Source: a virus
IMG/VR virus record: IMGVR_UViG_3300042566_001188
Coordinates: 1 to 37,789 of that record
Direction: 5' to 3' (one strand)
DNA length: 37,789 bases
The position numbers and the translations under genes are program-made. The notes beneath the pieces are model-generated. The model made no database searches. It was not told where the DNA came from and worked only from the letters and a program-made list of their open reading frames with translations. How positions within the stretch are numbered: the first letter of the stretch is position 1; each line of letters opens with the position of its first letter. Of this stretch, positions 1-37,789 are shown piece after piece.

Positions 1-18
1 CCTATATAGGCTATGTTA

Positions 19-27
19 ATTATAGCA
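19..27 (-). promoter_or_regulatory. Extended -10 promoter for gene beyond left edge
   Basis: The minus strand reads TGCTATAAT just after the stop codon of the tail assembly chaperone gene. It matches the extended -10 element seen before many genes here. No start codon follows within the remaining 18 bases, so the gene it serves, probably the tape measure gene, starts outside the window. Confidence 0.55.
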
Positions 28-35
28 TAAAGCGC

Positions 36-731
36 TTACTGTGTTAGATTTTCGTAATCTAATCCCATACCTATACCAAACCCAAGCTTTTGAGCTTTTG
101 GTCCTTGTAAAGATAATATATCATTTGAATCACTAGTTTGCCCTTTACTAAATACTCTAGCTTTCATATCTTCCCATTCTTGTTGTCCCTTGCTTTTCCC
201 CGACTGTTTATCTAGGTCAACACCCTGAATAGCAGCCATAAACTTTTTTTCAGCATAATCTAATTCTCTACTAACTTCTAGTGTTGCCATTAGCTCTGGC
301 ATAGATAGTGATAACTCTAACTCTTGGTAGTCTTTCCATATACCCAGCAAAAATACCTCTGACTCTAACTTAGCAAGATCAAGATCTTCCCAGGTAGAAC
401 CACTTTCTACTGCTTGGGTTTTTACTGGCTCTTCAGATTTTTTATTAATTCTTATGCCAGCGGAAATATCTAAAACTGAATAGACTGTTGGCATATCAAT
501 ATTTTCTTCAATATCCTCAACGCTGCCCGATATTGATGGATAGTATTGTTTCATACAAACCCTTACGCATTCTACTAATGCTGCAATTGCTTCATCATCA
601 TTTTTAGTTATTTTTACATTTTCAAATGCTTTCATAAATTCACGAAGATATTTAATTTTTAATGGCACAATTTCTACACTAGTTCCATCTAATAATTGAA
701 TTATTTCACTTTTATATATTGTAGTTGCCAT
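36..731 (-). CDS. Tail assembly chaperone
   Basis: The gene directly follows the tail tube protein gene in the direction of transcription, where siphoviruses place the chaperone that coats the tape measure protein. The 231-residue product has no signal peptide or membrane segment. Its middle carries the stretch SLSMPELMATLEVSRELDY followed by KKFMAAIQGVDLD, a pattern I associate with actinophage tail assembly chaperones. In many phages this protein is made as two products by a -1 ribosomal frameshift; here both parts lie in one uninterrupted frame. Translation starts at an ATG 9 nt after a TAGAAT -10 hexamer, with no Shine-Dalgarno, so the message is probably leaderless or nearly so. Confidence 0.72.
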   Translation of the reverse strand: MATTIYKSEIIQLLDGTSVEIVPLKIKYLREFMKAFENVKITKNDDEAIAALVECVRVCMKQYYPSISGSVEDIEENIDMPTVYSVLDISAGIRINKKSEEPVKTQAVESGSTWEDLDLAKLESEVFLLGIWKDYQELELSLSMPELMATLEVSRELDYAEKKFMAAIQGVDLDKQSGKSKGQQEWEDMKARVFSKGQTSDSNDILSLQGPKAQKLGFGIGMGLDYENLTQ

Positions 732-740
732 AGAAATTCA

Positions 741-749
741 ATTCTACCA
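741..749 (-). promoter_or_regulatory. Extended -10 promoter (TGGTAGAAT), near-leaderless
   Basis: TGGTAGAAT on the minus strand ends 9 nt before the ATG of the tail assembly chaperone gene and abuts the terminator of the preceding gene. A start 6-7 nt after the hexamer leaves a leader of only 2-3 nt. Confidence 0.6.
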
Positions 750-784
750 TAAAACAACAAAGCCCACATCCGAAGACATGGGCT
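749..784 (-). terminator. Rho-independent terminator after the tail tube gene
   Basis: On the minus strand a 10-bp stem (AGCCCATGTC pairing with GATGTGGGCT through two G-U wobbles) closes a UUCG tetraloop and is followed by TTGTTGTTTT. This insulates the abundantly needed tail tube gene from the chaperone gene. Confidence 0.85.
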
Positions 785-803
785 GTGAAGTATAGTTAAA
801 CTA

Positions 804-1442
804 TTATGATAGAAGGTCTCCGAATGTGCGGTCAACGATCTTACCGTATGATCCTGAAGTATCCTCTGGTAGCAAACGGAATGATACTTCAAACATTGAA
901 GCCTCATCACGCTTTGCTGAAACTGTTACGTTTTCAATTGACAAAGCACGGTATGCTGTGTAGACACGCTCCACAAATGGAGAATCTACGCAATCACCTG
1001 TTCCAGGTCCTACTGCAACAATTCCACGCTCTACTGGACATTCACCGATATCTCCTGCAGATAAGTTCAAAGACTTGCCTGTGTGAGTGTTGACGGATCC
1101 AGTCATTTCAGTATCGCTAAATGCTAGAGCCAAGAGAAGGTTCTCAAGGGTAGCTTCAGCAAAGGCAGTTGCAAGATTAACTTGCATACCTTGCTTATAA
1201 AGCTTAGCAACGTCAAGAATTTGGTCAACCTGAACTTCACCGAAGTCTGGTTGGAACTGCATTTCTAGACCGTTCATGGTGTAACCTACGTTAGTATATG
1301 TTGCATCATCTGAGAGTGTTTCTCTGAATGATACTTCAGTGCTAAAAGACTCCAATGTATTTGGAGTTAGGGTTGTATCTGCAACAAAAAGTGCTGCTGC
1401 ACCAACGATAATGTTGGATGATGTTCCACGACTATATGCCAT
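804..1442 (-). CDS. Major tail tube protein
   Basis: The 212-residue product is taken as the tail tube subunit from its place between the neck genes and the tail assembly chaperone, its size, and its soluble, beta-rich, Ala/Thr/Gly-rich composition without membrane segments. The ATG is preceded by a good ribosome site (AGAGGTG, about 5 nt upstream). The gene has its own promoter and a strong terminator, making it a separate monocistronic unit, as expected for a protein needed in many copies. Its codons look less AT-rich than those of the accessory genes, consistent with high expression. The assignment rests mainly on context because tube proteins are weakly conserved. Confidence 0.75.
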   Translation of the reverse strand: MAYSRGTSSNIIVGAAALFVADTTLTPNTLESFSTEVSFRETLSDDATYTNVGYTMNGLEMQFQPDFGEVQVDQILDVAKLYKQGMQVNLATAFAEATLENLLLALAFSDTEMTGSVNTHTGKSLNLSAGDIGECPVERGIVAVGPGTGDCVDSPFVERVYTAYRALSIENVTVSAKRDEASMFEVSFRLLPEDTSGSYGKIVDRTFGDLLS

Positions 1443-1501
1443 TTATTCACCTCTTTCTGTAAAAATAGATATTAAGTTTTGGCGCTTGTTTCCTCAAACT
1501 A

Positions 1502-1510
1502 ATTATAACA
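1502..1510 (-). promoter_or_regulatory. Extended -10 promoter for the tail tube gene
   Basis: TGTTATAAT on the minus strand lies about 60 nt before the tail tube ATG, just past the stop codon of the upstream neck gene. It would give a leader of roughly 50 nt carrying the ribosome site. Confidence 0.55.
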
Positions 1511-1515
1511 CCATT

Positions 1516-2088
1516 TTATGTATATCTAGCGCTGACCGCATCTGTAGTGTGGTAGTCATACTCAATAACTAGCTTATTAAGGAATAGTGTCCTAGCTGAG
1601 GCCAATTCTGCTATATCTCTTGACTCATCTGCTTGGTAAACCTTGGTATTGTGAAAATATACGTTGGGGGTAATAACATTGCCAGATTCATCTAAAATAT
1701 CATTTGATGCAATCCAGGAATTCATATCTTGGGCTGAAGAGTCTTCTCTATCGAGGCACTCAATAATTACACGAGTTACATCAAAAAGGTTACTAAGATC
1801 TGGGGCATATATAAAATATACTAGTTGCTCACGCTTGTGCCTATAGAAAGCGTTTGGTCTAAATCTAATTAATCTATCAAACATAATTACAGTGGCGTTA
1901 GGGTTATTTCTAATATATACACTATCGTTATAAATGTCTTCTATATTTATTGGACTTTGTGCAGGGAAAAATGGTTGGAATGGGTTAGGCCCATCCGGAA
2001 CCAATCCAAACTCTTGAAGCTCACTATTTACAAAAGCATTAAGAAAAGTTGGGGGAAAGCCAGTATTTAAATTAACATTAGAAGCCAT
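1516..2088 (-). CDS. Putative tail completion/terminator protein
   Basis: This 190-residue soluble protein is encoded last in the connector series, immediately before the tail tube gene, the usual place for the tail terminator (gpU-like) protein that caps the tail and joins it to the head. No specific motif is recognisable. The middle (YNDSVYIRNNPNATVIMFDR and following) looks like an alpha/beta domain. The ATG lies 4 nt after the stop codon of the preceding gene, so translation is likely coupled. The assignment rests on gene order. Confidence 0.5.
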   Translation of the reverse strand: MASNVNLNTGFPPTFLNAFVNSELQEFGLVPDGPNPFQPFFPAQSPINIEDIYNDSVYIRNNPNATVIMFDRLIRFRPNAFYRHKREQLVYFIYAPDLSNLFDVTRVIIECLDREDSSAQDMNSWIASNDILDESGNVITPNVYFHNTKVYQADESRDIAELASARTLFLNKLVIEYDYHTTDAVSARYT

Positions 2089-2092
2089 AGGA

Positions 2093-2770
2093 CTATTCTA
2101 CACCAATCTTTGCATTAATAATCCATTTATACCCAGTATCAATTCCCTTAGATCTTCCTAATCTGGAACCTGCTTTAACATTTTTCTTAAATACTGTGGG
2201 TCTACTAATATAGTCATAAATGCCACTAGCCCTAAGAAATGATTGTTTAAAATATCTTAGCATAAATTCATCCATAATGTTTTCAAAAGATCCTTGAACA
2301 TATTCTCCTCCAGGATTTCTAACAGTCACCGATCTTTTTGTAAATACGGTTTTTCCACCTTCAGTAAATACCAACACTGATGATTTTTTAGGTGTTATAG
2401 TTACTGGAATTCCTTCTTCCATAATTTTTGCTTTATTATAAAATGGTGTATTAGAGTCTTCCTGAAGACTTTTAGATTGTCTAAATGTGGACTTAATGCT
2501 TAATCCTAAATTGCTAACTGTATAATCTAAATCAAAAAGTCTTGCTTGAGGACTTCCAGTTTGATACCATTCATAAACGTGATGTAATGCTTGTGGATTT
2601 CCTCTTGCAGAAACATCTATGTAAGCCCCCATTGCCTGAATAACTCCCTGACCAAGATTTTTTAAAAATAGAGTTTTTCCTTTTTGCACTCCATCTAAAA
2701 ACCCAAAAGAATAGTTAACAATATTATTTATCTGTTTTTCAAATTGTTTTGTATTAGTTCTTGTTATCAT
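2093..2770 (-). CDS. Putative head-tail joining (neck) protein
   Basis: The 225-residue product lies between a head-closure-like gene and a tail-completion-like gene, the position of HK97 gp10-like neck proteins. It is basic, especially near the C terminus (FKKNVKAGSRLGRSKG), and has no membrane segment. Its start overlaps the stop of the preceding gene (TAATG), implying translational coupling. No catalytic motif is seen. The role is inferred from order and size. Confidence 0.5.
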   Translation of the reverse strand: MITRTNTKQFEKQINNIVNYSFGFLDGVQKGKTLFLKNLGQGVIQAMGAYIDVSARGNPQALHHVYEWYQTGSPQARLFDLDYTVSNLGLSIKSTFRQSKSLQEDSNTPFYNKAKIMEEGIPVTITPKKSSVLVFTEGGKTVFTKRSVTVRNPGGEYVQGSFENIMDEFMLRYFKQSFLRASGIYDYISRPTVFKKNVKAGSRLGRSKGIDTGYKWIINAKIGVE

Positions 2771-3219
2771 TAGTCACTCACTGTTTGATTCTCTGTTCTA
2801 CGCCAGAGCATCTTAAAATATTCTACTGATCCAAAAGGTCCAGTAAATGGCTCTACCGTTGCCATTTCATATATTGTTCCTTTTCCAGATCTAGGTCCTG
2901 CTGTTTCTTTGTAAATCATCTCGTCGTGAGCATTACGAATATTAGTTACTAAAATATTGGTTATGGCATTTTCAGAATTATTAGAGGATATTCTTGGATC
3001 AGACTTAGTCCTAGCAATAAGTTTATTTTCATATTGAAGAAATGTTTCTGGTTTAATATCTTCAGTTCCTGCACCGCCAACGCTTGTAGCATTACAAATT
3101 ATTGTTCTATCAAAAACCCAAGTTTTAGTTGCTTGTCCATATTGTGTTTGATTAATAATTGGATAATATATATCAGCCTTCATTGGATACATAAAGTCTG
3201 TTTGTAGACAAGAATCCAC
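2770..3219 (-). CDS. Putative head closure / head-tail adaptor protein
   Basis: This 149-residue protein has the size and position of head closure proteins (SPP1 gp16 / HK97 gp9 type). A beta-rich N-terminal part (MKADIYYPIINQTQYGQATK) resembles the start of such stopper proteins. The start codon is GTG, overlapping the TAG stop of the upstream gene, with an AGGAG ribosome site inside the end of that gene. The function is inferred from neighbours. Confidence 0.5.
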   Translation of the reverse strand: MDSCLQTDFMYPMKADIYYPIINQTQYGQATKTWVFDRTIICNATSVGGAGTEDIKPETFLQYENKLIARTKSDPRISSNNSENAITNILVTNIRNAHDEMIYKETAGPRSGKGTIYEMATVEPFTGPFGSVEYFKMLWRRTENQTVSD

Positions 3220-4211
3220 TATAATACTCCTGGACGGATAATCGTTTCTACATATTTATTTAATATTTTATCTACCAAAAGATTTCCAGTTCCTTCAATC
3301 ATTCTTTTATCATACTCAATTTTGAATTGATCTGTTGAATAATTTTTAACATAACGCTTATAATAGTCTAATCTACCGCATTTAATATCTTCAATTAACA
3401 ATTTTGTTGCATCTACAATATCTATTGGAACTACCTTATAGCCAGTTTCCAGCAAAAAGATACAATCAAGTCCTTCTGAAAATGCTGCTGATGGAAAAAT
3501 AGTTTGAACATTTCCACTATCTTCGGTATCAAATAAACTAATAGAGTCTGAAGGGGCTACGGGTATGCTTGGATATTTTCTTTCTGCACGACTTAAGGAA
3601 TCAACAAATGCTATTGGATCTTTTGTAATTGCACTTTTATCTTTAGTAATAAGGTAGTTATATTCTTTTAATGCTGGACCATTTACGGTGTCACTAAGGT
3701 CATAAACCAGCTCTGCATTTTCATATGCTTTTAAAATTTTATGTGTTCTTTTCCAAAGCGGTATGTAGTCAGTTCCTTGTCCAACAACTTCTAAGTATGT
3801 TCTATTATAATAAAATCCACCAGTAATAGAATCAATTATCATTCTTGCTAAATTTTCATATTCTGTGTAAGCAGTAATATCTGTAGCTGTTCCAGAAGTA
3901 GCAAGTGTTGCTGGATTTACGTATGGTCTAACAATTTCTAGATTATCCTCAACTACAACATCTCCACGCACAAGGTCTGCTCCAGATGATCCAGCATCTT
4001 CGTAAATGCTTAAAGCATAGGATTTATCATATTTAACAAAATCTCCAGTTAGCGAATAAACAATTTCTGAGTTTCCCGTTGAAATAATAGACTCTTCTGT
4101 TTCAGTCTGTTCTGCAACATCTTCAATAACAATAATGTAGTCTGTGTTTGCATCTGGAACGGTATATGTAACGGATAATGGGTATGGGGGAATACGAAGA
4201 ATTGTTGACAT
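3219..4211 (-). CDS. Putative head-tail connector (adaptor) with N-terminal beta domain
   Basis: The first 100 or so of 330 residues are beta-rich and Ig-like (starting LSVTYTVPDANTDYIIVIED). The remaining part is helical and ends in CGRLDYYKRYVKNYSTDQFK and LLVDKILNKYVETIIRPG, resembling the helical gp6-type connector that binds under the portal. It is longer than typical connectors (about 100-200 residues) because of the N-terminal domain. The ATG is 2 nt after the stop of the preceding small gene. The order capsid - small gene - connector fits siphovirus neck modules. Confidence 0.5.
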   Translation of the reverse strand: MSTILRIPPYPLSVTYTVPDANTDYIIVIEDVAEQTETEESIISTGNSEIVYSLTGDFVKYDKSYALSIYEDAGSSGADLVRGDVVVEDNLEIVRPYVNPATLATSGTATDITAYTEYENLARMIIDSITGGFYYNRTYLEVVGQGTDYIPLWKRTHKILKAYENAELVYDLSDTVNGPALKEYNYLITKDKSAITKDPIAFVDSLSRAERKYPSIPVAPSDSISLFDTEDSGNVQTIFPSAAFSEGLDCIFLLETGYKVVPIDIVDATKLLIEDIKCGRLDYYKRYVKNYSTDQFKIEYDKRMIEGTGNLLVDKILNKYVETIIRPGVL

Positions 4212-4213
4212 AA

Positions 4214-4564
4214 TTATTTACCGTAGTATGAGGATAACTCTTCAGGTGGTGCAATTCTAACCAACCTGTGTGTTAACCACTTTTCAGATGCCTCCTTTGA
4301 AACTATGTTGTAACCTACTTTTAAAGCCCCTAGATTGTCCATATGTAGGTTTCTTTCTGAATACAGGGCTACCTTATTAACCAAAGTTTTTACTTTTTCT
4401 ACTTTTTCTACTTCTTCTTTTGGCTCTGGTGGAATCCAACTAGCCAAGATTTCTAAAATTTCAAGTTTAGTATTTGCTTCAAATAATTCTATATTATTTT
4501 TTTTAGCATAAGATTTTAAAGACATTACAGTTTTTGTTGATAACTCTTCTATTGTTAGATTCAT
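4214..4564 (-). CDS. Small post-capsid protein with Rho-N/SAP-like N terminus
   Basis: The first 45 of 116 residues (LSTKTVMSLKSYAKKNNIEL, then a helix) resemble the Rho N-terminal/SAP-type helix-extended-loop-helix found in many phage proteins encoded after the major capsid gene. A charged Glu/Lys/Val linker follows (KEEVEKVEKVKTLV), then a short C-terminal domain. A ribosome site (TGGAGA) precedes the ATG. The gene begins a new unit between the capsid terminator and the connector genes. Its role is unknown; a head or neck accessory role is inferred. Confidence 0.5.
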   Translation of the reverse strand: MNLTIEELSTKTVMSLKSYAKKNNIELFEANTKLEILEILASWIPPEPKEEVEKVEKVKTLVNKVALYSERNLHMDNLGALKVGYNIVSKEASEKWLTHRLVRIAPPEELSSYYGK

Positions 4565-4586
4565 AATTCTCCAATGCTTATTTGTA

Positions 4587-4595
4587 ATTATACCA
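4587..4595 (-). promoter_or_regulatory. Extended -10 promoter of the neck operon
   Basis: TGGTATAAT on the minus strand lies immediately downstream of the capsid terminator and 22 nt before the ATG of the small post-capsid gene. It probably drives the connector genes down to the tail-completion gene. Confidence 0.65.
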
Positions 4596-4596
4596 G

Positions 4597-4631
4597 AAAA
4601 GAATAAAGCGGGTAGTTTTTACGCTACCCGC
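4597..4631 (-). terminator. Rho-independent terminator after the major capsid gene
   Basis: On the minus strand GCGGGTAG pairs perfectly with CTACCCGC across an 8-nt loop and is followed by TTTATTCTTTT. The 8-bp GC-rich stem lies just after the capsid stop codon. Confidence 0.88.
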
Positions 4632-4653
4632 CCTATTATTTATTGGTTAAATC

Positions 4654-5805
4654 TTAGGAATCAGCACTATCTGAGTCGACATAAGCGACTGCATCTAGCT
4701 CTTCCCATTGAATACCAAAGCGAACGAATACTGTGTATTCGATTGTGTCCTTCTTTGCACGATATTCACGATTTACTGTGATATCACGTTGGAAGCCCCA
4801 TACACGGTTCTGAGGGAATGTCAAGTCGACATATCCTGCAGGGTAATAAGGAACCTCAAGAACATCTACACCAAGCACACGGGTTGTGCGTGAGTTGCCA
4901 GTAGTCTGTGCACCACCATCAAGGAATGCTTGACGATTTGCTTCAGTGCTTCCTGGACGGTTAGCAAATGCTTCTGCAACTGCGTCAGCTAGTGTTCCGT
5001 TGTTACGGACAATACCAGCGAATGCATCAGTTCCTGCATAAAACTTAAGGTTTGACTTAAGTGCACGATACTTGCGTGGCATTGCTAAAAGCAAGCCTTG
5101 CATTACTGATGTTGTGTAGTTGTTGTCTGAAATTGTTGCAGCATATTCGTGTGCGTCGTTACCGACTGTTCCACGAGTTTGCTTTACGAATCCAGGCATA
5201 ATGGAAAGGAAGGCATCTCCGCCTGATCCTAGACCATTGATAGCAAGATCTTCAATATCGTTAGCAAATGCATTTGTCATCAAGCGAACTAGATGATCTT
5301 CAAGTGCTCCGCCTTCAATATTGTCTTCAAGTGCTTCAGTTGATACTTCCCAGTCAAGACGAATCTTTTTGGTAGTTAGTTCAACCTTTGAGAATGTTGC
5401 GCCAATGTTTGTATAATCTGGTGCGCCTTGTGCAGCTGCACGGATTACACGCTCTCCAACGTTGACCTTTTCGATCTCCATTGTGTTTGCTCTCATTGTA
5501 ACTCTACGTCCATCTTTGGCGAGAACTGTTGCATCCCACACATAGTCGATGAAGCGACGAGCCTGCTCTGGTGCTAGAATACCACCAGCCACGCCTGTTG
5601 GGTTTACTGCATTTGCTCCAGATGTTGATCCGAATGCTGCAGTTGCTGTGTTACCGAGTTGTGATCCTACAGACTGTGCTGCAGAGTCCAAACCAGTTGC
5701 ACTACCAACACCACCAGATACGAAACCGCCTTGAGAGTTAATCTCATTGCCTGCTCCGCCTGATCCAGGGTAATTTTTTTCTAGATTGTTATTTTGTTCC
5801 GACAT
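4654..5805 (-). CDS. Major capsid protein (HK97 fold)
   Basis: The product is 383 residues. A low-complexity Gly/Ser/Ala N-terminal stretch of about 80 residues is followed by GILAPEQARRFIDYVWDATV and a domain with strand/helix content typical of HK97-type capsid proteins. The start chosen is ATG, giving MSEQNNN; a GTG 9 nt further upstream overlaps the AGGAGGT ribosome site and is unlikely. The gene follows the protease/scaffold gene by 28 nt and ends before a strong terminator. Codon use is richer in G and C than in the accessory genes, as expected for the most abundant virion protein. Confidence 0.88.
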   Translation of the reverse strand: MSEQNNNLEKNYPGSGGAGNEINSQGGFVSGGVGSATGLDSAAQSVGSQLGNTATAAFGSTSGANAVNPTGVAGGILAPEQARRFIDYVWDATVLAKDGRRVTMRANTMEIEKVNVGERVIRAAAQGAPDYTNIGATFSKVELTTKKIRLDWEVSTEALEDNIEGGALEDHLVRLMTNAFANDIEDLAINGLGSGGDAFLSIMPGFVKQTRGTVGNDAHEYAATISDNNYTTSVMQGLLLAMPRKYRALKSNLKFYAGTDAFAGIVRNNGTLADAVAEAFANRPGSTEANRQAFLDGGAQTTGNSRTTRVLGVDVLEVPYYPAGYVDLTFPQNRVWGFQRDITVNREYRAKKDTIEYTVFVRFGIQWEELDAVAYVDSDSADS

Positions 5806-5833
5806 ATTGTTCACCTCCTAGTGATTGTATATC

Positions 5834-6397
5834 TTAGTTAAATAGGTCGGTTGATTTGAGGAAACGACCGCCCCATAGGGATTTCTGAACCTTTACAGGT
5901 TCAAACTGCACGATCTCGCCTAGATCGCCAGACTTGCGGAAAGCTGTATCTTGCTCTACGGCATCTACTCGCTTACCAAACTCATTAAAGACACCCTTAA
6001 CATCGTTAACTTCTCCAGATACGGCCTTAACCTCACTAGATACAGTGTCAATAGATTTACTTAGTGCAGCAATTTGGTCATGTAGTGACTTTACTGTTGC
6101 TGCAAGATCGCCAAAGGCATTTGTAAGAGAATTCTTAATGTCAGCAACTGCCTCAACAATTACATCATCAGACTTGGTTACATCATTTACATCTGCAACC
6201 TTTTCTCCCTCTTCTGATTTTTCAATAGAAGAATTTGCACTACCATCGACTGAATTTTCTGCATCTGTAGCTTTTGCTACTAATGCCTCATCAACGACTG
6301 CAGAAGTTTTAATAACTTCTACTGGTTGTGCCTCTGGAGCGACCTCAACATTTTCAACGTGATTATCTTTTTGGATATCTTGCGCTGCTTCTGTCAT
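5834..6397 (-). CDS. Nested scaffolding protein from internal start
   Basis: Codon 254 of the protease gene is an ATG preceded 7 nt upstream by AAGGAGGT (plus-strand positions 6405-6412), one of the best ribosome sites in the window. Starting there in the same frame gives a 187-residue protein, beginning MTEAAQDIQKD, made only of the acidic linker, coiled coil and C-terminal tail. Phage lambda makes its scaffold Nu3 in the same way, inside protease gene C. Separate translation would supply scaffold in excess over protease. The ribosome site is seen directly; the separate product is inferred. Confidence 0.6.
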   Translation of the reverse strand: MTEAAQDIQKDNHVENVEVAPEAQPVEVIKTSAVVDEALVAKATDAENSVDGSANSSIEKSEEGEKVADVNDVTKSDDVIVEAVADIKNSLTNAFGDLAATVKSLHDQIAALSKSIDTVSSEVKAVSGEVNDVKGVFNEFGKRVDAVEQDTAFRKSGDLGEIVQFEPVKVQKSLWGGRFLKSTDLFN

Positions 6398-7156
6398 AGG
6401 ACTAACCTCCTTTGTAATCTTAATTGTGCTAATGCCTTTGGCACTATCAACTAAGAACTTTATCATGTTTACTTTTTCATTATCATTTTTTTCAACAAAC
6501 CCTATATTTTGCATTTGCTTTTGTGTTATTGGATGCATTGCTGTTTCGGAATCTGAAATCATTACCAATCCTGTTTCTGCATCATAAAAAATATTTTCTG
6601 TTTCAATCTTTGAAAGCATTCCCTCAATTACATTGTGGCCATCTTTCTTTTCTATAGAAACAATGTTGGCAAATTGATTTGCTGGAGAATCTACAAGAGA
6701 TAGTTCAAACAAATCATACTCTTTAATAACACGAATGGTTTTATCCATTTCTTTATCAAATGCGTCATCCCAAGTTTTAATGTTTCCCCCAATTGAAAAC
6801 CCTGTGTATGTTCCATCCAATACCTTTTCCCAGGCATTTTGAGCACCTTTTGAAACGTATGCAGATACATAAACTCCACTATAAAACTTTTTATCATTTG
6901 GATCAAAATATCTATCTTCTTTAAATGAAACTATTTTTCCAACTGCTGATGGCTGATGCATTTCTCTTAGGTTTCCACGGAAATTTTTAAATGCATTTAC
7001 GCTAGACTCTGTAGTTACAATATCTCCTTGCTTATCAATATTGTCAAGAGTAGCAAAACCTGACACCATACGGCGCTCAATATCAACCTTTCCAATAGGC
7101 ATAGATATGCGAACGTTATCGCCTTCGGTTACCCAATGGGCTTTATTTATAATCAT
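5834..7156 (-). CDS. Prohead protease fused to scaffold-like domain
   Basis: Residues 1-170 form a prohead serine protease of the XkdF/S78 kind, which matures the capsid shell. Likely catalytic residues are His67 (in EMHQPS) and Ser121 (in TGFSIGGN), with the family's ELSLVDSPAN motif at 151-160. The region 255-330 is acidic and low-complexity, and about 330-410 is a coiled coil (repeated LTNAF, VKSLHDQIAALSKSIDTV), as in scaffolding or delta domains. The C terminus is basic/aromatic and may contact capsid subunits. The first ATG lies 9 nt after TGGTATAAT without a ribosome site, so translation is probably near-leaderless. An internal ribosome site may give a separate scaffold. Confidence 0.85.
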   Translation of the reverse strand: MIINKAHWVTEGDNVRISMPIGKVDIERRMVSGFATLDNIDKQGDIVTTESSVNAFKNFRGNLREMHQPSAVGKIVSFKEDRYFDPNDKKFYSGVYVSAYVSKGAQNAWEKVLDGTYTGFSIGGNIKTWDDAFDKEMDKTIRVIKEYDLFELSLVDSPANQFANIVSIEKKDGHNVIEGMLSKIETENIFYDAETGLVMISDSETAMHPITQKQMQNIGFVEKNDNEKVNMIKFLVDSAKGISTIKITKEVSPMTEAAQDIQKDNHVENVEVAPEAQPVEVIKTSAVVDEALVAKATDAENSVDGSANSSIEKSEEGEKVADVNDVTKSDDVIVEAVADIKNSLTNAFGDLAATVKSLHDQIAALSKSIDTVSSEVKAVSGEVNDVKGVFNEFGKRVDAVEQDTAFRKSGDLGEIVQFEPVKVQKSLWGGRFLKSTDLFN

Positions 7157-7165
7157 AGCTTTTCT

Positions 7166-7174
7166 ATTATACCA
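7166..7174 (-). promoter_or_regulatory. Extended -10 promoter, near-leaderless (protease)
   Basis: TGGTATAAT on the minus strand ends 9 nt before the protease ATG, leaving only 2-3 nt of leader. Confidence 0.65.
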
Positions 7175-7189
7175 AACATTTTAAACATT

Positions 7190-7206
7190 ATCTCAATTAT
7201 TGAGAT
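7190..7206 (-). terminator. Possible weak terminator hairpin at portal stop
   Basis: A perfect 7-bp inverted repeat (ATCTCAA / TTGAGAT) has the portal stop codon TAA as its loop. It is followed on the minus strand by a T/A-rich stretch rather than a clean T-run, so termination may be partial. Confidence 0.3.
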
Positions 7207-8795
7207 GATCTCCCCTCACCTTGGGCATTTCGTCCAGAAACAGTTGTAGGAGAGTCTGAATTATTATTTGTTCTTTCAGAATTGCGTTGTCTGTTTCCCG
7301 CAAAATTTGCTGCTGCATCAGTTGCCTGACGTGATGACATTACAAAAGGCTCATCTCCATCTGCTCTTTGTGGAAGATCAAGCTTTATTCGAGCCTCATT
7401 TGGAGTCATAACTTGAGTTTTTACATAACGCTCAAGAATTTGAGATTGGGCAATTTCATCAGTAAGAGTAAATTCGTTAAACTTAAGTTCAAGAATGTCT
7501 GTTTTTTCTTTAATAATTTTATTCACTACCTTAGCAATATGGTTTTGAGCTGGACGACAAACCTGCTCTTTAAATGTTCTATCTTGTGAAATAGCTGCTG
7601 CAACACCAGAGCTTTCAGATCCACCAATTTTAGACATAGGCATTTGATGGGCAATAAAAATATCGTCACGATTTTGTTTACGATATTCTTTAAAAGATCC
7701 ATCTTGAATGCCATTTTCAACAGCTTCCATTTTAAACTCAACTTTATTTTGATCTGTATCCCCAGGAAGAGGGATGTATAGAGTTCTATGTGACTGAGAC
7801 TTTAAACCAGTTTGTAGGAATCTAAACATCTTGTCTTCTCCATCAGAAGACAATTTAGCACCCTTTAGGGTTACAACATATCTTGGGACAGCTTTATTTT
7901 CAAAATAGTCAATGTTATATTGTGATGCAAGTTGATCTCCAATAAGAGATGGCAAGGCAGCAATAATATCTGGAATTCCATAATACGTGTTTAGTGGAGA
8001 ATATTCTTTATAGTGAATAATTTCGTTTGGACGTGCATCAGCTGTCATTGGGTTTTTATTTTTAGCCCCAAAATTTCTAAAATAAACTACAGAGTTTCCA
8101 ATAATTTGAACGAATCCATCGTGAAGGCGACGCACACGGACCGTGGTTGCTGGAATGTGGCCAAGGTATCCTATTTCTCCAGTTACCGTTCTTCCTATTT
8201 CTAAAAATCCATTTCCTGTAGCTTGAACATCTGTGTAAAACTTTTCCATTGTTTTTGTAAATGAGTCATCATCATTAAGGTTTTCAACCCAATCCTTAAG
8301 TTCAAGTTTCATTCTTTCGATTCTACGACGAGCTCGGTCAACTGCTGCTTGATCATCATTCATTTCAAACCTAAGCATTGTTTTATCTGCAACTTCAAAT
8401 GAGTATCCAAGACCAACTACATTTTCTACCTTTGCATCAATAGCAGCATGATTAGCAAAAGAGGTATCATAAAAGTTAGCTAACTCATACATATTGTATG
8501 GTGGAGTAATTACATCAAACAACCCATATCCATTACGATATACAGTTCCAGGGTTAATGGCTTTTGATGAAGCATCTACGCCCGAAGGTGTTGCATTGGC
8601 TGAATCTAAGTATGCATTAGTTGCAGCGTTAATTGCTTTTGTTACATTCCGTGCAGTTTTTCTACGAAAATTTTGATCAAGTCCAGAATAGTCTTTTAAG
8701 TTTTCCCAAGACTTATTAAAAGGATCTTGAGAAGCAAAAATATTTTCATCTTTTTCTTGAGTGTTTAGTCCAACACTTACATATTCGTTACTCAT
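7197..8795 (-). CDS. Portal protein (PBSX type)
   Basis: The 532-residue product is the dodecameric portal through which DNA enters the capsid. Recognisable stretches include QATGNGFLEIGRTVTGEIGY (wing/stem region), YFENKAVPRYVVTLKG, and FIAHQMPMSKIG followed by a helical stem, as in PBSX/XkdE-type portals. The C terminus is a disordered Asn/Ser/Arg-rich tail. I chose the ATG that overlaps the stop codon of the preceding gene; two further in-frame ATGs lie 9 and 18 nt upstream without better ribosome sites. Portal followed by XkdF-like protease and capsid is the PBSX-like order. Confidence 0.88.
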   Translation of the reverse strand: MSNEYVSVGLNTQEKDENIFASQDPFNKSWENLKDYSGLDQNFRRKTARNVTKAINAATNAYLDSANATPSGVDASSKAINPGTVYRNGYGLFDVITPPYNMYELANFYDTSFANHAAIDAKVENVVGLGYSFEVADKTMLRFEMNDDQAAVDRARRRIERMKLELKDWVENLNDDDSFTKTMEKFYTDVQATGNGFLEIGRTVTGEIGYLGHIPATTVRVRRLHDGFVQIIGNSVVYFRNFGAKNKNPMTADARPNEIIHYKEYSPLNTYYGIPDIIAALPSLIGDQLASQYNIDYFENKAVPRYVVTLKGAKLSSDGEDKMFRFLQTGLKSQSHRTLYIPLPGDTDQNKVEFKMEAVENGIQDGSFKEYRKQNRDDIFIAHQMPMSKIGGSESSGVAAAISQDRTFKEQVCRPAQNHIAKVVNKIIKEKTDILELKFNEFTLTDEIAQSQILERYVKTQVMTPNEARIKLDLPQRADGDEPFVMSSRQATDAAANFAGNRQRNSERTNNNSDSPTTVSGRNAQGEGRSSQ

Positions 8796-9159
8796 CGCTA
8801 CCATACTTATCATAGGTTTGTCGTGCTGCTACCCAAGCTCCATGATCATTCATAGATGGGATTAAGCCACTTTTCATTCTATCTAGTTGTTCTGAATACT
8901 CTTCTTCGCTAATTCTGGTGAGTCCTGGAACAAAAACACATTTTCCTTCACCATCATCTCCGTAGTGAAGGGCTACCTTTTTTAGCTCTGAAATTTTTGA
9001 TATATCTCCACGCTCTGATGGAATGTTTAAAACACTACCACTTCCATCAGTAAACCAATTTCCATCAGACTTTTTATACACATAAAGACCCCAATTGTAG
9101 TCTTTTTCAATTACTTTGCGTCGGACATTGCCAACTTTTTTAAGAATTTCATTATCCAT
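8788..9159 (-). CDS. Conserved phage protein upstream of portal, function unknown
   Basis: The 123-residue product is soluble and mixed alpha/beta; its centre reads DYNWGLYVYKKSDGNWFTDG and GDDGEGKCVFVPG. I do not recognise a family. The gene overlaps the portal start by 8 nt, so the two are translated together, and a head or packaging accessory role is plausible. The start used is an ATG 7 nt after a TATACT hexamer; a GTG 6 nt upstream lies almost on the promoter. No ribosome site is present. Confidence 0.55.
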   Translation of the reverse strand: MDNEILKKVGNVRRKVIEKDYNWGLYVYKKSDGNWFTDGSGSVLNIPSERGDISKISELKKVALHYGDDGEGKCVFVPGLTRISEEEYSEQLDRMKSGLIPSMNDHGAWVAARQTYDKYGSDE

Positions 9160-9166
9160 AACCACA

Positions 9167-9175
9167 AGTATAGCA
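9167..9175 (-). promoter_or_regulatory. Extended -10 promoter, leaderless (pre-portal gene)
   Basis: TGCTATACT on the minus strand ends 7 nt before the ATG of the 123-residue gene, so transcription should begin at or next to the start codon. It overlaps the stop codon region of the 1248-residue gene. Confidence 0.5.
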
Positions 9176-9177
9176 TA

Positions 9178-12100
9178 TTAGACAGGGACACTGACAGATG
9201 TCTGCCAAATTGTATCTGCATATATTTTTACCCTATCTGCATCAAAAATCATTCCTTCTGAATCATCAATAATAATTTTATTAGTTCCAAGGTAAGTCTT
9301 ATAAACTGAGTCTGGGCTTACTCCATATAGGTTAGACGTTCCAATAACTAAAACGCCCTGCCAAGTGAAATTATTTATCCAGTATTGCCAATTAAGGTTG
9401 GATATGCCATCATTTTTAACTTTTAGCCAAGGCCTAGTTAATGCGCTCTGGACCTGTTGTAGGTTGTTAGCTTGATAATATCCAACATTATTAAATAGCA
9501 TTGGGCCAGTTAGGTTAATTCCTCCAAGATACAAGTCAAAATTTAATGCATTTGAAAATGCTATTCCAAGAACTCCCCATTCTTTTATTGTTATAACTGG
9601 CTCTTTAACCAACAGACCGTTCCAAAAATACGATAATCCATCTACATCTAGCCCAGTGCTTTGACTTTTTGCATAAACTCTTGCCCTGTTTCCTTTTTGA
9701 CTATCCGCAACCATGTAAAATTTAATAGTATCGTTTTTATAATTAATTTCAAATATTTCGGTAGGAACTAGTGGGAAATTTTCTTCATCATACCTCATCC
9801 AAAGCTGTGTAGCACTAACACGATAGCTTGAAGATAATTCTTGATTTATAGGAACAGCAATTCCACGATTTATTTGTTTATCAAATTCACCACGAACCTG
9901 TATTCCAGTTTTTCTATCTAAATACAAATAGGGAGTGCTTCCCTTATATATGCTAAATGGATTTTTAGATTTATAGTCAAAATATATTCCAGATCTTTTA
10001 TATGGAAATAGGTTAAGTCCAAAACGAGTTCCAATTGAATTAAAAGAATTTTCGCTTAATGCTTGAGATGCAAACTCTAATTTATTAAGCTTTATTGGCT
10101 TTGTCAATGTGTTCCTTAAATTAAATTCCAAATTAAATACAACAGCCAAGTCATTAAAGTCAACAGATTTTGTAGGATATATTAGTGTGTTGTCGATAAT
10201 TTCAAATCTAGTATTTGCCCATGCTGGATGGTCATCCATGTCTATTATTTTGTTGCTTTTTGGTGTTTCATTTATAGTAAAAGAATCTTGTAATGCATTT
10301 GCTCCCGCATCAATATATTGAAATGTTAAATAACTTCTAATTGAGGCATTGGTTGTGTCATACTGATAAAACTTTTCAGATTTTTCTAACATATCTTGAT
10401 AATCTGACCAACCAGTGTAAAGAATGTTTCCTAGCTGCTCATATGTTCTTTGAACTGGGTTTTTGTATTCATTCTTTAAATCAGAATATGTCCAGCTTTC
10501 TGCAATAGACTCAACCTCTAAAACCTTATCTGGTGATGGATATCCAATATTAAATTGTAAAAAGTCTAGATCATAGAACTCATTTCCAACATCATTGGCT
10601 ACAAATTGTGCAAAATATGATAGTGGCAAATAGTCTTGCCAGTATCCAGAAACACCAATATCTAAAAAGAATTTATCATATGCCTCAACTGGTAGAAGCG
10701 TATAGCTTGCTGTGTGGTCTATAAGAGCAATGGCGTTTGTTTCTTCTATTGCCCCGCTTTCTGACAAATCATCAAATTTAACAATTCCAAGTTCATTAAA
10801 ATAATTTGATATTGATTTATGGTTAAGGTCTGTTGCAAATCCTAAAGAGTATATTTTGCCAGAAAATGAATTTTCTAACTCTTCGTCCCCTGCAACATAA
10901 ATTTTTAAGCCGTTTATATTACCAAAAAAAGCTGAAACATTTCCTCCAAAATGATTTGTCAAATCATCTATATTAATGCCAACTGCAAAAAGTTGATCAG
11001 ACTCAACTGTTTCTGTTGTGTATAAAGTTTCTTCTATTCCATTATAGTTTAGGATATATTGAATTATGTTTCCATTAAATTTTATAACAAAAAAGTCATT
11101 AGTAGAAGGATTGTATATTTTTATTAATGTTTGAGCAAATCCATCTGCAAGTGCACTACCGCCATCATATACTTCTGACCAAGTTAAGGTATTGTAATAT
11201 TCTGCGTCAGCCAATGACGTTTGAGCAGAGTTATATAGTCCTCCATCAATTAACAAAACGCTACTACTAAATACCCCATATATAGATTTAACCCTATTAT
11301 TTAAAATGTTTAAGCTTGGAAAATTAAAATAAGTTCCCAGTCCAGACCAGGTTTCATTTGGTCTAAACGTGACAAATTTATATGGAACTGTAAGACCCGA
11401 AGAAACATCTTGAATTTCTTGATTATCTAAATAAAAACTATTTAATGTTTTTGATCCTAAAGAAATTTCAGGCAATGAATATTCTGGTGTTGTTAGCGAT
11501 GTTGAAGTTGTAACGAGATTATCAAAAGATCCCTGTTGCCATTGTGCAAAAGATGGATAGTTGTAATTTGATGTATAGTCTGCAAACGGATAATCTATAA
11601 AGGCAGAAGATCCTCCGTATGCTGAGTTAATACCTTCGGGAGAAAGAACCCCTTGTCCGTAAACCCACCTCCTTTTAGCAACAATAGTTGGAACTTGATA
11701 TGAATATATTGCAACACAGTCTATCTCTACTGGAGACACATCTTCATAAGCATAGAAACCAAGCCAGTCTTGTGAATCTCCATTAATAAATTCTGAAGGC
11801 AAATCCATACCATCTGTATCAATTGTAATAGATACAACTTCTTCACCATTTAATATCATCGTTGCAGAATTACTAATTACTCTAATTTGAATAAGCATTG
11901 GCCTTACCCATTCACCAACAAAATGTGAAGCAAAGCTATTTCCAATAACTAAAGTTAGAAAACCAGATTCCACATATAAGCCATTAGCTCCAGCAATTGG
12001 TCCAAATATTCTTTTAGGCTCTGCGGTGTTTGAATTTATTCTTGCCCAAAATTCTACTGTATACTCTTTATACCTTCCAACTTCATTTAAAAATCCTTTG

Positions 12101-12924
12101 CCAGGAATTATCAAAGAAGGATTTTGTGATGTGTTTGGTATTAACTTTGTAACTCCAGATGCACCATAAACTAAAGGAATGCTAGTATTTCTTGCAAGCA
12201 AGGCATTATTATTTACTATGTAATATCCCTGGTTTGAAGAAAGTCCATAAGCTGCTGCCGGAACAACTTTGTCTGTTGTATTTATAGCTATTTCAGATGG
12301 AAATACCTGTGGGGTTACACCAAGCGATGTTGTATTAAACTCTTCTGACCATTGGCCCAGAGTAATACCATTTAAATAAAACTGATAATCTGTTGCATTA
12401 GAACCGCCAGATAAATATCCTACTTTAACCACTATTCGTAAATTTGTATATTCGTTTGGAATTTCAAAAGATTTTGAAACAAAACCCCAGCTTTGAAATA
12501 AGGTTGTTTCAAAAGTTTCTAATTTTTGAATAATTAGTGACGTAGTGGTGTCTGTATACTCATACCCAACTGATATTGATTTAGTATATGCACTGTTTGA
12601 ATATAAATATAAACCAACAGAAAATGTTCCAAATTCTGAGTTTAAATCTAAAAAATTAACAAGATCTGGACTAATGCAAACTATTTCACCTTCAGATCCA
12701 ACTGGAACATTTCCTTCTAATAACGTTGTTGTGCTATCTAAAAATGGCTCTGAGCCTATGGTTGATTCTGTTGCTGTTCCGCCAGTAGTAAACCATTGAC
12801 TTTCTATATCTCGCTGGCTTTCTGAAATAAGACTAACATAGTCGGATTGGTCGTCTAATGCCCAAAGCACCAGGGGATGCTCTGCGTATATTTTTTCTGC
12901 ATAAAGATTTGATGGGTTAGACAT
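9178..12924 (-). CDS. Large LamG-like minor structural protein
   Basis: This 1248-residue protein starts NLYAEKIYAEHPLVLWALDD and consists of several beta-sandwich segments of LamG/concanavalin A type. Examples are YTVEFWARINS near residue 290, followed by IRVISNSATMILNGEEV, and repeated forms of the FYLNGITLG kind. Such domains bind glycans, and similar giant proteins occur in actinophage virions as minor tail or appendage proteins. There is no signal peptide or membrane span. It sits between the reductase and the portal module rather than with the tail genes. The ATG lies 9 nt after a TATAAT hexamer without a ribosome site. Family-level assignment is by sequence style; the exact structural role is inferred. 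Confidence 0.6.
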   Translation of the reverse strand: MSNPSNLYAEKIYAEHPLVLWALDDQSDYVSLISESQRDIESQWFTTGGTATESTIGSEPFLDSTTTLLEGNVPVGSEGEIVCISPDLVNFLDLNSEFGTFSVGLYLYSNSAYTKSISVGYEYTDTTTSLIIQKLETFETTLFQSWGFVSKSFEIPNEYTNLRIVVKVGYLSGGSNATDYQFYLNGITLGQWSEEFNTTSLGVTPQVFPSEIAINTTDKVVPAAAYGLSSNQGYYIVNNNALLARNTSIPLVYGASGVTKLIPNTSQNPSLIIPGKGFLNEVGRYKEYTVEFWARINSNTAEPKRIFGPIAGANGLYVESGFLTLVIGNSFASHFVGEWVRPMLIQIRVISNSATMILNGEEVVSITIDTDGMDLPSEFINGDSQDWLGFYAYEDVSPVEIDCVAIYSYQVPTIVAKRRWVYGQGVLSPEGINSAYGGSSAFIDYPFADYTSNYNYPSFAQWQQGSFDNLVTTSTSLTTPEYSLPEISLGSKTLNSFYLDNQEIQDVSSGLTVPYKFVTFRPNETWSGLGTYFNFPSLNILNNRVKSIYGVFSSSVLLIDGGLYNSAQTSLADAEYYNTLTWSEVYDGGSALADGFAQTLIKIYNPSTNDFFVIKFNGNIIQYILNYNGIEETLYTTETVESDQLFAVGINIDDLTNHFGGNVSAFFGNINGLKIYVAGDEELENSFSGKIYSLGFATDLNHKSISNYFNELGIVKFDDLSESGAIEETNAIALIDHTASYTLLPVEAYDKFFLDIGVSGYWQDYLPLSYFAQFVANDVGNEFYDLDFLQFNIGYPSPDKVLEVESIAESWTYSDLKNEYKNPVQRTYEQLGNILYTGWSDYQDMLEKSEKFYQYDTTNASIRSYLTFQYIDAGANALQDSFTINETPKSNKIIDMDDHPAWANTRFEIIDNTLIYPTKSVDFNDLAVVFNLEFNLRNTLTKPIKLNKLEFASQALSENSFNSIGTRFGLNLFPYKRSGIYFDYKSKNPFSIYKGSTPYLYLDRKTGIQVRGEFDKQINRGIAVPINQELSSSYRVSATQLWMRYDEENFPLVPTEIFEINYKNDTIKFYMVADSQKGNRARVYAKSQSTGLDVDGLSYFWNGLLVKEPVITIKEWGVLGIAFSNALNFDLYLGGINLTGPMLFNNVGYYQANNLQQVQSALTRPWLKVKNDGISNLNWQYWINNFTWQGVLVIGTSNLYGVSPDSVYKTYLGTNKIIIDDSEGMIFDADRVKIYADTIWQTSVSVPV

Positions 12925-12933
12925 GATAACCCT

Positions 12934-12942
12934 ATTATAGCA
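12934..12942 (-). promoter_or_regulatory. Extended -10 promoter, near-leaderless (LamG-like gene)
   Basis: TGCTATAAT on the minus strand ends 9 nt before the ATG of the 1248-residue gene, in the 27-nt gap after the reductase gene. Confidence 0.62.
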
Positions 12943-12951
12943 GGATGGGGA

Positions 12952-14985
12952 TTAATATAATTTAATCTCGCAGGCATCTGTAGAGCAATAAGATTCTCCC
13001 TCAGCCTCAAGATTTTCTACTCCATCATAAATAGCAGACCAATCAATTTTACCAATTTTACCCACATGAGAATTATATTCTTCACGAGTAATTTCGGTAT
13101 AAGGTTGTTGAGGATAAGTCTTATTTCCCATGGGAAGGAATGAGACTGCCTTTAGCTGTCCTTCATACATATTGAGGGCTGGAGCAATAAACTTTGTTTC
13201 TTCTTGTTTATCAAATGAAAGTGTTACAGAAACACCATTATCTGACCAGTATTTTTGAGCAGTTGCTGCTAAACCAATTTTTTCAAATAAGCTAACTTCT
13301 TTTTCAGAACGCTTGTGTCCTGATGCTATTGGAAAATATACTACTGAAGTATTTGCTGAGACTAGATCATCTTCAATTTTATATCCCGCTGCTTTAAATA
13401 AATGTAGCATAGGATCTGTATTACCAAAACGAATAGCACGAAGGTAAAACTCACCACCAGGGCCCCAGTGAACTCCAGGAGTAGCACCAGAAAGAAGTGA
13501 TACAGAGCCTGATGGCTTAACTGTTGTTACACGAATTGATTCACGAACACATAACCACTCAGAATACTCATGGTCATAGTGACGAATCTTTTGATATCCC
13601 TCATCCATCCATTCACGAACAGCTGGAAGTCCATTCTCATCTGCAAATGATGCAATGCCAGTAAGAGATGTTCCAATTCTGCGGTTACGTTGCATAATAC
13701 CGTTTGTTTGTTGCCAATGTGTTGGAAGAAGAGTTACAGTCTTACCGTATAGGTAGGCAAACTTTAATGTCTTAAGAAAGTCTTCTTTAGATTCATGGCG
13801 ATTTAAATGCACTTCTACAAGTGTGCATAATTCATATGACTCTAGCGGTTGCTCTGCACAAGGATTAAACCCCATAACTCTAGAATCTTTTCCATCTGCA
13901 GGATCTGCAAGACGACCAAAATTTCTAGCTACATCAAGCCAAATAAAACCTGGCTCACCATTATCTGAAATTAAATCTACATAATCTTCATACTTTGTTC
14001 CAACCTCAGCAGCAATAGAGTTGTTACTCATCCAAGCCCATCCTGGTTTTTCTGAATCATAAGAATTTCTTTCTGGAAATGCTTCTGGATTTTTAAGATT
14101 AATAAATGTTTCATCTCCCGAGGCTCCAAGGGCAAGAGTAGCAGACCTACGAACATTTCCTGAAACAACACAGGTTCCAATAAGATTAACTATATCAACA
14201 ATAGCCCTAGAATCAAGCGTCTCTCCAGCTCTAGAGCCAATAACATGATTTATCCTGTCATGTAGCGCAATAAGTGGTGCTGGACCGCTAGCAACGCCAC
14301 CAAAGCCTTTAATTGGTGCTCCTAGTGGACGGATAAGGTCATAGTTAAACTTTTGAATAGATTGGTTTGGACGAAGATATGAGTTTAATAGCATTCTAAC
14401 TGAATCTACCCATCCTTCACGAGTATCTGGTATTTCCCAAATATTTTCTGGTTCTGTTGGTTCATAAATTGGCATATTTTTATCTTGACCAATAGTATCG
14501 AATCCTACACCTATACCTAACATTAAAGCATCCATTACCCAAGCAAAAAGGGCGCCTGGGTCATTGCGATCAATATCACGAGTAGATACCATTGCACAAT
14601 TTTGAAGGGATGCAGAGTTACGCTTTTCCATAGTCATAGGAGTTCCAAATGCCCATAGTCCACGTCCTGGTGGTGTCCACTTTAGTTCAAACATTCTCTG
14701 AAAAGCTTCCTGGGCAGACTTTTGTGCCTTATTGTCGTTCCATGGTAAACGATTATCTTTAGCATGATTTTTTTGAACCGAATACATGCCTTCAATTACA
14801 CGACGACAAACTTCGTGCCAGCGTTCTTTTGTTCCGTCTTCTTTCATTCTAGAATACGTCCTAATGAAGGTAATTTCCCCCAAAGAGTTAGACCCTGCAT
14901 CTGAAAAACCAAAAGGTGCTGGGGTTAGTGAGTATTTTGTTACAAAATCCTCTGATAGACGAAATGAAAATACGCTTTCTGACAT
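12952..14985 (-). CDS. nrdJ: Adenosylcobalamin-dependent ribonucleoside-triphosphate reductase (class II)
   Basis: The enzyme converts ribonucleoside triphosphates to deoxyribonucleotides with a coenzyme B12-generated thiyl radical, supplying dNTPs for phage replication in the cytoplasm. The 677 residues match the monomeric Lactobacillus leichmannii type. The active site NPCAE gives radical Cys376 and Glu378; Cys130 and Cys387 form the redox pair, and the 11-residue spacing from Cys376 to Cys387 equals that of Cys408 and Cys419 in the model enzyme. PSGSVS (491-496) contributes to the active site, and the C-terminal CSTDAC (667-672) is the swinging thiol pair. It is somewhat shorter than the 739-residue model but complete at both ends. 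A ribosome site (GAAGGG) precedes the ATG. Confidence 0.93.
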   Translation of the reverse strand: MSESVFSFRLSEDFVTKYSLTPAPFGFSDAGSNSLGEITFIRTYSRMKEDGTKERWHEVCRRVIEGMYSVQKNHAKDNRLPWNDNKAQKSAQEAFQRMFELKWTPPGRGLWAFGTPMTMEKRNSASLQNCAMVSTRDIDRNDPGALFAWVMDALMLGIGVGFDTIGQDKNMPIYEPTEPENIWEIPDTREGWVDSVRMLLNSYLRPNQSIQKFNYDLIRPLGAPIKGFGGVASGPAPLIALHDRINHVIGSRAGETLDSRAIVDIVNLIGTCVVSGNVRRSATLALGASGDETFINLKNPEAFPERNSYDSEKPGWAWMSNNSIAAEVGTKYEDYVDLISDNGEPGFIWLDVARNFGRLADPADGKDSRVMGFNPCAEQPLESYELCTLVEVHLNRHESKEDFLKTLKFAYLYGKTVTLLPTHWQQTNGIMQRNRRIGTSLTGIASFADENGLPAVREWMDEGYQKIRHYDHEYSEWLCVRESIRVTTVKPSGSVSLLSGATPGVHWGPGGEFYLRAIRFGNTDPMLHLFKAAGYKIEDDLVSANTSVVYFPIASGHKRSEKEVSLFEKIGLAATAQKYWSDNGVSVTLSFDKQEETKFIAPALNMYEGQLKAVSFLPMGNKTYPQQPYTEITREEYNSHVGKIGKIDWSAIYDGVENLEAEGESYCSTDACEIKLY

Positions 14986-15045
14986 TTATTATTTACCCTT
15001 CATAGAAAAATTAACCAGTGCTTCCTATTTTACGAAGCAGTCTAA

Positions 15046-15054
15046 AGTATATCA
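15046..15054 (-). promoter_or_regulatory. Extended -10 promoter for the reductase gene
   Basis: TGATATACT on the minus strand gives a leader of roughly 55 nt before the nrdJ ATG. That is too short for a cobalamin riboswitch, and the rest of the divergent 232-nt spacer shows none. The spacer otherwise holds a plus-strand promoter and AT-rich sequence. Confidence 0.5.
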
Positions 15055-15202
15055 TAAGTTTAAAAATAAAAACACGCTTATTTAAAAGAGATAAAGGTTT
15101 TCTTTAGGGTTAGAGCTTTATGATTTTTGTGTCTCTGGTATTGTTTTTGGGGTGGGGTATAGGACAAAAAACAAACAAATGAATTCAAGATTTCTTAAAC
15201 TG

Positions 15203-15211
15203 TGATATAAT
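15203..15211 (+). promoter_or_regulatory. Extended -10 promoter, leaderless (plus-strand oxygenase)
   Basis: TGATATAAT on the plus strand ends 6 nt before the ATG of the oxygenase gene, so the predicted transcript starts at the A of the start codon. Confidence 0.65.
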
Positions 15212-15217
15212 AAAATC

Positions 15218-15895
15218 ATGTTTACAGATAACCCTAATATAACAAAGCTAGATGAAAAAATATTTTTATATAAAAATTTCATTCCTAGAGAAAAGGTAAA
15301 TGAAATCAATGAGTATATATTTAAAAAGGTATCTGTTAGTCACTATTTTGACGAAATTCAATTTGGACTAACACCAGCTACTTTTGAGCTACATGAAGTA
15401 TGGGAAAGCATTTCAGAGCTGCTTTATCCCGAGTATGTCATACACCCAATACTAAGTCTTTTACATTTTAAAGAAGATAAAGAAATGCTTCCACATTGTG
15501 ATAGTCCTGGAGAAGGAAATCATGAATCATTGACCGTCCCAGACCTTTGGGCAACATGTTGCTTATTGAGTTGGGGAGCCATTGTTTATTTTGGAGATTT
15601 TACTGGTGGAGAAGTATATTATCCTAAACAAGGAATAGAAATTGCAGTAGAGCCTGGTGATCTTGTAATTCATGGTGCGCTTGATGATTGTCTTCATGGT
15701 GTAAAGAAAGTATTATCTGGTAACAGATATGCGTTTTCTACATTTTCTCTTCCTGCAGACAAAAATCCAGGAACTTTTAGTAACTACAAAACCCCAGAAT
15801 ATTATGAAGATGTAAAAAATTTAATGAGCTGGCTAACTCCATTAAAGCCTAATGAAAATATACTAAAAATGGAACTTCCAGGAACTATTTACTAA
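15218..15895 (+). CDS. 2-oxoglutarate/Fe(II)-dependent dioxygenase
   Basis: The double-stranded beta-helix core carries the iron ligands His93 and Asp95 (LPHCDSPG) and His160 (DDCLHGVK). Arg170, ten residues after the distal His, should bind 2-oxoglutarate. The strand motif FTGGEVYYP and the turn EPGDLVIHG are typical of the prolyl 4-hydroxylase-like group. The 225 residues are a normal single-domain length. It is the only plus-strand member of the oxygenase island and faces the minus-strand cluster. The substrate is unknown: protein side chains, small molecules and nucleobases are all possible for this superfamily. The start follows a promoter with no room for a leader. Confidence 0.82.
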   Translation: MFTDNPNITKLDEKIFLYKNFIPREKVNEINEYIFKKVSVSHYFDEIQFGLTPATFELHEVWESISELLYPEYVIHPILSLLHFKEDKEMLPHCDSPGEGNHESLTVPDLWATCCLLSWGAIVYFGDFTGGEVYYPKQGIEIAVEPGDLVIHGALDDCLHGVKKVLSGNRYAFSTFSLPADKNPGTFSNYKTPEYYEDVKNLMSWLTPLKPNENILKMELPGTIY

Positions 15896-15902
15896 AAGTA
15901 AT

Positions 15903-16520
15903 TTAGGCTTTTTGTTTTTTCCAAAATCCAGGAGATATGTATTTATTTCCATTTTTTATAGTATTAGAAGAATGAAAATATGGCTTTTGTGATGGAAAAA
16001 TAATTATTGATCCAGCTGTAGGTTTAACTATTATGTTTTGTTCTGGAAATTCTATTTCTCCACCTTCATAGTCATCATTAATATATCCAACAACAGAAAT
16101 TGTTTCTAATCCATTTTCATCATATGAATCAACATGTTTTCCCATATTAGCTCCTTTATCATATTTTGATATAGATAATGGAGATAAAAAGCCAATTTCT
16201 AAATTATTCTTTTTTGCATAATCGTAAGAGCAGGCCTTAATTGCAGTTTCAACGTCTAAAACTATTTGAACCAGATCTAGGTATAGTGGGGAATCTGAAT
16301 CTGCTCTTAAAGAATCTACTACACGTTTTTGCATTCCAAAAGTATTATTTTCGTCAGGTCCCCAAGTTTTCCACCTTGTGATTAAGTATTCATTTTCTTT
16401 TTCAGGGTCAGTTAGCTCGTCAAGTTTTTCAATTCTTTCAATTAATGTCTCGTGGTTAGACATAGCTTTTTCATAATAAAAAATATTTTTTTCTAAAACC
16501 GTAAGTTTGCTATTAGTCAT
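15903..16520 (-). CDS. 2-oxoglutarate/Fe(II)-dependent dioxygenase
   Basis: His129 and Asp131 (GKHVDSYD) and His183 (YFHSSN) form the iron triad. The 2-oxoglutarate anchor ten residues after the distal His is Lys193, as in prolyl 4-hydroxylases, rather than Arg. INDDYEGGEIEFPEQ is the family's core strand pair. I chose the ATG 2 nt after the stop of the upstream oxygenase gene; a GTG 15 nt earlier would overlap that gene's end. The 205-residue product is encoded last in the cluster. It is clearly diverged from its neighbours, so it is not a recent duplicate. Confidence 0.82.
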   Translation of the reverse strand: MTNSKLTVLEKNIFYYEKAMSNHETLIERIEKLDELTDPEKENEYLITRWKTWGPDENNTFGMQKRVVDSLRADSDSPLYLDLVQIVLDVETAIKACSYDYAKKNNLEIGFLSPLSISKYDKGANMGKHVDSYDENGLETISVVGYINDDYEGGEIEFPEQNIIVKPTAGSIIIFPSQKPYFHSSNTIKNGNKYISPGFWKKQKA

Positions 16521-16522
16521 AT

Positions 16523-17191
16523 TTATTTTGACCACTCCTCTTTTTGTTTTTCTTGAACTTTTCTAATACCCTTTATTTCTTCTTCCCATTTATCTTTTGT
16601 CTCTTGTGAGTATTCTGCTTCAGCATAATCCCAAAAAGCCATCATTGTATGTCTTTCTCCACTTGTTACTTCTTTTACTCCATGAATATTCTCATGACCG
16701 CCAGGAAATGAAATTAACATACCTTTCTTAGGCTTTATTTCTAATTTATGGTCTGGAAAAAATAATTCTCCACCACCAAAATCTTCATTAAGATACAGTA
16801 GGGTTACATATTTATTAATTTCAAAAGCATTTGGGGTTCCATCAAAATCTGAATTATCTGAGTGTGGGTTGGCAAATCCACCGATACCCCACTTTTGAGC
16901 GTGTGATGTGTTTGCTCTTAGCTTTCTTTCAAATACGACTTCAACATGATCTAGCATTTCTACTCTTAAATCTTTAATAAAAGTTTCTGGTAATCCATAA
17001 TTCAAAAGGGTTGGGCTTGTGTCTTGTAGACCTTTTCCAGATGCACCATAAAAAGCTATAAAATCCCAGGCCTGACCTTCATTGTCAAAGTATTGGGCTA
17101 GTCCATCACACTCTTCATTTGTAAGAAAATTTTCAACATAGAAAACATCATGCTTAAAATTTTTTACCTCTATATCATTTTTGCTTTTCAT
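16523..17191 (-). CDS. 2-oxoglutarate/Fe(II)-dependent dioxygenase
   Basis: His110 and Asp112 (NPHSDN), His170 (NIHGVKEV) and Arg180 form the complete active site. The core reads LNEDFGGGELFFPDH, and PKKGMLISFPGG precedes the distal His. The C-terminal 35 residues are a charged Lys/Glu helix (EEEIKGIRKVQEKQKEEW) not needed for catalysis. A ribosome site (AAGGAG) precedes the ATG, which lies 2 nt after the stop codon of the upstream AdoMetDC-like gene. This links the two genes in one operon. Confidence 0.85.
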   Translation of the reverse strand: MKSKNDIEVKNFKHDVFYVENFLTNEECDGLAQYFDNEGQAWDFIAFYGASGKGLQDTSPTLLNYGLPETFIKDLRVEMLDHVEVVFERKLRANTSHAQKWGIGGFANPHSDNSDFDGTPNAFEINKYVTLLYLNEDFGGGELFFPDHKLEIKPKKGMLISFPGGHENIHGVKEVTSGERHTMMAFWDYAEAEYSQETKDKWEEEIKGIRKVQEKQKEEWSK

Positions 17192-17193
17192 TT

Positions 17194-17907
17194 TTATTCG
17201 CTCCTTGTATCGTTTCTATGATTTTCACATATTGGAACACTCATAAAGCTATTTTTGTAAAATCCATTTTCATAATTTTCTCGTATCCAAGAATCTTCTA
17301 TGCTATCTCTATAATCTTTGGATGGTGCTGGTGGCAGAATACCCCAATATTTTGCTTGCATGGGACAGCAATAACAGCTAATAATGTCCAAAACTTTATA
17401 GCCTTCTGCATTAATAGCGTATGGCTTTAACTCTTTGTTTGTTTTCATTATTTGATTAAATGGAATTGGTTCTTTTACTATAGAATATGAAAAATCAAAC
17501 ATTCCAAGCCCATCCACAACACCATCTTCTTTGGCATATGGAGCCTTTAAATGATCTAAGCAAATATCAGGGTCTAGGTCTCCCCTAACATATACGTTAA
17601 ACTCAATTTGTGCTGGTTTGTATTCGTCCCAAATTCTTAAAACATAATAACCATTTACCAATGCTGCAAAGCCAATCATTCCCCTAGAACCTTTATCTTC
17701 TATGTAATTACAGACTATTGATCCTGGAATAATTCCTTCAAAGTGATAAGAATGTGTTAAGTTAGGGTCCCAGTCACATGTATGTTTTTTTTCATAGGTT
17801 GTTCCCAATCCATTAAGAAGGTTTCTTGCAAGATGTTCACTTTTTAAAGGGTTAAGGGTAAAACCTTTTATTGACAGGTGGCTAACCACTTCTGATCTTT
17901 CTGTCAT
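17194..17907 (-). CDS. S-adenosylmethionine decarboxylase-like protein lacking the pyruvoyl serine
   Basis: The central part (about residues 53-125) resembles the AdoMetDC fold: an F-x-G-x-x-P-G-S strand at 56-63, then YYVLRIWDEYKPAQIEFNVY, comparable with the family's SHxSxHTWPEY segment. In that comparison the self-processing Ser is Gly86, and the two catalytic His are Tyr87 and Arg91. The protein therefore should not form pyruvoyl cofactor or decarboxylate AdoMet. The C-terminal half has a Cys-rich patch (SCYCCPMQ, PICENH) that might bind metal. It is co-transcribed with oxygenases on both sides. A binding or structural role, or a different reaction, is likely; the fold assignment itself is tentative. 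Confidence 0.45.
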   Translation of the reverse strand: MTERSEVVSHLSIKGFTLNPLKSEHLARNLLNGLGTTYEKKHTCDWDPNLTHSYHFEGIIPGSIVCNYIEDKGSRGMIGFAALVNGYYVLRIWDEYKPAQIEFNVYVRGDLDPDICLDHLKAPYAKEDGVVDGLGMFDFSYSIVKEPIPFNQIMKTNKELKPYAINAEGYKVLDIISCYCCPMQAKYWGILPPAPSKDYRDSIEDSWIRENYENGFYKNSFMSVPICENHRNDTRSE

Positions 17908-17908
17908 T

Positions 17909-18721
17909 CTATTTTAACTCATCTACTGTTTTGGTTTTAATTCTATACTGCATAATTTCGTCATATTTTTTTAGCCATTCTTCTTTACCATATTTTTGTT
18001 GATACTCTAAAAACTTTTCAGATGGCTTGTTTGGAATTAAATAAAAACACCTAATAAAATATTTTTCTTTTTTAGAAACATGGCCAACTGCATGGTAATA
18101 TAATCCTTCTTCAGATAAAAGATCTGGATGCCCTGACGGGAAAACAACAACGTCTCCTGCTTTTGGCTTATATTTTATTTTTTCTTTTTTTCCTTTAACG
18201 GTAAATATCAACTCTCCGCCATCATAATCATCATTAAGATAAATAGCACACGTTACTGCAAACTTAGATCTATCTGAATCAAACTCATACCATTGGTAGT
18301 CGGTATGTGGAACCATGGCTAAAGGCTCTTCTGTATCATGTGGTTTAAGGTCTGAATAGTATTTACAGTATGATGGGCCCATGGTTTCCCAACTTTTATC
18401 AACAGATAGATTATACTTGTTTAGGAAGTGAGCAACACTATCTTTAAAAGCTTTTTCAATATTATCTCTATACTGTTTTTCTTCTTTGCCTTTATCAGAT
18501 AAACTTATTTCATCTTCAGGCATAATTTGTCTTGTTGATGACATATATGTTCCAAAGGTTGACCACTTTTGCCAATCAAAAAATAAAGGACTTTTATCTG
18601 GATTAATTTCAGAGTCTTTTAAAATTTCTACAAAAGCTAAAGGATCTTTTATTAGGTTTTTATAAATATGAACTTTGTCAAATAAAACCTCATACTCTAT
18701 TGTATCTTGAGCATCAGTCAT
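17909..18721 (-). CDS. 2-oxoglutarate/Fe(II)-dependent dioxygenase
   Basis: At 270 residues this is the longest of the set. The iron ligands are His139 and Asp141 (VPHTDYQW) and His210 (YYHAVGHV). Lys220 takes the 2-oxoglutarate position, although Arg224 is nearby. LNDDYDGGELIFTVKGK is the core motif, with an inserted Lys-rich hairpin. I chose the ATG overlapping the TGA stop of the upstream oxygenase (ATGA) with AAAGG before it, rather than a start 48 nt upstream that would lie inside that gene. This tight coupling suggests the two enzymes are made in similar amounts. Confidence 0.82.
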   Translation of the reverse strand: MTDAQDTIEYEVLFDKVHIYKNLIKDPLAFVEILKDSEINPDKSPLFFDWQKWSTFGTYMSSTRQIMPEDEISLSDKGKEEKQYRDNIEKAFKDSVAHFLNKYNLSVDKSWETMGPSYCKYYSDLKPHDTEEPLAMVPHTDYQWYEFDSDRSKFAVTCAIYLNDDYDGGELIFTVKGKKEKIKYKPKAGDVVVFPSGHPDLLSEEGLYYHAVGHVSKKEKYFIRCFYLIPNKPSEKFLEYQQKYGKEEWLKKYDEIMQYRIKTKTVDELK

Positions 18722-19392
18722 GGCTGCCTTTCGCCAGTGTGTTTTAAAATTTCCCAAAAAAATGGACAAGTAAATCTTAAACCACTTTTTATTTCTGTTA
18801 CTCCGTGTATAAAGTTTTTATCTCCTGGGAAAAAATAGGCTGCACCTCTTTTGGGTTTAAACTTAACATCTTGAAGCGGAAAGTAAAGCTCTCCACCTTC
18901 ATAGTCATCATTTAAATAAAATAGACTAGATAAGTCATAGTGTGGAAAATCGTTTGGCAGTCCAGCATCTGGACCTTCATGGAGTTCTTTATCTGCATGA
19001 GGATTTTGAAATTGCCCAGGAAGCCATTTAACAATGCTTTGTCCTGTAGGGACTACCTTAACACTAAAAAAGTCCTCAATGATTGGTTGCAGTCTTTTAA
19101 ATAGTCCTTCAATAACTGGACCAATCTTTGGATCATTTTTATCTAAAGATGATCTATTGGCAACTCTATCTTTCCAATAGTCTGAGTCGTATGTAATAGT
19201 TCCATTTTCATTTACATGGGTTTCTGAAATATCCCAAATTGTAATAGACTTAGCAGCATGTTCTAAAAAATCAATTTCATCTTTTGTCATAAAGTTTTCT
19301 AGCTCAACAATCATGCTTTTGTCATTGCCAAAAAACCCAGATGGTGTTATTGACATTTCTTTTCTTGGGTTTAAATTGCTTATTTCTATCAT
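18718..19392 (-). CDS. 2-oxoglutarate/Fe(II)-dependent dioxygenase
   Basis: The active site residues His132 and Asp134 (NPHADKEL), His196 (FIHGVTEI) and Arg206 are intact. LNDDYEGGELYFPLQD and PKRGAAYFFPGD match the prolyl hydroxylase-like core. Among the set it most resembles the oxygenase gene at 36.3 kb: both open with S-G-F/Y-F-G near the N terminus and end in a FIHGV/YMHGV plus FFW/VFW block. The ATG lies 6 nt after a TATAAT hexamer embedded in the stop region of the upstream gene, so it probably heads a leaderless operon running to 15.9 kb. Confidence 0.85.
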   Translation of the reverse strand: MIEISNLNPRKEMSITPSGFFGNDKSMIVELENFMTKDEIDFLEHAAKSITIWDISETHVNENGTITYDSDYWKDRVANRSSLDKNDPKIGPVIEGLFKRLQPIIEDFFSVKVVPTGQSIVKWLPGQFQNPHADKELHEGPDAGLPNDFPHYDLSSLFYLNDDYEGGELYFPLQDVKFKPKRGAAYFFPGDKNFIHGVTEIKSGLRFTCPFFWEILKHTGERQP

Positions 19393-19398
19393 AATAAA

Positions 19399-19407
19399 AT
19401 TATACCA
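19399..19407 (-). promoter_or_regulatory. Extended -10 promoter, leaderless, of the oxygenase operon
   Basis: TGGTATAAT on the minus strand contains the TAA stop of the preceding gene and ends 6 nt before the oxygenase ATG, placing the predicted transcription start at the start codon. Confidence 0.66.
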
Positions 19408-20119
19408 CTTTCTTTTTTGTATTTTTATTTACAAAAAGACGTAAAGCCTTGGTTTCGTGAGAGCCAAGAGTTTCTCCTTTTTCGTTTACAGCATCCCTAT
19501 ACCAATCAGTCCACCTACCGCTTTCGATTATGCCTCTTGCAGCGTCACCGTAAGATTTATTATTGTTATAACGAATGCTGTCTTTATCGTAATAATCAAA
19601 CATCTCTATAGTTGTATTATCAATAGAAGTTAAAGATATTGGAATTATTGTTGCAATCGGATCCCCCGCCTTTATTGTAATTTCTTTATTAGCAGTTTTT
19701 ACCCTGATTGCTAATGGAAAGTCGTTATCATACCAGGAGGTGCTTACTAAGTAAGACATAGTTTCAAAATCAGGATTGAAATAGTTGACTGGATTAATAA
19801 CTAAAAAACTAATGTTTTTTTCTGATCTAAATACCAGTCCAGTTATAAAACTTACGGTAGATTGACCTCTTCCCGAATATGTAAAATCTTCCCCTTGTAA
19901 AATTTTAACATTTTCCGGAGAAGTATCAGTTGTTCCATTCCAAATAAACTTAACATCCTCATCGCAATACAGATTCCAGCCAACCATGTTTGCTTGGGTT
20001 ACTGGAAAACACCTATAGGCATGTTTTTCTGGAGTTTCGTCCATCCAATCTCTTTTTATAGACATTGGGGATATGTCTACATGAGAATTGTTTTGTTTTT
20101 CAACTGATATGTTTAGCAT
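19400..20119 (-). CDS. DUF6065-like protein, function unknown
   Basis: The 239-residue protein carries RDWMDETPEKHAYRCFPVTQ followed by AN-x-x-GW and FIWNG, which I recall as the signature of the DUF6065 family of bacterial and phage proteins. A beta-rich core follows. There is no signal peptide or membrane segment. It is related to the protein at 21.7-22.4 kb, with the same AN-x-x-G and F-x-x-x-W-x-G pattern, and more distantly to the one at 20.8-21.6 kb. Its start overlaps the stop of the upstream oxygenase gene, so the two are translationally coupled. That coupling suggests a shared pathway; the biochemical role is unknown. Confidence 0.5.
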   Translation of the reverse strand: MLNISVEKQNNSHVDISPMSIKRDWMDETPEKHAYRCFPVTQANMVGWNLYCDEDVKFIWNGTTDTSPENVKILQGEDFTYSGRGQSTVSFITGLVFRSEKNISFLVINPVNYFNPDFETMSYLVSTSWYDNDFPLAIRVKTANKEITIKAGDPIATIIPISLTSIDNTTIEMFDYYDKDSIRYNNNKSYGDAARGIIESGRWTDWYRDAVNEKGETLGSHETKALRLFVNKNTKKKVV

Positions 20120-20796
20120 CAGTCTTCGTCTGGAAGATACATTTCTCTAGTGTGAAACTTTTTATTGTAATCTAGCATAGTAACAATAGAATATTTTGTT
20201 CCAGAATGAACTGGCATAGCCCTATGTGGATACATATAATTAGAAGGAAAGATAAACAGATCTCCCGCTTCTGGCTTAGCGTTTATGTTTTGTAGCCTAA
20301 AAAATAATTCTCCACCTTCGTAGTCATCATTTACGTATGCAACCAAAGACACTGTGCAGTTGTATGAAAAACCATGATCGTGATGCTCTTGGAAATGTTG
20401 TCCTGGTCCATATTTAATAAAGTTAAACGCTTCCCAATATTTTAAAGGCATAATATTGTGATGTGCTCTATAGTCTTCTACTGCATGAAATTGTGCATCA
20501 TAAACATCTTGCCATAATGATTGAAGGGCAACAGAGTCTTCATTTATATCTTTTTCAATATCAGATTTTTTAAATTTAAAATCACTACAGTCTCTATATA
20601 AAGGCATTAACTCTCTATACCCTACGAATGCTGGATTCCAACGATAAATTTTTCCATCTTTTAATGGCTCTCCCTGTGGTGCAATTTCTCCTAAAACATT
20701 TTCTAATCTATTAATAACGTCAAACTCTTTTTTTATAACATTTTTATATAAAAAGATTCCGTTACCCAGGTCTTGTTTTTCTGTCCAAGTTTGCAT
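20119..20796 (-). CDS. 2-oxoglutarate/Fe(II)-dependent dioxygenase
   Basis: His138 and Asp140 (in QEHHDHGF), His191 (MYPHRAMP) and Lys201 give a complete active site with Lys in the 2-oxoglutarate position. VNDDYEGGELFFRLQ and PEAGDLFIFPSN are the core motifs. The N-terminal 120 residues contain a longer helical region than in the other copies. A ribosome site (AAAGGGG) lies in the short gap after the upstream gene. It is sandwiched between two DUF6065-superfamily genes and overlaps the next one. Confidence 0.83.
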   Translation of the reverse strand: MQTWTEKQDLGNGIFLYKNVIKKEFDVINRLENVLGEIAPQGEPLKDGKIYRWNPAFVGYRELMPLYRDCSDFKFKKSDIEKDINEDSVALQSLWQDVYDAQFHAVEDYRAHHNIMPLKYWEAFNFIKYGPGQHFQEHHDHGFSYNCTVSLVAYVNDDYEGGELFFRLQNINAKPEAGDLFIFPSNYMYPHRAMPVHSGTKYSIVTMLDYNKKFHTREMYLPDED

Positions 20797-20807
20797 TTGC
20801 TACCCCT

Positions 20808-21596
20808 TTACTTGTATTCTCTTTTAGACCAAACTTTATTTTTATATATACCGCCGTCTGGTTGACGATAAAACGTTGCGTTATCTACAATTTTATCATA
20901 GATTTGTTTTTCATGCTGTAGTTCTATATTTTGTTCCCAGTCTTCTCTTTTAAATGGAATAATTTGCATGTATGGCGTTCCAGCAGGGATTGTTCCTTCC
21001 CATCCTTCTGGGATAAAAAATGGAAATGTTCCAAGAATTTGAACTTTATCGCAATCGACTATGCCAGTAGTGTTTAAAAATGGTAGGTCAAACCTATTCA
21101 TTGGTGTCATAAAAAGGGCGCTATAGCCTTCTGGAAGCTCTAAACCCCAATCTGGATACCAGGCAAAATGTTCTTTATAATATCCATAAGGGTGGTTAAA
21201 TTGTGGCATTGGAAATCTTTTTCCACAAAAATCTTGATGTTTTTCATCAGAAATAGCAACATCGATTAAGCCCTGTTGATTTTTAAAAAATGTAATATCG
21301 CATGGTGTTTTTAATATATATCCTGTTGAAAAAGCATCTAAAATAGCTGGACATGCTTTCCATGTTGGAATTTTACCGTAGTCATCAGTTGTTCCTTCTT
21401 TTGGAAACGGACATACTTCTTTTGGTGCTTTATAGTATTCTCCATTTGGCATTTTTGCAAACCTGTCTGCTTCTTTATACCATTTTGGAATTGCACTTTG
21501 GGTTGAAGAAGGCAATGACGGGCTTTTTTCATTAAGCCAAAATCTATATGATTTAAAAGTTATTATATTTTTTATTGTTTTTAAAGAATTGTTCAT
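20808..21596 (-). CDS. Uncharacterised phage protein related to DUF6065
   Basis: The 262-residue protein has SAIPKWYKEADRF near the N terminus, then KACPAILDAFSTGYILKTPC. Its core runs from FMTPMNRFDLPF to GTPYMQIIPFKREDWE. The layout (C-P, then F/D-x-x-x-G, then T-P-x-N, then G-T-P-x-x-Q-x-I-P) parallels the two DUF6065-like neighbours, though identity is low. No catalytic motif is evident. An A-rich leader without a strong ribosome site precedes the ATG. Such proteins recur beside oxygenases in aquatic phages by my recollection, but no function is established. Confidence 0.45.
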   Translation of the reverse strand: MNNSLKTIKNIITFKSYRFWLNEKSPSLPSSTQSAIPKWYKEADRFAKMPNGEYYKAPKEVCPFPKEGTTDDYGKIPTWKACPAILDAFSTGYILKTPCDITFFKNQQGLIDVAISDEKHQDFCGKRFPMPQFNHPYGYYKEHFAWYPDWGLELPEGYSALFMTPMNRFDLPFLNTTGIVDCDKVQILGTFPFFIPEGWEGTIPAGTPYMQIIPFKREDWEQNIELQHEKQIYDKIVDNATFYRQPDGGIYKNKVWSKREYK

Positions 21597-21629
21597 TTTT
21601 TATTTTTTTTCTTTAATGTTTTTTTTATC

Positions 21630-21646
21630 ATAATACCATTGTAGCA
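21630..21646 (-). promoter_or_regulatory. Candidate -10 elements before the DUF6065-related gene
   Basis: Two overlapping candidates on the minus strand, TGCTACAAT and TGGTATTAT, lie 34-50 nt before the ATG, followed by an A-rich leader. Each departs from the consensus hexamer, so which one acts is unclear. Confidence 0.35.
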
Positions 21647-21660
21647 TATTGGACCTAATG

Positions 21661-22395
21661 TTATTTTTTTCTTTTTGGCATTTGATGATCTGAAAAAATA
21701 TTACCATAAACATCACGACCTAAGTAGTAATCTCTTCCTGTTTTATTTGGCACATATTCATCTATCTCATTTCTTTTATATGCAAAATCTAAAGATGCTT
21801 GAAGCTCTTCTGTATATTCATCTTCACTTGCAATATTTTCAAAATCAACCAAATTAAAAGAATCTGCATAATATCGGGGAATTGGTATAAAAGAAGACAG
21901 AGGCGTATTTTTTAAAAATTTTACCTCAACTCCTGGGGTTTGAATTTTTAAATTAAATGTAAATAACCATCTTAGGTTATCTGTTTCAATTACTCCACTC
22001 ATTACTGTTATGTTTGGTATTATGATATTTGGTGGGTTTATTGTCATTAAGTTTACCCCTGTTGGGGTTCTTAACTGAAATGGATAGGTTAATGTTATTA
22101 TCCCAGAACCAAATCTTGATTCAACTTTAGGATATAGATCTTTATTGTTTTCGGGTGTTGTTATTAAAACGCTATTTCGATTTGCTGTTCCATCCCATAT
22201 TGCAGTAAAATCAAATTCTGACTTAACGGAAAATCCATAAGTATTTGCTATGCTCAAAGGCAAACATTTATAAAAATGAGAAGTAAACCATTCTCTTTTA
22301 ATGTCTAGCTTTTCTATAAACTTACTTATATCATTTTTTGCATAATCATGTCTATCAAAAAAATAAGCTATAGTTTTATCAGGAATTTTCCCCAT
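21661..22395 (-). CDS. DUF6065-like protein, function unknown
   Basis: The 244-residue product aligns by eye with the DUF6065-like protein at 19.4-20.1 kb: KREWFTSHFYKCLPLSIANT against its KRDW...YRCFPVTQAN, then FTAIWDG against FIWNG, and in both an N-P segment followed by a G-x-x-x-T/S block. The C terminus is basic (MPKRKK). A ribosome site (AAAGGGG) precedes the ATG. It heads the island in the direction of transcription, so the whole block to 20.8 kb may be read from its promoter. Confidence 0.5.
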   Translation of the reverse strand: MGKIPDKTIAYFFDRHDYAKNDISKFIEKLDIKREWFTSHFYKCLPLSIANTYGFSVKSEFDFTAIWDGTANRNSVLITTPENNKDLYPKVESRFGSGIITLTYPFQLRTPTGVNLMTINPPNIIIPNITVMSGVIETDNLRWLFTFNLKIQTPGVEVKFLKNTPLSSFIPIPRYYADSFNLVDFENIASEDEYTEELQASLDFAYKRNEIDEYVPNKTGRDYYLGRDVYGNIFSDHQMPKRKK

Positions 22396-22422
22396 ACATT
22401 ACCCCTTTTACCTACACTAAAC

Positions 22423-22431
22423 AATATACCA
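22423..22431 (-). promoter_or_regulatory. Extended -10 promoter at the head of the accessory island
   Basis: TGGTATATT on the minus strand lies 27 nt before the ATG and upstream of an AAAGGGG ribosome site, so this transcript has a normal short leader. Confidence 0.5.
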
Positions 22432-22463
22432 CAAATATTTTTTATTATTTTAAATATTGTTTT

Positions 22464-23225
22464 TTAGAATGGACCGAAATATGGACCAAACGATGGTGGG
22501 AAGAATGGTGGAGCAAAGGATGGTGGGAAGAATGGTGGAGCAAAGAACGGTGGGAAGAACGGTGGGAAGAACGGTGGGAAGAACGGTGGGAAGAATGGTG
22601 GGAAGAATGGTGGAGTAGTTGTTATGCTATTTGATGCAGCTGAAGTTCCAGAGTTTCCATTAGCATTAGTAGCATAAACTGTGTAAGTTTGTGAAGTTCC
22701 ACCTTCTTGAGTAACAGCTACTGTTGTTGTTGATCCATTAACTGTTGCACCTTTACCATCAGAAGAAGCCCAGGTATATCCAGTTATAGTGCTTCCACCA
22801 GTTGCTGGTGCGACCCATGATACGTTATCTTGGTTGACCTGTGTAGTTACTGTTGGAGCTGCAGGAGTTGCTGGAACAGTAGTTGCTGTAATAGCACTAG
22901 ACGCACTAGAGGCATCCGAAGTTCCAATTCCGTTTGTTGCTGTTGCTGTAAAAGTATAAGAAGTGTTAGATTGTAGCCCTGTTACTGTTAATGGTGACGA
23001 TGCTCCAGTTGCTGTAAAGCTTCCAGGAGATGAGGTAACTGTAAATGATGTAATCGGTGAACCGTTTGCGCCACCTGCTGTAAACGATACAATTGCTGAA
23101 CCGTTATTAAATGCACGAGATGTTCCAACATTTGTTGCAGATACGCTTGTTGGAGGATTAGGTTTTCCTGAACCCTGAAAACCAAGACCTCTTACACCAG
23201 CTCCTCTACCACCAATAATAGGCAT
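22464..23225 (-). CDS. Fibronectin type III protein with PPFF-repeat tail
   Basis: Two FN3 domains (about residues 24-116 and 120-204; typical stretches SPLTVTGLQSNTSYTFTATA and TSQTYTVYATNANG) are followed by a 49-residue tail built from six consecutive PPFF units and then variants (APPFFPPSF) ending in GPYFGPF. FN3 domains in phage tail proteins usually assist surface binding. The proline/phenylalanine tail is unusual: hydrophobic, probably extended, and possibly a multimerisation or anchoring element. A ribosome site (AAGGGGG) overlaps the stop of the upstream fibre gene. The protein shares its MPII N terminus and tail with the Hint protein at 31.3-32.2 kb. Confidence 0.75.
   Translation of the reverse strand: MPIIGGRGAGVRGLGFQGSGKPNPPTSVSATNVGTSRAFNNGSAIVSFTAGGANGSPITSFTVTSSPGSFTATGASSPLTVTGLQSNTSYTFTATATNGIGTSDASSASSAITATTVPATPAAPTVTTQVNQDNVSWVAPATGGSTITGYTWASSDGKGATVNGSTTTVAVTQEGGTSQTYTVYATNANGNSGTSAASNSITTTPPFFPPFFPPFFPPFFPPFFPPFFAPPFFPPSFAPPFFPPSFGPYFGPF
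22494..22614 (-). repeat. 12-bp coding tandem repeat (PPFF units)
   Basis: On the plus strand the unit GGTGGGAAGAAC/T repeats in direct tandem, with variants GGTGGAGCAAAG. Read on the minus strand each unit encodes Pro-Pro-Phe-Phe. Near-identical units suggest expansion and contraction by slippage or recombination. Confidence 0.85.
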
Positions 23226-23238
23226 TTATTATTCCCCC

Positions 23239-24675
23239 TTATGCAAACTTTGTCTGTGATCCAAATGCTGTAAAGGCAGCATTGCCTGTTTTTACTATAG
23301 TATATGAATAAATGTCTATGCTGTTTGCATTTCCTGCAGATGGAGCACTTCCATTTTGCCATTTTGGAGTTACAGAAGAACCATCAATTTGGAATCCTGT
23401 TTGATAGTATGGAGTTGCACCATTTGTAACAAAAAATACGACTGTAATAGAATCATTTGTAGCAAGGGCATCATTAAGTGTTGTTCCTGAATTTCCACGA
23501 ATATTTAATGTCCAGTTAGCGGTTGCATTTGAAGTGTAATATAGGATACCGCTTGTTATTGTATCTAAAGCAATTGTTCCAGTTGCTGCAGTTGCAGATA
23601 CTGATAAACGCTCTTCTGGTCCTGTAAGTATTGGATTTGCTAATACAGCATTTGTTAATGTTGGAGCAGTTCCAAAAACTAGTGATCCAGATCCTGTTTC
23701 ATCAGTTATTGCTGAAATAAGGTTTGCTGATGATGGAGTTCCAAGGAATGTGGCAACTCCTGTTCCAAATATATCTGTTCCATCAATCTTTAATGTTTTA
23801 CCTGAAGCAAGGTTAATGTGCTCTGATGAAGTCCATGAGTCTGTAGCGTCTACCCAGTTAAAGGTTTTATCAGTTGCACCCTTTAATGTGATACCGCCAC
23901 CATCTGCAGTTGTATCTGTAGGTGATGTTGTATCTCCAAGAACAATATTTTTATCTTCAATAACTAGGTTAGTTGAATTAAGATTAGTAGTTGTTCCATT
24001 GACTGTTAAATCTCCAGAAAGAGTTAGGCTTGTTCCAGATACAGCGCCAGTGAAGGTTGCTCCTGAAAGGTTTGCTTTAAGATCAAGGGCTGTTTGAGTT
24101 GCTGTTGAGACTGGCTTATTAACATCAGTTGTATTGTCAACATTTGCAAGACCAACATCAGTTTTTGTAATTCCAGTTGGGGTATTAATTACTGGTGAAG
24201 TTAAAGTTTTATTTGTAAGGGTTTCAGTTCCAGCAAGTGAAACTACATCAGCATCAGAAATTGCGGTGTTTAGTTCAGCAAGAGTTGATGTAACTGTGTT
24301 TGAGCCAAGTGATATTGACTTGTTTGAAAGTGTAGTTGTTGATGATGCTGTTACTGTAATATCAGATGTTAGAGCTACTGTGCCTGTTGCATCTGGAAAA
24401 GTAATTGTGCGATCTGCGGTAGGATCTGTAATAGCAAGGGTTGTTTCAAAATCGTTTGCTGTTGCACCTTCAAAAGTGATGCTTGAACCAAAAGCAGGGT
24501 TTACTATAGAGTTAATATCACTAAAATAGTCTAGGCTTGCCCAGTGATTTGTTCCATCACCAATTTTAAATTTATTTGTGTCTGATTCCCAGCCCATTTC
24601 ACCAGCATTTAATACTGGGTTAGCAGAGGTCCACTGAGAGGCGGTTCCTCTTCGCTGTTGCATTCTTGTTGCCAT
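23239..24675 (-). CDS. Tail fibre with Mtd-type N-terminal domain
   Basis: The N terminus (RRGTASQWTSANPVLNAGEM, then KFKIGDGTNHW) matches the small domain at the start of major tropism determinant and many tail fibre proteins. Residues about 70-330 are fibre repeats with recurring LTNKTLTSP and ADRTITFPDATGTVAL segments, which form elongated trimeric shafts. The last 130 residues form a globular tip (ATANWTLNIRGNSGTTLND). It is part of a run of fibre genes. A ribosome site (AGAAGGAG) precedes the ATG. Receptor binding at the tail tip is inferred. Confidence 0.8.
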   Translation of the reverse strand: MATRMQQRRGTASQWTSANPVLNAGEMGWESDTNKFKIGDGTNHWASLDYFSDINSIVNPAFGSSITFEGATANDFETTLAITDPTADRTITFPDATGTVALTSDITVTASSTTTLSNKSISLGSNTVTSTLAELNTAISDADVVSLAGTETLTNKTLTSPVINTPTGITKTDVGLANVDNTTDVNKPVSTATQTALDLKANLSGATFTGAVSGTSLTLSGDLTVNGTTTNLNSTNLVIEDKNIVLGDTTSPTDTTADGGGITLKGATDKTFNWVDATDSWTSSEHINLASGKTLKIDGTDIFGTGVATFLGTPSSANLISAITDETGSGSLVFGTAPTLTNAVLANPILTGPEERLSVSATAATGTIALDTITSGILYYTSNATANWTLNIRGNSGTTLNDALATNDSITVVFFVTNGATPYYQTGFQIDGSSVTPKWQNGSAPSAGNANSIDIYSYTIVKTGNAAFTAFGSQTKFA

Positions 24676-24704
24676 TTAGAACTCCTTCTGTATCCCCTGG
24701 TTAT

Positions 24705-24713
24705 ATTATATCA
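24705..24713 (-). promoter_or_regulatory. Extended -10 promoter of the tail fibre gene
   Basis: TGATATAAT on the minus strand lies about 30 nt before the fibre ATG, upstream of an AGAAGGAG ribosome site and just before the preceding gene's end. Confidence 0.6.
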
Positions 24714-24718
24714 GATAA

Positions 24719-25171
24719 TTAATTAAAATTATCAGTTGCTACTCCGCCATCATATGTTGCCTCAAAGACTGAAGTGTTGTATAGTCCAGCACTTACAAGA
24801 ACTCCTGGTTCATTGTATGCACCACCACTAATAAATGTGCTAACAACTAGCCCACTTCCGTCAATTGAAGTATCGTGTATATGGTCTTGTAGTATTTCTG
24901 CATCTTCAAGGGTAGCAATTGCAACCCATTGACCATTATAGTAAATATGAGCACGTTCTGTTAAGGTGTCAAACCATAAATTTCCATTTACTGGAGATTC
25001 TGGTTGTGTTGTTCCAATTGTTGGTGATCCAACAGCTGTATCTACATATAGTTTTGTTGCTGCATGTGTATTTTCAGTAGGAGTGGCAACTGTAACAGTT
25101 CCTCCAAAAGTTCCGCCATCGGCTACTGCAATGCCGTGCTTTACTCTAAAGTCTTTATTAACTGTTGCCAC
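24719..25171 (-). CDS. Small tail fibre-associated protein
   Basis: The 150-residue protein begins MATVNKDFRVKHGIAV, almost the same as the start of the upstream 636-residue fibre, so both probably attach to the same virion site. It then has ATKLYVDTAVG and NGNLWFDTLTERAHIYYNGQ, segments common in phage fibre proteins. It starts with GTG after a good ribosome site (AAGAGGT). It may be a short adaptor or a decayed fibre; the ends look intact, so I favour a functional short protein. Confidence 0.65.
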   Translation of the reverse strand: MATVNKDFRVKHGIAVADGGTFGGTVTVATPTENTHAATKLYVDTAVGSPTIGTTQPESPVNGNLWFDTLTERAHIYYNGQWVAIATLEDAEILQDHIHDTSIDGSGLVVSTFISGGAYNEPGVLVSAGLYNTSVFEATYDGGVATDNFN

Positions 25172-25188
25172 AATCTACCTCTTTCTAA

Positions 25189-27099
25189 TTATGCTTCGAT
25201 ATAAACTTTGTTAACTTTAACAACAGTATCTGATGCTGCACCAGTTACCTGAAGAAGAACGTTTCCACCGCTGTAAACAGCATCGGTTGTTCCTAATTGG
25301 GTATTGCTAATTACATCTGCATACTCTGTTAAGTAAACGTTATTTGATCCATCTACAGTAACTAACACTTCAATTACTTCAATGTCAGTTCCCTTTTTCA
25401 TTTGAACAATATACTTTGCAGATGAATAAGTGCTTGCTGACCATGTGTCAATTGTTGTTGCTGTAACTCCAGCAGTTGCTGTAGCAGTTCCAAGAAGAGC
25501 ATCTGTTAGTGTTACAGACCCTACGGTTACACCAGTAAATGTTGGTGTTGCTGTTGAGTGAATGTCTTGTGGTAAAGAGAGTGTTGTTGCACCATTTACA
25601 TCTAAAGCAGTTGTTGATATTTGGTTTGCTGTTCCACTAATTGAAACCACACCACTATTTGTAACTGCGTCGCCAGTAATAGTAATACCAGTTCCAGCGG
25701 TAACGTTTAGTGTGTTTCCTGTCTTAGAAAGACCATCGCCTGCAACTACTTGTCCAAGACCAGTAAACTGGGTAAATGTAAGGGCTGTAGTTCCAACTGT
25801 AATTGCGCCATCGTTAGTTAACACATAACCTTGATCAGCGTTAACAGTTCCTTCTTCTACGAATACCGCAAAGTTTGAAGTAAGTTCTGCGCCTGTATCT
25901 GCATCAGTAGAGCGATCTGGGGCACCAGATACTTTAACTACATAAATACCGTTTTGTGAACCAGTTGATTGATTCTTAACAAGAACACGATCTCCAGTTG
26001 CAAGAGTTACTCCATCAAGAGTATCTCCATTTTCTAGATCAGAAGCAAGTGTTACGTTAGCAGTTGTTGCTGCACGAACTGATGCTTTCCAGTCAATACC
26101 TTGTGCTGCTGAATCTACATAAGACTTTGTTGCTGCATCTGTTGCATCAGTTGGTGTTCCAAGACCTGTGATCTTGTTTGTTCCCATTGCAATTGCACCA
26201 GTCATAGTGCCACCAGCAAGTGCTAGTCTTGTGTCTACATCTGCAGTAAATGCTACTGTGCCAGTTTCATCTTTGAAAGTGATAGTGCGATCAGCTGTTG
26301 GGTCAGTTACTGTAAGAGTTGTTTCAAAATCATTTGCTGTAGTTCCTTCAAGAACAATGCTTGAATCGCTAAGGGTTAAACCAGAAACGATTGGGCTTGT
26401 AATTGTCTTGTTTGTAAGGGTTTCTATCTTTGATGCTGTTGACTTATCATCTAGTTGTGTCTGGATTGCAGATGTTACGCCATCTACATAATTAAGCTCT
26501 GTTGTAGAAAGAGTTGCACCATCAAGGATATTAAGTTCTGTTGATGTTGCTAAAAGATCTACGTTTTCATTAATCTTTGGTGTAGTTAATGTTTTATTTG
26601 TAAGTGTTTCGCTTCCAGCAAGTGTAGCAAAATCAGCATCTGAAAGAGCAGTATTAAACTCTGCAAGAGTTCCTGTAATTGTATTTGTAGTTAGTGAAAC
26701 TGATTTATTTGTTAATGTATCAGTTGTATCTTTAAGAACTACAGTTCCTGTTGCATTAGGAAGTGTAATTGTGCGATCTCCTGTTGGATCTGTTACCTCA
26801 AGAGTTGTTTCGTAATCATTTGCTGTAGCACCTTCAAAAACAATGCTTGAACCGAACTCACCAACTGCTTGTGGGGCTGCCCACTTGATACCATTGGTTG
26901 CTGAATCGTCTGCTGTAAGTATATAGTTATTTGTTCCAACTGCAAGACGAGTTACTGCATCTGCACCAGAGGCTACTAGCAAATCACCTTTTGCATCTAC
27001 TAATGCTTCTGTTAATATATCGTGTGTGTTAACGGTCGCAGTTGATCCTTCAACTATCAGTCCCGCTTTTACTCTAAAATCTTTTACTACGGTTGCCAT
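25189..27099 (-). CDS. Long tail fibre protein
   Basis: The 636-residue protein opens with the anchor MATVVKDFRVKAGLIVEG. It continues with many fibre repeats: LTNKSVSLTTNTITGTLAEF, DRTITLPNATGTVVL, LTNKTLTTPKI and LTNKTITSPIV. A central TGAIAMGTNKITGLGTPTDA segment followed by ATKSYVDSAAQG is a classic phage fibre motif. The C-terminal 90 residues (SSAKYIVQMKKGTDIEVIEV) form a separate domain similar to that of the next gene's product. AAGGAG precedes the ATG. Receptor recognition is the likely role. DNA segments shared with the 23.2-24.7 kb gene show common origin. Confidence 0.8.
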   Translation of the reverse strand: MATVVKDFRVKAGLIVEGSTATVNTHDILTEALVDAKGDLLVASGADAVTRLAVGTNNYILTADDSATNGIKWAAPQAVGEFGSSIVFEGATANDYETTLEVTDPTGDRTITLPNATGTVVLKDTTDTLTNKSVSLTTNTITGTLAEFNTALSDADFATLAGSETLTNKTLTTPKINENVDLLATSTELNILDGATLSTTELNYVDGVTSAIQTQLDDKSTASKIETLTNKTITSPIVSGLTLSDSSIVLEGTTANDFETTLTVTDPTADRTITFKDETGTVAFTADVDTRLALAGGTMTGAIAMGTNKITGLGTPTDATDAATKSYVDSAAQGIDWKASVRAATTANVTLASDLENGDTLDGVTLATGDRVLVKNQSTGSQNGIYVVKVSGAPDRSTDADTGAELTSNFAVFVEEGTVNADQGYVLTNDGAITVGTTALTFTQFTGLGQVVAGDGLSKTGNTLNVTAGTGITITGDAVTNSGVVSISGTANQISTTALDVNGATTLSLPQDIHSTATPTFTGVTVGSVTLTDALLGTATATAGVTATTIDTWSASTYSSAKYIVQMKKGTDIEVIEVLVTVDGSNNVYLTEYADVISNTQLGTTDAVYSGGNVLLQVTGAASDTVVKVNKVYIEA

Positions 27100-27114
27100 C
27101 TTATATCTCCTTGG

Positions 27115-27561
27115 TTAGGCCTTTAATCCCATACGCATATAGCGTAGAGTTATAGGTGTAATTCCCCCTACTGGGACAACAGTTAGTGAAACTGTATCTC
27201 CAGCCCGTGAAACAGAGATGGTGCCAATATTCCCATCGTTATCTATTGTTCCATACTGACTAACGCTAACGTCTGTTGCGTCAACCAGAATATCCATTGA
27301 TGTAGTGAAATACTTGTTTCCACCACCAGCTACATATTTAAGAGAAATCACATACTTCATTGATCTAAACTCAGTTGCAGAAAAATTATCAAATACTGTT
27401 GAATTTTCAATCCCATTGATTGTTGATTCATTATTACCATCTGATCCAAGATCGGTAGACCTAGCGGAAGCACTATCAATTAAATCTTCATAGTTTTCCT
27501 GTGTTGGGCGGTCTCCTGTTTGAAAAAGAGCCTTTACGTTTGCTGTTGATATTTTAGCCAT
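27115..27561 (-). CDS. Tail fibre-associated protein
   Basis: The 148 residues start AKISTANVKALFQTGDRPTQ, an N terminus typical of small phage structural proteins that attach to fibres or baseplates. The C-terminal half (FRSMKYVISLKYVAGGGNKY) resembles the SAKYIVQMKKGTD domain that ends the long fibre next door, suggesting a shared tip fold. Its ATG lies 6 nt after a TATAAT hexamer, so it probably heads a leaderless transcript that continues into the long fibre gene. Confidence 0.55.
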   Translation of the reverse strand: MAKISTANVKALFQTGDRPTQENYEDLIDSASARSTDLGSDGNNESTINGIENSTVFDNFSATEFRSMKYVISLKYVAGGGNKYFTTSMDILVDATDVSVSQYGTIDNDGNIGTISVSRAGDTVSLTVVPVGGITPITLRYMRMGLKA

Positions 27562-27567
27562 ACTGGA

Positions 27568-27576
27568 ATTATATCA
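27568..27576 (-). promoter_or_regulatory. Extended -10 promoter, leaderless (fibre operon)
   Basis: TGATATAAT on the minus strand ends 6 nt before the ATG of the 148-residue gene. Confidence 0.66.
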
Positions 27577-27582
27577 TATATT

Positions 27583-27804
27583 TTAAAGTATATAGTTAGA
27601 GAAACCGATAATTTGTAATGGAATTGCTGGTATATTACCAATAGCGCTTGGTATTTGAATTGCAGTAAATCTAATTCTAAATGGTAAAACGGAGTTTATC
27701 TTTACCCCCGATTTTGGCTCAGTAATTTGGGTATTTAAAAAAGATACTCTGTCAATTACTTTAGTAAAAACTGGTGGGGCACTATTTATAGTAACCGTTG
27801 CCAT
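27583..27804 (-). CDS. Small structural protein, function unknown
   Basis: The 73-residue product is beta-rich, with alternating hydrophobic residues (VLPFRIRFTAIQIPSAIG), and has no membrane span of convincing length. Its ATG overlaps the stop of the upstream BppU-like gene (TAATG), so it is translated with it. A virion accessory role is inferred only from position. Confidence 0.5.
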   Translation of the reverse strand: MATVTINSAPPVFTKVIDRVSFLNTQITEPKSGVKINSVLPFRIRFTAIQIPSAIGNIPAIPLQIIGFSNYIL

Positions 27805-28217
27805 TAGTTTGTAACATCCTCAAGGAGAGTAATCTTCCCTTGAGCAACTGTCCATACTAATGTGTCTTGTGGAAGACGTAGTTCAATATCAAATATATCG
27901 TTTGTTCTTAAAAGTGCTGATTGTGCTGCAGTTAAATTAACCTTAAACTCTCCATCTGCGTCATTTTCATCTTGTGCTGGAGTAAGTGTAAAAATTAAAG
28001 TTGCTGTGTCTGTAATTATTTGAGGGTTAACAGGATTTGTAGGTCTTTTAAATTCTGCCTCTATAGTCCAATCAGGAATATTTAAAGGTAGCTTATTATC
28101 ATCTGTTAAATAAATTCTAAAAGAAGCTGTGTCTCCTTTTACGATTGTCCAATTTACAAATGGTGGTGCTTCTCCAATATCATATGTAGATGCGCCTTGT
28201 CCTCTAAATGTTGCCAT
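27804..28217 (-). CDS. BppU-like N-terminal domain protein (baseplate/fibre adaptor)
   Basis: The 137 residues contain a beta-sandwich opening with NWTIVKGDTASFRIYLTDDN, the K/R-G-D-x-A/T pattern seen in BppU-type baseplate adaptor domains. Two further genes in this region (33.7 and 34.9 kb) encode the same domain type. It ends with a strand containing GKITLLEDV, a counterpart of GSITVTDDI in the 33.7 kb protein. Its start overlaps the stop of the preceding gene (TAATG). It probably helps fix fibres to the tail tip. Confidence 0.55.
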   Translation of the reverse strand: MATFRGQGASTYDIGEAPPFVNWTIVKGDTASFRIYLTDDNKLPLNIPDWTIEAEFKRPTNPVNPQIITDTATLIFTLTPAQDENDADGEFKVNLTAAQSALLRTNDIFDIELRLPQDTLVWTVAQGKITLLEDVTN

Positions 28218-28750
28218 TACAACAAACCTTCCTTAAGTGCTCCCCAAGTTGCTGCCAATGATTTTGTAGGTGCAACAATAATGATACCAGTTGTTGAATC
28301 AGATTTTCCAACAATACCCACTGAAGCAGCGTTTGATGTTGGCTTTGTAGCGGTTAATCCTCCGCCAGCTGCAACGTATAACACATTTCCAGCGGCATAT
28401 GAGTTAGTATTTATATTGCTAAAAATTCCAGAAATAACAATTACTCCGTCAGAATTATTTCCAATGTTGGTTTCTGCCAGTCCTACTACGGGAAATGTTG
28501 ATATGGTTGATGCATTTGCTTTTGCAATTGTTGGCTTAGTTGAATACCCAGAAATATAAACTGGATCACCTTTTGTAATTGATGCACCACTGACATTTCT
28601 AATTTCTAAAGTATTATTTTTGACTCCACCGATTGTTGGCAATATTGCATCAATTGCTTCAGCCAATGACTGAATATCTTCGTGAACATTAACAGGATCT
28701 GTTAATATTGGATACGGTAAATCGTAAGTAGTTGTTTCTCCTGAAGCCAT
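28217..28750 (-). CDS. Tail fibre/baseplate protein with short fibre start
   Basis: The 177 residues begin with an N-terminal region found in phage fibre proteins (YDLPYPILTDPVNVHEDIQS, then a helix). A Gly-rich beta domain follows (VSGASITKGDPVYISG, then VGLAETNIGNNSDG) of a kind common in phage decoration and fibre proteins. The ATG lies 6 nt after TATAAT, so it heads a leaderless operon running through the BppU-like and small genes. The role is assigned by similarity of style and neighbours. Confidence 0.6.
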   Translation of the reverse strand: MASGETTTYDLPYPILTDPVNVHEDIQSLAEAIDAILPTIGGVKNNTLEIRNVSGASITKGDPVYISGYSTKPTIAKANASTISTFPVVGLAETNIGNNSDGVIVISGIFSNINTNSYAAGNVLYVAAGGGLTATKPTSNAASVGIVGKSDSTTGIIIVAPTKSLAATWGALKEGLL

Positions 28751-28756
28751 TTATAC

Positions 28757-28765
28757 ATTATACCA
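28757..28765 (-). promoter_or_regulatory. Extended -10 promoter, leaderless (baseplate operon)
   Basis: TGGTATAAT on the minus strand ends 6 nt before the ATG of the 177-residue gene. It lies in the 140-nt spacer facing the endolysin promoter. Confidence 0.68.
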
Positions 28766-28811
28766 CCTGTCAAATATTGTTTTATTAATTTTATAAAAAT
28801 GTTATCAAAAC

Positions 28812-28841
28812 TTGCTTTTTACCTAGAATTCATGTTATACT
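28812..28841 (+). promoter_or_regulatory. Promoter of the endolysin gene
   Basis: TTGCTT and TATACT are separated by 18 nt on the plus strand, and TG precedes the -10 hexamer by one base. The predicted start lies about 45 nt before the ATG. Confidence 0.55.
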
Positions 28842-28849
28842 TATGTTAT

Positions 28850-28865
28850 GCTACCAACTGGTAGC
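28850..28865 (+). promoter_or_regulatory. Hairpin in the endolysin leader
   Basis: GCTACC-AACT-GGTAGC is a perfect inverted repeat at or near the predicted transcript start, ahead of the ribosome site TAGGAGGT at about 28876-28883. It could stabilise the mRNA or serve as an operator that delays lysis gene expression. Confidence 0.5.
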
Positions 28866-28890
28866 AATTGTTCTCTAGGAGGTTATTATT

Positions 28891-29460
28891 ATGAGAAGAG
28901 ACAAGAAAGCCTGGATTGGAATCCTATCTTTAGTCGGATTTATTGCACCGATAAGTAATTCTGCTAATGCTATAAGCGTTACAGTTGACAATAATTTATT
29001 GAGTAAAACGTCAGTTAAATCTGTTGATCCCGCCCCCAAAGGGGCATTTTTGGTTTCTAAGGTTAAAAATCAAGTTACCCTTAAAAAATACCAAAACGCA
29101 CACAGTTTAACAGACCACGAACTACTTGAGCTACTAAAAGCTGTAGGGTTTACTGGAACAGGTTTAAAGACTGCCTGGGCTGTAGCTAAGGCAGAGTCAA
29201 ACGGCAGACCTTTTGCATTTAATGGAAATGAGAATACTGGAGACAACTCTTACGGGGTATTCCAAATAAATATGATTGGAAATCTAGGTCCTGATCGTAG
29301 AGATAAATTTGACTTAGATGTTAATGCTGAACTATTTAGCCCTGTCAAAAATGCAGAAATTGTATTTTATATGACTAAGGGTGGAACAGATTGGAAAGCC
29401 TGGAAATATGCACAAACCTCATCTGTTCAAAAATGGTTAAGTAAATTTCCTAAATCTTAA
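28891..29460 (+). CDS. Secreted lysozyme-like endolysin (SLT fold)
   Basis: Residues 1-27 form a Sec signal peptide (basic MRRDKK, hydrophobic core, ANA cleavage site). Residues 72-189 are a lysozyme/transglycosylase-like domain with the probable catalytic Glu102 (VAKAESNGRP), the substrate-cleft motif GDNSYGVFQINMIG at 117-130, and an Ala-x-x-x-x-Tyr helix (NAEIVFYMTKGG). It would cleave peptidoglycan after export, so lysis need not wait for a large-pore holin. A very strong ribosome site precedes the ATG. It is the only plus-strand gene in the fibre region and has its own promoter, allowing separate timing. A tail-borne or entry role is the alternative. Confidence 0.8.
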   Translation: MRRDKKAWIGILSLVGFIAPISNSANAISVTVDNNLLSKTSVKSVDPAPKGAFLVSKVKNQVTLKKYQNAHSLTDHELLELLKAVGFTGTGLKTAWAVAKAESNGRPFAFNGNENTGDNSYGVFQINMIGNLGPDRRDKFDLDVNAELFSPVKNAEIVFYMTKGGTDWKAWKYAQTSSVQKWLSKFPKS

Positions 29461-29478
29461 TTATTATAAAATATAAAA

Positions 29479-30201
29479 CTATTTTATATGATCAAATAAA
29501 TTAGACGTTTCATAAACTTCACAGTCTATGGAGCTTATGGTTTTTATTTTTTCTTTTTCTTTATTAGTTAAGGTTTGATAAATTTCTTTAGATTGGATAT
29601 TGCTATACTCTTCAAAATTGTAGGCCCTGTTTGTTATTTTTTTATTGGGAATTTTTAAATCAACCAGTATTTTTTTTTGAATCTTTTTAATATTGTTTTC
29701 TGATAGGTCTTCTGGTTTTATAAATAATGACAATTGATTTATTTTATTTAAAACATTATTTTTTGTAATTATCTCATTATTTAAAAATTGCTTAAACCCA
29801 TTTTCATCTTTTATTACGGTAGGTAGAACTAAGTGTTTTGACTGATAGTTTTTTGCACCGTCTTCATTTTGCTCTAACCACTCAAACAAAGTATTTTTAT
29901 CTATACTGTTATTTCTAAAAACTATTTGATTTCTATTTACCGTTTGGCTATGTGTATACAGGCTTACCATATGCTTACAAGGATCTCTAAAAATAGAAGA
30001 TACATAGGTTGAAGAATTAATTTCTTTTTTCCATTGAGAGTGATCGTAATAGTTGATTGGACCATCCATCTGTAAACTATTTAGTTCTTTTATTTTTGCT
30101 TCAAGTAAAATATTTTTTAATGGAAATAGCACATTATAAAAAAAAAGTCTTCCGCCAGTTTTTGGAATATGTAAAAAATAAAAAGAATTAAATCTGCTCA
30201 C
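29479..30201 (-). CDS. Sulfotransferase family protein
   Basis: FLHIPKTGGRLFF near the N terminus is the 5'-phosphosulfate-binding loop, and SSIFRDPCKHMVSLYTH is the 3'-phosphate-binding segment for the donor PAPS. This places the 240-residue protein among carbohydrate sulfotransferases of the heparan 2-O-sulfotransferase-like type. The rest is poorly conserved and Lys/Asn-rich. It starts with GTG 3 nt after the stop of the IMP dehydrogenase-like gene, so it is translated with it. The acceptor is unknown; a glycan on the virion or host surface is a reasonable guess. Its very AT-rich, Lys/Asn-heavy composition differs from the flanking fibre genes and suggests insertion as a cassette. Confidence 0.72.
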   Translation of the reverse strand: MSRFNSFYFLHIPKTGGRLFFYNVLFPLKNILLEAKIKELNSLQMDGPINYYDHSQWKKEINSSTYVSSIFRDPCKHMVSLYTHSQTVNRNQIVFRNNSIDKNTLFEWLEQNEDGAKNYQSKHLVLPTVIKDENGFKQFLNNEIITKNNVLNKINQLSLFIKPEDLSENNIKKIQKKILVDLKIPNKKITNRAYNFEEYSNIQSKEIYQTLTNKEKEKIKTISSIDCEVYETSNLFDHIK

Positions 30202-30204
30202 TTT

Positions 30205-31263
30205 TTAAATTCTACTTTGAGACTCTTGTAGTGATTGTGGGGAAGCTTTTATAAATTTACAATCATTTTTAAAAGAATTAATATCCTTTGATCCACAATA
30301 TGAAAATCCACTTCTAATATTTTCAGACATTTGCCTTAAGGTGTTTTGGACACTACCTTTACTTTCTAAATACCCAGATACGCCCTCGATATGTCGCAAT
30401 CCGCCTTCGTCTGTGTGGTTGCCAAGATTATCCACTTTTATACTTTCAGAAGCTAAACCACGAAATAAAAACTTTCCATCTTTCTTGCCATCACATTCTT
30501 CATGTCCTGCAAACATATAGCCCATCATAGCTACAGAAGCTCCTGCAGCTAAAGCTTTTAATATATCTCCAGTTTGTTTAATTCCACTATCAGCAACAAT
30601 GCCGTTAACTTTATCATTTTTTATATTTTTATATATATCCATGATTGATCCTAGGACTGGAACTCCAAATCCAGTAACAACTCTAGTGGTGCAAGCAGAA
30701 CCTCCCCCAATACCAACTCTTACAGAGTCTGCACCAGCACTCATTAAATCTGAGTATGCATCATAAGAAGAAACGCTGCCAATCATTATATGTATATCAT
30801 CTGGAACAATAGATCTTAATTTCTTTACAGCATTTATTGAATATGTTGTGTGGCCAAAGGCTGTATCAATAGAAAGTGTTCGTATACTATTCTTTAATAC
30901 TTTATCAATAAAATTAAAGTCTTCTGCTTCTTCAACACTTATTGCAAATGCCACCCTATTTGTTTTTTTTACTTCTTCTTTTAATAAATTAAACTGGATA
31001 AACCTTTGTTCGTTGTCTTGATATCTTTGAACAAATGCCATTCCTCCAAAATTTACAATTTCTTCTATCATTGATGTGCTATTTATAAATTCCATTGGGG
31101 CGGTCATAATTGGAACACCTAAATATATCCAAGCACTTGGATTGTTTGGATTTCCTAATATTGAAGATAAAGAAACATCTGATCTGCTTTCTACATTAGA
31201 ATACTTAGGGACAAGCAATATGTCATCAAAGCAAAGGTCTGTTGTTGAGTTGTCAAATTCCAT
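30205..31263 (-). CDS. IMP dehydrogenase / GMP reductase family enzyme
   Basis: The 352-residue protein shows the family start FDDILLVPKYSNVESRSDV and MTAPMEF. It has the catalytic loop GGGSACTTRVVTGFGVPVL with Cys191, the phosphate-binding GIVADSGIKQTGDILKAL, and the C-terminal EGVSGYLESKGSV ... RSGFSYCGS. There is no CBS domain pair, so it has GMP reductase length, while the EG-x-x-G-x-x-x-x-K-G segment resembles IMP dehydrogenase. It either makes XMP from IMP or converts GMP to IMP, adjusting purine pools. A GGGGGT ribosome site precedes the ATG. It is coupled to the sulfotransferase gene and is placed far from nrdJ. Confidence 0.85.
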   Translation of the reverse strand: MEFDNSTTDLCFDDILLVPKYSNVESRSDVSLSSILGNPNNPSAWIYLGVPIMTAPMEFINSTSMIEEIVNFGGMAFVQRYQDNEQRFIQFNLLKEEVKKTNRVAFAISVEEAEDFNFIDKVLKNSIRTLSIDTAFGHTTYSINAVKKLRSIVPDDIHIMIGSVSSYDAYSDLMSAGADSVRVGIGGGSACTTRVVTGFGVPVLGSIMDIYKNIKNDKVNGIVADSGIKQTGDILKALAAGASVAMMGYMFAGHEECDGKKDGKFLFRGLASESIKVDNLGNHTDEGGLRHIEGVSGYLESKGSVQNTLRQMSENIRSGFSYCGSKDINSFKNDCKFIKASPQSLQESQSRI

Positions 31264-31294
31264 AAATAACCCCCATGTTAAATATTGTTTTTTA

Positions 31295-32182
31295 TTAAGA
31301 AACTACTAAATAGTTTCCAACAATAAACCATAGATGAGGTGTTGTTCTAATTTCATGAACATTTCCAGCATCAAGATTCTCAATTTTTTCTACAGGCATA
31401 TATGATACATTTCCAGAATCTGTATCAATTCTTACTAGCATATCTCCAATAGAAATTTCACCCGTGTTCTTCCACTCAATTCCATCTTTTGTTTTGATAT
31501 AAATTGGCTGGTTTGGAGAGAACATATCTTCAATATCATTAAACTTAATCAATGGCTTTTGATCTATATTGTTTGTTGTAACTTCAACTTCAATAAACTC
31601 AACAGTATCTGATATTGTCATATTTTTTAAGGTATGGGTGTTGGTTAAATTTGATGCAGCCACTGTTAATAGCCTATCTCCAACCCTAATATCTTCTGCG
31701 TTAACGTATCCAGCTGTTGTAAGTATTTTTGACTTGCTAGAAATACACTTAACGCTAAACTTTGGTGGGAAGAATGGATCTGGTCCTGGTGTTGGTGGGA
31801 AGGATGGTGGGAAGAATGGTGGAGCAAAGAATGGTGGGAAGAATGGTGGGGCAACTGGAGTAACAGAATTAGAGGCTGAAGAAGGAATAGAAGTAGCAAT
31901 AACGCTATTATCAGAATTTCTCGTTCTTGCTGTTACTGTAAATGTATAAGCTGTTCCATTGGTTAATCCTGTAACAGATATTGGAGATGTTGCAGAAGAA
32001 GCTGTAACTGATCCTGGAGAAGATAAAGCTACATATATATTATTAGTTGATGGTTTTCCTAAATATGAAGGATTTGTAAAAGGAACACTTGCACTAGCAT
32101 TATCAGCACTTGCAGTTCCTATTGTTGGTGCGCTTGGTTGTCGTCCATCAGACGATGCTGACACCCCTGGAATTATTGGCAT
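31295..32182 (-). CDS. FN3 / PPFF-repeat / degenerate Hint domain protein
   Basis: The 295-residue protein has an FN3 domain (about 17-108), a short PPFF-type repeat tail (111-140), then a Hint (hedgehog/intein) domain from Cys146 (VKCISSKSKILTTAGYVNAE, then IRVGDRLL) to the C terminus. The nucleophile position Cys146 is kept. The B-block TxxH His is Gln225 (FSPNQPIYIK), and the usual terminal His-Asn is replaced by Val-Ser at the very end (GNYLVVS). Splicing is therefore impossible and N-terminal cleavage doubtful. The ATG overlaps the TAA of the upstream fibre gene. A codon 30 nt upstream is less likely as start. Confidence 0.7.
   Translation of the reverse strand: MPIIPGVSASSDGRQPSAPTIGTASADNASASVPFTNPSYLGKPSTNNIYVALSSPGSVTASSATSPISVTGLTNGTAYTFTVTARTRNSDNSVIATSIPSSASNSVTPVAPPFFPPFFAPPFFPPSFPPTPGPDPFFPPKFSVKCISSKSKILTTAGYVNAEDIRVGDRLLTVAASNLTNTHTLKNMTISDTVEFIEVEVTTNNIDQKPLIKFNDIEDMFSPNQPIYIKTKDGIEWKNTGEISIGDMLVRIDTDSGNVSYMPVEKIENLDAGNVHEIRTTPHLWFIVGNYLVVS
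31763..31852 (-). repeat. Second copy of the 12-bp PPFF coding repeat
   Basis: The same GGTGGGAAGAAT / GGTGGAGCAAAG units as at 22.5 kb occur here, in fewer and less regular copies. The shared DNA could allow recombination between the two loci 9 kb apart. Confidence 0.8.
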
Positions 32183-33051
32183 TATGCAATCAAATCTCCA
32201 ACAGCTACCCAAGTATTTGCTGCACGTTTAATTATTACAGCTGACGACCATTGTGCTCTTAACTTTAAACCTGGGGTTCCATTTATAGTCGTTGTTCCTG
32301 AAGTAGTTGCTGCAATTGTGATTTGCCCTGTTCCGGTTTGAATAATGTTTAGTTGTGATCCAATTGGAAAATCAATAGCAGCATCTGTATTAATAAAAAA
32401 TGTTCCAGCTGTAGAACTATTGTTTAACTCTAGCCATTTATCTTTATCTGTTCCAATTGCAGTATATGCATTTGATGTAAAGGTTGGTGTTGAAATTGTT
32501 AATGTTGATGAAGCAAAATCTATTCCTGCCGTTGAATTTCCTACTCTAATTTTTTTATTTACAGTATCCCAAGCAATTCTTCCATCTGTTGAAGAAGCAG
32601 ATGTTGAAAGAGTTAATGCTGGAGTTGTTATAGTTGGACTTGTTAATGTTTTGTTAGTCAGGGTTACGGTGTTAGTTAATGTTACTCCAGCGTCTACCCA
32701 TTCTAAACCTGTAGCAGTAGCGCTATTTGTAGTTAAAAATTTTCCATTTCCAACAGATGAAGAATTTAATATAAGGGGGGTATTATCTGCAGATGCACTA
32801 AGAAGGTCGCCTTTAGCATTAAAATCAGCTTTTGCAACTGCATCGGAAATATCAAAATTATCTATCTGGTCTTGAAGACTGTTAATTGTATATGCAATAG
32901 ATGGGTTTATTAATTCTGTTGGATCTGTCTCAGCGGTATCAAATGTATATGATCCATAGTGGTAGGCACGTAGTGCTGCTTGAATATCAGCAGCGTCTGT
33001 ATACCCTGGAATTTTTGTTGGAACTAAGTTGCCAATACTTTCAACTGCCAT
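32182..33051 (-). CDS. Tail fibre protein
   Basis: The 289-residue protein begins VESIGNLVPTKIPGYTDAAD, a start common to phage fibre proteins. It carries the repeat LTNKTLTSPTITTPALTLS also seen in the 23-27 kb fibres, and ends in a beta-helical tip (GTGQITIAATTSGTTTINGT, then KLRAQWSSAVIIKRAANTW). A ribosome site (AAAGAGGT) precedes the ATG. Translation is coupled to the Hint protein downstream, which may assemble onto this fibre. Confidence 0.75.
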   Translation of the reverse strand: MAVESIGNLVPTKIPGYTDAADIQAALRAYHYGSYTFDTAETDPTELINPSIAYTINSLQDQIDNFDISDAVAKADFNAKGDLLSASADNTPLILNSSSVGNGKFLTTNSATATGLEWVDAGVTLTNTVTLTNKTLTSPTITTPALTLSTSASSTDGRIAWDTVNKKIRVGNSTAGIDFASSTLTISTPTFTSNAYTAIGTDKDKWLELNNSSTAGTFFINTDAAIDFPIGSQLNIIQTGTGQITIAATTSGTTTINGTPGLKLRAQWSSAVIIKRAANTWVAVGDLIA

Positions 33052-33068
33052 AAATCACCTCTTTAGAA

Positions 33069-33077
33069 ATTATATCA
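33069..33077 (-). promoter_or_regulatory. Extended -10 promoter of fibre/Hint operon
   Basis: TGATATAAT on the minus strand, about 20 nt before the fibre ATG and just upstream of the AAAGAGGT ribosome site. Confidence 0.6.
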
Positions 33078-33089
33078 TAAGTATACATA

Positions 33090-33680
33090 CTAAGACTCCT
33101 GACTTGCCAATATCGATATAAAAACGTGAACTAAAACCTCATCATTTAAAAGTGCCCAGTCTCCATATGGACCAGAATCTATATCGGTTCTGTGTTCTAC
33201 TGCCTTTAAATTAATTTCTAAATCAGTTCCAGCAAGTGCTGGGATAGTCATAGAAGATGCTATTGGATTGTCATGAGCAATACTATATTGGATACTAAAG
33301 TTATCGGCAGATAAAGGAGTTCCAGTGGTATCAATAATATCTGAAATTGGTATTAATATTGTTGCTGCCCCAGAAGCAAAAACAGTCAAAAAATTTTCTG
33401 AATAAATGGTTGGATTAACAGATAATAATGGAATCCAAGTGTTTCCTCCAGGTCGGGATACATACTGATACATATATGCATACTCATCTCCTGGTGAAGC
33501 ATTTATGTATAAATCATTTAGTATTGGGGTTTGTCCAATTTGAATATCGTTTGGATTTCCAATACCCGCAAAAACCTGACTGCCACGAGTTCCTGTTGGC
33601 CCAATGTCAACCAAAACCTCTACGGTATCTGGTGGTCCTAAAACAGTAACATCATCGTTATTTAATAATACATCTGGCAT
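33090..33680 (-). CDS. Tail-associated protein with short collagen-like start
   Basis: The 196 residues include VDIGPTGTRGSQVFAGIGNP, a short Gly-Pro-Thr/Gly stretch followed by QTPILNDLYINASPGDEY, a combination typical of phage fibre proteins. The second half is a beta-sandwich (IPISDIIDTTGTPLSADNF, then IEINLKAVEHRTD-like strands). Its start overlaps the stop of the upstream BppU-like gene (TAATG). It probably forms part of the adsorption apparatus. Confidence 0.55.
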   Translation of the reverse strand: MPDVLLNNDDVTVLGPPDTVEVLVDIGPTGTRGSQVFAGIGNPNDIQIGQTPILNDLYINASPGDEYAYMYQYVSRPGGNTWIPLLSVNPTIYSENFLTVFASGAATILIPISDIIDTTGTPLSADNFSIQYSIAHDNPIASSMTIPALAGTDLEINLKAVEHRTDIDSGPYGDWALLNDEVLVHVFISILASQES

Positions 33681-34033
33681 TACACAGCACCAGTAATATC
33701 ATCGGTAACAGTTATAGATCCAGTTAAAATAGTTAGAATAACGTCTGGGGTTGGTATAACATCAGTAATTTGAACATCATAAACGTATGTGCCTGCAGCT
33801 AAAGTTCTTCCAACGGATGGTGTTATTGTGCAGGTAATAATATTTGTTGTAGTATTTACTGTCGCTGCTGCTACATACTGAGTTCCTGTTGATCCACGCC
33901 TATTTGCAATAGTAAATGTTGCACTATAGTTTGTTAAATTATAATCAGATCCGTTTGCTGTTTTGGGACGAATTACAAACTCCGCAGTATCACCACGGTA
34001 GTAGTTAAAATTATATGTTCCTGGAAATGCCAT
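33680..34033 (-). CDS. BppU-like N-terminal domain protein
   Basis: The 117 residues are almost entirely one domain: YNFNYYRGDTAEFVIRPKTA, with the R-G-D-T/S-A pattern shared with the 27.8 and 34.9 kb proteins, and a final strand GSITVTDDITG. Such domains attach receptor-binding modules to the baseplate. The ATG follows a strong AGGAGGA ribosome site and a TGGTATAAT promoter. It heads a two-gene unit with the next fibre-associated protein. Confidence 0.6.
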   Translation of the reverse strand: MAFPGTYNFNYYRGDTAEFVIRPKTANGSDYNLTNYSATFTIANRRGSTGTQYVAAATVNTTTNIITCTITPSVGRTLAAGTYVYDVQITDVIPTPDVILTILTGSITVTDDITGAV

Positions 34034-34048
34034 TATTCCTCCTATAAT

Positions 34049-34057
34049 ATTATACCA
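34049..34057 (-). promoter_or_regulatory. Extended -10 promoter of BppU-like gene
   Basis: TGGTATAAT on the minus strand lies 15 nt before the ATG, overlapping the region just before the end of the collagen-like gene, and is followed by AGGAGGA. Confidence 0.62.
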
Positions 34058-34783
34058 TTAGGAAACTGATATATATATTCCTTTTAGTATAACAGAGCCC
34101 TCATTATCAGACCTAACTTGTAGTATACCACCAAAAGCCTTAACGTCTTTATTTTGTAAAAAAATGGTTTGGCACAAAGAAAAATCATAAGAATATTGAT
34201 ATTTTAAATTTCCTAAATATCCAGTTACAGAGTTTTCTTCATTTACGGAAAATGTTCTAACCCATATTTCTGTATTGTTGGCATAAGTCTCTACCTCTAA
34301 ATCATATCTAATATCAACCTTTGCACCTATCTGTAGTGCTCTAAAATTAATTTTTTTTGCTATTTCGTTTAAAAGTGATACAGAACTGTTTGGAATATAT
34401 TTTTCAATACTTTGGTCTTGGTCTATTTCTAAAAAAACAGATACCCAGCCATCATCGCCTCTTTCTGGACCAATTTTTGTTTTATTGTCATTTGCATTTT
34501 TATAATAGGCCCACCCTGGGTATTGTCCAGATGGGCTATCGTAGCCTTGGCCACCCTTTCCTGGATCTCCTTTTGGTCCAATTGGCCCTTGCTTTCCTAT
34601 ATCGCCTTTATCACCTTTATCACCTTTGGGGCCCTGAATTCCCTGTGGCCCAACAGGTCCTATATCCCCACGTTCACCCTGAATTCCTGGGACAGCAACA
34701 TATTCTGTATTTACTACTTCTTTTACAGTATCTGAATATTTTTTCTTTTTTGAAACATCTGGGAAGTCCATGCTTTGGGCCAT
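34058..34783 (-). CDS. Collagen-like fibre protein
   Basis: Residues 33-78 are about fifteen Gly-x-y triplets (for example GPVGPQGIQGPKGDKGDKG), which should form a collagen triple helix. Pro is mostly in the x position, and Lys occupies the y position at least four times (GPK, GDK, GDK, GPK). The basic N-terminal part (VSKKKKYSDTVKEVV) may anchor it; the C-terminal 150 residues form a beta-rich head (NNTEIWVRTFSVNEENSVTG). Phage collagen-like proteins are tail fibres. It follows a tiny gene by 7 nt without a good ribosome site, so reinitiation is likely. It is a candidate substrate for the window's hydroxylase-like enzymes. Confidence 0.82.
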   Translation of the reverse strand: MAQSMDFPDVSKKKKYSDTVKEVVNTEYVAVPGIQGERGDIGPVGPQGIQGPKGDKGDKGDIGKQGPIGPKGDPGKGGQGYDSPSGQYPGWAYYKNANDNKTKIGPERGDDGWVSVFLEIDQDQSIEKYIPNSSVSLLNEIAKKINFRALQIGAKVDIRYDLEVETYANNTEIWVRTFSVNEENSVTGYLGNLKYQYSYDFSLCQTIFLQNKDVKAFGGILQVRSDNEGSVILKGIYISVS

Positions 34784-34790
34784 GGAAAAA

Positions 34791-34877
34791 TTATTTCTTT
34801 ACTTTAAATATTTTTTTACCAATTTTAATAATTGGTGGAAGATTATCCTTTTTCGCTGTTACTTTTACTATTGGCAT
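34791..34877 (-). CDS. 28-residue basic peptide
   Basis: An open frame beginning with an ATG that overlaps the stop of the BppU-like gene (TAATG) encodes a very basic peptide starting MPIVKVTAKKDN and ending KIGKKIFKVKK. It ends 7 nt before the ATG of the collagen-like gene, whose own ribosome site is poor, so its translation may serve to carry ribosomes forward. About ten of 28 residues are Lys, suggesting contact with an acidic protein or nucleic acid if it is functional in itself. Confidence 0.5.
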   Translation of the reverse strand: MPIVKVTAKKDNLPPIIKIGKKIFKVKK

Positions 34878-35278
34878 TATAGACCTGGAGTTACATTACC
34901 TAATACACATATAGTTCCAATTACTGGAGTCCATACAGTGTCTGCATTCTGACCGCTACCGCCTTCAATTACTACCTGTAAGTCAAATTGTAGCTCAGCA
35001 ACAACTGAACGGTATTTAGAGCTACCCCAATTTTCTGTAATACTGGCTGGGGCTAATATTTCAACATACCCATCATCGCTGGTGGTAATTAATTCATCTA
35101 AAATATCTCCAGTAGAATCATATGCTGTAGATCTATATGTCCAGTCTGAAGTATCATATGGTGTGGTTTCATCATCTTCAAAAAATTCTACTTTTAGGGT
35201 TGCGCTATCCCCACGAACAACAGACCATTTAATGTTTGCTGGCGAAGCGCCATGTTTTTCTATTGTAGGGGCACACAT
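34877..35278 (-). CDS. BppU-like N-terminal domain protein
   Basis: The 133-residue protein carries NIKWSVVRGDSATLKVEFFE, the third copy of the R-G-D-x-A baseplate-adaptor-type domain, and ends PVIGTICVLGNVTPGL. Its ATG lies 8 nt after a TATAAT hexamer with no ribosome site, so it is probably leaderless. It heads an operon with the 28-residue peptide and the collagen-like fibre, consistent with linking that fibre to the tail. Confidence 0.6.
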   Translation of the reverse strand: MCAPTIEKHGASPANIKWSVVRGDSATLKVEFFEDDETTPYDTSDWTYRSTAYDSTGDILDELITTSDDGYVEILAPASITENWGSSKYRSVVAELQFDLQVVIEGGSGQNADTVWTPVIGTICVLGNVTPGL

Positions 35279-35286
35279 AATAATTG

Positions 35287-35295
35287 ATTATACCA
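35287..35295 (-). promoter_or_regulatory. Extended -10 promoter, near-leaderless (collagen operon)
   Basis: TGGTATAAT on the minus strand ends 8 nt before the ATG and directly follows a terminator's T-run. Confidence 0.65.
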
Positions 35296-35296
35296 T

Positions 35297-35347
35297 AAAA
35301 AAGGACTATTCCCAAAGCGCAGTGGGGTGGGGGTAGCAACCTTGGGA
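35297..35347 (-). terminator. Terminator-like hairpin upstream of collagen operon
   Basis: On the minus strand TCCCAAGG pairs with CTTTGGGA (one G-U) around a C-rich loop, followed after 7 nt by a run of six T. The long loop and the gap before the T-run lower confidence. Confidence 0.5.
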
Positions 35348-35379
35348 AGAGTCTAACTAGATTATATCTTATATTTTTA

Positions 35380-35528
35380 ATAAAATCCAGAATATATACT
35401 TTTATAACAAAAAGTTATAATTATAATTAGACAATAATATTTAAAAAGTATAAAATCCAGAGTATTTTTGAATTGTTATCAAATCGTTATAAAGTCCAGG
35501 GTATTTGAAGTTGAAAGCCAGGAATCTA
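35380..35528 (+). repeat. Iteron-like imperfect direct repeats (ATAAARTCCAGRRTAT)
   Basis: Three 16-nt copies start at 35380, 35450 and 35489 (AATAAAATCCAGAATA-, ATAAAATCCAGAGTAT, ATAAAGTCCAGGGTAT), with a weaker fourth at 35513. Spacing shrinks from about 70 to 39 to 24 nt. The core TCCAGGGTAT recurs exactly on the minus strand at 37042-37051, beside another promoter, which favours a protein-binding site. Confidence 0.6.
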
Positions 35529-35611
35529 TGGTGTATACTTAAAATATATAAAGAAAAGAATATACTGTAAATAAGTTTTTAAGATATAAAGTATATTATA
35601 TATATAGAAAA

Positions 35612-35827
35612 TTATTTTTTATTATGATCTTTTAAATGTTCGATTAATAGATCGAATATCTTGTCAGTTTTTTCTTCAAGGCGCACAACGGAATCTTTTA
35701 AGCTGGATCCAGAATTGGGTTTAAGTTCGTTTAAATAATGTTTTACGAGCCAACGAATTCCACCTGCAACTATAGTTATAATTGTAAGTATTGTTAATGT
35801 TAACGCAGCCCAGTCTTGTGCAGTCAT
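35612..35827 (-). CDS. Small membrane protein, holin candidate
   Basis: The 71-residue product has one N-terminal transmembrane segment (AALTLTILTIITIVAGGIRW) followed by a charged, helical tail (SLKDSVVRLEEKTDKIFDLL), the layout of XhlA-like and other single-span phage lysis proteins. The start chosen is the ATG 7 nt after TATAAT; extending to an ATG 87 nt upstream would run through the promoter. It is far from the endolysin gene, so a lysis role is only a candidate. A membrane-anchored coiled-coil function is the alternative. Confidence 0.5.
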   Translation of the reverse strand: MTAQDWAALTLTILTIITIVAGGIRWLVKHYLNELKPNSGSSLKDSVVRLEEKTDKIFDLLIEHLKDHNKK

Positions 35828-35834
35828 GAAATAT

Positions 35835-35843
35835 ATTATACCA
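35835..35843 (-). promoter_or_regulatory. Extended -10 promoter, leaderless (membrane protein)
   Basis: TGGTATAAT on the minus strand ends 7 nt before the chosen ATG, which also decides the start of that gene. Confidence 0.66.
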
Positions 35844-35875
35844 GTATTTGAGATAATATAATTAGATTTCAATTT

Positions 35876-35974
35876 GGCGAAAATTAAAACTGCGCCGAAA
35901 TAGAGGTTATACAAACCTTCCCATAGACAACTATGGAAGAAACTTCCAATATGTCTAATAAGGGTTATATCCCT
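35876..35974. other. Hairpin-rich spacer between divergent genes
   Basis: Four consecutive inverted repeats occur in 100 nt: GGCG...CGCC (35876-35896), AGGTT-ATACA-AACCT (35904-35918), CCATAG-ACAA-CTATGG (35921-35936) and AGGG-TTATAT-CCCT (35961-35974). Both flanking genes appear leaderless, so this is not part of their mRNAs. A weak minus-strand TATACT (35993-35998) could make a structured RNA running through it. Confidence 0.4.
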
Positions 35975-36052
35975 GATTTGCGGGGGTATTTAAGTATAAG
36001 CCAAACCTTACTATAGGAATATACGTCAATAGCTTTATATAGCCGTATAGGA

Positions 36053-36058
36053 TATACT
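36053..36058 (+). promoter_or_regulatory. -10 hexamer, leaderless (zinc-ribbon gene)
   Basis: TATACT on the plus strand ends 6 nt before the ATG; there is no TG extension here. No ribosome site exists upstream of the ATG. Confidence 0.5.
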
Positions 36059-36064
36059 TTGTAT

Positions 36065-36259
36065 ATGTCAGATAGTGTTAAGCCTTGGGATTTAATTAAT
36101 GGAGATAAGACGCCAGAAGAGATTTCTATATCCCGCCTCGAAATTTGTAAAACATGTGAATGGTTTAGACCTAAAATACAAACATGTAAAAAGTGTGGAT
36201 GTTTTATGAAATTAAAAACTACTTTAGAGAAAGCTCGGTGTCCAATAGGAAAATGGTAA
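36065..36259 (+). CDS. Small zinc-ribbon protein (DUF6171-like)
   Basis: The 64-residue protein carries Cys28, Cys31, Cys41, Cys44, Cys46 and Cys59 in the arrangement CKTCEWF ... CKKCGCFMKLK ... RCPIGKW. I recall this as a phage zinc-ribbon family (DUF6171). The N-terminal 20 residues look flexible. Its stop overlaps the start of the next gene, an oxygenase, so the two are made together; the zinc ribbon might bring the enzyme to its target. The ATG is chosen because it lies 6 nt after the -10 hexamer. Confidence 0.7.
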   Translation: MSDSVKPWDLINGDKTPEEISISRLEICKTCEWFRPKIQTCKKCGCFMKLKTTLEKARCPIGKW

Positions 36260-36804
36260 TTGAATCTGGTTATTTTGGAACGTCTTCAGATAAGATATTA
36301 GTAGTTGATAGTATTGCTACTAAAGAAGAGTTAGACATTATTGTCAATACCGCTGAAAATGTGGATATCTGGGATAATAAGCTAACGGGTGATATTTGGA
36401 ACAATAGGGTGACCTATCACGAAAAGTTTTTAAAAAATTCCCCTGAAACATACCACCTTGTTTCTGAAATTCAAAATAGATTTTCAATAAAAATTTCTGA
36501 GTTTTATAATGTTAAAGTTAAGCGCCCTATTCCATTTATTGCCAGATGGCTTGTTGGAAATTTTCAAATACCGCATTATGATAAATACTTTTTTCCAAAT
36601 TACGATATAGGTTCTATCATTTATTTAAATGATGAATATTTAGGTGGAGAGGTTTTCTTTCCCCAACATGATATAGAGAAAAGGCCAATAGCAGGAAACG
36701 CTCTTGCTTTTCCAGGAGATGAACACTATATGCATGGTGTTAAAGAAGTTACCAGTGGATGTAGATATACCATACCCGTTTTTTGGAATGTTATAGAAGA
36801 TTAG
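36253..36804 (+). CDS. 2-oxoglutarate/Fe(II)-dependent dioxygenase
   Basis: The iron ligands His108 and Asp110 (QIPHYDKYF) and His161 (YMHGVKEV), with Arg171 for 2-oxoglutarate, are intact. LNDEYLGGEVFFPQHD and AFPGDEHY match the island enzymes, and it is closest to the 18.7-19.4 kb copy. The 183-residue length is near the minimum for the fold. Its ATG overlaps the end of the zinc-ribbon gene by 7 nt, so it is translated by coupling; a start 60 nt upstream would lie deep inside that gene. The separate location and strand suggest independent regulation from the main cluster. Confidence 0.84.
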   Translation: MVIESGYFGTSSDKILVVDSIATKEELDIIVNTAENVDIWDNKLTGDIWNNRVTYHEKFLKNSPETYHLVSEIQNRFSIKISEFYNVKVKRPIPFIARWLVGNFQIPHYDKYFFPNYDIGSIIYLNDEYLGGEVFFPQHDIEKRPIAGNALAFPGDEHYMHGVKEVTSGCRYTIPVFWNVIED

Positions 36805-37025
36805 TTATTTGTGTTATGATCAGATTCTGATTTATGGTTACAGCTATTGCAGCATGTGTCTGTAAATATCTTTACCGCTAGATTTTGATGTTCAAATTGG
36901 ATATCCTTGTTTTCAGATATATCATACATAGGATCAGGATAACATGGATATCTATGGAAGAATGGAAGATATTCTCCGCTATCCCCCAAAAAATCTGAGT
37001 TCTCTAAATTGTCTAATATAGCCAT
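36801..37025 (-). CDS. Small Cys/His-containing protein, function unknown
   Basis: The 74-residue product begins MAILDNLENSDF, has YPCYPDPMYD in the middle and ends with a possible metal site (CCNSCNHKSESDHNTNN). No family is recognised. The ATG 6 nt after a TATAAT hexamer is chosen over one 51 nt upstream, which would precede the promoter. It converges on the oxygenase gene, overlapping its stop by 3 nt. Confidence 0.5.
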   Translation of the reverse strand: MAILDNLENSDFLGDSGEYLPFFHRYPCYPDPMYDISENKDIQFEHQNLAVKIFTDTCCNSCNHKSESDHNTNN

Positions 37026-37031
37026 AGATCT

Positions 37032-37037
37032 ATTATA
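37032..37037 (-). promoter_or_regulatory. -10 hexamer, leaderless, next to a TCCAGGGTAT element
   Basis: TATAAT on the minus strand ends 6 nt before the ATG. The exact core of the spacer repeats, TCCAGGGTAT, lies just upstream at 37042-37051 and overlaps the region where an activator or repressor could act. Confidence 0.55.
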
Positions 37038-37137
37038 GCGTATACCCTGGAAATCTGAAAAAATTTTTATTTTCACAAAATCTGAATATTTTTGTCAGAT
37101 GTATGATACATAAACTAGAAAAATAAATATAAAATAA

Positions 37138-37165
37138 TTAGTGAGCACACTAAGGGGAGATCCCC
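37138..37165 (-). terminator. Terminator of the small-gene operon
   Basis: On the minus strand, TTAGTG-TGCT-CACTAA is followed by an A/T-rich tract with several T-runs, and preceded by a second symmetric element, GGGGATCTCCCC. Both lie after the stop of the 60-residue gene. A homopolymer of nine C (37162-37170, plus strand) adjoins. Confidence 0.5.
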
Positions 37166-37174
37166 CCCCCTAGC

Positions 37175-37357
37175 CTACTTATCGAGCTTAGTTCCAGTAA
37201 TGAAACCTTGAAATCCCATGACATCACAATTAAAATTTAATCGTGTATGCATAGGAGTATTCTTTGGTAACTCTACTAGAAAAGTTTTTACTGCTTCAGC
37301 GTTAGGTAAGTTAATTTTCTTAACGTTACCGTTGAAACTTGTAAGTGTAACTATCAT
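37175..37357 (-). CDS. Small protein, function unknown
   Basis: The 60-residue product (start MIVTLTSFNGNVKKINLPNA, end GFITGTKLDK) looks like a compact alpha/beta domain. GGAGGT 5-6 nt before the ATG is a good ribosome site, lying inside the end of the upstream 34-residue gene, and the two overlap as ATGA. No family is recognised. Position behind a strong promoter suggests early or high expression. Confidence 0.6.
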   Translation of the reverse strand: MIVTLTSFNGNVKKINLPNAEAVKTFLVELPKNTPMHTRLNFNCDVMGFQGFITGTKLDK

Positions 37358-37458
37358 TCGAGACCTCCATTCTTAATGTCCTTAATCATCATAACTACCA
37401 TAGGGATAGTTACTGCTAGTAGTGCGAATTGCACTATGCTTGTTAGTAACCTACTCAT
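37354..37458 (-). CDS. 34-residue membrane peptide
   Basis: The open frame encodes MSRLLTSIVQFALLAVTIPM followed by VVMMIKDIKNGGLE: one transmembrane segment with a short charged tail. AAAGG lies upstream of its ATG, and its TGA overlaps the next start. Coupling on both sides supports it as real. Functions such as membrane anchoring, exclusion or host takeover are possible but unsupported. Confidence 0.55.
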   Translation of the reverse strand: MSRLLTSIVQFALLAVTIPMVVMMIKDIKNGGLE

Positions 37459-37460
37459 GG

Positions 37461-37622
37461 TTAGTTACCTTTCTTAGAGCAACGCATAGAGCCACTACCA
37501 TCAGTAGCAGCGAAAGCGGATAGAGGTGCGCCGTTTTGATAACGGATAGACTTACCGCAATTAGCGCAAGTAGTAGTGCTACCTGCTGTAAAAGGTAGAG
37601 TAGGAGTATGTAGTGAATTCAT
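37461..37622 (-). CDS. Small Cys-containing protein, zinc-ribbon-like half
   Basis: The 53-residue product has CANCGKSIRYQNG (Cys19, Cys22) and a third Cys48 (MRCSKKGN) near the C terminus, as in a small treble-clef or zinc-ribbon variant lacking one ligand. AAAGGA precedes the ATG. It is the first gene after the best promoter of the window, and its codons are richer in G and C than those of the neighbours. Confidence 0.6.
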   Translation of the reverse strand: MNSLHTPTLPFTAGSTTTCANCGKSIRYQNGAPLSAFAATDGSGSMRCSKKGN

Positions 37623-37644
37623 ATTGAATTCCTTTCTTTAATGC

Positions 37645-37661
37645 GATAACCTTGTGTTATC
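37645..37661 (-). promoter_or_regulatory. Hairpin in the long leader before the small-gene operon
   Basis: GATAAC-ACAAG-GTTATC is a perfect 6-bp stem just upstream of the ribosome site. A second palindrome, CCTACTTAGTAGG (37687-37699), lies in the same roughly 110-nt leader. Together they could control translation or message stability. Confidence 0.45.
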
Positions 37662-37738
37662 TTTTTCCTTGACCTAGGTTATTTGCCTACTTAGTAGGGC
37701 TCACTAGGATTTTGCCTTATTTAATTTTTGATACTGTA

Positions 37739-37767
37739 AGTATAACATACAATACCCGAAAAGTCAA
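37739..37767 (-). promoter_or_regulatory. Consensus sigma-70 promoter
   Basis: TTGACT and TATACT are separated by exactly 17 nt on the minus strand, with TG one base before the -10. It is the only promoter here with both elements near consensus, so it is probably used early by unmodified host polymerase. Confidence 0.82.
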
Positions 37768-37770
37768 GGC

Positions 37771-37787
37771 GACACGCCGTGTCTTTT
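37771..37787 (+). terminator. Possible plus-strand terminator or operator at window edge
   Basis: GACAC-GCC-GTGTC followed by TTTT reads as a short terminator on the plus strand. The same palindrome abuts the -35 of the minus-strand promoter and could instead be a repressor site. The sequence ends too soon to decide. Confidence 0.35.
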
Positions 37788-37789
37788 GT

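Follow-up and report, generated by a model that had tools for sequence, protein, structure and literature searches.

Known Hint domains and phage fibre proteins

In inteins, Cys1 forms a thioester by an N-S acyl shift with the assistance of a threonine and a histidine in block B and an aspartate at position F:4, and the terminal asparagine cuts the C-terminal junction (PMC4031507). Inteins without the block-B histidine or the penultimate histidine can still act (PMC7664689), and in a block-B histidine mutant of the DnaB intein the N-S shift was restored by bulky residues at position -1 (PMC6333167). Of these steps the Hog domain of hedgehog uses just the first, after which it hands the chain over to cholesterol, and BIL domains mostly cleave (PMC7664689, PMC7765530). 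BIL domains have been described in variable parts of non-conserved proteins; those of B type have the intein motifs minus the C-terminal one and undergo N-terminal cleavage (PMC7765530).

In the literature found, phage Hint domains occur as inteins of terminase, helicase or reductase genes. Searches for Hint together with phage tail, virion or fibronectin, in which few subscription journals were covered, returned only inteins in replication, packaging and metabolic genes, and reviews. The closest annotated architecture is found in jumbo phages, in the fibre genes gp112 of Erwinia phage Alexandra (YP_009803672.1) and BN7874_136 of Phage NCTB, the latter annotated as 'putative phage tail protein, contains intein domain'; no paper on the function of these fibre Hint domains was found in the literature searched. 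Among the Foldseek matches are predicted proteins from uncultured Caudovirales that carry the labels 'Fibronectin type III' and 'Hint domain containing protein', so proteins of this kind have already been met by automatic annotation, and a description of their function was likewise not found in the literature searched.

Layout of P0001

The window is a whole virus record of 37.8 kb (IMGVR_UViG_3300042566_001188) from a freshwater phage. Its genes include HK97-type portal and prohead-protease-like ones as well as a fibre and tail block. P0001 begins with a short N-terminal stretch, which is followed by the FN3 domain, the F/P-rich linker and, last, the Hint domain; the stop codon of the tail gene upstream overlaps the ATG of P0001 by one base. 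The features concerned are as follows.

32182..33051, minus strand: upstream tail protein gene (phrog_8780 minor tail protein, E=1e-12)
31295..32182, minus strand: P0001, FN3 - F/P-rich linker - Hint fibre protein, 295 aa (ATG at 32182, stop 31295-31297)
31859..32131, minus strand: FN3 domain, approximately residues 18-108 (Pfam fn3 residues 27-90, E=1e-3)
31748..31849, minus strand: PPFF-type low-complexity linker, residues 112-145 (from the sequence; low model confidence)
31298..31747, minus strand: Hint domain, residues 146-295, Cys146 to Ser295 (profile, model and structural alignment)
31745..31747, minus strand: codon TGT of Cys146, the Hint Cys1 and nucleophile (41/41 representatives; 55/56 in the control with the C-terminal half only)
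31538..31540, minus strand: Asn215, shortly before block B (invariant across the Hint family)
31508..31519, minus strand: block B, S222-P-N-Q225, where inteins have T-x-x-H (family alignment)
31352..31354, minus strand: block F:4, Glu277, which is Asp in the other 12 members of the clade without His-Asn (family alignment)
31298..31303, minus strand: Val294-Ser295 at the His-Asn position, with the stop directly after and no C-extein (from the sequence)
22464..23225, minus strand: P0002, a second FN3-PPFF protein of the window, without Hint (Pfam and sequence)

In the model of full-length P0001, the FN3 domain has beta strands within residues 25-104 (10-residue blocks mostly at pLDDT 71-94), the linker is mostly at pLDDT 53-55, and FN3 and Hint are two separate domains. 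A protein identical to P0001 is encoded on four further IMG/VR contigs; because all five records agree, a sequencing error was ruled out as the origin of the glutamine in block B and the terminal Val-Ser.

Evidence for the Hint fold

Compared alone with Pfam, the Hint part of P0001 matched PT-HINT (E=1e-4) and Hint_2 (E=1e-3), both under the Pfam cut-offs; the best match, PT-HINT (PF07591), reached 22.9 bits against a gathering score of 27.7. A profile of 28 family members matched, among solved structures, BIL 2lwy (E=9e-10), the KlbA intein (5e-8) and the PhoCDC21-1 intein (8e-8). The AlphaFold2 model of the Hint part has a pLDDT of 94.3 and a pTM of 0.87, and VIA-align matched it to inteins, Hog and BIL at Z 16-18 over ~130 residues with an rmsd of ~2 Å (MtuRecA intein Z 18.0, hedgehog 1at0 17.1, BIL 2lwy 16.7, NpuDnaB and SspDnaB inteins 17-18). 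The structural alignment starts with Cys146 on Cys1 (MtuRecA residue 1, Hog residue 258) and ends with Ser295 on the final intein residue (MtuRecA 440, SspDnaB 154); relative to inteins, Gln225 occupies the position of the block-B histidine and Val294-Ser295 that of His-Asn. By the fold of the predicted structure and by its nucleophile, the C-terminal domain of P0001 is a Hint domain. The first-pass annotation, made from the sequence, had described a Hint domain after FN3 and a PPFF linker at the C terminus of a fibre protein, with Cys146 as the retained nucleophile, glutamine for the block-B histidine, Val-Ser for the terminal His-Asn and no C-extein; Pfam, profile and the confident model bear this description out, and to it can be added that the block-B threonine is also replaced, by Ser222, and that F:4 is Glu277. 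Neither of the two outcomes that the annotation had named as refuting it, homologues without the cysteine or a confident model lacking a Hint fold, was observed.

Comparison with known systems

P0001 resembles class 1 inteins (MtuRecA, SspDnaB M86, PhoCDC21-1; Z 16-18) in fold, Cys1 and block order, but has no C-extein, terminal asparagine or homing endonuclease. Where a class 1 intein ends in Asn, Gln or Asp and the C-extein begins with Cys, Ser or Thr at +1, P0001 has Ser295 and then a stop codon, and in place of T-x-x-H its block B has S-P-N-Q, although a few active inteins are also without that histidine. A-type BIL domains require the C-terminal His-Asn, whereas P0001 has Val-Ser. BIL 2lwy, the nearest structure by sequence profile, keeps T-x-x-H and His-Asn, whereas the clade of P0001 has neither His-Asn nor a C-terminal flank. 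The C-terminal motif is lost in P0001 as in B-type BIL domains, but the block-B histidine is lost as well. Hog (1at0) is likewise a C-terminal Hint domain with Cys1 and without His-Asn; unlike P0001, which has Gln225 and ends with the Hint domain, it possesses the block-B histidine and a sterol-recognition region after Hint. The feature tests made on the sequence place the Hint domain of P0001 outside class 1 inteins, A-type BIL domains and Hog domains.

Pretoxin HINT domains of polymorphic toxins are similar to P0001 in that they place Hint on filamentous stalks (PMC3482391), but in P0001 no toxin domain lies downstream and Hint ends the protein, with the stop after residue 295. Alexandra gp112 and NCTB BN7874_136 share with P0001 a C-terminal or near-C-terminal Hint domain on a fibre protein encoded beside tail-fibre genes. 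They differ from it in having a collagen-like stalk instead of FN3-PPFF and in keeping T-x-x-H and His-Asn, followed by 8-10 residues, and their identity to members of the family described below is ~22-26%.

The best reading, with chances about even, is that the Hint domain of P0001 would be a Hog-like or B-type-BIL-like module in which the first step alone remains (N-S acyl shift followed by cleavage on the N-terminal side) and the C-terminal chemistry is lost.

A family of fibre-borne Hint domains

P0001 belongs to a family, not described before, in which a C-terminal Hint domain is attached to the F/P-linker fibre proteins of phages known from metagenomes. The family was collected by scans of IMG/VR, and the counts given here refer to 41 dereplicated members. 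The Hint domain is almost always at the C terminus of the protein, after an F/P-rich low-complexity linker of one of three flavours (PPFF, FAPPSF, GFTPF). Cys1 is present in 41/41, and block-B position 10 is Gln in 25/41, His in 10/41 and Glu in 6/41 (histidine replaced in 31/41), so the cysteine is conserved and the histidine is not, a pattern about which the first-pass annotation had asked; position 7 of block B is mostly Ser. No column other than Cys1 and Asn215 is fully invariant, and elsewhere in the Hint domain identity drops to ~25%. We know of no counterpart of Asn215 in intein catalysis and of no catalytic role for it. The terminal His-Asn is kept in 16/41 (~40%) and absent in 25/41.

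A maximum-likelihood tree was computed from the alignment minus block-B position 10 and the C-terminal columns; on it, the state changes number six for His-Asn versus other residues, seven for block-B position 10 and none for Cys1. This constancy of Cys1 while the other two positions switch repeatedly favours self-cleavage. The clade of the window has 13 representatives (support 100/99), all of which have [IV][AS] as their last two residues; F:4 is acidic in 13/13 (Asp in 12, Glu in the window only), and block B has His in 4/13 and Gln in 9/13, the window among the latter. The splicing residues that the first-pass annotation called lost are indeed lost, but not in P0001 alone: judged from this tree, the loss of His-Asn is a property of the whole clade, and the block-B histidine is missing in most of the family. 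With the second-half residues gone and Cys1 and an acidic F:4 kept, N-terminal self-cleavage would be the most likely activity of this clade.

Across the family, with kinship ignored, loss of His-Asn is associated with an acidic F:4 (Fisher p=0.025); the association is gone under tree-aware pairing and reflects one clade. Compensation of a non-His block B by a bulky residue at -1, which is Lys145 in P0001, was unsupported (21/31 versus 5/10, one-sided Fisher p=0.26), which counts against self-cleavage.

Since the initial pattern scans might favour an intact N-terminal region, two IMG/VR scans were made with the C-terminal 90 residues only, patterns that cannot select for Cys1. Of the distinct copies thus found that include the N-terminal region, 55/56 have Cys1, which again favours self-cleavage; the sole copy without it is a 120-aa linkerless Hint-like ORF, and the linker-borne Hint copy on the same contig retains Cys. 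In the family, the Cys1 codon occurs as both TGT and TGC. Small linkerless Hint-like ORFs were seen on three contigs (L163:6480-6941, the L147 ORF from 6230 and the L222 ORF from 3261), each downstream of a Hint-bearing fibre gene, and one of them is without Cys1.

Pairwise dN/dS of the Hint domain is 0.10-0.39 (10 pairs), and because this is purifying selection the domain is not a decaying intein. That P0001 carries the remnant of a former intein or polymorphic-toxin HINT in the course of being lost might be suggested by the absence of splicing residues and by PT-HINT as the top Pfam match. This is very improbable: the same architecture recurs across many divergent phages, neither a toxin domain after Hint nor an endonuclease domain is present, and the selection and conservation results largely refute it.

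A catalytically silent Hint domain, which would stay on the fibre as a compact tip or a knob for receptor binding and keep Cys146 for packing or another non-catalytic reason, is harder to dismiss and had been offered by the first-pass annotation. It would suit the absence from P0001 of both the block-B histidine and His-Asn, and invariance of Cys1 could reflect another role; Asn215 is equally invariant. The retention of Cys1 while the remaining domain diverges nonetheless weakens it, and one would expect a receptor-binding tip to vary most, yet dN/dS is low; on balance such a tip is possible but rather unlikely.

Genomic setting and relatives without Hint

Contigs L007-L010 align at 77-84% with parts of window 31796-35612. 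In them the P0001 orthologue ends directly after the linker, without Hint, and in L007 it has the same upstream neighbour; the alignment picks up again at window 21570-18718. The window has ~10.2 kb (21570-31796) where these relatives have ~1 kb, with FN3-PPFF genes at both ends, and the extra stretch holds the Hint part, an IMPDH-like gene, fibre genes and P0002. P0002 and the Hint-less gene of L007 match at their 3′ ends, and the PPFF-coding DNA of P0001 and P0002 is alike over 55 bp at 94.5%. Cassette exchange through repetitive PPFF-coding DNA is a plausible origin of the stretch. Contig L023 has Hint at the same site without the extra ~10.2 kb. Syntenic orthologues that end directly after the linker are in keeping with self-cleavage. 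Other FN3-linker proteins have Cys-rich tails or nothing after the F/P linker, as though the site were a variable tip, which would accord with the silent structural domain.

A search of a phage collection with the P0001 protein and a megablast search with the surrounding 9.8 kb gave no match. In bacterial and archaeal genomes the search gave a single match (L160), which looks like an ordinary intein within a helicase-like gene, so that a cellular source was not identified.

Among the other genes of the window, an IMP dehydrogenase/GMP reductase-like gene (30205-31263, minus strand) is directly downstream of P0001, a lysozyme-like gene (28891-29460, plus strand; SLT_3, E=9e-16) lies on the strand opposite to the fibre genes, and 12952-14985 (minus strand) encodes an adenosylcobalamin-dependent ribonucleotide reductase. 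Two genes encode 2OG-Fe(II) oxygenases (PF13640; 18718-19392, minus strand, and 36193-36804, plus strand), and collagen-like and proline-rich fibre proteins are also encoded; prolyl hydroxylation of the window's fibres by these oxygenases is possible. A possible oxygenase gene, judged by eye, follows the Hint-less gene of L007 at 4863-5609.

Proposed mechanism

Having lost its splicing parts yet kept Cys1, the Hint domain would probably be a tip that cuts itself in one step. As the model suggests, it would fold at the end of the F/P-rich linker; Cys146 would then convert the peptide bond after Lys145 to a thioester by an N-S acyl shift, and resolution of the thioester by water, a thiol or another nucleophile would free the FN3-linker fibre from Hint. 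The second half of the splicing reaction (cyclization of the terminal asparagine and ligation of the C-extein) is gone, as His-Asn is replaced and the ORF ends there. The mature fibre would finish with the aromatic linker, like the orthologues without Hint, and Hint would be a module used once, in the folding or assembly of the receptor-binding apparatus, comparable to a Hog domain without sterol recognition or a flankless B-type BIL domain. The confident fold, the purifying selection, the acidic F:4 throughout the clade and the precedents of activity in inteins without the block-B or penultimate histidine (PMC7664689, PMC6333167) are consistent with this mechanism. Against it, the block-B histidine, the strongest promoter of the first step, is missing and serine stands in for the block-B threonine.

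If the thioester were instead handed to an amine or hydroxyl of a virion protein or of the host surface, the FN3-linker fibre would become covalently fixed. The first-pass annotation had likewise suggested that the domain may cleave itself, form an ester or cross-link the adsorption apparatus. With the C-terminal chemistry lost, a thioester is the expected end state, Hog makes an ester by the same arrangement (PMC7664689, PMC7765530), and the gene neighbours of P0001 encode fibre and tail proteins. However, neither an acceptor nor a partner gene nor an extension resembling a sterol-recognition region was identified, and the acyl shift normally takes place inside the producing cell, long before host contact, so such coupling is unlikely for P0001. 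It is similarly doubtful that the family as a whole uses a thioester at the F/P-rich fibre tip, without C-terminal chemistry and block-B histidine, to couple fibres to a virion protein or host surface as a viral counterpart of hedgehog ester formation. In order of probability, N-terminal self-cleavage is the most likely activity, with roughly even chances, followed by the inert tip and then by covalent coupling.

Significance

The family is widespread. Its Hint domain is fixed at the fibre-tip position, and all fibre-borne copies examined have Cys1, whereas other catalytic residues have been lost repeatedly. If these domains are active, they would constitute a natural set of Hint domains that function without the block-B histidine and without the asparagine, and they would let receptor-binding proteins mature through a thioester, a step that would stand beside the S74 chaperone, to which it is unrelated.
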